From NCBI RefSeq assembly GCF_002591915.1, contig NZ_NIHB01000002.1:380133-444132 (forward strand): a DNA stretch of 64,000 nt. The letters run 5' to 3'. Source of the stretch: Marinicella litoralis. GTDB lineage: Bacteria > Pseudomonadota > Gammaproteobacteria > Xanthomonadales > Marinicellaceae. Made by a program: the position numbers and the translations under genes. Below, one piece after another: positions 1 through 64,000 of this stretch. Position 1 is the stretch's first letter, and every line of letters starts with the position of its first letter. The notes beneath the pieces were generated by a model, which ran no database searches, was not told where the DNA came from, and saw nothing but the letters and a program-made list of their open reading frames with translations.

Positions 1-1
1 C

Positions 2-343
2 GTCAACCTTCGAGAAGACGACCGTTTAGCAGCCATGAAGGTACATGCAGAAAAAAACGGCTATAACTTCAGCTATGTGTTTGATGAATCACAACAATTG
101 GGACGCTCATTGGGCGCCACCAGAACCCCTGAATATTTTGTTTTCAATCAAGACCGTAAATTAACCTATATGGGGCTGTTGTACAATTCGCCCGCCAAGA
201 TGAATGCCGATGGCAGCATTCGGCACATCAATGGTGAAGTGAGTGAACATTATGTCAGTGATGCCATCAAAGCCACACTGGCTGGAAATCCAGTGGCCGT
301 CCCAGAAACCCGAGCACACGGCTGCAGTGTTAAATATGAATAA
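2..343 (+). CDS. Thioredoxin-fold (AhpC/TSA-like redoxin) protein, 3' part
   Basis: The reading frame is open from the first bases of the window, so the start lies upstream and only about the last 113 residues are seen. The fragment carries the second half of a redoxin fold: the stretch RTPEYFVF contains the expected cis-proline that packs against the active site, followed by a beta strand with a Gly-Leu-Leu-Tyr segment. The C-terminal GCSVKYE tail resembles the ending of single-domain AhpC/TSA redoxins. The catalytic cysteine region is outside the window. The last codons overlap the next gene by 8 bases, suggesting translational coupling with a second thioredoxin-like protein. The likely role is thiol redox chemistry; substrate unknown. 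Confidence 0.75.
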   Translation, partial: VNLREDDRLAAMKVHAEKNGYNFSYVFDESQQLGRSLGATRTPEYFVFNQDRKLTYMGLLYNSPAKMNADGSIRHINGEVSEHYVSDAIKATLAGNPVAVPETRAHGCSVKYE

Positions 344-869
344 ATTCATTATGCTGACAGGACTGATTGTGTTGATGTGCTCAATTCAGTCAAGCAAAGC
401 TGATAATGCAGTGGCTTTACAATATGTAGATTATGAGCAGTGGACAACTCAACTGGCTCAATACCCTGATAAAATTGTGGTGGTTGATTTCTGGGCCACT
501 TGGTGCAGCTCATGTTTGGAGCGATTCCCACACATGGTTACAATGAATAAAAATTTTCAAAACAAAGGCATACAATTTGTTTCGATGTTACTGGAAGATC
601 CGCAAGAACCTGAAGCCATTGAAAGGGCCGAGCGTTTTTTAAACAAACAATTCACTACAGAACCCAACTCAGGGTTTGATCATTATTTCATGACTGAAAA
701 CCTGATGATTTCATTTGAAAAATTGGACTTAATTGGAATACCTGCTGTATTTATTTACGACCGCCAAGGCCAGTTAGCCCATCGCTTAACCGGCGACAAT
801 CCCAACAATCAATTCAGCGAACAAGACATTGAAAATGCCTTGAATCAAATGCTCAGCAACGGCCAATAA
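336..869 (+). CDS. Exported TlpA/thioredoxin-like disulfide reductase
   Basis: A protein of 177 residues with an N-terminal signal peptide (MNKFIMLTGLIVLMCS, then a polar region) and a thioredoxin fold. The active site is WATWCSSC, a CxxC motif in the usual place after a beta strand rich in valine, and a cis-proline motif GIPAVF occurs later. This is typical of TlpA/ResA-like periplasmic thiol-disulfide proteins. I chose the ATG at 336 rather than an in-frame one at 243, because 336 gives a proper signal peptide and an 8-base overlap with the upstream redoxin stop. The two genes probably form one operon acting on periplasmic thiols. The partner proteins are not evident. Confidence 0.8.
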   Translation: MNKFIMLTGLIVLMCSIQSSKADNAVALQYVDYEQWTTQLAQYPDKIVVVDFWATWCSSCLERFPHMVTMNKNFQNKGIQFVSMLLEDPQEPEAIERAERFLNKQFTTEPNSGFDHYFMTENLMISFEKLDLIGIPAVFIYDRQGQLAHRLTGDNPNNQFSEQDIENALNQMLSNGQ

Positions 870-1014
870 TAAACCAATCACTGATTTTTTATGACCACAC
901 AGGGATAAACTGTCACAAATACTTTCAGATCCAGCTTTTTTTTCAGCAAATCCACATGTTCTTGCCATAATGCCGTTATAATCGCGACCTTTTTGCACCA
1001 CAAGCAGTTTTATT

Positions 1015-2613
1015 ATGATAACCACAGCCAACATCACCATGCAATTCGGTTCCAAACCTTTGTTTGAGAACATTTCTATCAAATTCGGCAACGGCAACCG
1101 TTATGGTTTAATCGGCGCCAATGGCTGTGGAAAATCCACATTCATGAAAATTTTAACCGGTGAACTGACACCAACATCAGGCAATGTTGGCTATGACCCC
1201 GATGAACGCATTGGTGTTTTGGGTCAGGACCAATATGCTTTTGAAGAATACTCAGTGATTGATACGGTGATTATGGGGCACAAAGAATTATGGGCCATCA
1301 AAGCCGAACGTGATCGCATTTATGCGCTGCCAGAAATGTCCGATGAAGAAGGCATGCTGGTAGGTGAGCTAGAAAATACCTTTGCCGAAATGGACGGTTA
1401 TTCAGCTGAAGCGCGTGCCGGTGAATTATTACTCGGTTTGGAAATTGCGGAAGACTTGCATTTTGGTCCCATGTCAGAAGTGGCACCAGGCTGGAAATTG
1501 CGGGTCCTATTGGCCCAAGCTTTATTTGCTGATCCAGATTTCTTGTTACTCGATGAGCCGACCAATAACTTGGACATCAACACCATTCGCTGGCTGGAAG
1601 ACACTTTGAAAGCCAGAAAATCAACCATGATCATCATTTCGCATGACCGTCACTTTTTAAATTCAGTCTGTACCCACATGGCCGATTTGGATTACGGTGA
1701 AATGCGCATGTTCCCTGGTAATTATGATGAATACATGACGGCTGCAACCCAAGCACGTGAGTTGAAGTATGCAGAAAATGCCAAGAAGAAAGTTCAAATA
1801 GCTGAGCTACAAAGCTTTGTCAGTCGCTTTTCAGCCAATGCATCGAAGGCCAAGCAAGCCACTTCCAGACAAAAACAATTGGATAAAATTCAACTGGAAC
1901 ATATTAAGCCGTCTTCTCGAGTCAGTCCTTATATTGTATTTGAACAAGGTAAAAAATTATTCAGAAACGCAATCAACATCACTGGCTTAAGCAAGTCTTT
2001 TGACGATTTAACCTTATTCAAAGATGTGGACTTGTTGCTTGAAGTGGGTGAACGTGTGGCCATCATTGGGGCCAATGGTGTCGGTAAAACCACATTCCTC
2101 AATTGCATCACCAACACCATTCCAGCAGACAGCGGTGAGATCAAATGGTCAGAAAATGTTGAGATTGCCTATTTCAAGCAAGACAATTTAGGCGCTTTCA
2201 AACAAGACATGACTGTGTTCAATTGGATGGAACAATTCAAGAAGAAAACCGATGACGAACAGGCCATTCGATCGGTACTGGGTCGCATGTTGTTTTCAAA
2301 AGAAGACTCTAATAAAAAAATCAGTGTGTTATCAGGTGGCGAAAAAGGCCGCATGATGTTTGGTAAACTGATGCTAGAAAAACCCAATGTCATCATAATG
2401 GATGAGCCAACCAATCATTTGGACATGGAATCGATTGAATCTTTGAATCTGGCATTGGAAAATTATGACGGCACCTTGATCTTTGTCTCACACGATCGTC
2501 AATTCGTATCATCCATCGCCACTCGAGTGATGGAAATCAAACCCGATGATGTGGTTGATTTCCGTGGCACTTACCAAGAGTATTTGGAACGACAAGGCAT
2601 CAAAGGCCAATAA
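1015..2613 (+). CDS. ybiT: ABC-F family ATPase YbiT
   Basis: A 532-residue soluble protein with two ABC ATPase domains and no membrane segment, the layout of ABC-F translation factors. The first Walker A is GANGCGKS near residue 36 and the second is GANGVGKT near residue 352; the two Walker B regions read [11 protein letters not shown] and [11 protein letters not shown]. The ABC signature in the second half is LSGGEKGR. The two domains are joined by a charged helical linker around residues 240-300, as in ABC-F proteins. Length and sequence, including [12 protein letters not shown] at the N-terminus, closely match E. coli YbiT from memory. ABC-F proteins bind the ribosomal E site and modulate translation; the precise role of YbiT is less settled. 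Confidence 0.92.
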
Positions 2614-2634
2614 AGACAAGACAAGTCAAATAAA

Positions 2635-2665
2635 GACTGCCAATTCATCCCATGAATTGGCAGTC
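2635..2665. terminator. Hairpin between convergent genes
   Basis: A perfect inverted repeat with 14-base arms (GACTGCCAATTCAT and its complement) around a three-base CCC loop. On the minus strand it is followed by TTTATTT, so it could end transcription of the small membrane protein gene on that strand. It also lies just beyond the ybiT stop. Its 3' part lies within the last codons of the minus-strand gene. Confidence 0.6.
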
Positions 2666-2947
2666 AATCCCATCCAGCATCATATGAATCACCAACCCCA
2701 ATCCAATCAAGCGGGTTTTAGGATAAAAGACCAACAATACATACAAGACAGTCATGACAGGATGGTGCATGGGATGAAAACCTATACTACAACGGTTGGG
2801 GTCATAAATAGGATTGGCCAACAAATGATCCAAATCAACCAGCATGGTCAGCAACATGATCAACCAAGCTGTGAACCACTTTCGTCGATAAAACATCAAC
2901 GCGAGCAACAAAGGAATGATGAAATGCAAAGACAGGTGAAGCATCAA
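2645..2947 (-). CDS. Small integral membrane protein (DUF6122-like)
   Basis: A 100-residue protein with several hydrophobic segments (about residues 8-20, 26-40 and 62-90) and a set of histidines and aspartates at membrane edges: LHLSLHF at the start, DLDHLLANPIYDP in the middle, HPMHHP, and HMMLDGID near the end. This arrangement of His/Asp motifs resembles the DUF6122 family of small inner-membrane proteins and distantly metal-dependent membrane hydrolases, but I cannot assign an activity. A plus-strand frame overlaps the same bases but has no domain logic. The gene is convergent with ybiT. Confidence 0.65.
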   Translation of the reverse strand: MMLHLSLHFIIPLLLALMFYRRKWFTAWLIMLLTMLVDLDHLLANPIYDPNRCSIGFHPMHHPVMTVLYVLLVFYPKTRLIGLGLVIHMMLDGIDCQFMG

Positions 2948-3002
2948 TCAGATTTCTAAAGTGCGTTCGCTTGATGTAACAACAGGACCCATTGGTTTAA
3001 AT

Positions 3003-3791
3003 TCATTTATAAATCAATTTTTCAATCAAACGGGCTTTAAAAGGCTGCCACTGCCCATCGGCTTGTGCCAATCGATCGGCCAAAGCCCACATCACCGCAG
3101 GATGATGACCATACCCTAAATGACTACAGACCACTTCAATGTTTTGGGTGAGTTCACTGTCTTGCTCAACACAACATTGCCAAGCCGTAATGCCATCAGA
3201 TTTTGAATAAAATGAAGTGCTCGGCACAGGAGGTGGGGTGGGCATGTTTTTCAGTAATTTAGGACACATGTCGGTCAGTTTATAACCACTGGTTTTTTCA
3301 AATATTTTGGTCGCATGGTTGGCGCGCTGGTTGTTACAAAAAGGACTGCCCATGCTGACCACTTGGCGCACCAATGCTGGCTGTTGTCGTGCCAATTCTC
3401 TGGCATAAATACCGCCCAATGACCAACCAATCAAGGTGACTTTTTCACCGTGCTTTTGGTGAATGTCTTTCAGTCGTTGAATGATGGCAGGACCACAGCC
3501 TGTGATGGGATCACTGTGACGACCCATATTGCGCCCCAGTTTCCATCCATAAGGTTTGTAATTTCTGCTTTTTAAAAAGGTTCGCAACAATTTAGTCGAA
3601 AAATCAGAAGCCAAAAAGCCTGGTAACACCAAAACTGGATGACCATCCCCTTTGGGTGTGGTTTGTAGCAAAGGATAACTGAATGCAAATGAGCCCGCTT
3701 CAAAAAATGTGCGCATTTCTAGAGCCATTTTAAAAATCGATGGGCGGTGTAAATGTTGGCTCGAACGAGTGATTTCTGAAGATTGATTCAT
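3003..3791 (-). CDS. Alpha/beta hydrolase next to wax ester synthase
   Basis: A 262-residue cytoplasmic alpha/beta hydrolase. The oxyanion-hole region is VLVLPGFLAS near residues 53-62 and the nucleophile elbow is GWSLGG with Ser124. A late histidine in the GYGHHPAV segment probably completes the triad. I trimmed the start to the ATG at 3791, four bases after the stop of the upstream wax ester synthase gene; the longer frame would overlap that gene by about 90 bases. Tight spacing implies co-transcription and perhaps a role in turning over or remodelling neutral lipids made by the neighbour. Substrate specificity is inferred from context only. Confidence 0.82.
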   Translation of the reverse strand: MNQSSEITRSSQHLHRPSIFKMALEMRTFFEAGSFAFSYPLLQTTPKGDGHPVLVLPGFLASDFSTKLLRTFLKSRNYKPYGWKLGRNMGRHSDPITGCGPAIIQRLKDIHQKHGEKVTLIGWSLGGIYARELARQQPALVRQVVSMGSPFCNNQRANHATKIFEKTSGYKLTDMCPKLLKNMPTPPPVPSTSFYSKSDGITAWQCCVEQDSELTQNIEVVCSHLGYGHHPAVMWALADRLAQADGQWQPFKARLIEKLIYK

Positions 3792-3795
3792 GGGC

Positions 3796-5226
3796 TTATT
3801 TTTTAGTGGGTTTTGATTTATTTTCAGCCAATACAGCAGTTTCCAATGTATTGGCGGCTTCTCTGATGTATTTGGCAAACTTATCAACGTCAGGCATCAC
3901 ATTGGCTGCCACTGTTGGGCTGATTGATAACATACCATTATAACTGAAAACTGGCATGATGAGACCCATACCATCGAACACCGGCGCCATCCCCATATGA
4001 GCCAGCATCAGATGGCCATTCATATACAAAGGTACCTGAGGCCCAGGCACGTTGGTGATGACTAAATTGAAAAAAGGCCGATGCTTTTTTGATACTTTCA
4101 TGCGCGTATAAAGGCGGGTTGATTGTGCACCCAGTGCGAATGGAATGAATTCAGCATAATCAATCAACTGTTTGGCACCTATGGCATTTTGATAGGATTT
4201 ACCCTGCCGGGTGCTTTGGTGGATTTTAGACAATTGTTCAATCGGGTCTGCTTCCGTGGTTGGTAACTGGACCAACATCGCCGACACTTGATTGCCCATG
4301 TCATCTTTTTCAGATGAAGTGCGGGTTGATACCGGCACCATGGCAACCAAGGGTTTTTCTGGCAACTCATCTTTTTCCAACAAATACCGACGCAATGCAC
4401 CCGTACAAATGGTCAATACCACGTCATTCAAAGTAGCACCTGCCACGGCATGTCTTAACATCTTGACGCGTTCCAATGACAACAATGCGGTGTTCCACAA
4501 CCTTTTAGAAGAAACTGGCTGATTCAAAATACTGAATGGTGCATTGAACAGTGAACGGGGTACTTCGGTATTTTGCACCCTAGATAGGCGACCTGCTTGC
4601 CAAGTTGACTTGGCAGTTTCTAACAACAAACCCGGTAATTTAAATGGCCGCTTGATAAAATTAATGGTGCTGTGTTTAAGCAAAGTCAAATCACCTGGTA
4701 AGGGTTCAACCACTTTGCTCGGCATAGGCGGTATTTTTCTTGGTTTTTTGGTGACATCAAACAGCAAACCCATGATTGCTGCACCAGAGGCACCATCAAT
4801 GGCCGCATGGTGGATTTTGCTGATGATGGCCACTGAGCCCTTAGGCACTTGAGAAACGGCATCCAAACCTTCCACAAACACAAACTCCCACAAGGGGCGA
4901 TTGCGATCAAGTTTCTGTGCAAAAATCCGCGAGGCCAACTTGCGTAAAGCTTGCCAATCACCTGGTTTTGGTAACGCTGCATGATGCAAGTGCATGTCAA
5001 TATCAAAATCAGGATCATCAACCCAATAAGGGTGATCTAAACTCAAGGGCACTTGAACCAATCGCTGACTCAACCTGGGTGCCAAAGGCAGGCGTTCAAG
5101 TAAAAAACTTCTGAAATCATCAAATGACAAGGAACCTTCATACACATTCAAGCCACCTACATGCATGGGCTGGCTGTCTGTTTCTAAATATAAAAATGAT
5201 GAATCCAAGCCACTGAGTGGTTGCAT
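3796..5226 (-). CDS. Wax ester synthase/diacylglycerol acyltransferase (WS/DGAT)
   Basis: A 476-residue member of the bacterial WS/DGAT family, which transfers acyl groups from acyl-CoA to fatty alcohols or diacylglycerol to make wax esters or triacylglycerols stored as lipid inclusions. The catalytic HHxxxDG motif appears as HHAAIDG at residues 139-145. The N-terminus (PLSGLDSSFLYLET) and the later NVPGPQVPLY segment are also typical of the family. Length matches the usual 450-500 residues. The gene is followed at four bases by an alpha/beta hydrolase, forming a probable two-gene lipid operon. Such enzymes are common in marine hydrocarbon or lipid users. Preference for wax ester versus triacylglycerol cannot be read from the sequence. 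Confidence 0.92.
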   Translation of the reverse strand: MQPLSGLDSSFLYLETDSQPMHVGGLNVYEGSLSFDDFRSFLLERLPLAPRLSQRLVQVPLSLDHPYWVDDPDFDIDMHLHHAALPKPGDWQALRKLASRIFAQKLDRNRPLWEFVFVEGLDAVSQVPKGSVAIISKIHHAAIDGASGAAIMGLLFDVTKKPRKIPPMPSKVVEPLPGDLTLLKHSTINFIKRPFKLPGLLLETAKSTWQAGRLSRVQNTEVPRSLFNAPFSILNQPVSSKRLWNTALLSLERVKMLRHAVAGATLNDVVLTICTGALRRYLLEKDELPEKPLVAMVPVSTRTSSEKDDMGNQVSAMLVQLPTTEADPIEQLSKIHQSTRQGKSYQNAIGAKQLIDYAEFIPFALGAQSTRLYTRMKVSKKHRPFFNLVITNVPGPQVPLYMNGHLMLAHMGMAPVFDGMGLIMPVFSYNGMLSISPTVAANVMPDVDKFAKYIREAANTLETAVLAENKSKPTKK

Positions 5227-5446
5227 GCGTCTATCCTGATAAATTGACCAACAATCATAGCAGAATTTCTTGGCTAGATTGATGCATGAGGATTAAAAAT
5301 AATGAGAGAATATTTACTCAACAAGGCACCATTTTTGTTCGGCCAAAACACCTAACCAGCAACCACATATGGAATTGTTGTCATTAATCCACAAAATCTT
5401 CACTGCTTCAGCTTAAAATAAAGCGGTTATTAAGCTGGATACACTC

Positions 5447-6577
5447 ATGAAAAAAATACTGATAGCCACCCTGATGATTGTCACCTTGGCACCCATTTCT
5501 AATGCCCATGGCGATGAACACAACAAGCAAAGCCACGAGATAGATGTAACGGTTTTTGCGGACGGACTTAAGCAACCATGGGGCATGACATTTTTGCCAG
5601 ATGGCCGGCTGTTGGTTACTGAGAAAGCCGGTCACTTACGCATCATAGACACCAATGGTCAAGTTTCCGTACCCATCGAAGGCGTGCCTGCGGTCAACAC
5701 CAAAGGACAAGGCGGCCTATTGGACGTGGTTCTTGACCCAAATTTTATCGAAAATAAAACCATCTACTTTTCATATGCCCTGCTAGAACAAGACGACAAT
5801 GAATCGAGAACGGCTGTGGCAAAGGCACAACTGCACAACGACACCTTGAGTCATGTCAAACCCATTTGGCAACAAGCACACAGCAAAAAAGCAGGGTATC
5901 ATTATGGATCAAGATTGGTATTTGACCGAACTGGCCACCTCTTTGTTACCTTGGGAGATCGCAATTACGGCAAAGATGAAGTTCAAGATTTAAGCACACA
6001 TTTTGGTAAAGTGGTGCGCATAGACACCGATGGAAAACCAGCCGCAAATAATCCGTTTCTGAACCAGTCCAATGCCCTACCCGACATATACAGTTATGGG
6101 CATCGCAACATACAAGGCGCATTTTTACACCCTGAAACTGGTGAGTTGTGGGCCAATGAACATGGGCCTCGCGGTGGTGATGAAATCAATGTCATCAAGG
6201 CAGGTCATAATTACGGTTGGCCGGTGATTACCTATGGCATCAATTACAACGGCACTCCCATCACTGACAAAAGATTTATGGAAGGCATGGAACAACCGAT
6301 ACACTATTGGGACCCATCAATTGCCACCTCTGGCATGTTGATTTATAACGGTAAAGCTTTTCCCAACTGGCAAGGTGATATTTTCACTGGTGCATTGAAA
6401 TTAATGCATTTGAATCGCATCAAACTCAATGACCAGCACCAAGTGTTGACCGAAGAACGATTACTCAAAGCACAGAAACAACGCATCAGAGCCATTGAAC
6501 AAGGACCTGATGGATTCATTTATGTGGCGACAGATAATTCTGCCGGTCAAATCCTTAAAATCACACCGGCCCAATAA
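5447..6577 (+). CDS. PQQ-dependent aldose sugar dehydrogenase (YliI/Asd-type)
   Basis: A 376-residue exported protein with signal peptide MKKILIATLMIVTLAPISNA and a six-bladed beta-propeller of the soluble glucose/sorbosone dehydrogenase family. Diagnostic segments include QPWGMTFLPDGRLLVTE, GQGGLLDVVLDP, YGSRLVFD with LGDRN, and EHGPRGGDEIN, which in this family surround the PQQ and calcium sites. The enzyme would oxidise aldoses in the periplasm using pyrroloquinoline quinone. E. coli YliI is the closest well-known relative. The next gene, a TonB-dependent receptor, begins only 11 bases downstream. No PQQ biosynthesis genes are seen in the window, so the cofactor may be made elsewhere or imported. 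Confidence 0.88.
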   Translation: MKKILIATLMIVTLAPISNAHGDEHNKQSHEIDVTVFADGLKQPWGMTFLPDGRLLVTEKAGHLRIIDTNGQVSVPIEGVPAVNTKGQGGLLDVVLDPNFIENKTIYFSYALLEQDDNESRTAVAKAQLHNDTLSHVKPIWQQAHSKKAGYHYGSRLVFDRTGHLFVTLGDRNYGKDEVQDLSTHFGKVVRIDTDGKPAANNPFLNQSNALPDIYSYGHRNIQGAFLHPETGELWANEHGPRGGDEINVIKAGHNYGWPVITYGINYNGTPITDKRFMEGMEQPIHYWDPSIATSGMLIYNGKAFPNWQGDIFTGALKLMHLNRIKLNDQHQVLTEERLLKAQKQRIRAIEQGPDGFIYVATDNSAGQILKITPAQ

Positions 6578-6588
6578 ATACGTTCATT

Positions 6589-8691
6589 ATGAAATTAATC
6601 AATGCGCTGATATTGCTGTTATTCAGTATCAGCGTAGCTTGGTCGGCAACAAAGACTATTACGGCAGACCCACACGACAGTTCCAAACCAAACACTGAAA
6701 TTAATCCCAATGCGGACAAGGTCATTGAACAGGATGTTTTGGTGGTCAGTGATTCAGCAAAAGCACTACCGGCCCCATTACAAACAGCAGCCAAGCGAAT
6801 CAAAGCATGGTCCGGTGCGGCCAACATCAATACGGCTGAGATGTGGCAACAGCAACGTGCCACCAACATCAAAGATGTGTTGGATTACATGCCGGGGGTG
6901 TTTGCACAACAGCGCAACGGTGCAGAAAGTGCGCGTATTGCAATCAGAGGATCTGGTTTAGGACGTCAGTTCCAAGGTGGTGGCTTATTGCTGCTACAAG
7001 ATGGCATCCCCTTAAACACTGCCGATGGTTCATTTGATTTTCAAGCCGTAGATCCTTGGTTGATTGACTACATCACTGTTCATCGAGGCGCCAATGGTAT
7101 GGCCCTGGGTGGCAGTACCTTAGGTGGTGTTATTAACCTTGGCAGTACTTTACCTGATATGGCAGAAAACAAACTATTTCGTGTCTCTGCTGGCAGTTAC
7201 GGTACACGGCGAGTTATGGTCGGATACACCACTGATGTCAGTCAGACCGAAGATGCATTGCGCTTACGTGCCAGTCACTTCAGTCAACAAGGGTTTAGGG
7301 TCCAGAACCAACAAAACAGCAATCGCTTGGACCTACAGTATTTATCCAAATTAGATGCAGGCTGGCAACAGCGCATCGGTCTTTACCATTTAAACAGCCA
7401 AGCTGAATTGCCCAGCAGTTTATCTCGGGCATTGATCATGGCCGATCCAAGACAATCAAGGGCTTTTAATATCAATGGCAATTTCAATCGAGACCTGACC
7501 TTAAGCCGCCTCTCCTATCAATTATTCAGCCCTGAAAACAGCCAGCAATTGTGGTCAGCCACATTTTTTATCGCAAGCAAGACGTTGGACAATCCAGTTT
7601 TCACTTATATCAACCGAGATTCTGATGATGCCGGCATCCACATCAATTGGCAATACGATAACCACCGCCTTGTTATCAACAGCCAATGGGGACAACAAGA
7701 TGAGCTGCGACGTGAAAATGAAGCAGGTGTTCCTGGTGCATTGCGGTTGTCACGACAACAAACGGCACAGACCACAAGTGCCAGCTATCAATTCCAATAC
7801 CCATTGTGGCCAAACAGCCACCACGAAAAATTAACCTTGTCTCTGGGGTTACAGGCCATCCATGCCAGACGAGACATCAACGAAACCATGCCTCAAGCCA
7901 TCACCAGCCAACGCACTTACTCACAAATCAACCCACGCCTTGCCCTGTTATACCAATCACAGAACAACCAACAATGGTTCACCAGCCTTACTCGCAGCTT
8001 TGAGGCCCCTACGTTCGCCGAACTGAACAACGGCAACCAAGCCGGTATCAATACACCATTAAAGGCTCAATCAGCAGTCAGTTTTGAACTTGGCACACGT
8101 GGATTCAATGACCTTATCAGTTGGGATGTCAGTGCTTATTACAGCCGATTGGACAATGAGTTTATCCGTTTCCGTTTTCCAGATGGTGCAACCAAAACCA
8201 CCAATGCCAATGATTCCATACACTGGGGGTTGGAGGCAGGCCTTGTATGGACCATCAAAGACAATATGGTTTCAGTCGGTGACCAAGTGACGCTGACCAG
8301 CCATTATTTGTTCAACCAATTTCATTTAGACAATGACCCAGTTTACGGCAACAACCTCATACCCGGCATTCCGGAACATTACATCCAATCCAAACTACTT
8401 TACAGACACCCTTCAGGCTGGACAGTTGGTCCCAATATTGAATGGATTCCATCCGCTTACTATATTGATTTGGCCAACAGCTTTCGCACTGAAAACCATA
8501 TACTGGCAGGCCTCAGTATCAGTTACCTCAGCCCAAATGGTTTTGAATGGTTTATTGATGCCAAAAACATCAACAACCAAACCCACATCAGTACCACCCT
8601 GCCAATCCCAGATACAGGTGACAATGACGGTAATTATTTTTACAGTGGTGAAGGACGTGCCTTCTACACCGGGCTAAAGTGGACGTTTTAA
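6589..8691 (+). CDS. TonB-dependent outer membrane receptor
   Basis: A 700-residue outer-membrane receptor with signal peptide (MKLINALILLLFSISVAWSA), a possible TonB box DVLVVS near residue 50, a plug domain from about residue 85 (IKDVLDYMPGVF, then ARIAIRGSGLG and LLLLQDGIPLN) and a 22-strand barrel region ending in KWTF with the terminal phenylalanine used for outer-membrane assembly. TonB receptors import iron chelates, cobalamin, sugars or other scarce molecules. The gene is coupled to a PQQ-dependent dehydrogenase. Its length is similar to E. coli PqqU/YncD, a reported PQQ importer, so PQQ uptake is a reasonable hypothesis, while a siderophore or sugar ligand is equally possible from sequence alone. 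Confidence 0.88.
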   Translation: MKLINALILLLFSISVAWSATKTITADPHDSSKPNTEINPNADKVIEQDVLVVSDSAKALPAPLQTAAKRIKAWSGAANINTAEMWQQQRATNIKDVLDYMPGVFAQQRNGAESARIAIRGSGLGRQFQGGGLLLLQDGIPLNTADGSFDFQAVDPWLIDYITVHRGANGMALGGSTLGGVINLGSTLPDMAENKLFRVSAGSYGTRRVMVGYTTDVSQTEDALRLRASHFSQQGFRVQNQQNSNRLDLQYLSKLDAGWQQRIGLYHLNSQAELPSSLSRALIMADPRQSRAFNINGNFNRDLTLSRLSYQLFSPENSQQLWSATFFIASKTLDNPVFTYINRDSDDAGIHINWQYDNHRLVINSQWGQQDELRRENEAGVPGALRLSRQQTAQTTSASYQFQYPLWPNSHHEKLTLSLGLQAIHARRDINETMPQAITSQRTYSQINPRLALLYQSQNNQQWFTSLTRSFEAPTFAELNNGNQAGINTPLKAQSAVSFELGTRGFNDLISWDVSAYYSRLDNEFIRFRFPDGATKTTNANDSIHWGLEAGLVWTIKDNMVSVGDQVTLTSHYLFNQFHLDNDPVYGNNLIPGIPEHYIQSKLLYRHPSGWTVGPNIEWIPSAYYIDLANSFRTENHILAGLSISYLSPNGFEWFIDAKNINNQTHISTTLPIPDTGDNDGNYFYSGEGRAFYTGLKWTF

Positions 8692-8769
8692 ATCAAATAA
8701 CATTCCAATGACTACATCACGCCATGTTGCAGTATAATAATCAATAACAAACCATGTTAAATCAGGCAA

Positions 8770-9198
8770 ATGCAGAAAATACACGTAACCGTTTATTTTA
8801 ACCAAGACATCGCTGATGTATTTTCAGCAGTCAGTGATCACCGCAGTTTTCTGACGGGTGGTGGCTTGACTTGTCATTTAATCAAAAAGGGCGCTGTCAA
8901 TAAAAATGGCTTGGGTGCCGTGCGCACCGTTCGTACCAAGACACACACCTTTACCGAAGAAATCAATGCATTTGAAGAAAACGAAAGTTTCGATTATTTA
9001 ATCACAGCAATCAAACCGAAAATGGCCATGAAGCACCATGCCGGTTGGTTAGAGTTCAATGAAGAAAATGGGAAAACCAGGGTTGATTGGCATTCTCATT
9101 TCACCATCACTACCCCAATCATTGGCCCATTGATTGGCTGGGTCGTTAAACGAAAAATCGAAAAAGTATTTTTAAACAGGCTGAACCAGCTCAAATAA
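8770..9198 (+). CDS. SRPBCC (START-like) family protein
   Basis: A 142-residue cytoplasmic protein of the SRPBCC superfamily (polyketide cyclase/dehydrase-like), a helix-grip fold with a deep hydrophobic pocket. The N-terminal strand MQKIHVTVYFNQDIADVF leads into an amphipathic helix, later strands carry EEINAFEENESFDYLI, and a C-terminal helix includes GWVVKRKIEKVFLNRLNQL. Members bind or transform lipids and aromatic ligands, but nothing here names a ligand. A damaged second copy of the same gene lies 180 bases downstream, showing a past tandem duplication. Confidence 0.8.
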   Translation: MQKIHVTVYFNQDIADVFSAVSDHRSFLTGGGLTCHLIKKGAVNKNGLGAVRTVRTKTHTFTEEINAFEENESFDYLITAIKPKMAMKHHAGWLEFNEENGKTRVDWHSHFTITTPIIGPLIGWVVKRKIEKVFLNRLNQLK

Positions 9199-9378
9199 CA
9201 ACCCCACATATAGCCAGCAGAAACTCCAATAAATCGCCCTCTCTGATTTAAACACCAGGTATGTTTTCTGTAATTCAAATTCAATCAGAAAGTTAACAAT
9301 GATTAAATCTATCGTAGCCCTAATGACTTTAGGCAAGCGCTGCTTGTAATTGTTTTTAATTGATTGATTGATAACAAC

Positions 9379-9812
9379 ATGCAAAAAGTACACGTCAGGG
9401 CCTACTATGATCAAAGCCTACCAGAAGTTTTTAATGCCGTAAGCAACCCACACTCGATTTTTAACGGGTCTTAACACACAATGTAAAAATGTGAAAAACG
9501 GTCATACTTTTGCCAATGGCTTGGGGCCATCAATACCATCAAAACCACTAAATATGAACTGACTCAAGAAATCACTGCGTGTGAAGAGAATAAAAGTTTT
9601 GATTTTAAAATAAAAGAAATTCAACCACATGTCCCTCTGACAACTCAAGAGTTGGGTAGAAGTGGTTGAAATCAAGGGCAAAACCAGGGTTGAGTGGCAT
9701 TCATGTTTTAGTTATAAAAAATTTTTATTGGGTCATATTCAGGGATGGCTGATTAAAAAAAAGAATTGAAAAATTTTATATTCAACAATTAAACCAACTC
9801 AAAATCAACTGA
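9379..9812 (+). pseudogene. Decayed tandem copy of the SRPBCC gene
   Basis: This stretch is homologous to the intact SRPBCC gene just upstream but broken. It starts MQKVHVRAYYDQSLPEVFNA, clearly matching MQKIHVTVYFNQDIADVFSA, then meets an in-frame TAA at about 9472. Homology continues in other frames: NGLG, then TQEITACEENKSFDFKI matching EEINAFEENESFDYLI, then GKTRVEWHSCF matching GKTRVDWHSHF, and finally a tail matching LNQLK. Several indels and stops separate these blocks. It has clearly lost the ability to make a full protein. The intact copy is probably the functional one. Confidence 0.88.
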
Positions 9813-9815
9813 TTA

Positions 9816-11450
9816 TTATTTGCTGAAAACCTGTTGGCCACCAACCCAAGTTTCCAACACCTCAGTTTTCCAGATCAATGCAGGTTCAATTTCAAAGATG
9901 TCTTGATCAACCACAATAAAGTCTGCCTGTTTGCCAACATCCAAAGATCCACTGTAGCCCTCAGCATGAGCGGCAAATGCGGCATTGATGGTAAATGATT
10001 GCAAGGCTTGTTCAACGCTCATCGCTTCATTTTTATACCAACCACCTGCGGGTTGATTCTGCTGATTTTGACGGGTAACTGCAGCATGCAAACCATGAAA
10101 AGGATTGATCAACTCTACCGGAAAATCTGACCCCGACGCCACCACCACGCCAGCATTAAATAGTTTTTGCCATGCATAAGCACCCTTGATGCGTTCTGCA
10201 CCCACCCGGTCCTCTGCCATATTCATGTCTGAAGTGGCATGGGTGGGTTGGATTGAAGCAATTAAATCATGCTTTTTAAATTTGGCGATGTCTTCAAGGC
10301 GTAAAATTTGAGCATGTTCAACCCGATGTCTGAGTTGTGAAGATTTCATCTGTGGTCGCGACAACAAATCAATCACTTCGGTATTCCCTTTGTCACCAAT
10401 GGCATGGACATTGGCTTGAAAATCAGCTTGAACCAATTCATCCAAAAGTGTTTCAATCTGTTCTGGCGTTTGTACATAGGCACCAGTTTGCTTCGGATCA
10501 TCTGAATACGGCGCATGCATGATGGCACCGTAACTACCTAAAGCACCATCAATCATCAACTTCACCGAACGCACAATAAAATGGTTTTCAATGTTTAAAT
10601 GACCACTGTTGATTAAACTTGTGAGCTTTTTATGGCTACTGGAAAGCATACCGTATACTCGAATGGGCATGGTCTTGTCAGCTGCCATTTGTTTGAATAT
10701 TTCATAGCTGTCTACGCCAATGCCAGCATCATGGACAAAGGTTAAACCAACAGCAACCAAATCTTCGAATGCCAGCTCAATGGCTTTTTCTTTCATTGAA
10801 CGGTTAATTGCTGGCACATGTTGATTCATTTTGTACATCGCATTGTCAATCAAAATGCCTGTAGGTATACCTTCTGAATCCTTAAGAATCAATTCATCAT
10901 CTTTGGCAGTTTCGCGGTTGATGCCCGCCAATTCCAATGCCTTTGAATTGGCCCAGCCTGCATGGCCATCCACTCGTTTCAACCAAATGGGTTTATCTGT
11001 TGAGATTTGATCCAAATCATAGCGATTGGGAAATGCATTACTGTCCCATAAAACTTGATTCCAGCCACGGCCCAAAACCCAAGGGAAATCAGGATTATTT
11101 TCAGCATAACGACGTGCATGTTTGACTGTGGCTTCCAATGATTTAAAGCCACGTAAATCCACTAAAATTCGAGACAAACCATAATTCAAAATATGCCCAT
11201 GGGCATCATGCAAACCCGGCAAAACAAATTGGCCCTTTCCATCTAACACAGTCACTGTTGACATATTGTCTTTATTGGGTTCTAAAATCAGACCAGAGAC
11301 TGAATCAAACAACAAATCATTGACCTGCTTCAATGCCTTGCCATCATGGCTGTATCCTTTGATATTGGTCAGGTGAATCACTTCACCACAAACAGAAAAA
11401 CTCAATAAAGTAGCCATGAGCGTGACAATCAATAATTTTGTATGAAACAT
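9816..11450 (-). CDS. Exported amidohydrolase (YtcJ-like, amidohydrolase family 3)
   Basis: A 544-residue metal-dependent hydrolase with signal peptide MFHTKLLIVTLMATLLSFSV. The metal site begins with GLHDAHGH; later metal/catalytic regions include HAIGDKGN and RVEHAQIL, and the end has SGSDFPVE, where the aspartate typical of the amidohydrolase superfamily sits, plus a closing KQADFIVVDQD. This pattern matches the YtcJ/Amidohydro_3 group, whose substrates are mostly unknown amides or N-acyl compounds. I chose the ATG at 11450 because it gives a clean signal peptide; a longer frame to 11561 would run across the start region of the divergent S4 gene. Confidence 0.85.
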   Translation of the reverse strand: MFHTKLLIVTLMATLLSFSVCGEVIHLTNIKGYSHDGKALKQVNDLLFDSVSGLILEPNKDNMSTVTVLDGKGQFVLPGLHDAHGHILNYGLSRILVDLRGFKSLEATVKHARRYAENNPDFPWVLGRGWNQVLWDSNAFPNRYDLDQISTDKPIWLKRVDGHAGWANSKALELAGINRETAKDDELILKDSEGIPTGILIDNAMYKMNQHVPAINRSMKEKAIELAFEDLVAVGLTFVHDAGIGVDSYEIFKQMAADKTMPIRVYGMLSSSHKKLTSLINSGHLNIENHFIVRSVKLMIDGALGSYGAIMHAPYSDDPKQTGAYVQTPEQIETLLDELVQADFQANVHAIGDKGNTEVIDLLSRPQMKSSQLRHRVEHAQILRLEDIAKFKKHDLIASIQPTHATSDMNMAEDRVGAERIKGAYAWQKLFNAGVVVASGSDFPVELINPFHGLHAAVTRQNQQNQPAGGWYKNEAMSVEQALQSFTINAAFAAHAEGYSGSLDVGKQADFIVVDQDIFEIEPALIWKTEVLETWVGGQQVFSK

Positions 11451-11563
11451 GATGTTGTGTTGTGGATAAAAAAACAAAATTATATCATCAAGATTCCAAG
11501 TAAATAACACTTCTATCAGTATAATGCTTATCACTTCGTTATAAAAAATAGTTGAGGCCACAG

Positions 11564-11782
11564 ATGCATACCATTGAAATCAATCGAGAACCTGTAGAAT
11601 TGTATAAAATCTTAAAGTTTGAGGGCTTGGTGGGTACCGGTGGCGAAGCAAAAATGGTGATTGACGAAGGTTTGGTTAAAGTCAATGGCAAAACAGAGTT
11701 GAGAAGAAGAAACAAAATCCTCAGTGGTGACATCATAGAGTTTAACGGTGAACAATACACCATTGAATTTGTTGAAAGTTAA
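11564..11782 (+). CDS. Small S4-domain RNA-binding protein (YbcJ-like)
   Basis: A 72-residue protein consisting almost entirely of one S4 RNA-binding domain: LYKILKFEGLVGTGGEAKMV, then GLVKVNGKTELRRRNKI and GDIIEFNGEQYTIE. The GxVxVNG and RRRxKI elements are the RNA-contacting loop typical of the YbcJ/RlbA type. I chose the ATG at 11564 because a GAGG ribosome-binding site lies six bases upstream (11554-11557); a TTG at 11552 would be unsupported. Members are thought to act in translation or ribosome assembly, with little direct characterisation. It is divergent from the amidohydrolase gene. Confidence 0.85.
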   Translation: MHTIEINREPVELYKILKFEGLVGTGGEAKMVIDEGLVKVNGKTELRRRNKILSGDIIEFNGEQYTIEFVES

Positions 11783-11890
11783 CAGTTCATCATGTGCGCA
11801 CTTCAAATGGGGTGATTTGTATCATTATTAAAGAGGTGAAGCTTTTGATTAATGGATGACCTGAACGGTGACACTTGAGCACTTGAAGCA

Positions 11891-12814
11891 TTAACGCATG
11901 CGGTCCGAAACGGTATCTTGTAAACGCTCCCCGCGCACCATTTCACGGTAGGTGACACCTGCTACAGCCATGCATTTAATGATTTCAATTTCAGCCATGG
12001 ACTCACCATCATCTTTAAAATATACCACCATACGATGTTGACCCGGCTGCCCCAATTTTACCGCAGTTACCAAAGGCAATGATTTAAAAATATCAGCCAC
12101 ATTGGCCTCAGGATCCTTATCCAGCTTAAAGGTCAAGGCCTTGGTCCTTGATGTTAAATCAGCCACCATTTCATGTGAATGAAGCTGGCCTTTACGTAAA
12201 ATAATGATTTTTTCACACAAGTCTTCAATCACTTCAAGGTTGTGTGAACTGATTATGATGGTAGATGTTTGCCCCAATTTTCTGATAACGGCTTTAATCG
12301 CATCTGAAGTATTGGGGTCCAAGCCTGCAGTGGGCTCATCCAACATAATGATTTCAGGTTCACCCATCAATGCTTGTGCAATGGCCACGCGTTTTAACAT
12401 ACCATGACTTAATCGTTCTGGCAGTTGATTGAATGATTGGTACAAATCGACCAGTTTTAAAACCCTAACGGCCTCACTTTGCGCGGCTTTTTTATTCATC
12501 CCTTGTAATTCAGCCAACATAGACAATTGTTTACCCACTGGCAAAGATTTAAGTAAAGTGGCATCTTGCGGCAAAATACTGATACGCCCTCTGATGTGTG
12601 CACTGTCCGCATGATGTCCAAGCACTTGAATCGATCCACTGGTGGGCTTTAAAAAACCACACAACAAAGAAAACAAGGTTGTTTTACCGGCCCCATTGGG
12701 CCCCACCAATCCAGTGGTTGTGCCTTTATTAACGATTAAATTGACTTGGTCCAAGGCTTTTACTGGGCCAAAATGTTTAGATAAATTATGGGTTTCAATC
12801 ACATTTTGGCTCAT
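11891..12814 (-). CDS. ABC transporter ATP-binding protein
   Basis: A 307-residue ABC ATPase. Walker A is GPNGAGKTT, the signature is LSHGMLKR, and Walker B is IIMLDEPTAGLDP followed by SSHNLEVIEDLC. The second signature glycine position holds histidine, as in several CcmA/NosF-type exporters. The start at 12814 shares one base with the stop codon of the permease gene (TAATG), indicating coupled translation; the longer upstream frame would overlap the permease. With the permease it forms an ABC-2-type exporter; the cargo is unknown. Confidence 0.88.
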   Translation of the reverse strand: MSQNVIETHNLSKHFGPVKALDQVNLIVNKGTTTGLVGPNGAGKTTLFSLLCGFLKPTSGSIQVLGHHADSAHIRGRISILPQDATLLKSLPVGKQLSMLAELQGMNKKAAQSEAVRVLKLVDLYQSFNQLPERLSHGMLKRVAIAQALMGEPEIIMLDEPTAGLDPNTSDAIKAVIRKLGQTSTIIISSHNLEVIEDLCEKIIILRKGQLHSHEMVADLTSRTKALTFKLDKDPEANVADIFKSLPLVTAVKLGQPGQHRMVVYFKDDGESMAEIEIIKCMAVAGVTYREMVRGERLQDTVSDRMR

Positions 12815-13638
12815 TAGATATCCCTCTTGGAAAAAATGCGCCAGCCCATAAAACCATAAAAGGCTACATACAAAGGCACCAGCATCAAAGCCTGCATAAA
12901 CTGACTCCACTGCAATTGTATGATCAAACCTTTGGTGGCATTGGGGATTAAATACGAAATCCATTCAGCCGCTTGTGGCATTTTAATCTCAATGACCGCG
13001 ACAATCACCAAAACCACCACATAGACACTGATACCAACCAATGCCGACAGCCCTGCTGAGCCGACCACCACCGAACACAAAGACATCAAAGCAATAAAAG
13101 GCAAAGCATAAACCACCAGGGAAAGCATCACCAAAACACTGTCTAACAGAACGGTTGTAAAACGGGTGTTATCAACAACAATGGCCATCACCGTTGCCAC
13201 AGCAGTGATTACGATATAAGCCAAAGCCACCAATAAAGTTGCACCCAGAAAACGTGCCACAAATATTTCAATGCGGTTGCACCTGGGAGTCAAAAACCTT
13301 AAATACTTACTGCCAATGTCATTGGCTGTTTGGTCACTGGCAGCAAACAACACAAACACAGGAACGGTAGAGACAGCCAATAAGAAAAAGGCCGACAACG
13401 TCGGTGATCGGTCGACAAACAATGACCTGGCCACTTTTGGATCGAACAACCAACCAATAAGGACATTGCCTTCTGGATTGGCCAGCCATTGGGCTGCGCC
13501 ACCGGTTAATTTTGAGAATAGCCACAACCAAAAAACAGCAAAGAACACCAAAAACAACAAGCCTCTGGCACTTCGAATCGCATAATACAGGTCCTGACGA
13601 ACCAGGGTAATGACAGTAGGAAGCCGCAATGAATTCAT
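12814..13638 (-). CDS. ABC-2 type transporter permease
   Basis: A 274-residue membrane protein with about six transmembrane segments, the first around residues 25-43 (GLLFLVFFAVFWLWLF), and a long periplasmic loop before the second. Its stop codon overlaps the start of the ATPase gene by one base, so it is the membrane partner of that protein. The sequence DIGSKYLRFLTPRCNR after the second helix is the cytoplasmic coupling loop typical of ABC-2 permeases. Transported substrate cannot be deduced. No accessory periplasmic component is adjacent. Confidence 0.82.
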   Translation of the reverse strand: MNSLRLPTVITLVRQDLYYAIRSARGLLFLVFFAVFWLWLFSKLTGGAAQWLANPEGNVLIGWLFDPKVARSLFVDRSPTLSAFFLLAVSTVPVFVLFAASDQTANDIGSKYLRFLTPRCNRIEIFVARFLGATLLVALAYIVITAVATVMAIVVDNTRFTTVLLDSVLVMLSLVVYALPFIALMSLCSVVVGSAGLSALVGISVYVVVLVIVAVIEIKMPQAAEWISYLIPNATKGLIIQLQWSQFMQALMLVPLYVAFYGFMGWRIFSKRDI

Positions 13639-13672
13639 TGCGGCCTATACCTGATAGTTAAAGACAAGTTAA

Positions 13673-14125
13673 TTATTCGACATCAACTGGGGCGGCTGAA
13701 CCACCCATTGATTTGGCAGAAATGATGGCTAAAATACCACCCACCAAACCGATGGTATTGGTAACGCCAAACTGAGTCACCAGGATTCCAATGACCTCAG
13801 CCACAATGGCCATCCCTCCTGCCACCATGATGAATTGTGGTTTTTTATCCTGAAACAAAAACACAGCACCAGCAATTAATATACCTACACTGACCAATAA
13901 AAACACACCAAATGCCATCATCAAAATACCTGAACCGCCAGCTTCATCTTGAAATTTTTCCAGTTCAGCTTTTTCTGCTTCAGTCATTTGTTGACTTTGT
14001 ACATAGGCTGAATCAGCCACATTACTTAAACTGGTTGTGGCCGCACCGCCGCCCAAATATACCAGTGATGCCAATAGATTAAAAATGGCTGCTATGATTA
14101 AAATTACCCCAGCTGCTACGCGCAT
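13673..14125 (-). CDS. Four-helix membrane protein of unknown function
   Basis: A 150-residue protein with hydrophobic segments at about residues 4-26, 68-90, 97-115 and 120-138, and an extracytoplasmic or cytoplasmic loop rich in Glu/Gln between the first two (TEAEKAELEKFQDEAGG). It looks like small DUF4064-like membrane proteins, but I do not recognise it with confidence. It lies 34 bases upstream of the ABC permease on the same strand and may share its transcript, which would make it a candidate accessory subunit. A GGAG-type ribosome-binding site precedes the start (minus strand, around 14132-14136). Confidence 0.65.
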   Translation of the reverse strand: MRVAAGVILIIAAIFNLLASLVYLGGGAATTSLSNVADSAYVQSQQMTEAEKAELEKFQDEAGGSGILMMAFGVFLLVSVGILIAGAVFLFQDKKPQFIMVAGGMAIVAEVIGILVTQFGVTNTIGLVGGILAIISAKSMGGSAAPVDVE

Positions 14126-14320
14126 AGTGATCTCCTCTTTATTATTATATGAATCAAATCAATATAATTGACTTGTTATCTCTCTTTAAATTTAATCACA
14201 GATTTTGTTAAAACACAATCAATTCAATTGACCGTCCGTTTCCAGTTAGCCCCATTCACTGTACCCAGGTTGATTTATTTTTGGTATGATTAACAGGCAC
14301 CACATGGAATTAATAAAGCA

Positions 14321-15226
14321 GTGACCATCCCGCTGATATACAGCCCCTTTTACTCATACCCATTTCCGGCCAACCATCGATTTCCGATGGATAAGTTCAA
14401 AGCCCTTCATCAATGTTTGACTGAGTCAGGGATTTTGGCTGGACACAATGTATTCAGGCCAGGTCGAGTCAAATCTGAAGTGCTTGAACTGGCCCATGCC
14501 AAAGACTACATCCAACGGTTCAGCAACAATCAATTATCCACCAAAGAACTCAGGAAAATGGGACTGCCTTGGAGTGAGGCACTGGTCAAACGATCGATGA
14601 TTTCTCCCAATGGTACATTATTGACCGGTGCCATTGCATTGAATCAAGGCATTGCCTGTCATATGGCAGGTGGCACCCACCATGCTTACCATGATTTCGG
14701 TCGTGGTTATTGTATATTCAATGATTTGGCGGTAGCTGCCAAAGCATTGATTGCTCAGGGAAAGGTCCGGCGTATATTGATTTTTGATTGTGATGTTCAT
14801 CAAGGTGATGGCACCGCATCAATTTTGCGTAACGATGACAACATATTCACTTGTTCCATTCATTGTGCAAAGAATTTTCCACACCACAAAGAAAAAAGCG
14901 ATTTAGACATAGGAGTCGCTAAAGGCATGACTGATGAGGCATACCTCGAAGTGGTTTACAACACCTTACTCCAAGCGGTTGATACATCCAAGCCAGACTT
15001 GGTGTTTTATGATGCCGGCGTTGATGTATATGCTGGAGATGGTTTGGGTTACCTAGACATCTCTTTGGCTGGCATTGCTGAACGGGAGTATCTGGTACTG
15101 AAAACCCTGAAACAACTCAACATTCCTACAGCTACGGTGATTGGCGGTGGTTATGATAAAGACCAATCAGCACTGGCCAAAAGACATGCTTTGGTGTTTC
15201 AAGCAGCAGCCTCCCTTCATAAATAA
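14321..15226 (+). CDS. Histone deacetylase-like amidohydrolase
   Basis: A 301-residue zinc-dependent deacetylase of the bacterial class II HDAC/acetoin-utilisation superfamily. Active-site signatures are present in order: GGTHHAYHDFGRGYCIFND with the charge-relay HH pair, FDCDVHQGDGT with the zinc-binding Asp and His, and YDAGVDVYAGDGLG with the second zinc aspartate. The start is GTG at 14321, chosen because the domain begins immediately with PLIYSP; an ATG at 14389 would cut the first strand and helix. Likely substrates are acetylated polyamines, lysines or other small amides. It stands alone on its strand. Confidence 0.88.
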   Translation: MTIPLIYSPFYSYPFPANHRFPMDKFKALHQCLTESGILAGHNVFRPGRVKSEVLELAHAKDYIQRFSNNQLSTKELRKMGLPWSEALVKRSMISPNGTLLTGAIALNQGIACHMAGGTHHAYHDFGRGYCIFNDLAVAAKALIAQGKVRRILIFDCDVHQGDGTASILRNDDNIFTCSIHCAKNFPHHKEKSDLDIGVAKGMTDEAYLEVVYNTLLQAVDTSKPDLVFYDAGVDVYAGDGLGYLDISLAGIAEREYLVLKTLKQLNIPTATVIGGGYDKDQSALAKRHALVFQAAASLHK

Positions 15227-15417
15227 TAGAAATACAGTATGCCTCCAGGCAGTATTGAGCACTTATGTCATTACATGAGTCATTAAATTTGGCATTGCCT
15301 GTTGTTCAAACAATGTCATACTGTGGAAAAATGAAATAATGATTGATTTTATTGCACTTTTATTAACAAATCTGTTTAATGGTATCAACACCTCATTTCA
15401 CTCATATAGGCTGCGTC

Positions 15418-17274
15418 ATGATTAAAACGCCAGAAATCGATCAAATCAATAACCACATCACCAACGCAGTGCCTGATTTACCTGATTGCAGGGACTGGTA
15501 TTACCGCCCTGCTTTGATTAATTTGGCAAGCCGCATTGATCCGCCCAGAAATTTACATATATTGGACCAAAAAAATGAACCCGCATGCACCGGTTTCGCA
15601 TTGGCTGCAGTGATTAATTACCTCAACCTACAGCGAGGTGATGAAGAGAAAAAAGTGTCCATGCGCATGCTATATGAAATGGCCAGGCGAAATGATGAAT
15701 GGCAGGGAGAAGATTATTCAGGTTCATCCTGTCGAGGTGCCATCAAAGGTTGGTACAACATGGGTGTGGCCGAAGAAGCACTGTGGTCATACCAAGCCAA
15801 CAAACCAGGAAAATTCAGTGTGGCTGCCGCAAAAAACGCACGTGCCAATACGGTTGGCGCTTATTATCGATTGAATCACCGGGTTTCTGATTTTCATGCC
15901 GCTTTAAACGAAGCCGGGGTAGTTTATTGTTCGGCTAGGGTCCACCAAGGTTGGCAAAAGAAAAATGTCCTCAATGGCAAAATCCCCTTCAGTGAAAAAT
16001 ATGCAGGCAGCCATGCCTTTGCTATTGTTGGCTATGATGACAAAGGTTTTTTGATTCAAAACTCTTGGGGCAAAAAATGGGGTAAAGATGGCCTGGCCAT
16101 TTGGAGTTATGAAGATTGGCAAAAAAACATTCAAGATGCATGGGTCCTGCGCTTGGCGCTGGGCACACCACAAATTTGGCACTTAGACGCCAACAACCAA
16201 GCCTCATACGCAGCCAAAATCATGGCTTCAAAAAAGACCAATCGAGCCGAAATTGCTGGTCACTTTGTACATATTGATGACGGTGAATTCAAAGATTCAG
16301 ACAAGTATTGGTCTAACTTGGAAGACGTTAAAATCACCACGGATTTGCTCGCTGATTCCAAAGATTATGATCATATATTGCTGTATGCACATGGCGGCTT
16401 GAACAGTCCTGACGCTTCAGCCAAGCGCATCGAAAGCATGAAAAGTGTATTCAAAGAAAATCGCATCTACCCGTATCATTTCATGTATGACACCGGGCTT
16501 AAAGAAGAGTTGAAAGACTTGATATTCCGCAAAAAAGAACCGGTTGAAGACCGTGCCGGTGGGGTCACCGACGCCACAGATTGGTTGCTAGAAAAATTAA
16601 CCCGCATCCCAGGCAGGGCATTTTGGCGTGAGATGAAAAGCGGTGCCCGTCTGCCATTCAACAAGCCGGGGGCAGGTACCCAAGTGTTGCAATTGTTTTT
16701 GCAAGCATTACAAAAAAACAACCAATCGAGAATACCCAACAAACAAATCAAACTGCACATAATTGGTCACAGCACCGGTGCCATTTTATTGGGTTGGTTA
16801 TTGAATCGAATCAGTCAGTTACCCACAGCAAAGCGACATCGGATTGCGTCGGCAGCGTTGTTGGCTCCTGCTGCCAGTGTTGATTTTTATAAAGACCATT
16901 ACCACCCCGCTTTAAAATCCAAAGCCAAAACCCATGGCATCGATGAACTGCATATCTACAACTTAAGTCAACAGCTGGAGTTGGACGACTCGGTGGGGCC
17001 ATATCGAAAATCTTTGCTGTATTTGGTATCAAGGGCATTCGAAGAAAAACGAAAAACCCCCATCTTGGGCATGCAAAAACATGCAAAATTGGTACCCGAC
17101 CACCCTAAATTGAAGCGAATCATATCAACTGGTATCAATGGTAAGGTAAAACAAAGTTGGAGTGAAACCCACGGTGGTTTCGATAATGATGTTCGCACCA
17201 TGAACAGTTTATTAAAAAACATGCTCAAGAAAAACCCCAAGAGGCTATTTACAGCGCAGGATTTAGATTATTAA
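15418..17274 (+). CDS. Papain-like (C1) protease fused to alpha/beta hydrolase
   Basis: A 618-residue two-domain protein without an evident signal peptide. Domain 1 (about residues 20-255) is a C1 papain-fold peptidase: catalytic Cys57 in EPACTGFALA, His199 in SHAFAIVGYDD and Asn215 in QNSWGKKWG, in the canonical order and spacing. Domain 2 (about residues 315-600) looks like an alpha/beta hydrolase: a first strand HILLYAHGGLNS, a nucleophile elbow GHSTGA with Ser452, and a later LAPAASVDFYKDHY. The ATG at 15418 is preferred over 15379, which has no ribosome-binding site. The fusion suggests linked peptide and ester hydrolysis, perhaps on a lipoprotein or as a toxin-like effector; this is speculative. 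Its neighbours give no hint. Confidence 0.8.
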   Translation: MIKTPEIDQINNHITNAVPDLPDCRDWYYRPALINLASRIDPPRNLHILDQKNEPACTGFALAAVINYLNLQRGDEEKKVSMRMLYEMARRNDEWQGEDYSGSSCRGAIKGWYNMGVAEEALWSYQANKPGKFSVAAAKNARANTVGAYYRLNHRVSDFHAALNEAGVVYCSARVHQGWQKKNVLNGKIPFSEKYAGSHAFAIVGYDDKGFLIQNSWGKKWGKDGLAIWSYEDWQKNIQDAWVLRLALGTPQIWHLDANNQASYAAKIMASKKTNRAEIAGHFVHIDDGEFKDSDKYWSNLEDVKITTDLLADSKDYDHILLYAHGGLNSPDASAKRIESMKSVFKENRIYPYHFMYDTGLKEELKDLIFRKKEPVEDRAGGVTDATDWLLEKLTRIPGRAFWREMKSGARLPFNKPGAGTQVLQLFLQALQKNNQSRIPNKQIKLHIIGHSTGAILLGWLLNRISQLPTAKRHRIASAALLAPAASVDFYKDHYHPALKSKAKTHGIDELHIYNLSQQLELDDSVGPYRKSLLYLVSRAFEEKRKTPILGMQKHAKLVPDHPKLKRIISTGINGKVKQSWSETHGGFDNDVRTMNSLLKNMLKKNPKRLFTAQDLDY

Positions 17275-17313
17275 TCCAACCACCCTGTTTCAAAGGCATT
17301 CAATTGAACGGGG

Positions 17314-18201
17314 TTAATTGCTTACTGTAGTGGCATTTATCAGACTTTTAAAGAATACATCAATTTCAACAGCCACATCAACTTCGCCGGCAAACCATGG
17401 GTGAATCTTGAGTACCGTATCAACATGCCCAATGTCTTCATCATACAGTTTAGTGATGACGTTGTGCCCAGAGGCTTGTAATTTATTTCTGAAGGTATCA
17501 AAATTGAATAAACCCACCGTTTGGTCTCCACGTCCATGAATTAATTTTATCGGCGGTTCTGCACCTTGAACATGGTTATTGACTTTCATTGATTCAAAAT
17601 TTTCTTGACCAAATGTTTTGATGTATTGAGGCGCCTTTGGTGTGAAATTATACGGTCCTGAGAGCCCAACAAAACCCAAAAAATCCACAGGTGATAAGTC
17701 GACGGCAGCCAAGTACTGATGATCAGTAACCAACAATGCACCGGTATGTGCACCAGCAGAGTGGCCAGCCAATAATATCTGTTCAGCATTACCACCATAG
17801 GCTTTGATGTTCTGTTTAACCCAAGCAGTCGCCAAAGCAATGTCCTCGATAAAAGTGGGATAACGACCTTCAGGGTATTTGATATAGTCGGCAATCACCA
17901 CCATATAACCCAAACGACTTAAACCGTCAGCGACAAAGTGATATTGCTCCTTGCTGCCTTTACTCCAACCACCGCCATAAATAAAGAACACCACAGGTGC
18001 ATTTTGATTGTTTTTTTGCGGGTAAACATTTAATTTTTGCCACGTTTGTTCACCATAGGATATATTTTTTACCGATTTGATGGGATGAAATACTTTCAAA
18101 GCACTGTTCAGTAGAAAGGAACCCACGCCACTTTTCGCAGGTGAAGAAATAATCAGCGCCAGCATGCCCAATAAAAGAAAAGTCAAAAGGTGTAATTTCA
18201 T
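17314..18201 (-). CDS. Exported alpha/beta hydrolase, BD-FAE/esterase type
   Basis: A 295-residue hydrolase with an N-terminal hydrophobic signal or anchor (HLLTFLLLGMLALIISS). The oxyanion-hole motif is FFIYGGGWSKGSKEQY, the nucleophile elbow is GHSAGAH, and a late DIGHVDTV supplies the histidine. This pattern fits the family of carboxylesterases related to kynurenine formamidase and BD-FAE feruloyl esterases. It would act in the periplasm or outside the cell on an ester or amide not defined here. It is convergent with the protease-hydrolase fusion and unrelated to it in sequence. Confidence 0.82.
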   Translation of the reverse strand: MKLHLLTFLLLGMLALIISSPAKSGVGSFLLNSALKVFHPIKSVKNISYGEQTWQKLNVYPQKNNQNAPVVFFIYGGGWSKGSKEQYHFVADGLSRLGYMVVIADYIKYPEGRYPTFIEDIALATAWVKQNIKAYGGNAEQILLAGHSAGAHTGALLVTDHQYLAAVDLSPVDFLGFVGLSGPYNFTPKAPQYIKTFGQENFESMKVNNHVQGAEPPIKLIHGRGDQTVGLFNFDTFRNKLQASGHNVITKLYDEDIGHVDTVLKIHPWFAGEVDVAVEIDVFFKSLINATTVSN

Positions 18202-18589
18202 GGTTTAGCAAAACTGTAAAAGCCAAACCTTACCATTCTGACTGTGAAAGTTATGCGACCGTAATGACTTTGATCCATAAAAACTTTTTCAACGCCCATA
18301 CCGCGGGCAACGTAACAAATACCCCATTTTAAAAATTTAAGACATTGATTTTAAACCATTTTATTCAGACCATTGAAGTACAAATAAAAACATCTTCTGA
18401 ATAAACATTGTTTATCCATGCCAAGTTCGTTATTATGGCCACGCATTCAAATATACCTTTCAATACCCGTGATTGAATTAATCATGGTTTGTTACCAAGT
18501 TACGGATAAGGTATATAGAATAAACCAGTGAACAATCAAGTCGTTTAAATCGAACGACGATTTTTTAATCTACTTTCCTTGGGGGAAAA
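18202..18589 (+). promoter_or_regulatory. AT-rich leader region of the IPTL-CTERM gene
   Basis: A 388-base gap between divergent genes with no credible coding frame. A possible sigma-70 promoter for the downstream gene is TTGTTA (18489-18494) with a 17-base spacer to TATATA (18512-18517), each matching four of six consensus bases. A short inverted repeat AAATCG/CGATTT occurs just upstream of a strong GGGGGA ribosome-binding site at 18581-18586. No known riboswitch structure is recognised. Confidence 0.4.
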
Positions 18590-19291
18590 ATGAAAAATAT
18601 TTTATTATCATTACTGTTTTTAACCAGCAGTGTATATGCCGCACCAGTCACATTGGACTTTGTCTTTACTGACACCACTACCAACGCACAAACCACAGGT
18701 TACATTGTTTTAGAAACTGATTTAATCGACAACCCTGGTTTCAACGAAATCAGCTTACCCAGTCCAGCCGTACTTGATTTACAGTTAACCGTCACCGGTT
18801 CTGCATTCAGCGATGGTGACTATAGCATCAGTGATTATGATTTGGTTTTATTCGGCACCAATGGTGCCACATTGAACTTCAACCAAGCGTTGATAGGACA
18901 AGCCACCGATGGCTCGCCATGGGGCACTACATTTGATGGTGAATCTGGTGAATTTAATTTCATTAGTTTTGCTCAAGGCCCTCCAGGCCCTCCAGGTGAA
19001 GCTAACATGGGTGATTTTTACAACGAGTTTTCACCATCCGGTGTTATCGGTGACCCACCATCAGGCTGTTGGTATTTCACCCTGTGTGAAAATATAAATC
19101 AAGATGGCACAGCTGCCAATGGTGGTATCCAAGGTGGTCCATCACCAGCTGTGATGGAGCTTCAATCATTCCAACCACAGACACCACAAGGAGCCCCCGC
19201 TTCAGTGCCTACATTATCGTTCTGGGCCATGACATTGATGATTTTTGGTTTATTTACAGTGGTCTTTTTGAAACGCAAGCAACAAGCTTAA
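18590..19291 (+). CDS. Secreted protein with IPTL-CTERM-type sorting signal
   Basis: A 233-residue exported protein. The signal peptide is MKNILLSLLFLTSSVYA. The C-terminus (residues 206-233) has a sorting-signal layout: VPTLSFWAM, a hydrophobic segment, then KRKQQA. This is a close variant of the IPTL-CTERM signal (IPTLSEWA.. plus basic tail), recognised in certain gammaproteobacteria by a dedicated exosortase-like system. The mature region is acidic and Thr/Ser-rich, with a short GPPGPPG collagen-like run near residue 128. It is probably processed and placed at the outer surface or in a biofilm matrix. No sorting enzyme is in the window. A strong terminator follows. Confidence 0.78.
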   Translation: MKNILLSLLFLTSSVYAAPVTLDFVFTDTTTNAQTTGYIVLETDLIDNPGFNEISLPSPAVLDLQLTVTGSAFSDGDYSISDYDLVLFGTNGATLNFNQALIGQATDGSPWGTTFDGESGEFNFISFAQGPPGPPGEANMGDFYNEFSPSGVIGDPPSGCWYFTLCENINQDGTAANGGIQGGPSPAVMELQSFQPQTPQGAPASVPTLSFWAMTLMIFGLFTVVFLKRKQQA

Positions 19292-19308
19292 TATTTCAAA
19301 TCTTAGAC

Positions 19309-19338
19309 AAAAAAAAGCGCCAGTTTGGCGCTTTTTTT
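19309..19338. terminator. Bidirectional rho-independent terminator
   Basis: Inverted repeat with a GCGCCA core (arms 19310-19322 and 19326-19338, loop GTT) flanked by A and T tracts on both sides. It gives a GC stem followed by a T run on either strand. It therefore ends the IPTL-CTERM gene on the plus strand and dapB on the minus strand. Confidence 0.92.
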
Positions 19339-19381
19339 GTGTCCATAAAAATTTCAGAGATGGGAAATTAGATCCGTGTAC

Positions 19382-20155
19382 TCAACCCATTAAAACTGAA
19401 TTCAAATCATACAAGCCAGCTGGCTTACCATGTATCCATAAGGCGGCATCCAATGCACCTTGCGCAAATATCGCCGGATCATGAGACTCATGCTTTAAGA
19501 CCATGGTTTCATTATCAAGCTCAATGGTTACTTCATGAATACCAGGGACTTCACCGGTTCTGATGGCATGAATAATCACATCACCCAACAGATAAGTGTC
19601 TTCAGCCGTTTTTATCATACTGGATCGGGGTTCAATCGCTTGGGCCAACGAAATGGCAGTGCCTGAAGGTGCGTCTTTCTTATGGATGTGATGGGTTTCA
19701 GTGATGCTGAACTTACCATCAGGATTGGTTTGTTTAATGACTTGTAATAAATTTTTCAGGATTTGAATGTTCAGTGAAAAGTTAGATGTCCACATCACAT
19801 TGGTGTATTTAGCCGCTTGACCAATTCGATCAAAACTGGCTTGGTTCAATCCCGTGGTGCCACTGACCAAAGCGATTTCACTCAAGACACAATAATCAAC
19901 CAATTCATCAAAGCCTTCGGGGTGAGCAAAGTCGATCACCACATCTGCTTTGACTTCAACCAAGGAATCTGTCGCCGTTAAACCTATTTCGTCGATTCCT
20001 ATCAAATCACCCAAGTCTTTACCCAGGTATTGACTGGTTGGCGACACCAAGCCTGCCACCAAATTAAATTGGGGGTTGGCCAAAACAAGTTTCAATAGTT
20101 TGCGGCCTATTCTTCCCGAAACACCGGAAATGATTACATTAATGGCTTGGTTCAT
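19382..20155 (-). CDS. dapB: 4-hydroxy-tetrahydrodipicolinate reductase
   Basis: A 257-residue enzyme of the diaminopimelate/lysine pathway, reducing hydroxy-tetrahydrodipicolinate with NAD(P)H. The nucleotide-binding motif GVSGRIGR follows the first strand; VVIDFAHPEGF and SGTTGL match the family; SNFSLN and the catalytic HHIHKKDAPSGTA with its paired histidines and lysine are intact. The start at 20155 begins directly at the Rossmann fold (MNQAINVIISG); a longer frame reaching 20239 would add a polar, non-conserved stretch. It lies downstream of dnaJ on the same strand, separated by a terminator-like hairpin. Confidence 0.93.
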   Translation of the reverse strand: MNQAINVIISGVSGRIGRKLLKLVLANPQFNLVAGLVSPTSQYLGKDLGDLIGIDEIGLTATDSLVEVKADVVIDFAHPEGFDELVDYCVLSEIALVSGTTGLNQASFDRIGQAAKYTNVMWTSNFSLNIQILKNLLQVIKQTNPDGKFSITETHHIHKKDAPSGTAISLAQAIEPRSSMIKTAEDTYLLGDVIIHAIRTGEVPGIHEVTIELDNETMVLKHESHDPAIFAQGALDAALWIHGKPAGLYDLNSVLMG

Positions 20156-20276
20156 GGTTTTATTACTCTGTGGTTGTTGCATCGATTTGGGTTCAATTTT
20201 GCATGAATTAAAATGAATTTTCGACTCTTTTTTGTTCAATTTATCACATCACTGTTCATTGCAATAATGGCTAACA

Positions 20277-20312
20277 TAAAAAAGCCTGTCCACAAAGAAA
20301 AGCAAACAGGCT
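20277..20312 (-). terminator. Terminator downstream of dnaJ
   Basis: On the minus strand, arms AGCCTGT and ACAGGCT (20306-20312 and 20283-20289) are separated by a 16-base loop and followed by a run of Ts. It lies just after the dnaJ stop at 20337 and should limit read-through into dapB. Confidence 0.75.
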
Positions 20313-20336
20313 AATTAGCGGGTTTGGCTGTTGCCT

Positions 20337-21479
20337 TCAACCGGTCATTTTGTCTAAAAATGATTTTACATTGTCAAACCACCCTTTGCGTTTAGGGTTG
20401 TTTTTATCACCACCGGCTTTGATGGTTTTGTCCAACTCTTTTAATAAATCCTTTTGTTCAGCGGATAAATTCACCGGCGTTTCTACATTCACTTTGCAAT
20501 ACAAATCTCCGGTGCTGTGTGATCGCACTGATTTCACCCCTTTACCACGCAACCTGAACTGTTTGCCTGATTGCGTTTCACTGGGAACTTTGAGCATCAC
20601 TTCGCCAGAGAGTGTTGGCACTTTAATCTCACCACCCAAACAAGCTGTGGTGAAATCAATTGGCATTTCACAAAACAAGGAATCGCCTTCACGCACAAAC
20701 AACTTATGTGGCAGCACATGAATATCTACATACAAGTCTCCAGCAGGACCACCTTGCGGTCCCGCTTCGCCTTTACCTGACAAGCGAATTCGGTCACCTT
20801 GGTCTACACCGGCAGGTATTTTGACATTCAGTTTGCTGTTTTCTTTGCGACGGCCTTCACCACCACATGAACCACAGGGGTTGCTGATGACAGATCCCTT
20901 GCCACGACAATCAGGACAGGCTTGTTGTACCGAAAACATGCCTTGTTGCATCCTGACTTGGCCTATGCCATTACAGGTTTGACATGACTTGGATTCGCCG
21001 TCTTTGGAGCCAGAACCGTTGCATGGATCACAAGCAACCATGCTGGGAATATTGATTTCCTTATTGACACCATTGATGGCCTCTTCCAATTCAACCGTCA
21101 TCTCGATTTGTACATCACGACCACGTTGTGGGCCTGCAGAACGACCACCTCTGCGTCCGCCGCCACCAAATATATCGCTGAAGATATCACCAAAGATATC
21201 TCCCACATCACCTTGGAAACCGCCACCACCAAAACCACCAGGGCCGCCTTGGCCACTGACAGCATCGAAACCATATTGATCATAAGTTTGGCGTTTTTTC
21301 TCGTCTTTCAAGATTTCATAAGCCATTTGGGCTTCTTTAAACTTATCTTGAGCCGTTGGGTCATCCACATTGCGATCTGGATGGTATTTCATTGCAGTGC
21401 GTTTAAATGCTTTTTTAATTTCAGCTGATGTCGCTGATTTTTTGATACCAAGCGTTTCGTATAAATCTTTTTGTGCCAT
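20337..21479 (-). CDS. dnaJ: Chaperone co-factor DnaJ (Hsp40)
   Basis: A 380-residue type I DnaJ. The J domain carries HPD at residues 33-35, followed by a Gly/Phe-rich linker (GGFGGGGF). The zinc-finger region has four CxxCxGxG repeats (CDPCNGSG, CQTCNGIG, CPDCRGKG, CGSCGGEG), then the C-terminal substrate-binding domains. It stimulates the ATPase of DnaK and delivers unfolded clients. It is third in a grpE-dnaK-dnaJ cluster, 171 bases after dnaK, with a hairpin in that gap. Confidence 0.97.
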   Translation of the reverse strand: MAQKDLYETLGIKKSATSAEIKKAFKRTAMKYHPDRNVDDPTAQDKFKEAQMAYEILKDEKKRQTYDQYGFDAVSGQGGPGGFGGGGFQGDVGDIFGDIFSDIFGGGGRRGGRSAGPQRGRDVQIEMTVELEEAINGVNKEINIPSMVACDPCNGSGSKDGESKSCQTCNGIGQVRMQQGMFSVQQACPDCRGKGSVISNPCGSCGGEGRRKENSKLNVKIPAGVDQGDRIRLSGKGEAGPQGGPAGDLYVDIHVLPHKLFVREGDSLFCEMPIDFTTACLGGEIKVPTLSGEVMLKVPSETQSGKQFRLRGKGVKSVRSHSTGDLYCKVNVETPVNLSAEQKDLLKELDKTIKAGGDKNNPKRKGWFDNVKSFLDKMTG

Positions 21480-21506
21480 GTTTAATTCTTATGTTGTTAT
21501 TATCAA

Positions 21507-21540
21507 AATACCGCCTTAGAAATAAATCGAAGGCGGTATT
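21507..21540 (-). terminator. Hairpin in the dnaK-dnaJ gap
   Basis: Inverted repeat with 11-base arms (AATACCGCCTT and its complement at 21507-21517 and 21530-21540) around a 12-base loop. On the minus strand it is followed only by TTTTGATAA, a weak T run. It may act as an attenuator lowering dnaJ relative to dnaK, or as a stabilising processing hairpin. Confidence 0.55.
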
Positions 21541-21650
21541 CATTTAAAAGATGGTGTTTGGCCTGCAATATGCAACAAACATGCATCGAGTCTATTTTGT
21601 TTAGGCCATTGCTGATTGATCAATTACCGCAATGGCTTAACAATTTTCGG

Positions 21651-23582
21651 TTACTTTTTGTCGTCGTTCACTTCTTCAAATTCTGCATCAACAACGTCAT
21701 CACCACCTTGAGAAGCTTCTTCAGCCGTTGTATCAGCACCTGCTTCTCCACCTTGTTGTGCTTGAGCAGCTTGCGCTACTTTTTGCATCACCGGTTGAGC
21801 GGCGGTTTGCAAGGCTTCAGTGGCCGATTCAATCGCTGCTTTGTCATCTCCTTTGGCTGCTGTTTCCAAAGTTTCAATCGCAGCTTCAATGGCTGCCTTT
21901 TCAGCGTCATCAATGATTTCCTTGTGCTCTTCCAACATTTGTTTGGTGGAATGAGTCATGGCATCAGCACCATTTCTGGCTTGCGATAATTCTTTGAATT
22001 CTTTGTCTTTGTCAGCATTCAACTCGGCATCTTTAATCATGTTCTCAATCTCTTCATCCGAAAGACCTGAGCCCGATTTAATTTCGATGCGTTGTTCCTT
22101 GCCTGTGGCTTTGTCTTTAGCCGACACATGAATGATGCCATTGGCATCGATATCGAATGCCACTTCAATTTGTGGCATACCACGTGGTGCAGCTGCAATG
22201 CCTTCCAAGTTGAATTGACCCAATGACTTATTGGCATGAGCCACTTCACGCTCACCTTGTAACACGTGTACTGTCACAGCTGATTGGTTGTCTTCAGCGG
22301 TTGAAAATACCTGTGATGCTTTGGTAGGAATCGTGGTGTTTTTCTCAATCAATTTAGTCATCACGCCACCCATGGTTTCAATCCCCAGAGACAACGGAGT
22401 CACGTCTAACAATAAGACGTCTTTGACATCACCCGACAATACACCACCTTGTACGGCAGCGCCCATGGCAACGGCTTCATCCGGGTTAACATCTTTACGA
22501 GGCTTTTTACCAAATGTTTGTTCAACAATGGTTTGCACAGCTGGCATGCGTGTTTGACCACCAACCAAAATAACATCTGAAATTTCGCTCAATGAAACAC
22601 CGGCATCTTTAATCGCTGTTTCACAAGGAGCCACTGTACGTTTAACCAATTCTTCAACCAAAGACTCTAATTTAGAACGCGTGATTTTAACGTTCATGTG
22701 CTTAGGTCCTGAAGCATCTGCCGTGATGTATGGTAAGTTAACTTCAGTTTGATCCAAAGTTGACAATTCAATCTTGGCTTTTTCTGCCGCTTCTTTCAAA
22801 CGTTGCAAAGCCAATGGATCATTTTTCAAATCCACGCCTTGGTCTTTTTTGAATTCAGCCACCAAGTAATCCATCACACGGTTGTCGAAATCCTCACCAC
22901 CCAAGAAAGTATCACCATTGGTTGCCAACACTTCAAATTGTTGTTCACCATCAATGTCAGCAATCTCTATGATTGAGATATCGAACGTACCACCACCCAA
23001 GTCATAAACAGCGATGGTGCGATCACCACCTTTTTTGTCCATACCATAAGCCAAGGCAGCAGCTGTTGGCTCATTGATGATTCGTTTCACTTCAAGGCCA
23101 GCAATTTTACCAGCGTCTTTGGTCGCTTGACGTTGTGAGTCATTGAAATATGCAGGCACAGTCACAACGGCTTGTGTCACTTCGTGACCCAAATAATCTT
23201 CGGCTGTGGCTTTCATTTTTTCTAAAATACGTGCTGAAATTTCTTGTGGCGCCATTTTTTTGCCACGAACTTCAACCCACGCATCACCATTGTCTGCACC
23301 AATGATTTTGTATGGCACGATGTCTTGGTCTTTTTTCACCACATCTTCATTGAATTTTCTACCAATCAAACGCTTGATTGCAAACAAGGTGTTCTCAGGA
23401 TTGGTAACCGCTTGTCTTTTTGCAGCCTGACCCACGATGGTTTTACCTTCTTCGGTAAAAGCAACCACAGAAGGTGTTGTTCTGTCGCCTTCTGAATTTT
23501 CAATGACTTTGATGTCATTGCCTTCCATTATTGCAACACAGGAATTGGTTGTTCCTAAATCTATACCTATTACTTTTGACAT
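21651..23582 (-). CDS. dnaK: Chaperone DnaK (Hsp70)
   Basis: A 643-residue Hsp70 ATPase chaperone. The start [17 protein letters not shown] is the phosphate-binding loop of the actin-like fold; [13 protein letters not shown] and [13 protein letters not shown] are further nucleotide-site signatures, and [13 protein letters not shown] marks the linker to the peptide-binding domain. The C-terminus is acidic ([16 protein letters not shown]), as in E. coli. It works with DnaJ and GrpE in folding and heat-shock control. A separate sigma-32-like promoter may lie just behind grpE. Confidence 0.98.
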
Positions 23583-23701
23583 TTTTATAACCTCTAAAAT
23601 ACTTTATTCTTTATTGAAGGTAGTTTGTACTTTTCACAAAACCTTCTGATTGATTGACGATTATCGATGAGTTCATCGGGTCGCTTTTCTCTATGACCAC
23701 T

Positions 23702-23729
23702 ATCTATGGTCAGCAATTATTTTTTCAAG
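23702..23729 (-). promoter_or_regulatory. Possible sigma-32 promoter of dnaK
   Basis: On the minus strand CTTGAAA (23723-23729) lies right after the grpE stop, and GACCATAGAT (23702-23711) follows after 11 bases, resembling the heat-shock pair CTTGAAA/CCCCATNT. A short inverted repeat TGACCA/TGGTCA overlaps the -10. The -35 match is perfect, the -10 partial. Confidence 0.42.
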
Positions 23730-24371
23730 CTATTGAGCCACAACAACCATCGCTGCACGGACAACGCGACCATTCAGCAAATATCCTTTTTGAAAAACAT
23801 TCACAATGGTGTTTTTCTCATGATCAGGTGAAGGCACCATACTCATGGCTTCATGTTGTTCAGGGTCAAATGTTTCACCAACTGGGTCAATGATTTCAAT
23901 CCCATTGTCTTGTAACACTTTGGCAAATATTTTTTGCGTGTTTTGGGTACCTTCAATCATGGCCTCTGTAGACACTTCACAATTGTCATCATTGATCACT
24001 TCCAATGCTTTATCAAAGCTGTCCATCACTGGAATCATCGCTTTGATGATTTTGTCATTGGCAAATTTTCTGGTGTTGTCCAAATCCCTTTGTAAGCGCT
24101 TTTGCAAATTCATGCCTTCAGCGACCACTCGCAAGACTTCATCGTCTTTCTCTGCCAACTTGGCTTTGGTTTCATCCAGCTCAGCCTGCAAAGATTCAAT
24201 TTTTGCTTGCATTTGTTCTAATGCAGACAGTTCATTGTCATCCAATTCAGCAATCACCACTTCATCTTCATCATTGAATTCATCATCTGTTATAGATTCA
24301 CCTGATGCATTCAAATCTTCATCTGTCATGGCTTCTTCAACTTGATTCACATTTTCCTCTGTCATAATCAC
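23730..24371 (-). CDS. grpE: Nucleotide exchange factor GrpE
   Basis: A 213-residue GrpE. The N-terminal third is very acidic and probably disordered (EEAMTDEDLNASGESITDD), followed by a long coiled-coil helix (MQAKIESLQAELDETKAKLA, then RVVAEGMNLQKRLQRDLDN) and the beta domain with FDPEQHEAMSMV and NGRVVRAAMVVVA. GrpE accelerates ADP release from DnaK and is a thermosensor. The first codons read ATG-ATT-ATG, so translation may begin at 24371 or 24365; neither has a clear ribosome-binding site. It is divergent from recN. Confidence 0.95.
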   Translation of the reverse strand: MIMTEENVNQVEEAMTDEDLNASGESITDDEFNDEDEVVIAELDDNELSALEQMQAKIESLQAELDETKAKLAEKDDEVLRVVAEGMNLQKRLQRDLDNTRKFANDKIIKAMIPVMDSFDKALEVINDDNCEVSTEAMIEGTQNTQKIFAKVLQDNGIEIIDPVGETFDPEQHEAMSMVPSPDHEKNTIVNVFQKGYLLNGRVVRAAMVVVAQ

Positions 24372-24395
24372 ACATTCGAAATTAATAATGGCACT

Positions 24396-24424
24396 GATAT
24401 GGTGATTACAGATGACAATTCAAG
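24396..24424 (-). promoter_or_regulatory. Sigma-32-like promoter of the grpE-dnaK-dnaJ cluster
   Basis: On the minus strand CTTGAA (24419-24424) and CACCATATC (24396-24404) are separated by 14 bases. This is close to the heat-shock consensus CTTGAAA and CCCCATNT, with only minor deviations. The predicted start falls roughly 20 bases before the grpE start codon, so the leader would be very short. Confidence 0.6.
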
Positions 24425-24475
24425 GCAGTGTGGTTAAAATTAAATTTCATTTTCCATAAAAACCACCAGTCAAAT

Positions 24476-26134
24476 ATGTTGCAATCCTTGTACATCAAGA
24501 ATTTTGTTTTGATCGAACAGTTAGAAATAGATTTCCATCCAAGAATGTCTGTCTTTACTGGAGAAACAGGCGCAGGTAAATCCATCATCATTGGCGCCCT
24601 GTCAATGGCCTTGGGAAACCGGGCCGACACACAAGCGATTGGACCCTTTGACGAACAAAGTGAAATCATTGCTGAATTCGTGATTGCCAACAACCCCAGT
24701 GCCCATGATTGGCTACAAGAACAAGACTTGTTAAATGGTGATGAATTGATTATCCGAAGAACCTTCAATCGCCAAGGCAGAAGTAAACAATGGGTGAATG
24801 GTCGCCCGACACCTTCGGGAATGGTTAAAGAACTGAGTCAGTTTTTAGTGCAAATTCATGGACAACACGACCAAATCAGATTACTAAAAAACCAAAATCA
24901 ATTACAGATTTTAGACCAAGCCGGTGATTTTGATTTGTTACTAAAACAAACCCAAGAAGCCGTTAAACACATACATGCCATCGAACAACAGCTTGAAGAT
25001 CTGCAGGCTGCAGGGTCTATGAGCCACGATCAAGTTCAGTTGTTACAATACCAATTTGATGAATTGGAACAACTGGCGTTGGCAGACAATGAATATGAAT
25101 CACTGCACCAATCATTAAAAACGGCTGCCCATGCCCAAGAATTAACACAAAATATTGACGACTCCATTCAGCGACTCAGCGCCGACGACTCCAGTGTTGA
25201 AGTACAATTAGGCCACATCATCAACAAATTAAAACTGGCCAAAGGCCATGATTTCAGTGTTGTTTGCCAAATGCTTGAAGAATCATTGATCAATGTCAAT
25301 GAAGCACAGAATGAGTTGCAATCGGTGTTGGAAGCCATTGAAAACAATCCAGATGACTTGCAGCAAATTGAAAGTCGCATTGAACAGATCAGTCACATCG
25401 CCAGAAAACAAAATGTGATGCCTGAACTGTTATTTCAACAACATCAGGATTTGAGTGAAACATTACAAACCCATGCTGACTTAGCCATTAACCAGCAAAA
25501 GCTCAACGATGACCTTGATTCAGCCTTGAACAAATACCGATCATTGGCCGCGAAACTATCAACCCAACGCAAAAAATCAGCCCAAGATTTATCGAATAAA
25601 ATCACCACCATGATTAAGCAACTGGGCTTACCCGAAGCGCAATTCAGTATCCAGGTCGAATTACAAGACGACGCCAAACCCAAAATGTTGGGCAATGATC
25701 ACATTGAGTTTATGATTGCAGCCAACAAAGGACAGTCTGCACAGCCCTTAAATAAAACCGCCTCAGGTGGTGAATTGTCACGCATTTCATTGGCCATCGA
25801 AGTCAGTACCCAACAAGATCAATTACAACAAGCCTTTATTTTTGATGAAGTGGATACCGGTATAGGCGGCGCCACTGCTGAAAAAGTGGGCCACATCATG
25901 CAACAACTCAGTAACAACAACCAGGTTTTTGCCGTCACCCACTTGCCACAAGTCGCCGGACATGCCCATGATCATTTATTGGTCAGTAAATCCAGTCAAG
26001 GCAAGTACACCACCTCTGTGATAGAACACTTGTCTACAGAACAAAGGATTCAAGAGCTGGCCAGAATGTCTGGCGGACAGAACATCACTGATGCCACACT
26101 GGCACAAGCCAAAGAATTTTTAAAAACGGGTTAA
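24476..26134 (+). CDS. recN: DNA repair protein RecN
   Basis: A 552-residue SMC-like ATPase involved in double-strand break repair. Walker A is GETGAGKS near residue 30, a central coiled coil fills about residues 150-370, and the C-terminal half holds ASGGELSRISLA (signature) and FDEVDTGIGGATAEKVG (Walker B). The ATG at 24476 starts at the fold (MLQSLYIKNFVLIEQ); a further in-frame ATG at 24428 is unlikely. It is divergent from grpE, a common arrangement in gammaproteobacteria. I could not find a convincing LexA box upstream. Confidence 0.95.
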   Translation: MLQSLYIKNFVLIEQLEIDFHPRMSVFTGETGAGKSIIIGALSMALGNRADTQAIGPFDEQSEIIAEFVIANNPSAHDWLQEQDLLNGDELIIRRTFNRQGRSKQWVNGRPTPSGMVKELSQFLVQIHGQHDQIRLLKNQNQLQILDQAGDFDLLLKQTQEAVKHIHAIEQQLEDLQAAGSMSHDQVQLLQYQFDELEQLALADNEYESLHQSLKTAAHAQELTQNIDDSIQRLSADDSSVEVQLGHIINKLKLAKGHDFSVVCQMLEESLINVNEAQNELQSVLEAIENNPDDLQQIESRIEQISHIARKQNVMPELLFQQHQDLSETLQTHADLAINQQKLNDDLDSALNKYRSLAAKLSTQRKKSAQDLSNKITTMIKQLGLPEAQFSIQVELQDDAKPKMLGNDHIEFMIAANKGQSAQPLNKTASGGELSRISLAIEVSTQQDQLQQAFIFDEVDTGIGGATAEKVGHIMQQLSNNNQVFAVTHLPQVAGHAHDHLLVSKSSQGKYTTSVIEHLSTEQRIQELARMSGGQNITDATLAQAKEFLKTG

Positions 26135-26190
26135 TACTTTATAAAGCATCTTATAGTAAGATAACTTATGAGCCAATCGACACAAATCTT

Positions 26191-27327
26191 ATGTATAAAA
26201 TCATTGTATTAGCCTTTATTTTAACTTGGTATGGAAGTAGCTGGGCCGAACCGCAAACCACTGCTGAACCAACTGAATCATTATCTGCTGAACAATTGGC
26301 TGCAGCTGAAGATGATTTTTCCAAGTGGTTCAACCAGCTCAATGAGCATTTAATCAACTCCAACAACAGCGCTGAAAAAGTCATGGGGTTGGCCGCCATC
26401 ATCAATGCCACCCTCAGCGAAAATAATCAGGGCGTTGATGCCATGGTTACTGACAAGTTGTTAAAAAACTTATCAGATATAATGAATGAAATCATCAATC
26501 AAGATGATTTGTCTGAAACCACCTTGGACATGTTGGCCTCATGGTGTTTCAGACCAAAACTGAAAGTCTATTGTGACCATGACGCCTTATTGGACAAACA
26601 ACTCAAAGGATCACCGGATAATTTAAATGTATATTTGATGCCGTTGAATATTGCCTTAGAGCAGCAGGACCAAACATTGATTATGCAAATCATTGGTCGC
26701 ATGTCTGAAGCCAAACGCAGCCACCACAGCCATTACATCACCCCAGAATTCAGCCAAATGATAGATCAGTACATCGCCGAAAACCCAATACCCACAAGTT
26801 ATGTTGCAGCGTTCAAAGATGACAAGGCTTTGTTATCAGGCTTGTCACTTGAAAAACAAGGGCAGGCAGATGCTTTGATCAACGCTTATTTTCCAACTTC
26901 GATTAAAATGTCTTATGTGTTTTTAAACACCACACCAGCATTCAGACCTTTGTATCAAGTTTGTCAATCCAATAAAGCCACCTTCGTCCAATGCTTACAA
27001 ATCACCCAAATCCTCATCAACCAGAGCAACTCATTGATCGCCAGGGGCGTAGGTTATGCCACCTTGATGGCGATGCATGAAAGTCGAGGAAAAGCGGATT
27101 TATTAAAAACGGTTGGTGAAAAACACGAAGCCTACAAAGCCAAAGTCCAATGCTTATCCAGAACGGTTCAAACTGTTAATTTCATTGAAAACTTCCTGGA
27201 CCCAGCCTACCAAAAAATAAACCTGCAGCCAATTGACGAACTTGAACGAAAACAACAATTGGCTGAATATGTTTACAATAAATACAAAGACAAGCATGCA
27301 GACTTGAAGGATCCAAAAGATTGTTAA
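26191..27327 (+). CDS. Exported helical protein of unknown function
   Basis: A 378-residue protein with a signal peptide (MYKIIVLAFILTWYGSSWA), then an acidic, alanine-rich and largely helical mature part. Cysteines occur in a mid-protein pair (SWCFRPKLKVYCDHD) and near residues 253-265 (QVCQSN, VQCLQ), and a final one ends the chain (DPKDC), suggesting disulfides in the periplasm. TPR-like helical repeats are plausible but no clear motif is seen. I do not recognise the family. It follows recN by 56 bases on the same strand, but shows no link to DNA repair. Confidence 0.6.
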   Translation: MYKIIVLAFILTWYGSSWAEPQTTAEPTESLSAEQLAAAEDDFSKWFNQLNEHLINSNNSAEKVMGLAAIINATLSENNQGVDAMVTDKLLKNLSDIMNEIINQDDLSETTLDMLASWCFRPKLKVYCDHDALLDKQLKGSPDNLNVYLMPLNIALEQQDQTLIMQIIGRMSEAKRSHHSHYITPEFSQMIDQYIAENPIPTSYVAAFKDDKALLSGLSLEKQGQADALINAYFPTSIKMSYVFLNTTPAFRPLYQVCQSNKATFVQCLQITQILINQSNSLIARGVGYATLMAMHESRGKADLLKTVGEKHEAYKAKVQCLSRTVQTVNFIENFLDPAYQKINLQPIDELERKQQLAEYVYNKYKDKHADLKDPKDC

Positions 27328-27345
27328 GCATTTAATTGATTAGTA

Positions 27346-27421
27346 TGGCGCGCCCAGCAGGAGTCGAACCTGCGACCTACCGCTTAGGAGGCGGTTGCTC
27401 TATCCACTGAGCTACGGGCGC
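27346..27421 (-). tRNA. tRNA-Arg (anticodon CCU)
   Basis: On the minus strand the sequence folds as a full cloverleaf: acceptor GCGCCCG pairing with TGGGCGC, a D arm GCTCAGTGGATAGAGC, an anticodon stem ACCGC/GCGGT around the loop CTCCTAA with anticodon CCT, and a T arm GCAGG-TTCGACT-CCTGC. The discriminator is G and CCA is encoded. It decodes AGG. A truncated second copy lies about 220 bases away. Confidence 0.93.
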
Positions 27422-27477
27422 GTTGCTATGGGCTGGCTATTCTATTCGTTGTTGCTGATTTCTGCAAATACGACAGC
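27367..27477. repeat. Direct repeat copy A (tRNA-Arg 5' part plus flank)
   Basis: This 111-base stretch recurs at 27587-27697 with three mismatches I can count, at an offset of exactly 220. It covers the tRNA-Arg gene from its T loop to its 5' end and then the flank GTTGTTGCTGATTTCTGC, which in the other copy is the end of the TolB-like gene. Confidence 0.9.
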
Positions 27478-27586
27478 GGTTTTTTAATCAGTATACAGAC
27501 TCCTCCTGCAGGAGTACTCCGGGCATCCTGCCCTTCGCCCTACGGGTCCGCTGCGCGGGGTTGAATTGTTCCCGACAATTCAATCA
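27478..27586. repeat. GC-rich structured insert between the tRNA repeats
   Basis: A 109-base spacer, more GC-rich than its surroundings, with stacked inverted repeats: CTCCTGCAGGAG at 27503-27514, GGGCA/TGCCC at 27521-27533, and TTGAATTGT/ACAATTCAA (27561-27569 and 27575-27583, loop TCCCG). The last hairpin abuts the broken T arm of the partial tRNA. It looks like a small non-coding mobile or repetitive element; I cannot name the family. Confidence 0.6.
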
Positions 27587-27641
27587 AACCTGCGACCTAC
27601 CGCTTAGGAGGCGGTTGCTCTATCCACTGAGCTACGGGCAC
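27587..27641 (-). pseudogene. Truncated tRNA-Arg(CCU) copy
   Basis: Matches the intact tRNA from the 5' acceptor (here GTGCCCG instead of GCGCCCG) through the D and anticodon arms to the start of the T arm. There the sequence diverges into the GC-rich insert, so the 3' T strand, the 3' acceptor strand and CCA are missing. It cannot form a mature tRNA unless the insert supplies pairing, which I do not see. Confidence 0.85.
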
Positions 27642-27697
27642 GTTGTTATGGGCTGGCTATTCTATTCGTTGTTGCTGATTTCTGCAAACACGACAGC
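27587..27697. repeat. Direct repeat copy B (partial tRNA-Arg plus gene end)
   Basis: Second copy of the 111-base repeat. It contains the truncated tRNA and the last twelve or so codons of the TolB-like gene (ending AEISNNE), which are therefore duplicated beyond the gene near the intact tRNA. Confidence 0.88.
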
Positions 27698-28567
27698 AAT
27701 TTTATTGCTGCTGGGATTGGTGGTGACTCGACTGATTTGATGTAATTTAGGGTCGTTGAATTCATGGGCAATGAACCACCTTTTCTGATCCAAACTGACA
27801 TATAAAGTGTTGTCTCGACCGGCCCAAAATCGTCCTTGGGTGTCCAAAGTAAAGTCTTCTACTCCAACAGGTAATCCCATCACATCAACCACTGCTGCTT
27901 TCGAAGTTCTCGATTTAATTCGCCATGGCTGGGTGTTTTTATCTACATAGTAAATACTTTGGTTGCTGGCATCAGTGATGAATGAACGTCCCACATTTTC
28001 TGCCAATTTCTCAGCCTCTAAATCAGCGCCTTGAATATACAAATCGCCACCGTTGTTGTCATTTAACATAAAACTCCAAACCACTTTTCCTTGGGTCCAA
28101 TTAAAATAACCGACTTGTTTTAGATCACTGTATCGCTTGGCTTCTTCATTTTTCTGTAACAACACCAAGTATTGATCGCCATTGGCGTCGACTTGAACCA
28201 CACTGATGCCATTGGCTTCTGGCATGGGTGTTGGTGAGTACTCGCTTTCCGCCGTGGCAATATAAACAGTGGTTTTGCCGGTGGTAACGTCGTATTGATT
28301 GATGTCCATTTGACCACTGGAATCGTCGAAATGCGTATAGTAAATCAATGCGCCATCGTTGGAAAATCGAGGTTGTGAATCATAACCCGGTGAATGGGTG
28401 ATGTTAATCCCATTTGAAAGGGTAACCGCACCACTGTCATTGACTTTATAATCGAACAATAAAATTTCACTGCCTGGTGGTGTCGGCGCAGTTACTGGCT
28501 CAACCAATTTTGATTCTTCAGCAAATATTTGAAAACTCAATAAACTCAGCAAGACTATTTTTTTCAT
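27662..28567 (-). CDS. Exported TolB/WD40-like beta-propeller protein
   Basis: A 301-residue exported protein with signal peptide MKKIVLLSLLSFQIFA. Repeated segments such as SQPRFSNDGALIYYTHFD, then STYSPTP-like and TLDTQGRFWAGRDNTLYVS resemble propeller blades of the TolB type (PRFSxDGxxIYY). The start at 28567 overlaps the crcB stop in an ATGA junction; an upstream frame to 28603 would lie inside crcB. Function is unknown; the operon context (lolA-rarA-crcB) does not suggest a specific role. Its 3' end is part of the tRNA-associated repeat. Confidence 0.75.
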   Translation of the reverse strand: MKKIVLLSLLSFQIFAEESKLVEPVTAPTPPGSEILLFDYKVNDSGAVTLSNGINITHSPGYDSQPRFSNDGALIYYTHFDDSSGQMDINQYDVTTGKTTVYIATAESEYSPTPMPEANGISVVQVDANGDQYLVLLQKNEEAKRYSDLKQVGYFNWTQGKVVWSFMLNDNNGGDLYIQGADLEAEKLAENVGRSFITDASNQSIYYVDKNTQPWRIKSRTSKAAVVDVMGLPVGVEDFTLDTQGRFWAGRDNTLYVSLDQKRWFIAHEFNDPKLHQISRVTTNPSSNKIAVVFAEISNNE

Positions 28568-28929
28568 GATTTTACTCCCAACCAAAATGCAAAAAAACAA
28601 CAAACCGTCGTCACCAAAGTATAAGCAATGGCTTTAAATAGCTGATCATTTTGGATCATAAGCACGGTTTCCATAGAGAAAGTAGACCACGTGGTCAATG
28701 CACCCAACAAACCCACAGTGATGAACAAGCGCAATGCTTCATTGATGGCTGCTTGTTGATTGAAGTAATCAAAAGCCATTCCCATCAGAAAACAACCCAC
28801 CACATTCACCATCAGGGTGGCCCAAAACAAAGGCACGTGCAATGCATGTAGGGCCAGTTGATTGATGCCAAATCGAACCGAGGCCCCTAAAGCACCGCCT
28901 ATGGCAACCGCGATGATTGAATTGATCAT
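28564..28929 (-). CDS. crcB: Fluoride channel CrcB (Fluc)
   Basis: A 121-residue membrane protein with four transmembrane helices, the size of Fluc/CrcB fluoride exporters that work as dual-topology dimers. Typical segments are GGALGASVRFGINQ near the start, TLMVNVVGCFLMG, and GLLGALTTWSTFSME, where the central TTxST motif lines the sodium site and pore. It overlaps rarA by four bases upstream and the TolB-like gene by four downstream, so it is cotranscribed rather than controlled by its own fluoride riboswitch. Confidence 0.93.
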   Translation of the reverse strand: MINSIIAVAIGGALGASVRFGINQLALHALHVPLFWATLMVNVVGCFLMGMAFDYFNQQAAINEALRLFITVGLLGALTTWSTFSMETVLMIQNDQLFKAIAYTLVTTVCCFFAFWLGVKS

Positions 28930-30224
28930 TGTGGCTTTTTATTCATATGTTGTGACCTCTGGTTTCTGATGTGGTTTAACTTTTCAGCAATTTTAGCTTC
29001 TAAACCCACATTTTTAGGTAAATAGTATACCTGTTCATTGATACCATCTGGAAATCCTGATTGGCCCAAATCAATGCCACCTTCGACATCATGGTCATAT
29101 TGATAACCAGCACCAAAGCCCTGCTGCTTCATCAATGATGTCGGCGCATTACGCAAATGCATTGGCACCGGTTGAGTGCCAAACTGTAGCACATCAGCCT
29201 GTGCAGCTTTGAATGCAGTATAAATGGCGTTACTCTTGGCGCAACAGGCTAAATAAGCCACAGCTTGTGCCAACAACAGGTCACCTTCCGGAGAACCCAA
29301 TCGCTCATAAGCTTGCCAAGCATTGAGACAGATACTCAAGGCCCTGGGATCAGCAATGCCTATGTCCTCACTGGCCATCCGTACAACCCTTCTGGCGATG
29401 TAGTTGGGATCACACCCGCCGTCTAACATGCGGGCCAACCAATACAAGGCCGCATCAGGATTTGAGCTTCTGACACATTTGTGCAAGGCTGAAATTTGTT
29501 CATAAAATTCATCGCCCCCACGATCAAAGCGTCTGGTTTGACCGGAAGTCACCAATTCAATGTCTTGGTCTTTAACCACATCATCGCTGATGCAATCCAG
29601 CAGAATTTCAAACAATCCCAATAATTTCCTGCCATCACCATCTGCGGCCCTGACCAAGGTCAATAATTGCTTGTCACTGATGGTTATATCTAACTTGAGC
29701 GCACTTTGCGTTTGCTGCAATAAATGCAACAAATCATCTTCACTTAAACTTTTTAAAATATAGACTTTTAACCGCGATAACAAAGCATTGTTTAAGGCAA
29801 AAGAAGGATTTTCAGTGGTCGCACCGATCAGAGTAATCAGGCCACTTTCCAGGTGTGGCAAAAAAGCGTCTTGTTGTGATTTATTGAAACGGTGGATTTC
29901 ATCAACAAACAGCACTGTTCTTTTGGGCAATGCTTGCTTGGCTTGATTGATGGCATCTCTGATGTCTTTGACCCCAGAAAGCACCGCCGATAAATTAATC
30001 AGCTGTGCATTCATCGCTTGACTGATTATTCTGGCCAAAGTGGTTTTACCGGTTCCTGGCGGACCCCAAAAGACCATTGAATGGATGGTTTTATTTTTCA
30101 GCATCAAAGCCAGGGGTTTGCCATCAGCAACCAGGTGTTGTTGCCCTACGATTTCTGCCAATCGACTGGGTCTGAGTCGATCTGCCAGCGGCTGATTGGC
30201 ACTGTCAATTATTTCCTCAAACAA
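28926..30224 (-). CDS. rarA: Replication-associated recombination protein RarA (MgsA)
   Basis: A 432-residue AAA+ ATPase related to clamp loaders and eukaryotic WRNIP1. Walker A is GPPGTGKTT, Walker B is VLFVDEIHRFNKSQQD, sensor 1 is IGATTENPSF, and the C-terminal tetramerisation domain includes LARMLDGGCDPNYIARRVVR. It acts at stalled replication forks. The order lolA-rarA is conserved with E. coli; the gap to lolA is three bases. Confidence 0.95.
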   Translation of the reverse strand: MFEEIIDSANQPLADRLRPSRLAEIVGQQHLVADGKPLALMLKNKTIHSMVFWGPPGTGKTTLARIISQAMNAQLINLSAVLSGVKDIRDAINQAKQALPKRTVLFVDEIHRFNKSQQDAFLPHLESGLITLIGATTENPSFALNNALLSRLKVYILKSLSEDDLLHLLQQTQSALKLDITISDKQLLTLVRAADGDGRKLLGLFEILLDCISDDVVKDQDIELVTSGQTRRFDRGGDEFYEQISALHKCVRSSNPDAALYWLARMLDGGCDPNYIARRVVRMASEDIGIADPRALSICLNAWQAYERLGSPEGDLLLAQAVAYLACCAKSNAIYTAFKAAQADVLQFGTQPVPMHLRNAPTSLMKQQGFGAGYQYDHDVEGGIDLGQSGFPDGINEQVYYLPKNVGLEAKIAEKLNHIRNQRSQHMNKKPQ

Positions 30225-30227
30225 GAC

Positions 30228-30899
30228 TCATTCACCGATGGCTTGGATCACATCAACACCTTCTGGTGGAGTGAATTGAAACAACTGTTGGTCTAAATCT
30301 GGGTTTTTCTCAATTTGTGCAAATTCAAACACCATAATTTGGTCATAAGTATTGAATACCTTGATGGTCGATATGGCATTATTTTCAACCGCCAACCAGA
30401 CATATTTCACATCTTCAGACTCTTCTCGCGGGGTCAAACTGATCCAGTCTATCTGCTTATCAGTGGTCACATACCTGATGTCATAATGCTGTTGCGACAA
30501 TTCATCATTGATGATGACGTAAATTGGATTCAAATTATTGTTTTGTTGTTTAACCGTCACTTGCTCCAGATCTTCGTCATAAACCCATACCTGAGAACCA
30601 TCTGCAACAATCAATTGTTCTATCGGGTCAACGTACTGCCAGCGGAATTGACTGGGTGTTGCCATCCAAACAGTGCCTGAGTTGATGTCCACTTTTTTAT
30701 TGCTTTGCGTTAATTCATATTGGGTAAATTCTGCCTTCAAGGTGGATAAATCGGCCCTGACTGCTGCCAACACCACCATGGGATCTTTTGCACCTGCCAC
30801 CAAAGGTGGTTGGGTGACTTCTTCAGCGCTGGTATCTGCAACAGCTGATAAAGGCAACGAGGCCACGAAAAGCAACAACACTGGTATCAATATTTTCAT
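30228..30899 (-). CDS. lolA: Outer-membrane lipoprotein carrier LolA
   Basis: A 223-residue periplasmic chaperone that ferries lipoproteins from LolCDE to LolB. The signal peptide is MKILIPVLLLFVASLPLSAVA. The mature part has the Lol fold pattern: AEFTQYELTQSNKKVDINSGTVWMATPSQFRWQ-like strands (written here as a descriptive span at about residues 60-92), ADGSQVWVYDEDLEQVTV, and the C-terminal PEGVDVI that is conserved in LolA. It is slightly longer than usual because of a polar insert after the signal. A start at 30902 is equally possible. In relatives lolA follows ftsK directly; here the surface-protein block intervenes. Confidence 0.92.
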   Translation of the reverse strand: MKILIPVLLLFVASLPLSAVADTSAEEVTQPPLVAGAKDPMVVLAAVRADLSTLKAEFTQYELTQSNKKVDINSGTVWMATPSQFRWQYVDPIEQLIVADGSQVWVYDEDLEQVTVKQQNNNLNPIYVIINDELSQQHYDIRYVTTDKQIDWISLTPREESEDVKYVWLAVENNAISTIKVFNTYDQIMVFEFAQIEKNPDLDQQLFQFTPPEGVDVIQAIGE

Positions 30900-31116
30900 C
30901 ATTAATTTCAAGTTAAAATGACATTTTAACCAATCAAGCTGAACTTGCGCTAAATAATTTAGTTGATTCATTTCATATCAGCCCATGTTTCTCTGTTTGA
31001 CTCAATAACAATTTAATTAGGTGCGTCATTCTTGTCAATATTTCAAATATTTCTTGCTCAATTTAAATCAGTTTTTAAGTATCGATGTCACTGAATTTAA
31101 AACATTTATTATTTAA

Positions 31117-31145
31117 TTGACATTGTTTTACAAATCAATTATCTT
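31117..31145 (+). promoter_or_regulatory. Promoter of the giant surface protein gene
   Basis: A perfect -35 TTGACA (31117-31122), a 17-base spacer and a -10 TATCTT (31140-31145, four of six consensus bases). This would start transcription near 31152, giving a leader of about 88 bases. Confidence 0.62.
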
Positions 31146-31153
31146 AATTGATT
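31133..31153. promoter_or_regulatory. Operator-like inverted repeat over the -10
   Basis: A perfect palindrome with nine-base arms AATCAATTA and TAATTGATT around TCT. It covers the -10 hexamer of the surface-gene promoter. Its size and position fit a dimeric repressor site; it has no GC and no T run that would make it a terminator. The regulator is unknown. Confidence 0.55.
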
Positions 31154-31239
31154 AAGGGGTGGAAAATAGTTGAATCATTAGGGCGTTAAGTTCACCAGTT
31201 TCTCACTGTCAGTCAAAATTATTAGTTTAAGGGTTTAAT

Positions 31240-34200
31240 ATGTCTTATCGTTCAACTGCTTTGGTGTGTTTCGGATTGTTGCTGTTCTCTGTCATTTCTC
31301 AAGCACAAAACAGGTTTTATCATGTGTACGTTGACAATGATGCCAATGCTGCTACCGGATGTGTGGTTAATTTACCAGATTTTTCCAGCACCATAGAGGG
31401 CGTACAGTCCAGATTAACAATCACCACCGACAGTGCCTTGCCACCCAACATCGTTTCAACCCAAATTCATCAATGCGATGGTCTAAATTTCAATGCAGGC
31501 ACTGCAAGCGCAGCGGCAGCCCTTGGCCTGAATACCGGTGATGCCGGCGCTGATGTCTTTGAAGCAGCCATCAGCACATTGGATTTAAGCATCCATGCCT
31601 CTGGCAATGCCCTGTTCTATTTTGTGACCGAATCTGACACTGCCGGTGACGTTGTTTTGAATCATGCCAATGGCGGTCCGATAATCTTGGGTTTTGTGTT
31701 TCCAGTACCTGCTATGGGCTTATTGGCATTGACTGTATTGTTACTGATTTTATTGATAACGGTCAGAAGAAGTTTATCCAGAAACATCACCATCAGCATG
31801 GTATTAATCTGCGTATCAACATGGGTTTGGGCCATGAACATCATCATTGATGGTCAAACCACTGATTGGAACGGCATCAATCCTGCCAATACCGACCCCA
31901 TCAATGACACCTCAGCACCCGGCAGCTATGCAGATTTAACGGCTGTATTTTTGACCAAATCATCTGATGATGTATTTATAAGAATGGATGTGCTTGATGT
32001 TGAAAACCAAGCGCCCATTGCCAATGCCAGCAGTGACACTACGCTTGAAGACAATGCAGTCACCATCACTGTGACCGGTTCTGACCCCGAAGGTTCGCCC
32101 ATCACTTTTTCCGTTGACACAGCGCCTGCCAATGGCTCACTCGGCACATTCACTGTTGTAAACAACACCTCTTCAACTATTCAATATACCCCGGACCCAG
32201 ATTTTAACGGGTCTGACAGCTTCACCTTTGTCGCTAACGATGGTCAAATCAATTCAGCACCAGCCACCGCTGCTGTCACGATCACGCCAGTTAACGACAT
32301 GCCCAGCTTTACCGATGGTGGTGATATCACTGTTGATGAAAACAGCGGTATTTACAACAACACTTGGGCCACTGACATCTTGGCTGGCCCAGCCAACGAA
32401 AGCGCTCAAATCCTCACATTCAATATCGTGAATGTGACCAATGCAGGCTTATTTTCGACGCCTCCAACTGTCGATGCAAACTCAGGCAATTTGAGTTTTA
32501 CCCCAACTACAGATGTTTTTGGGACCTCAACAGTCACTATCAATTTGATGGATGATGGCCTCACTGCCAATGGAGGCATAGATACATCAGCCAACATCAC
32601 TTTTGACATCGTTGTTGAAGAAGTGAATGATGCGCCTGTACTGGCCAACATTCCTGATCAAACGGTTGACGAGCTTACCTTGTTGTCGTTCACAGCCACT
32701 GCCACTGATGCCAACGTACCGGCTCAGAACTTGACTTTCAGTTTGGGTGGTACAGTCCCTGCTGGTGCGGCCATCACGACTGGTGGCGACTTCAGCTGGA
32801 CCCCCACAGAAGAACAAGGGAGCACAGGCACTTTTAGCTTTGATGTCATTGTGACTGATGATGGCACCAATCCAGATGACTTAAGTGATTCTCAATCCAT
32901 CAACGTCACTGTCAACAAGGTCAATTCAGCACCTGTGCTTACGGCCATTGGACCACAGACAGTAGATGAACTGAATAATTTGTCATTCAATGCCGCTGCG
33001 AATGATACTGATTTACCGGCCCAGAACTTAAGCTTCACCTTATCTGGAACGGTGCCAAGTGGCGCAACCATATCAAATACAGGTGCATTCAATTGGACGC
33101 CTACGGAAGCCCAAGGTGGCAATGCCTATACTTTTGATGTAGTGGTAACTGACGATGGTGTCAATCCACCAAACTTATTCGATTCAGAAACCATCAATGT
33201 GACTGTGAACGAAGTCAATTCGCCACCAGTTTTGAATCCAATCGGCAACACCACCTTCGATGAAGAAACCCTGCTCAGTTTCAATGCCATGGCAGTTGAC
33301 ACAGATAACCCAGCACAAACACTGACATTCACCTTAGCGGGTGCTGTGCCAACTGGTGCGGTCATTACGACTGGTGGCGCATTCAGTTGGACACCCACTG
33401 AAGCCCAAGGGCCTGGCGTCTATTCATTCAATGTAGTAGTTACAGACAATGGCAGCAACCCTAATAACCTGAGTGATTTTGAAACCATTAGCCTAACGGT
33501 CAACGAAGTCAATGTAGCGCCAGTGGCGAACGCACAAACAACCACAACAGATGATGAAACACCGCTGACCATTACCTTAACCGGCAGTGACGCTGAAGGC
33601 AGCTCATTGACCTTTTCTATTGCTACTTCACCGGCCACTGGCTCCTTAGGTACAATCACTCAATTGACGACGACTTCAGCTTCGGTGACCTATACGCCGG
33701 GTGCTGTGGGCAACAATGACTTTACCTTTACAGTATTTGACGGTGAACTGAACAGCAGTCCAGCAACAGTCAGCCTGAATGTCACCAGTTCAAACTTACC
33801 GCCTGTTGCCTCTGATGATTCTTATGATGTCACTGGTAATGTTGGGCTCACTGTGCCTGTTGCTGCTGGTGTGGTATCCAACGACAATGATCCTGATCTA
33901 GATACATTGACTGTCACTGCGTTTGATGCAAGCAGTGCTCAAGGCGGCGCAGTGAGTGTCAATGCCAACGGCAGCTTCACTTACAGCCCTCCGGTGGGTT
34001 ATACCGGTGCTGACAGTTTTGCTTATACCATGTCAGATGGCGAATTCAGTGATTCTGCCACTGTCAGTTTAACCATCAGTGACAGGCTGTGGTTTGTCGA
34101 TAACAGCGCAGGTGCTGCTGGCAATGGTACCTTGACCAACCCATTCAGCACCCTGGCTGAGTTCGATACAGTCAACGGCAATGCCGGCATTGCCAACCCA

Positions 34201-36912
34201 GCTGCTGGTGAATGTGTGTTCTTGAATGAAACAGGCAGTGGTAACTACGTCGGTCCGGTCACTTTGTTGCCCGGTCAATCCATGATTGGCAAAGCCTCCT
34301 CAGTCTCAGCACCAGCACTTTGTGGCATCACTTTGGCAACACACAGTACGCCATTACCAGCCATTAACGGCACTGCACCTACTGTCACAAGTGCAAGCAT
34401 CGGCATCAATTTAGCAGCAGACAATACATTGCGAGGATTTGATGTTGGCGACACCACAGATACTGACCTCAATGCCTCAGTCAATGTAGGCACGCTAGCC
34501 ATTTCAGAAATGTCCTTGTTAGGCAATGGCCGCGCATTGAACCTGGCTGCAGGTGGTACTTTAAATGTAGCGCTTGATCAACTGATATCGTTCAATGGCA
34601 CCAATGGCATCAATTTATCTAATGTGGGTGGCGTATTTACCGTGGCCAATGGCACGACCATTGACGCAAGCGCAACCAATGGAATTTATATCCTAAACTT
34701 GGCACCAGGAGCTGTCTATAATTTTGGCAACACCAATGTAACCAATAGTGGCTTTAATGGCATCCAAATTTATGCCGATGCAGGCTCCAATGTGATTTTT
34801 AATCAACTGAACATCAGCAACCCAACTAACTTTGCTTATTTTCAATTTGGTGGTGAACTGAATACATCATCTGGCAGCATCAATGCGCCCAACTCTACGG
34901 CCTTTGATCTAGAAAATGCTATTGCCAATGTGAATTTGACTACCGTTTCAGGCAACAACAACAGTGGTTCAGGAATCAAACTTGACAACAATACTGGCAC
35001 CATCAATTTAGGCAACGGTGCTGTTACAAGCACCGGTTCAGGCATTGTTTTTGATGTGGGTGGTGCTGCCAATGCTTCTGGCGGATCAGCAATCATCACT
35101 TACAATGGGGATATCACCAGTACAGGAACTGGACGATCTGTTCAGATTGAAGAATTGACAGGCGGCAGCATCACACTGAACGGCACCATCACAGAATCCT
35201 CCAATGGTATCCGTATCCAAGGTATCAACAACGGTGCAGCAGCCAGCGTTAACTTTGCAGGCAATGTGACAGCCAATACGATAACCAACACGGCGATTGA
35301 TTTGGGGTCAGCAGTGGGCAACACCAATGGCACCATCAATTTTACCGGTGTACTTGATATTGACACCACATCCGGCAATGGATTCAATGCATTGAATGGT
35401 GGTACTGTGAATGTCAGCGGATCATCTAACACCATTAACACCACCACAGGTACAGCCATCAATATTCAAAATACCAATATTGGCGCTTCCAATCTGGTTT
35501 TCCTCAGTGTATCAGCTGGTACGACAACAAATTCAGCAGGTGCTGGAATCAATCTCAATACCACTGGAACATCAGGTGGGCTGATGATTACTGGAACAGG
35601 AACCACAGCAGGTTCTGGCGGAACCATCCGCAACAAGTCCGGAGCCAATGGAAACAATTCTGAGGGCATTGGTATAACTTTGAACAACACATCCAATGTA
35701 CAATTATCCAACATGCAATTGAATGATTTTGACAACTTTGCCGTTCGAGGAATCAGTGTCAACGGCTTTACCATGACAGACTCTATAGTCAGCGGAATCA
35801 GCGGTAACAGCAGTGCTGTTGATGAAGCTGCCATTAAATTCACCAATTTAACAGGTACCTCTGTCTTTGCTGGCAATAACATTTCAGGCGGCTTTGAAGA
35901 TCAGGTAAACATCATCAACGACACAGGCATTGCCAATATCAGTGTTGTTGACAGTGCCAATGATGCTGCTGTCATCGGTTTAGATGCGGTGCCAACCAGT
36001 AACAATGGGAACGACGGTTTGTTGGTTGAATCTCAAGGTGCTGCCATGGTCACACTGACAGTGGCAGGTGTTGAATTCGCTGGCGCCAGGGGTGATATGC
36101 TGCAGACCAATGCCATAAACACTTCCAATCAAACCATTTTAGCCCAAAGCAATTTCTTTAATAACACCCACCCCAACATCGTTTCAGGCGGTGGTGGCAT
36201 CACAGTATCAGGTGGTGGAGCGACCAGTGGTTTTACCCAAGGCTATGATGTTGAGGATTCCAACTTTTCAGGTGCTGTAGGTAATGCGGTGACGGTTAAT
36301 TATGTTTCTGGAAGCGGAACCATCAGTGGCGCCTTAAGTCGCAATAATGTGGGACTCAATGACGTGGCTGGATCTGGCTCAATTGAAGCCAGTGGAATCA
36401 GTGTTGGCGCCTCACAAATGACCCAGCACAACACCACTTTAGACCTCAACATCATTCGTGGCATCAATGGATATAGCGGCATTGATACAATTGCCAACAC
36501 TGATGTTAATTTCAATGCCACCATAACCAATAATACAGTGGAACAATTAGCTGGATTCGCATTTGCTGCGATGACTAATTTAGTTGGTGGAGTTGGCACC
36601 GAAACCGGCACCGCCTGTTTGGATGTCAGGAACAACACTTTTGATGCCAGTGCTTCACCTTTTGCCGGTAATGCGGTGTTCAAAGATCAAATCAGTGGCT
36701 CCGCCAATTATAATTTACCTGGGTATAGTGGCTCAGCAAGTGGCGAGTTTGCCATTGCCTGTGCAGCAGGAACAGCCAGCGTTGATACCGGTCTCCACCA
36801 TATGGGTAACGGGAACACCATGATTAATGGAGCATTCTCAACATATCCAACCGGGGTAGACGCTTCTGCAGTTTGTGGAAAAACTGGTATAGGTACATCT
36901 TGTCCGCCATAA
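31240..36912 (+). CDS. Giant secreted Ig/cadherin-repeat and beta-helix protein
   Basis: A 1890-residue surface protein. A signal peptide (residues 1-22) leads into a small domain (24-150). Then comes a sorting-signal-like stretch at 155-178: PVPAMG, a hydrophobic helix and an RR pair. A second hydrophobic segment ending WVWA (to about 198) follows, like a second signal peptide. Next are about seven cadherin/Ig-like modules starting near residues 257, 351, 462, 561, 658, 755 and 853, with repeated VN..APVL and EAQG motifs. From about 950 to the end is a long Gly/Asn/Thr-rich right-handed beta-helix, beginning LWFVDNSAGAAGNGT. There is no clear C-terminal anchor; the last residues hold two cysteines. 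It is probably an adhesin or matrix component and lies 72 bases before the tail-collar genes. Confidence 0.85.
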   Translation: MSYRSTALVCFGLLLFSVISQAQNRFYHVYVDNDANAATGCVVNLPDFSSTIEGVQSRLTITTDSALPPNIVSTQIHQCDGLNFNAGTASAAAALGLNTGDAGADVFEAAISTLDLSIHASGNALFYFVTESDTAGDVVLNHANGGPIILGFVFPVPAMGLLALTVLLLILLITVRRSLSRNITISMVLICVSTWVWAMNIIIDGQTTDWNGINPANTDPINDTSAPGSYADLTAVFLTKSSDDVFIRMDVLDVENQAPIANASSDTTLEDNAVTITVTGSDPEGSPITFSVDTAPANGSLGTFTVVNNTSSTIQYTPDPDFNGSDSFTFVANDGQINSAPATAAVTITPVNDMPSFTDGGDITVDENSGIYNNTWATDILAGPANESAQILTFNIVNVTNAGLFSTPPTVDANSGNLSFTPTTDVFGTSTVTINLMDDGLTANGGIDTSANITFDIVVEEVNDAPVLANIPDQTVDELTLLSFTATATDANVPAQNLTFSLGGTVPAGAAITTGGDFSWTPTEEQGSTGTFSFDVIVTDDGTNPDDLSDSQSINVTVNKVNSAPVLTAIGPQTVDELNNLSFNAAANDTDLPAQNLSFTLSGTVPSGATISNTGAFNWTPTEAQGGNAYTFDVVVTDDGVNPPNLFDSETINVTVNEVNSPPVLNPIGNTTFDEETLLSFNAMAVDTDNPAQTLTFTLAGAVPTGAVITTGGAFSWTPTEAQGPGVYSFNVVVTDNGSNPNNLSDFETISLTVNEVNVAPVANAQTTTTDDETPLTITLTGSDAEGSSLTFSIATSPATGSLGTITQLTTTSASVTYTPGAVGNNDFTFTVFDGELNSSPATVSLNVTSSNLPPVASDDSYDVTGNVGLTVPVAAGVVSNDNDPDLDTLTVTAFDASSAQGGAVSVNANGSFTYSPPVGYTGADSFAYTMSDGEFSDSATVSLTISDRLWFVDNSAGAAGNGTLTNPFSTLAEFDTVNGNAGIANPAAGECVFLNETGSGNYVGPVTLLPGQSMIGKASSVSAPALCGITLATHSTPLPAINGTAPTVTSASIGINLAADNTLRGFDVGDTTDTDLNASVNVGTLAISEMSLLGNGRALNLAAGGTLNVALDQLISFNGTNGINLSNVGGVFTVANGTTIDASATNGIYILNLAPGAVYNFGNTNVTNSGFNGIQIYADAGSNVIFNQLNISNPTNFAYFQFGGELNTSSGSINAPNSTAFDLENAIANVNLTTVSGNNNSGSGIKLDNNTGTINLGNGAVTSTGSGIVFDVGGAANASGGSAIITYNGDITSTGTGRSVQIEELTGGSITLNGTITESSNGIRIQGINNGAAASVNFAGNVTANTITNTAIDLGSAVGNTNGTINFTGVLDIDTTSGNGFNALNGGTVNVSGSSNTINTTTGTAINIQNTNIGASNLVFLSVSAGTTTNSAGAGINLNTTGTSGGLMITGTGTTAGSGGTIRNKSGANGNNSEGIGITLNNTSNVQLSNMQLNDFDNFAVRGISVNGFTMTDSIVSGISGNSSAVDEAAIKFTNLTGTSVFAGNNISGGFEDQVNIINDTGIANISVVDSANDAAVIGLDAVPTSNNGNDGLLVESQGAAMVTLTVAGVEFAGARGDMLQTNAINTSNQTILAQSNFFNNTHPNIVSGGGGITVSGGGATSGFTQGYDVEDSNFSGAVGNAVTVNYVSGSGTISGALSRNNVGLNDVAGSGSIEASGISVGASQMTQHNTTLDLNIIRGINGYSGIDTIANTDVNFNATITNNTVEQLAGFAFAAMTNLVGGVGTETGTACLDVRNNTFDASASPFAGNAVFKDQISGSANYNLPGYSGSASGEFAIACAAGTASVDTGLHHMGNGNTMINGAFSTYPTGVDASAVCGKTGIGTSCPP

Positions 36913-36984
36913 CATGTAACATTGTGTCACTAATGAATGTTTTTTATAGTATAATTATATAGGTATATCAATAGGGGAAATATC

Positions 36985-37479
36985 ATGTCAGAACCATTTT
37001 TGGCCGAAATCAGGATGATGGGCTTTAATTTTGCACCCAGGGGTTGGGCCTTTTGTGATGGGCAGATTCTACCCATCAGTCAAAATCAATCATTGTATTC
37101 ATTGTTGGGTACCATATATGGTGGTGATGGCAGGACTACGTTTGCGCTTCCAGAATTACGTGGCAGAACCCCTATTCATGTTGGTAATGGACATACCCAA
37201 GGCCAGAAAGCGGGTGAAGAAAACCACACCTTAGCTGCTGCAGAAATGCCGGCACATAACCACATCACTTCAGCTTCAACCAACAATGGTAACAACCCAA
37301 TTCCTGTCGACAACACTTTAGGAGCCATTAACAATGGATATAACTCAGGTACTGACTTGTTAACCATGACCAATGAAGTATTGAATTCGGGTGGTGGGCA
37401 AGCGCACAACAACATGCAGCCCACATTGGTTGTGAATTTTTGTATAGCCCTTCAAGGCTTGTTTCCATCTAGAAATTAG
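36985..37479 (+). CDS. Phage-tail-collar-type protein 1 (MdpB-like)
   Basis: A 164-residue protein of the tail-collar (Tail_collar/MdpB) type. It begins MSEPFLAEIRMMGFNFAPRG and has WAFCDGQILPISQNQSLYSL, YGGDGRTTFALPELRGR, the histidine pair AHNH, and a C-terminal AHNNMQPTLVVNFCIALQG ending FPSRN. In phages this fold forms fibre or collar trimers; in many bacteria such genes occur without phage. A strong AGGGGAA site (36973-36979) precedes the ATG, and a lone TATAAT (36950-36955) may be a -10. It has no signal peptide. It is the most divergent of three tandem paralogues. Confidence 0.88.
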   Translation: MSEPFLAEIRMMGFNFAPRGWAFCDGQILPISQNQSLYSLLGTIYGGDGRTTFALPELRGRTPIHVGNGHTQGQKAGEENHTLAAAEMPAHNHITSASTNNGNNPIPVDNTLGAINNGYNSGTDLLTMTNEVLNSGGGQAHNNMQPTLVVNFCIALQGLFPSRN

Positions 37480-37488
37480 GAGTCTATT

Positions 37489-38007
37489 ATGTCAGAACCA
37501 TTTGTAGGAGAAATCCGCATGTTTGCTGGGAACTTTGCCCCCCGAGGCTGGGCATTCTGTGACGGCCAATTATTAGCCGTCTCACAAAATGACGCCCTTT
37601 TTTCATTACTAGGAACCGTATATGGAGGGGATGGGAGAACCACATTTGGACTGCCTGATATGCGTGGACGCATTCCTAATCACGCAGGAACGGGCCCTGG
37701 CCTGAGCCAAAGAAGGTTGGGGGAAAAGTATGGGACTGAAACTGTAACCTTAACAGTCAATCAGCTGCCATCACACCAACATGATTTTCAAGCGTCAACT
37801 GCGCCCGGGTCAGAAAACAACCCGAATGGTCAATATTTGGCTGCATCACCCAATGTCAGGTTACTCAGGCCTGTACCACCCAATGCAAATTTGCTGAACA
37901 CCTCAGTTAATAACACCGGCGGAAGTCAAAGCCATAACAACATGATGCCGTATTTATGTGTGAATTTTATAATCGCCTTATTTGGCATTTATCCATCAAG
38001 ACAATAG
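37489..38007 (+). CDS. Phage-tail-collar-type protein 2 (MdpB-like)
   Basis: A 172-residue paralogue of the preceding gene, starting nine bases after it. The N-terminal half is strongly conserved (MSEPFVGEIRMFAGNFAPRG, WAFCDGQLLAVSQND, YGGDGRTTFGLPDMRGR), the C-terminus repeats HNNMMPYLCVNFIIALFG with IYPSRQ, and the middle (about residues 95-145) is variable, as expected for a tip or binding region. The collar motif SHQHDF replaces AHNH. Probably made from the same transcript and assembled into homo- or heterotrimers. Confidence 0.9.
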   Translation: MSEPFVGEIRMFAGNFAPRGWAFCDGQLLAVSQNDALFSLLGTVYGGDGRTTFGLPDMRGRIPNHAGTGPGLSQRRLGEKYGTETVTLTVNQLPSHQHDFQASTAPGSENNPNGQYLAASPNVRLLRPVPPNANLLNTSVNNTGGSQSHNNMMPYLCVNFIIALFGIYPSRQ

Positions 38008-38017
38008 GAGCAAAATC

Positions 38018-38542
38018 ATGTCAGAACCATTTATAGCTGAAATCAGAATATTTGCCGGTAATTTTGCACCCAGAAGCTGGGCATTTTGTAATGGGCAGTT
38101 ATTACCAATTGCACAAAACACAGCCTTATTTTCCTTGATAGGGACCACTTATGGTGGCGATGGCAGAACCACCACCGCACTACCCAACTTACAAGGCAAG
38201 GCACCTATGCACCCAGGAAGAGGTCCAGGATTAACTTCTCGGCGCTTGGGGCAACAAGGCGGCGCTGAAACAGCCACTGTTACTGCAGCACAAATGCCTT
38301 CCCACAACCACAACTTAGGGGCATCAACATCACCTGGTTCAACCTTTGCACCAACTGACACCACAGTGTTGTCCAGAAGTGTTGGCGGCAATGTTTATGA
38401 TGATACCGATAACTTAGGTGCCGACATGAATGCTGGCACATTATTAAATACCGGTGGCTCACAACCACACAACAACATGCAACCCTTTCTGGCCATCAAT
38501 TACATCATCGCCTTACAAGGTTTATACCCAAGCAGGAGTTAA
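38018..38542 (+). CDS. Phage-tail-collar-type protein 3 (MdpB-like)
   Basis: A 174-residue third paralogue. The start at 38018 gives the shared MSEPFIAEIRIFAGNFAPRS opening and follows a GGAG site ten bases after the previous stop; a frame reaching 37982 would run into gene 2. It shares GPGLTSRRLGQQGG with gene 2 and ends HNNMQPFLAINYIIALQG, YPSRS. Its variable middle differs from both siblings. The trio plus the following small protein and acetyltransferase reads as one operon. Confidence 0.9.
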   Translation: MSEPFIAEIRIFAGNFAPRSWAFCNGQLLPIAQNTALFSLIGTTYGGDGRTTTALPNLQGKAPMHPGRGPGLTSRRLGQQGGAETATVTAAQMPSHNHNLGASTSPGSTFAPTDTTVLSRSVGGNVYDDTDNLGADMNAGTLLNTGGSQPHNNMQPFLAINYIIALQGLYPSRS

Positions 38543-38544
38543 TC

Positions 38545-38892
38545 ATGAACAGAAGAATATTTGCCAAGTCTGTAATGGGCACAATGGGTATTTCCCTGAT
38601 TGTGGCACCATCATTGGCTGCAATCAAAAGCAAGCAACATGTGTTTGAAGCCGGTCATCAAATGACCAGTGACGAAGGCTTAAAAATGAGCCTCAGTGGA
38701 CACTCATTACCCACTGCCAACAAAGACCATAAACAATTTGTGTTAACCTTTGATGTGGAAAATCCCAATGGTTATTTAGATGAAAAAATATACCATTTAA
38801 TCGACCACAATGGAAAAAAGCATCAAATATTTATGTCTCCTGTAGATAAAAACAAATTACAAGCTGTGTATAACTGGAGAACCAATGCCTGA
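38545..38892 (+). CDS. Small exported protein with Tat-like signal (DUF6916-like)
   Basis: A 115-residue protein starting two bases after collar gene 3. Its N-terminus MNRRIFAKSVMGTMGISLIV has a twin arginine followed by IFAK, resembling a Tat signal (RRxFxK), and then a hydrophobic stretch. The mature part (about residues 28-115) contains LKMSLSGHSLP, FVLTFDVENPN, and KIYHLIDHNG, a pattern I associate with the DUF6916 family found beside tail-collar genes. A related protein is encoded convergently at 39406. Function unknown; Tat export would suggest folding before secretion. Confidence 0.7.
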   Translation: MNRRIFAKSVMGTMGISLIVAPSLAAIKSKQHVFEAGHQMTSDEGLKMSLSGHSLPTANKDHKQFVLTFDVENPNGYLDEKIYHLIDHNGKKHQIFMSPVDKNKLQAVYNWRTNA

Positions 38893-39400
38893 TGACTGGC
38901 TGGCTTATCAAAACAATTCAAAGCTGATTCAATCAGACATAACATTCAAAGCCATCTCTGATAAAGACATGGCTTTTTTGTGTGAATTGTATGCCACTAC
39001 TCGATGGGAAGAAGTATTGCAGGCGCCATGGAATGACCAGCAGCGCCTTGATTTTTTAAAGCAACAATTCGAAGCACAGCACAAGCATTATTTAAGCCAT
39101 TATCCAAAAGCTGAAAAACTGATAATCAAACAAAACAAGAAACAAATTGGTCGAATATATATTGATCGAGATGAAACCTCGATTTGTTTGATTGATGTGG
39201 CCATATTACCGTCACATCGTGGACATGGACTGGGTACTCAGTTGCTGCAAGAACTATTGATAGAAGCACAAGATGACAACAAAAAAGTGGTCATTCACGT
39301 TGAAAACTTCAACCCGGCTTATGCCTGGTACCTCAAGCACGGCTTCAAACAAGTAGAAGACAAAGGTGTGTATCAATACATGGAATGGTATCCTGAATAA
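38885..39400 (+). CDS. GNAT-family N-acetyltransferase
   Basis: A 171-residue acetyltransferase overlapping the previous gene by eight bases. It has the GNAT core: strand DVAILPSHRGHG with the acetyl-CoA loop RGHGLGTQLLQELL, then VVIHVENFNPAYAWYLKHGF, the motif B arm typical of the family. There is no signal peptide, so it acts in the cytoplasm. Overlap and co-orientation with the tail-collar genes suggest that it modifies a product of this locus, for instance the collar proteins or the small exported protein before they leave the cell. This is inference. Confidence 0.85.
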   Translation: MPDDWLAYQNNSKLIQSDITFKAISDKDMAFLCELYATTRWEEVLQAPWNDQQRLDFLKQQFEAQHKHYLSHYPKAEKLIIKQNKKQIGRIYIDRDETSICLIDVAILPSHRGHGLGTQLLQELLIEAQDDNKKVVIHVENFNPAYAWYLKHGFKQVEDKGVYQYMEWYPE

Positions 39401-39405
39401 AGTTT

Positions 39406-39732
39406 TTATGTGAATACAGCTTCGTAATGAACTTCTTTTTCATCACCAAAAACTGGCACCAAAAACAATTCAAACACACCCAATTTTGCATGAGAAACTG
39501 CATACACTCCTTGCTCATAAACCTGTGGGCCTGCCGTTAAAAACACCACTGAAAACTGTTTTGAATTTTGTTTAACCATTGGTGCTGTACTGGTATTGAT
39601 CTCTTTGATATGACATTGGCTTTTGTTCTGTCCATCAAAATCAATCTCAAAAACGTCATCAATATGGGCTTCAAATAATTCTTTATCTGGCAGTGACATA
39701 CAATTAAATTTATGTGGCTTAAGGTATGACAA
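39406..39732 (-). CDS. Small protein related to the exported DUF6916-like protein
   Basis: A 108-residue protein encoded convergently to the acetyltransferase, only five bases away. It contains FSVVFLTAGPQVYEQGVYAVSHAKLGVFELFLVP-like strands (residues about 60-95) and ends EVHYEAVFT, a layout parallel to the smaller exported protein of the operon (strands ending FMSPVDKN). Unlike that protein it has no signal peptide. It may be a cytosolic chaperone or a diverged partner. Confidence in the family is moderate. Confidence 0.62.
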   Translation of the reverse strand: MSYLKPHKFNCMSLPDKELFEAHIDDVFEIDFDGQNKSQCHIKEINTSTAPMVKQNSKQFSVVFLTAGPQVYEQGVYAVSHAKLGVFELFLVPVFGDEKEVHYEAVFT

Positions 39733-39750
39733 TTATAACTTAATTGATGA

Positions 39751-40284
39751 TTAAAATGGATTAAGCGTGTAACCTTTCTGCTGCAGCAGTGCATGGGCAG
39801 TCATGGCAGACAGTGCCATCTTCACCCCTGGTATCAGGTCTTCAGTTTTAACCCCATAATAGGCTGCACTTTGACCACAAACATAAAAATCAACACCTTG
39901 TTTTTGTAAAGCCATAATCAATGCCACATTGGCATTGTCTGCTTCATTGTTTTTGCGGTAGGCATTATTTACAGTCATGTCCCTTACCGAACCGCCATGA
40001 ACAACCATGGCCAAGTTAATTTGTTCAGCAGCAACGCCAGCCGCATCATGCATATTTATAAATCGAGCCACACTGTCAATTGAACGATTGATTTCACCGG
40101 GCACAGCAGCTTTAGAAACATCAAAACTGACATTGAACTGGGCCCCGGGTGGTAAGGGATCCATACCCTCAACTTCAGCTATTTTTCCATGGTTTTCTAT
40201 GACTTTACCGGCATGAAATTGATCCATCTGGGCCAATGATTGAAAACTAAAAAATAAACCATAAATTATAAAAATTGATTTCAT
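39751..40284 (-). CDS. Exported DsrE-family protein
   Basis: A 177-residue DsrE/F-like protein with signal peptide MKSIFIIYGLFFSFQSLA. The DsrE fold shows in INLAMVVHGGSVRDM, NVALIMALQKQGVDFYVCGQSA with the likely reactive cysteine, and the closing VKMALSAMTAHALLQQKGY. Family members handle sulfur or act as small redox carriers; exported versions are less studied. It starts 14 bases after the ftsK stop on the same strand, so it is probably cotranscribed with ftsK. It sits at the border of the accessory block. Confidence 0.8.
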   Translation of the reverse strand: MKSIFIIYGLFFSFQSLAQMDQFHAGKVIENHGKIAEVEGMDPLPPGAQFNVSFDVSKAAVPGEINRSIDSVARFINMHDAAGVAAEQINLAMVVHGGSVRDMTVNNAYRKNNEADNANVALIMALQKQGVDFYVCGQSAAYYGVKTEDLIPGVKMALSAMTAHALLQQKGYTLNPF

Positions 40285-40298
40285 TGTACTTTCCTTAC

Positions 40299-42590
40299 TC
40301 AGAATTCTGTATTGTCTACCGAAGGTGGCGGGGGCGCCAGAACTTCTCTTGCGCCATTGTGTGCTGGCGCCGAAACCACGCCATTGGCTTCTAACTGTTC
40401 AACGATGGTTGCTGCCCTGTTATACCCTACCCGTAATCGCCTTTGAACATAAGAGATGGAAGCTTTGCGACTTTCAGTCACCACAAACACGGCTTTGTCA
40501 TACAGCTCATCAACTTCATCTTCACCGCGTTCAGGCAATCCAGTCTCACTCAACATTTGGCCATCATCGGTTAACTGAACATTATCTAAAATACCTTCTT
40601 GATAATCGGCTTCATAATGACTGGTCAGATAATTAACCACAGAATGTACCTCATGGTCATCAACAAATGCACCGTGTACACGATCTGGCTGAGCCATACC
40701 TGGAGGTAAATACAACATGTCTCCATGTCCCAACAGCATTTCAGCACCACCCTGGTCTAAAATGGTTCTGGAATCAATCCTTGATGACACTTGAAAGGCC
40801 ATTCTGGTAGGAATGTTGGCTTTAATCAAACCGGTAATGACATCAACAGAAGGTCTTTGAGTGGCCAAGATTAAATGCACGCCTGCAGCACGGGCTTTCT
40901 GTGCCAACCGAGCAATCAACTCTTCCACTTTTTTACCCACAATCATCATCATATCAGCAAACTCATCAATGATGACCACAATAAATGGCATGGGTTTGAG
41001 TGCTTCTTGTACTGAACCGAAAGGTGAAGTGACTTCATCCCAAAATGGATCCATGATGGGTTCACCTGCATCCAAAGCTTTTTGAATTTTCTTGTTGTAA
41101 CCAGCCAAATTTCGCACACCCATGGCTGCCATTAATTTGTAACGACGTTCCATTTCTGCCACACACCAACGCAATGCATTGGCTGCTTCTTTCATGTCTG
41201 TAACCACCGGTGCCAATAAATGTGGAATGCCTTCATAAATGGATAGTTCCAACATTTTTGGATCAACCATGATCATTTTGACTTGTTCTGGACTGGCTTT
41301 ATACAACAACGAAATGATCATTGAGTTAACCGCCACAGACTTACCAGAACCAGTGGTTCCAGCCACCAATAAATGAGGCATTTTAGCAATGTCAGCAATC
41401 ACTGGATTGCCTCCGATACTTTTGCCCATGGCTAAGGTCAATGGTGATCTAGACTTATCAAAACTGACCGATCTGAGTATTTCACTTAAATAAACGATTT
41501 CTCGACTGGCATTCGGAATTTCGATACCAATATAAGGTTTACCCGGTATCACATCCACAATGCGCACACTGGTGATCGACAACCCACGAGCCAAATCTTT
41601 GGCCAAACCCATGATTTTACTGGCTTTTATCCCAGCAGATGGATTGACTTCAAATCGGGTGATGACTGGACCGGGATAAACCCCCACCACTTCTGCTTGC
41701 ACCTTATAATCTGCCAGCTTTAATTCCAGTTGTCTGGAAAGCACTTCCAATTCATCATTGGTATAGCCAAATACTTGGTTGGTTGGGTTATCCAGTAACG
41801 ACAATGGTGGTAATTTGCCTGCCGGTAATGTATGAAACAAATTCATTTGTTTTTCTTTGCTTGAACGCTTGGATTCGACCACCTCAGGTTCAAACTGTTC
41901 AATCACTATGGGCTCACGCTTTTCTTGAATTTTAGCATCAATTTTTCTGACAACTTCACGTTCTGTTCGGGCCTTTTTGCCGGCTCGCCAATCAGCGAAC
42001 TGTTCGCGCCTTTCACCCAACCAATGAATGAACTTAATGGTCAATTGTCCGACTTTATCGGCCAAGCCTATCCAAGACAAACCAGTGAACAAAGTAATGC
42101 CAGCCAGAAAAGTAGCGGCCAGAATCAAGGTTGCGCCAATGCCACCAAAACCAGAGAAAACCGAACTTCCAACCACATCACCAATGATTCCACCACCTGA
42201 AAAAGGCATACCACCAGTGTTCGCATGCAGGTGTGACAAACCACAACCAGTTAACAAAGAAGCGACAAAACCCAATGACTTAATCGTGGTATCTAACCAT
42301 GAATCTTCATGATCTGTGCGATCTTGAAACAACCGCCATGCAATATACAACAAACCCAATGGAATGAAATAAGCAAAATACCCAAGAAAATGCAGTAAGA
42401 AATCGGCAATATATGCCCCGGTTAAACCACCCAAGTTATTGATCTTATTGACATCTGATGTGGCAAAAGATCCAGGGTCTTGGGGGTTATAACTGAGTAA
42501 TGAGAGTAAGAAATAGGCCGCTACAGGAACAATGATAAATACCAAACTCTCCCTGACGCGATTTTTGACTTGTTTTGATACTTGATTCAA
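40299..42590 (-). CDS. ftsK: DNA translocase FtsK
   Basis: A 763-residue translocase coordinating chromosome segregation with division. The N-terminal domain has four or five transmembrane helices (to about residue 180), followed by a short linker, much shorter than that of E. coli FtsK, and the RecA-like motor with Walker A GTTGSGKS and Walker [17 protein letters not shown]-terminal winged-helix gamma domain ([20 protein letters not shown], then [12 protein letters not shown]) reads KOPS sequences. In E. coli lolA and rarA lie immediately downstream; here about 9.3 kb separate them. Confidence 0.96.
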
Positions 42591-42604
42591 CAGTGCTCAC
42601 ATTT

Positions 42605-42643
42605 AAAATTAAATAAGGCACTAAGGATAAGCCTTAATGCCTT
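42605..42643 (-). terminator. Hairpin between ald and ftsK
   Basis: On the minus strand a 12-base stem (AAGGCATTAAGG with CCTTAGTGCCTT, one G-T pair) and a five-base loop is followed by ATTTAATTTT. It should terminate ald before ftsK begins. Confidence 0.75.
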
Positions 42644-42673
42644 AATAATCAATTCTTGAATTGAAGCAAAATG

Positions 42674-43735
42674 TTATAAATCAAACAATGCTGGGTGCAT
42701 GATTTTACCATCCTGTACATTTATCCCTTTCTGCAATGATGGAACAGATGGCCAATCAATTTGTGACAACCTTTGCACATAAGGCAAGATGGCTGCTGAA
42801 ATGGCATGTGTTGATGTTCTTGGCACCGCACCTGGCATGTTGGTGACTGAAAAATGAACCACACCATGTTGAGTGAATGTGGGTTCTGCCCATGTTGTTG
42901 GTCGCGTGGTTTCTACACAACCACCTTGGTCAACCGAAATGTCAGCGATAACTGAGCCTGGCTCCATACCTTTGACCATTTCTTCGGTGATCACATGAGG
43001 CGCTTTGGCACCTGTAACCAAAACCGCACCAATAACCAAATCAGCATTGGATATTTCAGAAGCAACCAATTCTTGATAAGGGTACAAAGCAGTGACATTT
43101 GATCCCATGGCCATCATTTGTGCCAATCGATCTTGACGTTTATCAAATACCACCACGTTGGCGCCACTGGCAGCTGCCAATGCGGCAGAGTTACCACCGG
43201 CTGCACCACCACCCAAAACCACAACTTTACCGCGTTCTGTTGATGGTAAACCACCCAACAAAATACCTTTACCACCCATGGGATGATGCAATGTCGAGGT
43301 TCCTACTTGAGTGGCAATTTTACCCGCAATGATACTCATAGGAGCCAATAATGGTAATGAACCATCGGCTTCTTCAACCGTTTCAAAAGCCACACCGGTT
43401 AATCCAATATCCAGCAACGATTGGGTTAACTCAGGTTCTGCCGCTAAATGTAAATAACAGAATAATAAATGATCTTCTCTGAGGTGTTGTAAATCACCAG
43501 CAATGGGTTCTTTGACTTTAACAATCATTTCAGCCACGCCGTATAAACTTGCTGCATCAGGTTCAATTTTTACACCCGCTCGGATGTAATCATCGTCAGA
43601 AAATCCACTCATTAATCCTGCTGATGATTGGATGTAAACTTCATTGCCAGCTCTGACCAAATCAGCGGCTGCTGCTGGTACCAATGCCACTCGACCTTCT
43701 AGTGTTTTGGTTTCTTTTGGTATACCAATTTTCAT
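42674..43735 (-). CDS. ald: Alanine dehydrogenase
   Basis: A 353-residue NAD-dependent L-alanine dehydrogenase, interconverting alanine and pyruvate plus ammonia. The start MKIGIPKETKTLEGRVAL carries the conserved substrate lysine region, YLHLAAEP holds the catalytic histidine, and VVLGGGAAGGNSA is the nucleotide-binding loop. DISVDQGGCVETTRPT is a further signature. The ATG at 43735 is the family start; a longer frame upstream is not conserved. The alanine dehydrogenase-ftsK adjacency is common in marine gammaproteobacteria. Confidence 0.94.
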   Translation of the reverse strand: MKIGIPKETKTLEGRVALVPAAAADLVRAGNEVYIQSSAGLMSGFSDDDYIRAGVKIEPDAASLYGVAEMIVKVKEPIAGDLQHLREDHLLFCYLHLAAEPELTQSLLDIGLTGVAFETVEEADGSLPLLAPMSIIAGKIATQVGTSTLHHPMGGKGILLGGLPSTERGKVVVLGGGAAGGNSAALAAASGANVVVFDKRQDRLAQMMAMGSNVTALYPYQELVASEISNADLVIGAVLVTGAKAPHVITEEMVKGMEPGSVIADISVDQGGCVETTRPTTWAEPTFTQHGVVHFSVTNMPGAVPRTSTHAISAAILPYVQRLSQIDWPSVPSLQKGINVQDGKIMHPALFDL

Positions 43736-44012
43736 CTTTATGCGTCCCCACAAAAGGTAATGTTGAAGATAGGTTTTGCTCTTCAAAACCATTTAAGCAA
43801 TGGACACTCATTAATTCATCAATACACGCCATCACATAGGAGGCACATTTTATCTCAATCAAAGCAATGACAACAAACGATTTATCCACTCAAATCAGAT
43901 GTATGTCCCGAGTGGCCATAGATAAATCAAATCATTACGACTTATTTAATCTAATTTACAAACCACAGATGAACGTATAAGATTTCAACCTTTAGAAATT
44001 TGGAATAGGTGA

Positions 44013-44969
<957 letters not shown>

Positions 44970-44982
44970 TACTTATATTAAA

Positions 44983-45018
44983 GGCGGGTGTGACTCTGAG
45001 CAAAAGTCCACACCTGCC
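44983..45018 (+). terminator. Imperfect hairpin between trxB and aat
   Basis: Arms GGCGGGTGTGACT and AGTCCACACCTGCC pair with a few mismatches around a nine-base loop. The T run after it is weak (GTTTGATTT). It may be a partial terminator or attenuator. Confidence 0.45.
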
Positions 45019-45029
45019 CCGTTTGATTT

Positions 45030-45686
45030 ATGATACTTCCTTGTATCGATGGAACAACCCCCTTCCCGCCGATCAATCAAGCCTTAAATGATCCAGATGG
45101 TCTTTTGTGTTTTGGTGGCGATTTATCAAGTCACAGGTTAACCCAGGCCTATAAAAAAGGCATTTTTCCTTGGTATTCCTTAGGAGAACCGATTCTTTGG
45201 TGGAGCCCGAGTGAACGAATGGTCATGCGACCCAATGAGTTCCATGTCAGCAAAAGCCTTAAAAAGGCAATCAACCAACTTGCACCCCAATTCCATTTCA
45301 ATCGTAATTTTAAATCAACAGCAGAACATTGTGCCCAAGTTTCCAGAAAAGACAAAGGCACTTGGATTCACCCAGAAATGATTGCAGCATACACTGCCTT
45401 GTTCAACGAAGGGCATGCTTTTTGTCTAGAAGTTGAAATTGACGGTGCACTGGCTGGCGGTATTTATGGCGTGGCTCTTGGTGCCATATATTGTGGGGAA
45501 TCCATGTTTTCACTACAAACCAACGGCTCAAAAATGGCCATGTATGGTTTGTGTCAACACATGCTTAAAAACGGTATTAAATTGTTAGATTGCCAGCTTC
45601 ACAACCCACATTTGGCTTCGCTGGGTGCAAAATTAATTCCAAGGACTGATTTCATTAAACAACTCAATCAATGGGCAGCTGTTTGA
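45030..45686 (+). CDS. aat: Leucyl/phenylalanyl-tRNA-protein transferase
   Basis: A 218-residue enzyme of the bacterial N-end rule pathway that adds Leu or Phe to proteins starting with Lys or Arg, marking them for ClpAP. Signatures: GLLCFGGDLSSHRLTQAY, GIFPWYSLGEPILWWSP, and GGIYGVALGAIYCGESMFS. Length matches the family. Its last 19 bases overlap the 3' end of the convergent cyclophilin gene. Confidence 0.95.
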   Translation: MILPCIDGTTPFPPINQALNDPDGLLCFGGDLSSHRLTQAYKKGIFPWYSLGEPILWWSPSERMVMRPNEFHVSKSLKKAINQLAPQFHFNRNFKSTAEHCAQVSRKDKGTWIHPEMIAAYTALFNEGHAFCLEVEIDGALAGGIYGVALGAIYCGESMFSLQTNGSKMAMYGLCQHMLKNGIKLLDCQLHNPHLASLGAKLIPRTDFIKQLNQWAAV

Positions 45687-46597
45687 AGCCTCACAGGAAT
45701 TGGCACTCCACAGGCATCGATATAATCATGCTGATGTACAAACCACTCACCAGATCGGTTCTTGCGTGCATCCAATAATTGCTTGAACGAATCTGAACGG
45801 GTATCCATCACTTCAATTGCCAATACATCATCTGCCGATAAATCAGCTGCCATTTGAATAGAAGCAATGATGTTCTGTCCAGCTAAATCGACAGGGCCAT
45901 CAAGATTGACACTTCTTTTTAATGCTTGGATGTGTTCCATACCAGTAATCACTCGACCGAACACCGTGACATTTCGGTCTAAATAACGTTGTGCAGGGCC
46001 ATTGACTATATACAACTCTGTACCTCCTGAGTCTAATTCATTGGCACGTCCCATACCTAATGCACCATAACAATGTAACAGCCAGGTTTCACCACTGGAT
46101 AAATCCCTACCCACAGCAAAGCCATCAATGAATCCCGTTTCATCCGCATAACCATCAGATGAATCAAATGGGATGTATTGATCACTTAATTCACCGGTAT
46201 AAGTCAGTTCTTCAGGGACACTGTATTTGCCATTTGATAATGGCTTCATGTCTGCCGCTGATTCAAACATGGGGCCACCTTGTGCCACAAAGCCATCAAG
46301 CACACGATAAAATTGAGTGCCATCAAAAACGCCTTGTCTGATCAATGCCTTGGTGTTTGCAACATGCTCCGGAGCCAAGTCAGGCAACAGTTCAATCACC
46401 ACCAAGCCACTGCTTAATGTCAGGTACAATGTGTTTTCTGCATCCAATTCCCGCCACTCTTCAGCACTGGAATTGGCCACCACAGTTGATGGCGTAGCGA
46501 TTGATGGATCATGGATAGGCTCAACTATTAAATTGGATTTAACCTGGCACCCTGAAATGAGCGGCAGTAAAGCCAGACAGCAAATAATAAGTTTCAT
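45668..46597 (-). CDS. Lipoprotein peptidyl-prolyl isomerase (cyclophilin)
   Basis: A 309-residue lipoprotein with signal MKLIICCLALLPLISGC; the lipobox LISG-C places the lipidated cysteine at residue 17. The cyclophilin fold begins with LYLTLSSGLVVIELLPDLAPEHVANTKAL-type strands (about residues 57-85), then FDGTQFYRVLDGFVAQGG, LLHCYGALGMGRAN and VFGRVITGMEHIQ. The usual catalytic arginine is in FYRVL. It folds proteins in the periplasm. The start at 46597 is chosen for the lipobox; an upstream ATG is unsupported. Convergent overlap with aat. Confidence 0.88.
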   Translation of the reverse strand: MKLIICCLALLPLISGCQVKSNLIVEPIHDPSIATPSTVVANSSAEEWRELDAENTLYLTLSSGLVVIELLPDLAPEHVANTKALIRQGVFDGTQFYRVLDGFVAQGGPMFESAADMKPLSNGKYSVPEELTYTGELSDQYIPFDSSDGYADETGFIDGFAVGRDLSSGETWLLHCYGALGMGRANELDSGGTELYIVNGPAQRYLDRNVTVFGRVITGMEHIQALKRSVNLDGPVDLAGQNIIASIQMAADLSADDVLAIEVMDTRSDSFKQLLDARKNRSGEWFVHQHDYIDACGVPIPVRLQTAAH

Positions 46598-46658
46598 TAT
46601 ATTCTCGACAAACAATCAACACAATATAACGCAAATCATGGCCCAGCTCAAAATAAGT

Positions 46659-47213
46659 TCAACCTGAATGGTTATTGAGTGACTCTACATAACGAAAATT
46701 CAATACCTTCTGTCCCTTAATGGTTAAATAGCGAAACCTTCCTGGTTTGTAGTCAAGGTACTTGGCATGTTTGCGATGAACGCGTCTGAATAAAATTTCT
46801 GTTGTGGTGTTAAGTGCTTTGTTTTCGATGGTGGCAAACAACAAGTATTTGTGACCTATCACAACATGTACCTGTGCAGTTTCTTGTTTGAGGTGTCTAC
46901 CAAAATTGGCGCCAAACTTTTTGGCTATGGCTTTGAAACATGAGTCATGACCATGTTGTAAACCCACACACAAATGTGCCAATTCATGCCTGATGGTGGC
47001 ATCCAATAAAGCAACTGCAGATGTGCCGACAAATGCTTGGTTGATATAAATCACACCATTCACGTCTGCCATACCATATTTGGTTTTGTGTTGAGTTGCT
47101 GATAATTTGAGAGGCTGAATAGACCATTGATCCAAAGGACAGAGCAAATCAACGTTTGCTGTTATTTCAGCAAATGCCCGTTCTATATATGGCCAATCAA
47201 TGAGCATAAACAT
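46659..47213 (-). CDS. SprT-like zinc metalloprotease domain protein
   Basis: A 184-residue protein with the SprT zinc motif HELAH at residues 76-80, followed by HGHDSCFKAIAKKFG, which supplies the third ligand and is typical of SprT/SPRTN-like domains. Eukaryotic SPRTN digests DNA-protein crosslinks; bacterial SprT members are poorly studied. The C-terminal part has basic residues (RRVHRKHAKYLDYKPGRFRYL) that could bind nucleic acid. The start may be residue 1 or 3. The peroxiredoxin terminator lies upstream. Confidence 0.8.
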   Translation of the reverse strand: MFMLIDWPYIERAFAEITANVDLLCPLDQWSIQPLKLSATQHKTKYGMADVNGVIYINQAFVGTSAVALLDATIRHELAHLCVGLQHGHDSCFKAIAKKFGANFGRHLKQETAQVHVVIGHKYLLFATIENKALNTTTEILFRRVHRKHAKYLDYKPGRFRYLTIKGQKVLNFRYVESLNNHSG

Positions 47214-47220
47214 CCCACAT

Positions 47221-47268
47221 AAAAAAAGACCTGAAAGTATAAACCATTACAGTCACTTTCAGGTCTTT
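47221..47268 (-). terminator. Terminator of the peroxiredoxin gene
   Basis: On the minus strand arms AAAGACCTGAAAGT and ACTTTCAGGTCTTT (47255-47268 and 47225-47238) are followed by a run of seven Ts. It lies between the peroxiredoxin stop and the SprT-like gene. Confidence 0.9.
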
Positions 47269-47321
47269 GCTTGCTTGCTAATTGGTCAAAATAAACAAGT
47301 ATTTGTGAGCAAGTAATTGAG

Positions 47322-47927
47322 TTATAGTTTGTCAGATTCTGTTGACAAATACTCAGCCACACCATCAGGAGATGCGTTCATGCCTTTGTCACCATCTTGC
47401 CAACCTGCTGGACAAACTTCACCATGTTCTTCATGGAATAACAAAGCATCAACCATACGCAACATTTCATCCACGTTACGACCCAAAGGTAAATCATTCA
47501 CCACTTGATGACGAACAATGTTGTTGGCGTCAATCAAAAACGAGGCACGAAAAGCCACTGCGCCGTCTGGTGTTTCAACGTCATATTTTTTACATGCTTT
47601 GTGTGTAACATCTGCAAACATGGTATATTTTACTGGCCCGATACCACCTTTGTTGATTGGCGTATTGCGCCATGCATTGTGGGTAAATTGTGAATCAATC
47701 GAAACTGAAACCACTTCAACACCACGTTTTTCAAATTCTGCCATGCGCTTATCAAAAGCAATCAACTCAGAAGGACAAACAAAAGTAAAATCCAAAGGGT
47801 AGAAAAAAACCACTTTGATTTTTCCTTCTGTGGCTTGTTTGAAATTATATTCATCAACAATTTCACCGGTTCCTAATACAGCTGCACCTTTTAAATTTGG
47901 TGCTTTTCTTCCAACGAGTACGCCCAT
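47322..47927 (-). CDS. Typical 2-Cys peroxiredoxin (AhpC/Prx1 type)
   Basis: A 201-residue peroxiredoxin reducing hydrogen peroxide and organic peroxides. The peroxidatic Cys51 is in FTFVCPSE, after the family FFYPLDFTF motif, and the resolving Cys172 is in HGEVCPAGW, which makes it a typical 2-Cys type. It would be recycled by thioredoxin, whose reductase is encoded nearby. A strong terminator follows the gene. Confidence 0.93.
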   Translation of the reverse strand: MGVLVGRKAPNLKGAAVLGTGEIVDEYNFKQATEGKIKVVFFYPLDFTFVCPSELIAFDKRMAEFEKRGVEVVSVSIDSQFTHNAWRNTPINKGGIGPVKYTMFADVTHKACKKYDVETPDGAVAFRASFLIDANNIVRHQVVNDLPLGRNVDEMLRMVDALLFHEEHGEVCPAGWQDGDKGMNASPDGVAEYLSTESDKL

Positions 47928-48066
47928 TGTTTTTCTCCATTTGTCATTATAAAAGTTCTATTTTAATAGATATCAGGTTGAATTAAAATTGCGAAATTCA
48001 GATTGATGTTTTCTATTTTTTGAATAACCCTTTTATGGGTTGAATCCACTTTGACTGACTCATAGA

Positions 48067-51000
48067 CTATGCTTCATCATGACTTGTGTTTGAACGCAGG
48101 TCTGCATTCACATTTTGCTTAACAGCAACCACTCCAACCGTTCTATTACCTTGTAAACGGTTCAAGACTCTAGCAAAACGCTCCTTACCCCACAAACTTA
48201 AATCGTCCAACCAACAATAGATGCAAGGTAACAACACCAAGCTGATGATGGTTGAGAATGTCAGGCCTCCAATGATTGCGCGAGCCATAGGAAAGTAACT
48301 GGGTCCATTTCCACCACCGACTGCTGACACACTGACACTTAAGGGTAATAAACCCACAACTGTAGTCGATACAGTCATGAGTACAGGGCGAATTCTGTCC
48401 AAGCCACCTTGGACCACTGCATCGAAACGATTCATGCCTTCTTTGCGTAGGTTATTGATGTGATCTATCAACACAATGCCATTGTTTACTACCACACCTA
48501 TGAGTATCATCGCCCCAATACCTGCCATTACATTGAATGTGGTGCCGGTAATCGCAAAGAATAGAAAGATGCCTAAAATGGAGAATAAAATGGTGTTATA
48601 AACACAAATTGGAAACAACAAAGATTCAAACATGGCTGCCATCACCATAAATATCACCAACAGGGCAATCACGAACGGCATCACCAAATCGGTCAATGAT
48701 ATGTTGGCCCCATTACCTTCTAGATTAAATGTCCAAGAGTATCCGTTGGGAACATTATAGTTTTCCATCATCGCTGTGATGGCCTCCCTGACCTCTTTGA
48801 CATTGCTGTCATCTTCAACATCCAAATCAATTTGCACAGAATTCAAACGCCCCAATCTAAACAAACGCTGTGGTGAACTGGTTGATTTAATTTCTGCCAC
48901 ATTGTTAAGCGGAATAGAAACACCGTCTGCATTTTTGATTGGTAAATTCCTGAGTTGATCAATTTCAAACTGCCCTTTTTTATAAAATCGCATTTTGACT
49001 GGAATTTCACCCGTCTCGGAAACATATTCCTTCAAGTTCATACCACGCATGGCAATTGAAACGGATTGAGCCACTACAGTTGGATCCAAGCCTAAATTCA
49101 AAGCCCGTTCACGATTGACGTTGACTTGCAGCTCTTCACGATTGTTCTTTTGCTCCACTTGTACATTGGTAACTTTTTCCACGTTGCCTAACATGAACAT
49201 CACCTCATCCAACATTTCTTCACGAATAAATTGTGCAGACTCACCTTGTAAATAAAGCTTAATCCCTTGAGATCCTATGTTACTGCGCCATTGAAACGAC
49301 GGAGAACCAATGGTGATTTCTGGCATGTTTTCTAGAATTTCTTTTTTGACTTCACTGACAGTCTTGGTGGCCAAGTCTTCGTCAATCAAGGTGATCATCG
49401 ATGTGGCATTGCCATTCTCATTGTAATAGGTATAAACCGAATCAATTTCAAACTTTTCTTGATTGGCATACAAATAATCCTCAACGCGATCAACGTCCTT
49501 CTTCATGCGATCCAAGGTGTAATTTCCGTTCACATGGTAAGGGAACCAAAAATTCCGACTGACTGATTGACCTGTACCATCGTCCTGACTCATAAATTTC
49601 AAACAAAACATACCGACAAAAACCAACATCAACGCACTAAAGAAAGTCAACCAGCGGTGTTTAAGAAAAAACTTTAATATTGACAGGTAATTACGGATTA
49701 AGAACAAACTGAACAGGAAAAACAAAGAGACATAGGCAAAAATTGAAAAATTTTCAGCGGGCATCTTCATCAATTTGGCCAGCACATACAACAATACATA
49801 AATACCAATAATCAGTAAAAACTTGTATCTTTTTTTGATTTGACTCCAGCGATTGAAAAACCTGGCTTCTAGCCCACCGGTTTTACTTTGTTGTTTTTTA
49901 ACAAACAAGCCAATGGCCATGGGCACCACTGAGATAGAAAGCATCAATGAAATTATCAAGGAAGCAATGATGGCCACAGCCACATGGGTTAAAAATATGG
50001 CCAATAAATTACCTTCACCAACTATCACTGGTAAAAAGACACATACAGTGGTTAAAGTGCCGGCAATCACTGGCTTAATCACTAATTTCACACCTCGAAT
50101 CAATGCATCTTGAGGGTTGTCTGGATCCAGCTGTCTTTGGGTATATATACTTTCTGTAATCACCACAGAATTGTCCACCAACATGCCAACAGCCAACATC
50201 AAGCCCATCAATGACAAATTATTTAAACTGATTCCGGTGAAATACAACACACCCAATGTAATAATAATTGATATAGGAATCGACATTGAAATAATCAGTG
50301 TCATGGGTAAGTTACGTAAAAAGACGAACAACACAATCAATGACAACAAGGAGCCTGTTACCCCAGCAGTCACAACGTCTTTCAAGGAGTTGGTTACACC
50401 TTCTGCCTGATTATTTAAAAACACCAACTTGATACCACTCATTTGATCGGTTTGACTGATCTCATTGATGGTGGCAAGTACTTGTTCGCCGACGTCCACC
50501 AAGTTGGCAGTGGACTCTTTGAATATTTCCAGCCCCACCGAATACTTACGATTCAGATGACGCGCATAATCACGCTCACCATTCAGCATCTCAATGGTTG
50601 CAATGTCCTTTAAACGAACATTGTTGTCATTCAAAATTAAATTGCGGTAATCATTGATGTCTGTGGCTTGAGATTTTGGGCTTAATCTGATGGCTTGATC
50701 GGCTGTAAAAAAACTGCCTGATTTGATGGTGAAATTAAGGTTGCTCAACTTGCTTTGTAACTCATTGAACCCAATCCCATACCTGATCATGCGATCATTG
50801 TCTAAATTGATACTGATTTCAAGTGGTTCAATGCCTTGTAATTCGACCCGTGCCACACCTGGAATCCGTTGTACTGGTTTCACCAAGTATTGGTTCAATA
50901 CATCGTAGGCCCCTTCCAAATCACGGTCACCAATGATACGTAATTGCATCATGGCTTCACTGCCTGGTTGTTCTTTGCGAATAAATATTTGCCTGACATC

Positions 51001-51411
51001 TGAGGGCAGATCACTGCGAATCAAATCAATTTGTTCATTGACCAACATGACCTTTTCATCGATGTCTACATCCAAATCAAACAACATAAAAGTATTGCTT
51101 GAATTGGTGGTTGAGTTGGAATTCATTTGCACCACATCGCCAATGGTGGCCAAGGCTTCTTCCATGGGCCTGGTGATGTTCCGTTCAACCTCTTGTGGCG
51201 TGCCTGCATCATAAGGAACGACCACTATCAAAAAGGGTAATTTAATTTCAGGCCAACTTTCAAGCGGTAACAACTTGGATGAAATCAAGCCAAAGGTAAC
51301 CAGCGTTAAAAACATCATACTGATGGTTACGGGTCTGGCCATTGAAAAAAGGGCCAACCTCGATATACCAGTGGCTTCATTATTGACTTGAAGTTGATGA
51401 TTGTTTTTCAT
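48067..51411 (-). CDS. RND efflux permease 2
   Basis: An inner-membrane RND permease of about 1114 residues. The 12-helix core shows NLSLMGLMLAVGMLVDNSVVITESI and GAMILIGVVVNNGIVLIDHINNL-type helices with the charged proton-relay residues, and VRQIFIRKEQPG-like porter segments. Between TM6 and TM7 it carries an extra hydrophobic stretch (about residues 545-625, for example YKFLLIIGIYVLLYVLAKLM) not present in AcrB. The ATG at 51411 lies four bases after the stop of permease 1; a start at 51447 would overlap it. It shares the membrane-fusion protein with permease 1, possibly as a heteromeric pair. Confidence 0.9.
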   Translation of the reverse strand: MKNNHQLQVNNEATGISRLALFSMARPVTISMMFLTLVTFGLISSKLLPLESWPEIKLPFLIVVVPYDAGTPQEVERNITRPMEEALATIGDVVQMNSNSTTNSSNTFMLFDLDVDIDEKVMLVNEQIDLIRSDLPSDVRQIFIRKEQPGSEAMMQLRIIGDRDLEGAYDVLNQYLVKPVQRIPGVARVELQGIEPLEISINLDNDRMIRYGIGFNELQSKLSNLNFTIKSGSFFTADQAIRLSPKSQATDINDYRNLILNDNNVRLKDIATIEMLNGERDYARHLNRKYSVGLEIFKESTANLVDVGEQVLATINEISQTDQMSGIKLVFLNNQAEGVTNSLKDVVTAGVTGSLLSLIVLFVFLRNLPMTLIISMSIPISIIITLGVLYFTGISLNNLSLMGLMLAVGMLVDNSVVITESIYTQRQLDPDNPQDALIRGVKLVIKPVIAGTLTTVCVFLPVIVGEGNLLAIFLTHVAVAIIASLIISLMLSISVVPMAIGLFVKKQQSKTGGLEARFFNRWSQIKKRYKFLLIIGIYVLLYVLAKLMKMPAENFSIFAYVSLFFLFSLFLIRNYLSILKFFLKHRWLTFFSALMLVFVGMFCLKFMSQDDGTGQSVSRNFWFPYHVNGNYTLDRMKKDVDRVEDYLYANQEKFEIDSVYTYYNENGNATSMITLIDEDLATKTVSEVKKEILENMPEITIGSPSFQWRSNIGSQGIKLYLQGESAQFIREEMLDEVMFMLGNVEKVTNVQVEQKNNREELQVNVNRERALNLGLDPTVVAQSVSIAMRGMNLKEYVSETGEIPVKMRFYKKGQFEIDQLRNLPIKNADGVSIPLNNVAEIKSTSSPQRLFRLGRLNSVQIDLDVEDDSNVKEVREAITAMMENYNVPNGYSWTFNLEGNGANISLTDLVMPFVIALLVIFMVMAAMFESLLFPICVYNTILFSILGIFLFFAITGTTFNVMAGIGAMILIGVVVNNGIVLIDHINNLRKEGMNRFDAVVQGGLDRIRPVLMTVSTTVVGLLPLSVSVSAVGGGNGPSYFPMARAIIGGLTFSTIISLVLLPCIYCWLDDLSLWGKERFARVLNRLQGNRTVGVVAVKQNVNADLRSNTSHDEA

Positions 51412-51415
51412 GACA

Positions 51416-54400
51416 TCAGTTGGCCTCTGTTGAGCTGATTTCTTCATTTGTTGACCGCTCTTTGGTTAACAATGAAAACATCACGGGTATCACCAATAAA
51501 GTTAAAAATGTTGAAACCAGTAATCCGCCTATGACCGTAATCGCCATCGGTGCTCTGATTTCAGAACCAGCGCTGGATGAACCAAAGGCTATCACCATTG
51601 GCAATAATCCCAGCACAGTTGTCATGGTGGTCATTATGATGGGTCTGAGTCTGGATTTACCCGCTTCAGTGATGGCCAAAGTTTTGTTCATGCCTTTGTC
51701 GATAGATTGTTTGATGATATCAATCAGTACTATCGCATTATTGACCACGATGCCAGCCAACATGATTAATCCGATAAACACCACTACAGATATAGATGTG
51801 TTGGTCAAAAACAAAGCCCAAACTGCCCCAATGAAAGCCAAAGGTACGGAGAACAAAATGACAAATGGGTGGATGAATGATTCAAACTGAGATGCCAAAA
51901 TCATATAGACCAAGAATACAGCCAAGGACAAGGCAAAGATCATCGATCTATTGGATGACTCCAAATCCTCATTCTGTCCAGTTACCTTGGTCATCACCAG
52001 TGGATGGATGTTGGCCTTCGCCACCAGCTGATTAACCAAAGTGACTGCATCACCCAATGCGATTCCATTGACATCAGCTGAAACAACCACAGTCCGGTCT
52101 TGATTTCTGCGTAAAATATAACCAGGGCCTTCAGCTATCTTAATTTCTGCCACATCAGCCAACCTGATTGGAGCGTCATTCTCAGGATTAATTATCAAGT
52201 TCCTGATGTCATCAATCGAATCACGTTGAAATTCTTGTGTACGCACACGCAAATCCATTTTTTGGTCTTGCCAATGTACCGTAGTTTCTACTTTACCCAG
52301 AACATTATTAACCACGTTGTTGGCAACAGTTGAAACATTCATACCCAAGGAAGAAATTTTTTCATGATCAAAATACAACTGCACTTCTGGGTTTCCGACT
52401 TCCACACCATCATCGACATTGATAAAATAATCATTGGTCATCAATGATTTGGCCAATCGAACGGCATTTTCTTTCAGAAGAGCCAAATCGTTTCCAATCA
52501 ATTCAATTTCAATTGGTTTCGCTAAATCAAAAAATTGTCCTGTTTTCAACTCACTTTGTAAACCCGGAGCAGCATTGATTAATTTAAGCGCCTGGCTTTG
52601 TGCCAATGCTTTGTCAGCACCTGGTTTAATTTTTATCGTGATTTGACCAGAATTTTGACCACCAGATAAAGAAGAGGTATCCAATAAATTTCCTTCTCCA
52701 CTGTATCCATAAACCAACTCAACTGATTCACTTTCACTGAAGTTTTGGCTTAATTTCTTGAAAAACGCATCGGTGGCTTCGATGGTTGATCCTTCTGGCA
52801 GTTTGAAATTAATTTTAACTGTACTTGCATCCATATCAGGAATTAATTCAACACCAATTTTAGGTAAAATAACCATACCTGAAATAAAACAGATTGAAGC
52901 AAATAACATCACCAAAATTCTATTGCGCAAAGCCCATGGCAACATTTTTTGGTACGCTTTAGCCAAACCATCAAATAGGCGATTGACCATAGCTGCCGGA
53001 ACAATCAAGAGATACTTCAATAGAGTGGCAATAAGTAGCAATGGCAGGCTTAATAAGTACATCAATCCAGCACTGATTCCATTAAAAAATTTTCTCCTGC
53101 CAGACCTGACAACACCACCAAATTTGGTTTTGGGTTGATATTCCACTTCACCTGTTTCACCCACTGTATCAGATTTTCGATGCTTTAAACTGGATAACAT
53201 TGGAATCAATATTAAGGCAAATACCAAAGACACCATCAGGGTAAAAGTAACTGTCAACGCTTGATCCTTAAAAAGCTGACCTGCAATGCCTTCAACAAAA
53301 ACCAAGGGCAGAAAAACGGCAATTGTTGTTAAAGTTGAGGCGGTTATGGCACCACCAACTTCTGCAGTTCCCTCACGAATGGCATCGATGGGGCGATCAT
53401 TTGATTTCATTTTAGATGCTATGTTTTCAAGCACAACAATTCCATTATCAACCAATAATCCAACGGCCAAGGCCACACCTCCCAATGACATGATATTGAA
53501 GGTCACTCCTGCTCTGTACATGAAAAAGAAACCAGAAATGACTGAAACAGGAATTAAAACAGCAATGATCAAAGTGGCCAATGCATCTTTCAAAAATAAG
53601 TAAATAATTAATACAGCCAACAAGCCACCAATCAATGCCGCATTGATCACATTGTCGATGGCATCTTTGATGAAAGCCGATTGGTCATCAATGATTTCAA
53701 TATTTGCACCAAAAGGTAAGTGTTTTTTGATGTCTTCTAATTTATTGCGAACCGCTTCTGCCACTGCCACCGTATTACTGTCGCCTTCTTTATATATCGC
53801 AACCTCTATGGCTTCTCTGCCATTAAGTCTATTGATTGATTTGCGGTCTTTGTGACCTAATTCGACGGTGGCAACATCCTTAATTTTTATGATTCGATCA
53901 TTGTTGTTAGAAATGATGAGTTCTTCAATGGCATTGATATTTTCAAATTGGTTGACAGTCCGAACTAAAAACATTTTGCTGCCTTGCTTAATTGAACCAC
54001 CGGATAGATTGATGTTTTCTTGTCTGAGGCGATTAGAAATATCATTGATGTTTAAACCCAGCTGTGACAATTTGAATTGATCAGGTAAAATTTCAATTTC
54101 CTTTTCATAGCCACCACTGATTTTAACGGCTGCAACACCAGTAATTGGGTCTAATTTCTTTTTTAAATCATTGTCTGAAAAGGTCCTTAAGCGTTTAAGG
54201 TCTGCTTGGGAGCTGTCACCATCAATGCTCAGTGATAGCTGCATGATGGGGTCTGTGGATGGGTTGAATCGCAGTAATATTGGAGATTCAACATCAAGGG
54301 GTAACTGCACCGCATCCATGCGGTCTCTGACATCATAGGCTGCTTGCTTCATGTCAGCATCCCAGTTGAATTGCAATTTCACATCAGATCGACCAGTCGT

Positions 54401-54658
54401 AGAAGTTGAATAAATTTTACTTAGACCTTTTACTACACCAACACTTTCCTCTAAGGGCTTGGTAATCAGCAATTCCATTTCCTCAGGACCCGTGTTGTCA
54501 TAATCAGTTCGAATCGTCAATGTTGGGTATTCCAAAGATGGTAACAATGTGACAGGCATGTTATTCATGGCAATTGAACCAAATAGAATAAATCCAATTG
54601 CCAACATAAACACAGTCACCCTGCGTTTGGTTGCAAAATGTGTAATGGAATTTATCAT
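51416..54658 (-). CDS. RND efflux permease 1
   Basis: A 1080-residue RND permease. The signature helices are TFNIMSLGGVALAVGLLVDN and VVFIGLIMLAGIVVNNAIVL, with FALSLAVFLVYMILASQFES before the last block. As in its partner, the TM6-TM7 linker is enlarged and contains additional hydrophobic segments (LMYLLSLPLLLIATLLKYLL, about residues 540-560). It overlaps the membrane-fusion gene by four bases (ATGA). A heavy-metal CusA type is less likely than a multidrug HAE1 type because the metal-relay methionines are not evident. No outer-membrane channel is adjacent. Confidence 0.9.
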   Translation of the reverse strand: MINSITHFATKRRVTVFMLAIGFILFGSIAMNNMPVTLLPSLEYPTLTIRTDYDNTGPEEMELLITKPLEESVGVVKGLSKIYSTSTTGRSDVKLQFNWDADMKQAAYDVRDRMDAVQLPLDVESPILLRFNPSTDPIMQLSLSIDGDSSQADLKRLRTFSDNDLKKKLDPITGVAAVKISGGYEKEIEILPDQFKLSQLGLNINDISNRLRQENINLSGGSIKQGSKMFLVRTVNQFENINAIEELIISNNNDRIIKIKDVATVELGHKDRKSINRLNGREAIEVAIYKEGDSNTVAVAEAVRNKLEDIKKHLPFGANIEIIDDQSAFIKDAIDNVINAALIGGLLAVLIIYLFLKDALATLIIAVLIPVSVISGFFFMYRAGVTFNIMSLGGVALAVGLLVDNGIVVLENIASKMKSNDRPIDAIREGTAEVGGAITASTLTTIAVFLPLVFVEGIAGQLFKDQALTVTFTLMVSLVFALILIPMLSSLKHRKSDTVGETGEVEYQPKTKFGGVVRSGRRKFFNGISAGLMYLLSLPLLLIATLLKYLLIVPAAMVNRLFDGLAKAYQKMLPWALRNRILVMLFASICFISGMVILPKIGVELIPDMDASTVKINFKLPEGSTIEATDAFFKKLSQNFSESESVELVYGYSGEGNLLDTSSLSGGQNSGQITIKIKPGADKALAQSQALKLINAAPGLQSELKTGQFFDLAKPIEIELIGNDLALLKENAVRLAKSLMTNDYFINVDDGVEVGNPEVQLYFDHEKISSLGMNVSTVANNVVNNVLGKVETTVHWQDQKMDLRVRTQEFQRDSIDDIRNLIINPENDAPIRLADVAEIKIAEGPGYILRRNQDRTVVVSADVNGIALGDAVTLVNQLVAKANIHPLVMTKVTGQNEDLESSNRSMIFALSLAVFLVYMILASQFESFIHPFVILFSVPLAFIGAVWALFLTNTSISVVVFIGLIMLAGIVVNNAIVLIDIIKQSIDKGMNKTLAITEAGKSRLRPIIMTTMTTVLGLLPMVIAFGSSSAGSEIRAPMAITVIGGLLVSTFLTLLVIPVMFSLLTKERSTNEEISSTEAN

Positions 54659-55713
54659 AAATTTTGATCGTAATTAACCACGTTGATTTCAACATCAGGT
54701 GTTAAATTATTTTTCCCAGTAGTGACAACCTGTTGTCCTGCTTGGATTCCTGAAGTGATTTCGAATGAGTCTGGCATTTCGTAACCAAGTTTAACTTCAA
54801 CTTTCTTAACTGCAGACTCACCTTCAATGACATAGACATAAGATAAATCGTCTTCACGAATGATGGCATTTTTATCAACCATAACGACATCATCACGTTG
54901 ATCAAAAACAATGTCGGCTTTGGCAAATAAACCTGGCCTGAGAGATAGATCTGAGTTATCAACTGAAACAGTGACTTGAAAAGTTCCTGAACCGGCATTA
55001 ACCACAGGACTGACCCTGACTATTTTTCCTACTATTGTTTTTCCTGACAAAGCATCAAAACTGAATTGAACATCCAAACCAGTTTTCATGATTGACCATT
55101 GATGCTCAGGCACACTGATCTTAGCTTGCAGAGACTCAAAATCAACCACTTCATAGACGGCCGTAGCATTTTGTATTAAGTTACCTATTTTGACATGACG
55201 TTTAACAACAATTCCATCAAATGGTGCTTTGACTTGGGTAAATGTTAAATTCATTCTGGCCTGATCTAAAGCTGATTTTAAAGATTGCGTTTCATACTTT
55301 AAATTATCTAATTGTTCTTTATTAATTAAACCCTTACTGATCAGTTGTTGCGCGCGTTCATAGTTATTTAAACTTTTCTCATAATTGGCTTTTGCACTAT
55401 TAAGAGAGAGTACTTGTTCATCTGATTCAAGTACCAGAAGAACATCGCCTTGATTAACAACATCACCTTCTTCAGCAATGATATCTAGAATAATGCCAGA
55501 CGTTTTGGTTGTTACCGTTGCCGCCCTGTCAGCTTCTAAAATTGCAGTCGATTTAAACGTTGCTATAGAGTTTCCAATATAACTGGTTGCCGCCTCAACA
55601 TTGATGATAACTTTATTTTCTTCTTTATTGTCTTTTTTGTCAGATTTTGATTCCTTGGATTGATTGCAGGCAGACAGTATCAATAACAACATCACTATTA
55701 TATATTTTTTCAT
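54655..55713 (-). CDS. RND membrane-fusion (periplasmic adaptor) lipoprotein
   Basis: A 352-residue adaptor with signal MKKYIIVMLLLILSAC; the lipobox LSA-C gives lipidation at Cys16. It shows the lipoyl-domain halves (IILDIIAEEGDVVNQGDVLLVL and KAPFDGIVVKRHVKIGNLI, seen here as spans at about residues 70-92 and 158-178), an alpha-helical hairpin between them, and a C-terminal beta barrel. It links the two RND permeases to an outer-membrane channel encoded elsewhere. It heads the efflux operon. The ATG at 55713 is preferred for the lipobox. Confidence 0.9.
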   Translation of the reverse strand: MKKYIIVMLLLILSACNQSKESKSDKKDNKEENKVIINVEAATSYIGNSIATFKSTAILEADRAATVTTKTSGIILDIIAEEGDVVNQGDVLLVLESDEQVLSLNSAKANYEKSLNNYERAQQLISKGLINKEQLDNLKYETQSLKSALDQARMNLTFTQVKAPFDGIVVKRHVKIGNLIQNATAVYEVVDFESLQAKISVPEHQWSIMKTGLDVQFSFDALSGKTIVGKIVRVSPVVNAGSGTFQVTVSVDNSDLSLRPGLFAKADIVFDQRDDVVMVDKNAIIREDDLSYVYVIEGESAVKKVEVKLGYEMPDSFEITSGIQAGQQVVTTGKNNLTPDVEINVVNYDQNL

Positions 55714-55787
55714 AACGCTTACATTTTCTAATAGATTCATTTTAAGTATTTTGGGTGGAAATTCATGTGCATTTAGTCACTCAAAAA

Positions 55788-55815
55788 AAAAGGCTTGTTT
55801 TTAAACAAGCCTTTT
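55788..55815 (-). terminator. Terminator of the pil operon/Ig lipoprotein
   Basis: Perfect hairpin with arms AAAGGCTTGTTT and AAACAAGCCTTT and a two-base loop. On the minus strand it is followed by nine Ts. It lies 22 bases after the stop of the Ig-like lipoprotein gene. Confidence 0.92.
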
Positions 55816-55837
55816 AAATTCAGTATTTATTAAATAC

Positions 55838-58582
55838 TTATGGGGTACATGCAGGAGGATTGTTTGGAGACAAACCTGGATCACATAAATCATACCCTGT
55901 GAATTCAACAATCGCTTCAGGTTCACCTGTACCCGTTGTGAATGTACACGTTCCAGTAAAGAATTCATTGATACCACTCAAAGAGGCATTGACATTGGCA
56001 ATTGCCATACCATTCTCATCGGTATTTCCTGGTTGTGCAGTCACTGTTAGGGTTCCACCTGTTGATTCACACGAACCGAACAATGGAACATTCGGAATGC
56101 CTTGACCATTACCACCAAAGAGATGTAAATCGATAACTTTCAGACCATTGGTGAAATGAAATTGAGGTGTTGCCGATAAATAAATGGCACCTGGGTCACC
56201 AATTTCAATACAAACACCACCTTCTTCATTGATACAGCTTAAGGATCCAGCATTAAAGACGAATCCAGTACCATCTACATCACCGATGATGCCGGTAGCA
56301 TCGGCAAGACCTGTTGCACAACCATCAGCTCCGGTGCGGTTATCCATAATTCCTGAGCCATCAACACCATCAATTGAACCTGAACCTGATCCACCTATGA
56401 ACGCCCATTGAATGGCAACACCTTGGATTGGATGAGAAGCCGCATCAAACACACATACAGTGACTGTGGTTGATGAGTTCGCGGGTATAACTGATGGAGC
56501 CGCTGTAATGTAAGCTGTTCTGTCTTCACCCAAAGAGGCGATGCCAGGGTATAGAATCAATTCAACATCAGTAACAACTCGAGTTGTTCCATTGGTCGTG
56601 GCACCTTGGCCTTTGGCGTAAATTCCAGCAATTTTACCCAATTTCGAAACTGGGTAATTAACCTGGGTGGTCACGACGCCATTTTCATTGATGACTCCCG
56701 TGGCATTGATGTTGCCATCTACAGCTCTACCCACAATGTAAGGAACCACACCCAAACTGTTGTTTACCGTACCTGTTAAATCATTGTTATTAAATCTTTC
56801 TGATATTCTTAATGAAGTTTGCGACAACACTGTTTGTACTGTTGAAGAACTTTCTAAATCTTCATTACCCAAGATCTCTTCGCCAAATACCAACAAAGTA
56901 TCACCAGGCTGAGTACCGCCAGCAGCCGTTTGGAACTCACCCGATGCTGAGGTAAATAAGCTGCCACCCTCCTCAGGATCACCGTCAAGGCCTGCAATGA
57001 TGAATGAACCTGGACCATTTTCAGGATAGCCTTCAATCGGACTGTCTATCAAACCAAATTGAATGGTTTGAGGCAATGCAGGGTTACCACCTTTGTCCGT
57101 ACCAATTGCACTGACCGTCATCGTATAACTACCGTCTAAGTTACCAATACCATCATCACTGAGGACATTACCATCAACAGTATTGACAAATAAACTGTTT
57201 ATATTAGGTGAAGTAATGTCTAATCCAAACAAGACGCCATCACTGATGATGAAGTTGTTCTGTGCTGTGATTGGGTCTTGTAAACCATTATCAACATTAT
57301 TATCAGCACGGTCTGTGGTTGCAGTCATGAACACAGTATTTGGATTTGAACCACTTAATAATTGAAATGAAGCCACGCCATTTCCAGTTGCTAAATTAAT
57401 TGATTGACCAGAGACAGTTTGACCTGACGCATTGACACCAGTGATCTTTTCACCGCTGTTTTGACTGTCTGTCGAAATATCTATCATTACATTGTTGAAG
57501 CCATTTGGGTTAGGCACAGGGAAATTACTAGAGGACTCAACCAATACTTGTATCACTTGACTTTGTGAACCACCAGAGCCATTGACATAGTTGGCACCAG
57601 AACCTGCCAATGATATTGAAGTAGGAAGATCGACAGGACCATTGTCTACAATGATATCAACTTGTTGGCTGATCTCTGTATTTAAAAATTCATCAAAGGC
57701 ATTAACAGTGATGGTGGCTGTACCTGGCGTATTCGACCATATAAAAATGGTTCCTTTACCTGCAACCATATCAACGGGGCCTTGACCTAGTAAAATAAAG
57801 GTTTCATTATCTTCAGTCAATGGATCACCATCATCTTGTGTTTCAGGATCGTCAAGGGTTGAAAATGCAGCCACACTAACAGGGTTGATTGCCACTCCAA
57901 CTGTTGAAGTATCACCACCAGTAACCACAGGATTGATAAAATTACCCAGAGGATCTCTGAATGAAATGGTCGCCTCAGTCATATACACCGTACCAAAAGC
58001 TTGTCTTGGTGAAAGTCCAAATACGTTGGCGGGTAAAGTAGTAGTAATGGGTTCAATGGTCAGTCTGTCGAAAGGCTCTGGACCTTGTGTCACAGTAAAT
58101 TGAAAATTGAATGAAGATGTGCGATTTGTAGTAGGGTCAACTGCTGATGCCGTTAAATTCACATTGCCAGCCGTGGCACCACTGTGAATATAAAAAGTAA
58201 CATTACCACCACTGGACAATTCGGAAACAGATTGTGCAGTCAACTCAAGCTCGTTCTCAACAGTTGATGAGTCGTCAGCAGGAGAGATCAAAGCCACTGA
58301 TGCATTTGTCGTACTCAGTTGAACTGCAGTGCCATTCGGAATTGCTGTCCCATTATCAAAAGTCACGTTCACGCTGACTGATGTCAAAAAAGGTGAAGAT
58401 TCTGATGCTGGGAAATTATTGGTGTTTGAAGGAATATTGTTTTGAGCAGGTGTCACTGTAAATTTCAAATTTGAAACCACCGGACCAGGTGAAGCGCCGC
58501 CGCTGTCACTGCTTCCGCCACAAGCTGTTAACAATACAGCAACCCAACTAATCAATAATATATTTTTTGTAAAATTTGACAT
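55838..58582 (-). CDS. Large Ig-like repeat lipoprotein at the end of the pil operon
   Basis: A 914-residue lipoprotein: signal MSNFTKNILLISWVAVLLTAC with lipid attachment at Cys21, then a GGSSDSGG linker. The body consists of repeated bacterial Ig-like (Big-type) beta domains with Asp/Asn/Thr-rich loops, such as FDNGTAIPNGTAVQLSTTNA and FTVTQGPEPF. A cysteine-containing distal part (LSCINEEGGVCIEIG, FGSCESTGG) may hold disulfides. It begins 19 bases after pilQ with no terminator between, and ends at the strong terminator, so it appears to be a pil operon gene. An outer-membrane surface protein or pilus-linked adhesin is likely; direct evidence is absent. Confidence 0.82.
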   Translation of the reverse strand: MSNFTKNILLISWVAVLLTACGGSSDSGGASPGPVVSNLKFTVTPAQNNIPSNTNNFPASESSPFLTSVSVNVTFDNGTAIPNGTAVQLSTTNASVALISPADDSSTVENELELTAQSVSELSSGGNVTFYIHSGATAGNVNLTASAVDPTTNRTSSFNFQFTVTQGPEPFDRLTIEPITTTLPANVFGLSPRQAFGTVYMTEATISFRDPLGNFINPVVTGGDTSTVGVAINPVSVAAFSTLDDPETQDDGDPLTEDNETFILLGQGPVDMVAGKGTIFIWSNTPGTATITVNAFDEFLNTEISQQVDIIVDNGPVDLPTSISLAGSGANYVNGSGGSQSQVIQVLVESSSNFPVPNPNGFNNVMIDISTDSQNSGEKITGVNASGQTVSGQSINLATGNGVASFQLLSGSNPNTVFMTATTDRADNNVDNGLQDPITAQNNFIISDGVLFGLDITSPNINSLFVNTVDGNVLSDDGIGNLDGSYTMTVSAIGTDKGGNPALPQTIQFGLIDSPIEGYPENGPGSFIIAGLDGDPEEGGSLFTSASGEFQTAAGGTQPGDTLLVFGEEILGNEDLESSSTVQTVLSQTSLRISERFNNNDLTGTVNNSLGVVPYIVGRAVDGNINATGVINENGVVTTQVNYPVSKLGKIAGIYAKGQGATTNGTTRVVTDVELILYPGIASLGEDRTAYITAAPSVIPANSSTTVTVCVFDAASHPIQGVAIQWAFIGGSGSGSIDGVDGSGIMDNRTGADGCATGLADATGIIGDVDGTGFVFNAGSLSCINEEGGVCIEIGDPGAIYLSATPQFHFTNGLKVIDLHLFGGNGQGIPNVPLFGSCESTGGTLTVTAQPGNTDENGMAIANVNASLSGINEFFTGTCTFTTGTGEPEAIVEFTGYDLCDPGLSPNNPPACTP

Positions 58583-58601
58583 AATTTACCTATCGTTAAC
58601 T

Positions 58602-60770
58602 TTATAAACTTTCTTTTATGATTGTAGGAGTTACAAATATCAATAACTCCGCTTTATTATCTGAAACAGATTTATTCCTAAATAAATTACCCAGGCCTGG
58701 TATATCACCCAAAACTGGAACTTTTGATTTAGTTGTTCTTCTTACTTGCTCGTAAATGCCACCTAATACAATGGTTTGACCATTATTAACTAACACCCTG
58801 GTTTTCACAGATCTGGTATCAATTGAAGGAACACTGCCTTCCCCTTGAGAAACCAACTCACCCACTGAATCTTGATTAACCTGCAAAGTCAAATCAATCC
58901 TTTCGTCTGGCGTGATTAATGGAGTCACTTGTAAAGTCAATGCTGCATCTTTGAATGAAGTAGCTGTCGCCCCACTAGATGATGATTCTTGATAAGGAAT
59001 CTGAACCCCTTGTTTAATGATCGCTTCAGATTGATTGGCCGTGATCACCCTAGGTGATGAAATCACTTCACCCCTGTCCTCGGTTTCTAATGCCGATAAT
59101 TCTAGATCCAAAAGGAAATCAGCTGCCAATATACTTGCAGCCCAAGTTCCAGCTGAAGAAGCAATGGCTGGTAAATTAACATTCAGCCTTTCACCAATAG
59201 GAGGACCTGCGATCAAATCTGATGGTTGGTTACTTGGAGTGACTGTTGGTAAACCTGAGCCACTTGGCGAAGTGTATCTATTTAACAAGGCAGCATTTGA
59301 CATTCTGTCTACTGCCAAAGCACTACCACCTGTGCTGATGATGTTACCGTATTTATCTTCATGAGAACCATTGATACCAAAACGGACACCAAGTTCATCA
59401 CCAAATTTTTCCGAGGCAACCACAATTCTTGATTCAATTTGCACTTGTTCTACTGATCGATCCAATGTATCTACCAATTCTTGAATAACAATTATTTTGT
59501 CTGGAATATCATTAACCAAAAGCGTGTTTGTGCGCTCATCAAATGTGACTGAACCTCGATCTGAAAGCAATGAATTGGTATTACCACCGCCACCACCACC
59601 AGAACTACTGCCTTCACCAGTAATCAACTCAGCTAAATCTTCAGCTTTTGCGTAGTTTACTTGTATGAAAATATTGTCAAGTGGTTGAAGTTCAATTTTT
59701 TTACTGAGCGCTTCAAGCTTCTCTTGCTCTCGTTGATTTATTTCAGAGGCTGGTGCCACCCAAATAACATCACCTGTTCGACGTTGATCCAGTTGCTTAC
59801 TTTGTAAAACAATATCCAATGCTTGGTCCCAAGGAACATTATTCAATCTTAAAGTCACATTACCATTGACCGTATCAGCAACTACTATATTTAATTGTGA
59901 AGCATCAGCAATTAATTGAATGACTGACCTTACCGGTATGTCTTGAAAGTTGAATGAAACCAGATTACCGACATAAACAATCTCAGAGTCTAGCAAAGTG
60001 GTTTTATCTACATTGGTTTTACTTTTTTCTTTGACTTCAACTGTATACATATTACCCGTTTGGTAAGCCATTTTATCGAAAGCGCCTTCTGCTTCAATTT
60101 CGATCTTAACATTACCACTGCTTTGTCTGGTATCTACATAGGTCACTGGAGTGGCAAAATCTATCACGTCTAACTTCCTGTCCATTGATTCTGCAACACG
60201 ACTACCAGCAATTTCAACAACGATTTTTCCATTGATTTCTGACAAGTTAATCGGTGTATTGCTGTTACTTAAAGTAACGCTGATGACACCTTGCCCTTCT
60301 AAGCCCCTTCTGAAATCCACAAACTCAACTTCTGTTGTGTTTTTAGTTGAGGTGATTTTTCTGCTGTTATCGGAACCAGATAGCATCAAAGACAAAACGT
60401 TTCCATTGACTGCAAATTTATGACCCACTTCGTGAGTAAAATCCAATACAACTCTGGTTTTAGAATTGGTAGATACAATCCTAAGTCCTTTAGCCGCACC
60501 TGTACCAATATTTAGATTGGTGATTCCTGATGAATTAACGGTGTCTTTAAAATCCAATGCCAAACGAGGTGGTAGATTAGTAGAAAATGTTTCAGGAGTC
60601 TCTGGAATCGATTCGAATTCGAAATCAACAACAATCAAACCATTTTCGCCTGTTTTTAAATCAACTGATTGGATGGCATTTTGACTCAACACTTGACAAC
60701 TGAACATTAACAGCACCAAACACTGAATAGCTCTTAACTTTATTTGTGTGTTTATAAATCGATTTTTCAT
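58602..60770 (-). CDS. pilQ: Type IV pilus secretin PilQ
   Basis: A 722-residue outer-membrane secretin. After the signal peptide come AMIN-type beta domains (about residues 35-240) that bind peptidoglycan, an N0/N1 region (FNFQDIPVRSVIQLIADAS; NVPWDQALDIVLQ), and the secretin pore domain with VEIESRIVVA-like and GVQIPYQESSS, VLVNNGQTIVLGGIYEQ and VPVLGDIPGLGNLFR. A Gly-rich loop (SSSGGGGGGNTN) lies between N1 and the pore. It forms the channel through which the pilus passes. It follows pilP by 14 bases. Confidence 0.96.
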   Translation of the reverse strand: MKNRFINTQIKLRAIQCLVLLMFSCQVLSQNAIQSVDLKTGENGLIVVDFEFESIPETPETFSTNLPPRLALDFKDTVNSSGITNLNIGTGAAKGLRIVSTNSKTRVVLDFTHEVGHKFAVNGNVLSLMLSGSDNSRKITSTKNTTEVEFVDFRRGLEGQGVISVTLSNSNTPINLSEINGKIVVEIAGSRVAESMDRKLDVIDFATPVTYVDTRQSSGNVKIEIEAEGAFDKMAYQTGNMYTVEVKEKSKTNVDKTTLLDSEIVYVGNLVSFNFQDIPVRSVIQLIADASQLNIVVADTVNGNVTLRLNNVPWDQALDIVLQSKQLDQRRTGDVIWVAPASEINQREQEKLEALSKKIELQPLDNIFIQVNYAKAEDLAELITGEGSSSGGGGGGNTNSLLSDRGSVTFDERTNTLLVNDIPDKIIVIQELVDTLDRSVEQVQIESRIVVASEKFGDELGVRFGINGSHEDKYGNIISTGGSALAVDRMSNAALLNRYTSPSGSGLPTVTPSNQPSDLIAGPPIGERLNVNLPAIASSAGTWAASILAADFLLDLELSALETEDRGEVISSPRVITANQSEAIIKQGVQIPYQESSSSGATATSFKDAALTLQVTPLITPDERIDLTLQVNQDSVGELVSQGEGSVPSIDTRSVKTRVLVNNGQTIVLGGIYEQVRRTTKSKVPVLGDIPGLGNLFRNKSVSDNKAELLIFVTPTIIKESL

Positions 60771-60784
60771 ATAGTTACTCTCAT

Positions 60785-61312
60785 TTATTCTTCTTTCAAT
60801 GCCATAGCTGCTTCACGTTCACGCCAAGCGCCTAGTCCATCATTCAACCATTCAATAATTTTAATTTCATTTTCATATATTTCGGAAACAACACCGTGAT
60901 TGTGTCCAAGATAATGTCCAACTGAAACCCTATGGATTGTTCCATCAGGATCAACAACCAATCCCCAATAATTTCCTTCTTGTTCGTATGTACCAACCAT
61001 CAATAAACTATCCAGTGGATAAGATTCAAGGAATTCTTTGCGTCGAGTTAAGTCTGGCCCTTTGCCTGTTTCTGCAAACGAAGATGTTTCATTGGATTCA
61101 CTGTCATCTTGTTCTTCTAAATCATTAGAAAACGGGTCTCTGAATCCATTGGCATTGTACTCAAACACTTCATGCGGCTTTAACTGAGGCAATGGATCTA
61201 TTTGTGGCACAGGAATGTTTTTATGTCGCTCCATAAATTCATTGATGTCTTCTAATCCGTTGTTACAACCACCCAACAGCATGACCAACGACAATAAATA
61301 TATCGCCTTCAT
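60785..61312 (-). CDS. pilP: Type IV pilus lipoprotein PilP
   Basis: A 175-residue lipoprotein with signal MKAIYLLSLVMLLGGC and lipidation at Cys16. The C-terminal half is the beta-sandwich that contacts PilQ and PilNO: YPLDSLLMVGTYEQEGNYWG, VVDPDGTIHRVSVGHYLG and GVVSEIYENEIKIIE. The N-terminal linker is acidic and proline-rich. It overlaps pilO by four bases (ATGA). Confidence 0.93.
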   Translation of the reverse strand: MKAIYLLSLVMLLGGCNNGLEDINEFMERHKNIPVPQIDPLPQLKPHEVFEYNANGFRDPFSNDLEEQDDSESNETSSFAETGKGPDLTRRKEFLESYPLDSLLMVGTYEQEGNYWGLVVDPDGTIHRVSVGHYLGHNHGVVSEIYENEIKIIEWLNDGLGAWREREAAMALKEE

Positions 61313-61935
61313 TTTCCACCTCCACTTGCCGAGACTTCTTCATCATCTAAGTACCGATAAGTTTTTGCAGTTCCTTCCAACAACAACTGTCCACCTAAAA
61401 GTGAATCACCTGTAGGTTTTAGAGAAATGTCATGCATGGTTAAAATCACCACCCTGGGTAAAGAAGCCACACCACTCACAAAAGCACCGAAATCATGGTA
61501 ATTTCCTTTCATTCTCAAACTGATCGGTTTTTCTGCATAAAAATCTTTCAAAGTTTCAGCACCTGGCTCAAACAACTCATTATCGATGCCGCTGGCCAAT
61601 GCAGTTTGTGACACATCTACAATCAAATCAGACATTTCATTTTTACTAGGCAGTTGGCGCAACATGGATTGAAGAATAATTTCCATTTCTTCTAACTGTT
61701 CTTTGTATGCATCCAGTTGAGCTGCTTTTTTGTATTTTGTCGTATAAGTAGTTTTTAATGTACTTTCCTTTTTTTGCAATTCACCTAACTCAATGCGCTT
61801 GTCATTAATTACAAAATAGTATCCAGCTGCTAACAAAGCGGCAACCAACAATACGGCAGAACCAATCTTGAATTTCTTTGGCCAGCCACCAGGATTTGCG
61901 GTGTCTAAGCTATTAATTTCATCAATAATACTCAT
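61309..61935 (-). CDS. pilO: Type IV pilus inner-membrane protein PilO
   Basis: A 208-residue bitopic protein with a cytoplasmic N-terminus, one transmembrane helix (about residues 27-45), a coiled coil and a ferredoxin-like periplasmic domain. The segment LGELQKKESTLKTTYTTKYK is the coiled coil, and ISLRMKGNYHDFGAFVSGVA is typical of PilO. It pairs with PilN. It overlaps pilN by four bases. Confidence 0.92.
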   Translation of the reverse strand: MSIIDEINSLDTANPGGWPKKFKIGSAVLLVAALLAAGYYFVINDKRIELGELQKKESTLKTTYTTKYKKAAQLDAYKEQLEEMEIILQSMLRQLPSKNEMSDLIVDVSQTALASGIDNELFEPGAETLKDFYAEKPISLRMKGNYHDFGAFVSGVASLPRVVILTMHDISLKPTGDSLLGGQLLLEGTAKTYRYLDDEEVSASGGGK

Positions 61936-62516
61936 GAAACTTCCTCTTCCGAATTATCAGTGTCTTTATTTCTATTTGGATTAACCAACCTTACACTTAA
62001 TTTAAACTTTTGCTCATGTGATGTCAGGGTGTCATCTGCTCGAATATAGTCCAGATCAATTCCTGTGAACCAAGCTGAAGACTCCAGTCTTCTCATATAA
62101 TCTGAAACCCTAGAATGAGATTGTGAATACCCTTCTAATGACATGGAAGATCCTTTTTGCGTGATTTTTTCTAAAAACACACCATTTGGTATAGATTTAA
62201 CTAACTCATCGAACAAATGAACCATCTGTGTTCTGCTGGCCTGAAGCTCTTCAATCACTTCCTGCCTGGCAATCAAATTGGCTTTTTGAGCTTCTAGCTT
62301 TTTAATTTCGGCAATTTGCGCATCTAACTTACTTATTTCAGCCGTTAAATACTGGTTTCTTTGGTTTTGATATTTAACACTTTGATCAAAATAATAAAAA
62401 GCCAAGCCAAAAACAGCCAACGCCAATCCTGCTGAAATTCCCAGCAAAATGTAAAATTCTTTGGTTTGTTGTTGACGCCTTTCTTCACGCCAAGGTAATA
62501 AATTAATCTTTGCCAT
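61932..62516 (-). CDS. pilN: Type IV pilus inner-membrane protein PilN
   Basis: A 194-residue protein with the hallmark N-terminus INLLPWREERRQQ, which docks into PilM, then a transmembrane helix (about residues 24-42), a coiled coil and a periplasmic domain with IPNGVFLEKITQKGSSMSLEG. It lies two bases after pilM and forms the alignment complex with PilO and PilP. Confidence 0.94.
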   Translation of the reverse strand: MAKINLLPWREERRQQQTKEFYILLGISAGLALAVFGLAFYYFDQSVKYQNQRNQYLTAEISKLDAQIAEIKKLEAQKANLIARQEVIEELQASRTQMVHLFDELVKSIPNGVFLEKITQKGSSMSLEGYSQSHSRVSDYMRRLESSAWFTGIDLDYIRADDTLTSHEQKFKLSVRLVNPNRNKDTDNSEEEVS

Positions 62517-62518
62517 AA

Positions 62519-63577
62519 TCAGTCAAAATTCCTCAACGCTAAACCAACAACTGACATCATAGCTGGTGAATCAGCTTCTAATGCCTCACGACTTACTTTC
62601 GATGATAATTTAAAATTATTTACGGGATTGATCACTTCGGTAGGTACACCTATTTGATCCTCAACCAATGCATCTATATCAGGAATTGATGCACATCCTC
62701 CACCCAGTAGAATTCTATCTACATTTCCAAATTCTGTTGCAGAAAAGAAAAACTGTAAAGCACGACTGACTTGTTGGACTAAAGTGTCTTTAAATGATTG
62801 CAACACCTCTGATTCGTAACTTTCTGGTAAACCACCCTGTCTTTTTGCCAAACCGGCCTCATCGTAAGACAAACCATACCGCTGCATGATTTCTTCGGTT
62901 AATTGCTTACCACCGAAAGACTGTTCTCTGCTATAAATTCCAGTTTTCTTATGCATGGCATGCATGGTTGTTGTATTGGCACCAATATCAAACAATGCCA
63001 CAACTTCGTTGTCATCTATTCCATAATCATTTTTAACCATGTTGAAACACCTTTCGATAGCGAAAGCTTCAACATCGACAACTTTTAACTCCAAACCCGA
63101 TCCCTGAAATGCTTCAATAAAAACATCGACATTTTCAGATCGTGAACTCGCAATCAACACATTATTTACATCAGGGTTACCTTCAACAGGCCCCAACACA
63201 CAAAAGTCTAAACTGACCTCGTCGATTGGGTAAGGTATGTATTGAGTCGCATCCAGCTCAAGCTGTACTTCCAGCTCCTCTTCACTCAATTCACTGGGCA
63301 TTTGAATGATTTTTGTGATCACAGCAGATCCAGATACAGCAGTTGCAACACCTTTTGCTTTAATTCCTGCTTTATTGAATGCTTTACTGATGGCCGCTGA
63401 AACCAAATCAACTTCGGCAATGCTGTTATCAACCACTGCATTAACAGCCAATGGTTCTACAGCATACCTTTCAACCTTTATGTTATCAGCACTTCCAGAC
63501 AGCTGTAATATTTTTACTGCTGACGAACTGACATCCACTCCAACCAACTGAATTTTTTTTCGACCTAACAACTGCAA
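62519..63577 (-). CDS. pilM: Type IV pilus actin-like protein PilM
   Basis: A 352-residue cytoplasmic actin/FtsA-like ATPase. Nucleotide-site segments include GVDVSSSAVKILQL at the start, ALFDIGANTTTMHAMH and ILLGGGCASIPD. It binds the PilN N-terminus. The operon begins here; the region upstream to the tRNA holds the promoter. In many relatives a penicillin-binding protein gene is divergent from pilM; here a tRNA is found instead. Confidence 0.95.
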   Translation of the reverse strand: MQLLGRKKIQLVGVDVSSSAVKILQLSGSADNIKVERYAVEPLAVNAVVDNSIAEVDLVSAAISKAFNKAGIKAKGVATAVSGSAVITKIIQMPSELSEEELEVQLELDATQYIPYPIDEVSLDFCVLGPVEGNPDVNNVLIASSRSENVDVFIEAFQGSGLELKVVDVEAFAIERCFNMVKNDYGIDDNEVVALFDIGANTTTMHAMHKKTGIYSREQSFGGKQLTEEIMQRYGLSYDEAGLAKRQGGLPESYESEVLQSFKDTLVQQVSRALQFFFSATEFGNVDRILLGGGCASIPDIDALVEDQIGVPTEVINPVNNFKLSSKVSREALEADSPAMMSVVGLALRNFD

Positions 63578-63683
63578 AATATTCTCTCTCTTTTAAGTTC
63601 AATAAAACTTTATATATAAATTATGACCATTTGACCCACTTACTTACTTCATTTCTGTGTCACTAATCACATTTTCCATATAT

Positions 63684-63712
63684 ACTTTACTTTTTTTAAG
63701 AAGCCATTGCAA
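63684..63712 (-). promoter_or_regulatory. Possible sigma-70 promoter of the pil operon
   Basis: On the minus strand TTGCAA (63707-63712) and TAAAGT (63684-63689), each matching four of six consensus bases, are separated by 17 bases. The leader to pilM would be about 100 bases. I see no sigma-54 element here. Confidence 0.35.
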
Positions 63713-63847
63713 GAATAACCTTTAAAGTACTGAATAATCAAGACATATTTAATATTTATTGGTGTTTTTTTACACCCATTATTAGACATATACGATAATA
63801 ATTTCGCTTTAATTGCAACAATCGTAGTTTTTTAAGGAGTTTTGAAT

Positions 63848-63924
63848 TGGTGGGCCTGGTAGGACTCGAACCTACGACCAATGGATTATGAGTCCACTGC
63901 TCTAACCAACTGAGCTACAGGCCC
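63848..63924 (-). tRNA. tRNA with CAU anticodon (Ile2 or Met)
   Basis: On the minus strand: acceptor GGGCCTG/CAGGCCC, D arm GCTCAGTTGGTTAGAGC, anticodon loop CTCATAA (CAT) in a GTGGA/TCCAT stem, T arm GTAGG-TTCGAGT-CCTAC, discriminator A, and an encoded CCA. The anticodon context GACTCATAATC resembles tRNA-Ile2, whose C34 is modified to read AUA, but elongator Met cannot be excluded by eye. Confidence 0.9.
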
Positions 63925-64000
63925 TTTTTGAAAGGATGCGGAATTATAACTGATGATTTTTTGGCTTGCATTAATTATTAACATCAATTGGCAATTATAT

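Follow-up and report, generated by a model that had tools for sequence, protein, structure and literature searches.

The three tail-collar proteins analysed here belong to a well-supported conserved gene module, in which a single collar of type A, one of type B and one of type C are encoded together with a GNAT acetyltransferase, in most loci a DUF6916 protein and, recurrently, a giant protein of extracellular type. We propose, with a probability of roughly one half, that this is a widespread cell-encoded attachment module, in which one collar each of types A, B and C makes up a trimeric (1:1:1) head that works with the giant and the GNAT probably caps the collar N-termini. The three proteins of about 170 aa, which consist of little beyond the phage tail-collar head domain and would be made in equal gene dose, would most likely assemble into a single heterotrimeric head held by conserved HxH and HNN residues; this head would act on or with the giant extracellular repeat protein encoded alongside, and its likely job would be the binding of a surface, a glycan or another cell. 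The GNAT would most likely acetylate the processed collar N-termini, at the Ser or Ala left once Met is removed, while DUF6916, as a small beta-barrel, would probably serve as a chaperone or cap and, speculatively, a Tat-signal partner may in some lineages escort the pre-folded head outwards.

In Marinicella litoralis, the module lies, save for one convergent gene, on the forward strand of the window, that is, of the whole stretch of 64,000 nucleotides that was analysed. Its first gene encodes the giant secreted protein (31240-36912, 1890 aa), an ORF with matches to Big_9/Cadherin (Pfam) and tand_rpt_95, homologues of which adjoin the trio elsewhere. The plan of this protein comprises a putative N-terminal signal peptide (31240-31305), a small N-terminal domain, a mid-protein IPTL-CTERM-like segment (VPAMGLLALTVLLLILLITVRR, 31705-31770), a second hydrophobic, signal-like membrane segment (ITISMVLICVSTWVWA, 31786-31833), Big_9/cadherin repeats and a repetitive C-terminal half that ends in GTSCPP (36892-36909), a Cys/Pro-rich end of a kind that recurs at the same place in other giants. 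Both signal-like segments were read by eye from the sequence, and the N-terminus of the window protein has no match to PF18203 or NF033207. Collar A, which begins with MSEPFLAE (36985-37479, 164 aa, E 1.3e-28 to PF07484), collar B, which begins with MSEPFVGEIRMF (37489-38007, 172 aa, E 1.4e-30), and collar C, which begins with MSEPFIAEIRIF (38018-38542, 174 aa, E 2.6e-27), fall into clades A, B and C, respectively, of the collar tree and score 95-105 bits against a Pfam cut-off of 24, while Gp10_C (PF21939) matches them weakly and is above its cut-off for collar A alone. The start of collar C was set at the ATG at 38018, which matches the paralogues, the ORF listing having begun at the TTG at 37982. 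A DUF6916-like protein with the twin-arginine signal MNRRIFAKSVMGTMGISLIVAPSLAA follows (38545-38892; Tat pattern; PF21880 E 9e-5, at 22.9 bits below the cut-off of 27), then the GNAT acetyltransferase (38885-39400, Acetyltransf_7 E 2.5e-13), which is kept beside the collars in other loci as well, and, on the minus strand, a convergent DUF6916 protein (39406-39732, 97 aa from the ATG at 39699) that passes the same cut-off with 74 bits (E 1e-20). The spacing is operon-like, with 72 bp between the giant and collar A, 9 bp between A and B, 10 bp between B and C and 2 bp before the Tat-signal protein, which overlaps the GNAT by 8 bp. A search of the window genome found no further collar genes and no DUF6916 genes beyond the two at the locus.

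The cluster as first outlined in the preliminary description, a giant, three collars, a small Tat protein, an overlapping GNAT and a convergent related small protein, was thus borne out by the ORFs and Pfam. Two of its details were not confirmed: the cluster had been called promoter-driven, and promoter-like sites in the region are at chance level (22 versus 18.6 +/- 4.3 expected), the best upstream candidate being 31117-31145 with a 10/12 match; the giant had been credited with a beta-helix, and its C-terminal half has no Pfam match and residues 941-1890 have no PDB sequence match. By Pfam, the locus is flanked on one side by lolA, mgsA/rarA and crcB and on the other by a DsrE-like gene, ftsK and alanine dehydrogenase. 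Chance clustering of these genes is excluded, because two further Marinicella species, M. sediminis and M. meishanensis, carry the same cluster between the same neighbours, their loci being the best foreign matches. Among 18 flanking and nearby proteins (24428-30971 and 39751-63577), 3 of which are without any Pfam match at the limit used, the Pfam scan found no capsid, terminase, tail-tube, lysis or integrase genes and no sheath, tube or baseplate genes, in support of the earlier view that the locus is neither a prophage nor a contractile injection system.

Two samples of relatives were compared. Set 1 holds the best 80 of at least 563 relatives from a contig scan with the three collars, is biased to close relatives and makes 81 loci with the window; set 2 holds 299 Pseudomonadota genomes and is the less biased sample, some genomes possibly being in both. 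ORFs were called mechanically, and some long ORFs in GC-rich loci may be in the wrong frame. With iterated HMMs, at least three collar genes were found in 80/81 set-1 loci (the best 80 of at least 563 and the window), a GNAT of one HMM family in 74 of the 81 stretches, 73 times at no more than 3 kb from the collars, and a DUF6916 gene in 62, 59 times within that distance, the misses of both partners being in part edge effects because many contigs are short. By the record titles of the best 80 of at least 563 relatives and of one plasmid record, the module is present in at least nine phyla: the titles name Pseudomonadota, Acidobacteriota, Bacteroidota, Chloroflexota, Planctomycetota, a Pedosphaera (Verrucomicrobia) MAG, Actinomycetes and Acidimicrobiia MAGs, a Desulfocapsa MAG and Paenibacillus, several relatives thus being MAGs whose individual phylum labels may be wrong, and the plasmid record adds Deinococcus. 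In Ruegeria sp. TM1040 (TM1040_RS01845-RS01875), the locus reads giant, three "tail fiber" genes, hypothetical, GNAT, hypothetical; other named carriers are Deinococcus ficus, Paenibacillus amylolyticus, Sinorhizobium meliloti, Comamonas antarctica, Rhizobium bangladeshense and Spirosoma oryzicola, the last with a formyltransferase-annotated gene and no annotated GNAT. The named bacterial records examined label the module collars "tail fiber protein".

In set 2, a collar match at E 1e-20 or better was found in 51/299 genomes, 25 of which have one tandem trio or, in three cases, two, and 21 a single match; the remaining five have two collars each, which are in tandem in three genomes, cut by a contig end in another and apart from each other in the last. 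One genome counted as a single match at E 1e-20 (G247) also contains three weaker collars. Because loci with a single collar make up 23/55 in set 2 and three genomes have two in tandem, three collars are not obligatory. The Tat partner seen at the window is not universal either.

The three collars had been described as close paralogues; they are more than that, namely three ancient types, represented once each per locus. In a tree of 242 collars (IQ-TREE, quick mode), types A, B and C form clades with SH-aLRT supports of 94, 71 and 98, which rules out a recent tandem duplication of one collar. Exactly one A, one B and one C are present in 75/81 loci and another locus holds two full sets (L009); in the remaining five, type A was lost in trimming (L020), type C is an 88-aa fragment at a contig end that was left out (L055), the block lies at a contig edge (L057) or the collars are divergent (L069 and L083). 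Gene order among the 75 is A-B-C in 66, C-B-A in four, B-C-A in three and B-A-C in two, and this permuted order with constant content suggests that the trio is a functional set rather than a frozen duplication. When the HMMs built on set 1 were applied to the triples of set 2, 21/27 had one A, one B and one C, as against 6/27 expected if the types were random and equal (p ~1e-9), the six others being CBC (2), BBB (2), BBC (1) and ABB (1). The three types also coevolve tightly with one another and weakly with the GNAT: over 69 loci, pairwise distance correlations among A, B and C are 0.84-0.90 versus 0.33-0.37 with the neighbouring GNAT, and they are still 0.82-0.88 once the share of the GNAT is removed. 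A single collar as ancestor of the trio is unsupported, 19 of 22 single collars being nested among the cellular collars (support 90) in a tree whose root is weak.

The motifs that would hold a head together are conserved. Both histidine columns of HxH (37255-37263 in collar A, 37774-37782 in B and 38303-38311 in C) are invariant among 56 aligned collars, as are the His and the last Asn of the HNN motif, and the longer P-x-H-x-H is present in 71/78 A, 69/79 B and 76/79 C collars. Searched against the PDB, the collar profile matches phage tail fibres, T4 gp12 included. In phages, collar domains are homotrimeric and sit at fibre tips, where they bind receptors, T4 gp12 being such a homotrimer, and at the tips of T4 fibres residues of the HxH type coordinate metal along the threefold axis. 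Our own collar monomer model was poor (pLDDT 62.7) and was set aside.

The recurrence of the giant also supports the proposal. Defining giants of extracellular type as proteins of at least 700 aa that are low in Lys+Arg and high in Ser+Thr+Asn+Gly, we found one within about 1.4 kb of the collar block in 51/81 set-1 loci, so that the co-occurrence of giant and trio extends to other genomes. In set 2, both flanks are longer than 3.5 kb at 43 loci, of which 25 have a giant within 1.5 kb and 18 do not, and four giants of this type lie farther than 1.5 kb from the collars in all 55 loci. Giants encoded upstream on the same strand have a Cys within the last 12 residues in 27/32 cases and a Pro within the last three in 29/32. 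Their architectures differ, and their export routes probably do as well: 3/5 of those scanned are DUF4347 giants, two loci place an autotransporter-barrel giant beside the collars and three a giant with Por_Secre_tail, the T9SS tail domain. In Kosakonia cowanii, a single run of genes joins three collars to a giant Ig-like protein, TolC and three genes of HlyD type, of which one is an M50-HlyD fusion; the two larger of these three have homologues in the same stretch as collars in five set-2 loci, and the TolC/HlyD set was found in 0/81 set-1 loci. The best case for a joint action of heads and giants is that the same heads are found beside different giants; it is a case from genomic association, as is the support for the earlier proposal that the collars may assemble with, or cap, the giant.

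Three other readings of the module have to be weighed, and the phage relatives of the collars bear on the first of them, namely that the genes are left over from, or domesticated out of, a prophage tail tip and have no defined role in the cell. We consider this very improbable and largely refuted, even though the collars have homologues among phage tail proteins, PHROG 9116 being one of several. Type B has matches in 896 of the 50,697 phage records, at 941 places or close to one for each record, with the top-ranked record at 41% identity and none at 60% or more, which also answers the concern that the trio might be found mainly in prophages. The phage collars form a separate branch, in which 14 viral collars stand apart from 154 cellular ones with a support of 95, one single-collar row (L221) falling among the viral sequences, and the partners of the cellular collars are conserved across the phyla listed above. 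Tandem collars do occur on seven viral contigs: six of these (L086-L091, 2-11 kb), with 3, 3, 3, 6, 9 and 3 collars at 44-50% identity, look like cellular contigs filed as viral and were left out of the tree beforehand, and the seventh (L116), with three, is not among the 14 viral collars either. The viral contigs examined were the best 80 of 246 relatives, and no GNAT or DUF6916 match was found in them. On plasmids, type B has matches in 83 records at 172 places, with three places in 15 of the top 20 rows. The PLSDB gene tables, which are incomplete, list no capsid, terminase, tail-tube or lysis genes for nine plasmid stretches that carry cellular-type collars, and an integrase or recombinase for three of the nine; a tenth belongs to an ordinary phage tail region and its collar is more distant, so that a phage form exists beside the cellular one. 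Taken with the flank scans, the phage, plasmid and viral-contig searches rule out a prophage or an injection system as the main explanation.

More weight is due to the possibility that each of the three types forms a homotrimer by itself, with a ligand or position of its own, perhaps in a stack along a single fibre like that of different phage tip proteins, a reading that we judge unlikely and nevertheless take seriously. Known collar proteins such as T4 gp12 are homotrimeric, and single-collar relatives exist that must work without partners, yet the presence of one of each type in nearly all set-1 loci, together with their coevolution, marks an obligate set; stacked trimers would be equally compatible with that pattern. 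It seems less probable still, and to us quite unlikely, that the collars act inside the cell, for instance as a sensor or as a metal-binding scaffold modified by the GNAT, with the giant loosely linked to them. Such a role would suit the lack of signals on the collars, the GNAT and the non-Tat DUF6916 proteins, no signal peptide having been found on the window collars, and it would recall RhiA, which comes from an operon that also encodes the collar-domain protein RhiB and is described as cytoplasmic in the parts of the reports consulted (PMC2275737, PMC13133039). It would sit badly with the recurrence of neighbouring giants of different architectures and with the very low lysine content that the collars have in common with the window giant. 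The heterotrimeric head at the cell surface, as set out at the beginning, is the reading that we infer from the gene rule, the coevolution and the giants taken together.

The acetylation of a component, suggested in the preliminary description, is plausible, with lysines as an unlikely target. Each window collar has one lysine, the mean in set 1 is 1.0-1.5 per collar depending on type, and the window giant has 8 in 1890 residues; lysine acetylation of collars or giant is therefore disfavoured, and an N-terminal target fits better because lysines are scarce in both. After the Met, the collars have Ser or Ala, rarely Gly, followed usually by an acidic residue or Gln and then by Pro, as counted in 232 collars that match a pattern which itself demands Pro at position 4 and Ser, Ala, Gly, Thr or Met at position 2. 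N-terminal acetylation of the collars by the GNAT is accordingly no more than our best guess. The window GNAT is generic by score, its best NCBIfam match being RimI at 38.7 bits versus an equivalog cut-off of 86.4, and a PDB search with the GNAT profile finds several NATs, including NAA50, RimI and archaeal ones, alongside further GNATs. GNATs have many substrates, and matches to NATs are generic.

DUF6916 is closely tied to the collars at the level of whole genomes, since 35 of the 36 Pseudomonadota genomes (of 299) that encode it also encode a collar (hypergeometric p ~4e-32); it is not always adjacent, lying about 46 kb away in one of them (G051). An AlphaFold2 model of the convergent copy (pLDDT 88.5) predicts a helix and six strands arranged as a barrel. 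The best fold comparison had a Z of 8.2 (MrkH, a PilZ-type N-domain), phage neck and neck-like proteins had Z of 5-6, and the best Foldseek E was 0.13 in the PDB and 0.011 in viral models, so that no firm structural relative emerged from the PDB and viral-model searches, in which a family missing from the results may still be related; the literature search found no paper naming DUF6916. A loose Tat pattern was matched near the collars in 26/81 loci (27/258 near genes versus 25/512 far genes), a count that missed signals visible by eye at, for example, four loci (L007, L051, L059 and L066). Proteins with Tat signals occur in a minority of blocks and belong to unrelated families, such as DUF6916 and periplasmic binding proteins, and Tat hitchhiking as a general export route is unsupported, the pattern being near the collars in those 26 loci only.

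In agreement with the preliminary description, whose author knew of no named system of this composition, our literature search, which did not extend to bioRxiv, found no named system and no description of the module. It has the collar domain in common with the phage heads of T4 gp12 and of PF07484 and PF21939, and differs from phage tail-collar proteins in being cell-encoded, in its three fixed types, in having almost no shaft, in the GNAT and DUF6916 encoded alongside and in the lack of tail and capsid genes in the flanks scanned. With midcut-by-XrtH/IPTL-CTERM proteins (NF033207, PF18203, TIGR04177) it shares the IPTL-like segment within the giant and an XrtH encoded in the window genome (TIGR04177, 162 bits versus a cut-off of 86). 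PF18203 is above cut-off in 2/10 giant N-termini (L021 and L063) and below it in a third (L033); NF033207, however, scores 19-33 bits in 5/5 relatives of the window plan, under its cut-off of 45, and XrtH is present in 5/299 genomes, 3 with a trio (hypergeometric p 0.005), so that XrtH, rejected as a general partner, would belong, at most, to a single lineage of the module. Giant adhesins with a dedicated exporter, whether DUF4347/LEPR-type, autotransporter or T9SS-sorted, adjoin the collars in other lineages; to our knowledge, ordinary giant-adhesin systems have not been described with collar, GNAT and DUF6916 partners. Another described system close to the module is rhiABC of Rhizobium leguminosarum, where RhiB carries a collar domain (PMC13133039), RhiA has been used as a cytoplasmic marker (PMC2275737) and the operon is linked with rhizosphere growth (PMC4149787); the portions of these texts consulted mention no trio. 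Collar paralogues of Solibacter show signs of positive selection according to the part of the report that was seen (PMC3174227).

A more ambitious version of the proposal would see here an undescribed class of surface appendages, found in at least nine phyla by record titles and built on an obligate A-B-C heterotrimeric head that is capped by a dedicated N-terminal acetyltransferase, exported folded, in some lineages with a Tat-signal partner, and used as an interchangeable tip on unrelated giants; in this full form we regard it as doubtful and advance it tentatively. The label "tail fiber protein" invites a prophage reading, and if the collars are instead the head of a structure by which cells commonly attach, the surface biology of many phyla would have been hidden under a phage label. 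A fold that viruses use as a homotrimer would, if the proposal is true, have been turned into a three-gene cellular complex. The rule of one A, one B and one C gene allows a direct and cheap test of the mixed trimer, and DUF6916 gains roles that can be put to the test.

Among the Pseudomonadota loci from the sample of 299 genomes (within L166-L221), we found a variant with a single collar of about 180-260 aa, which is accompanied by a DUF6916 protein and a GNAT and, in several of these loci, by giants of the DUF4347 type. The full A-B-C set is present twice within the single locus L009, a set-1 collar locus, with a GNAT and a DUF6916 gene sitting between its two copies. A glycosyltransferase (Glycos_transf_1) is encoded near the trio of L008, also from set 1, and a homologue of it near that of L009. 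The collars are separated from the GNAT by a protein of about 430 aa with repeated W-S-x-W and N-A-D-G-R motifs in nine loci (L015, L019, L022, L024, L026, L027, L032, L050, and L079), whose record titles name Alphaproteobacteria in 8/9 and Acidobacteriota in 1/9; a Pfam scan of two members of this protein gave no family above the cut-off.

Elsewhere in the window, the minus strand encodes a secretin together with PilM, PilO, and PilP of a type IV pilus (58602-63577). These genes are followed by a 914-aa lipoprotein-like ORF (55838-58582, minus strand; C-terminal end PPACTP) without a match in the Pfam scan, after which come one HlyD-type and two RND pump genes.

None of the 80 viral contigs searched (the best 80 of 246 relatives) gave a match for the GNAT or for DUF6916. 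Six of these contigs (L086-L091; IMG/VR, 2-11 kb, filed as viral) carry 3, 3, 3, 6, 9, and 3 tandem collars, respectively, and are perhaps cellular DNA labelled viral on account of the collar genes.
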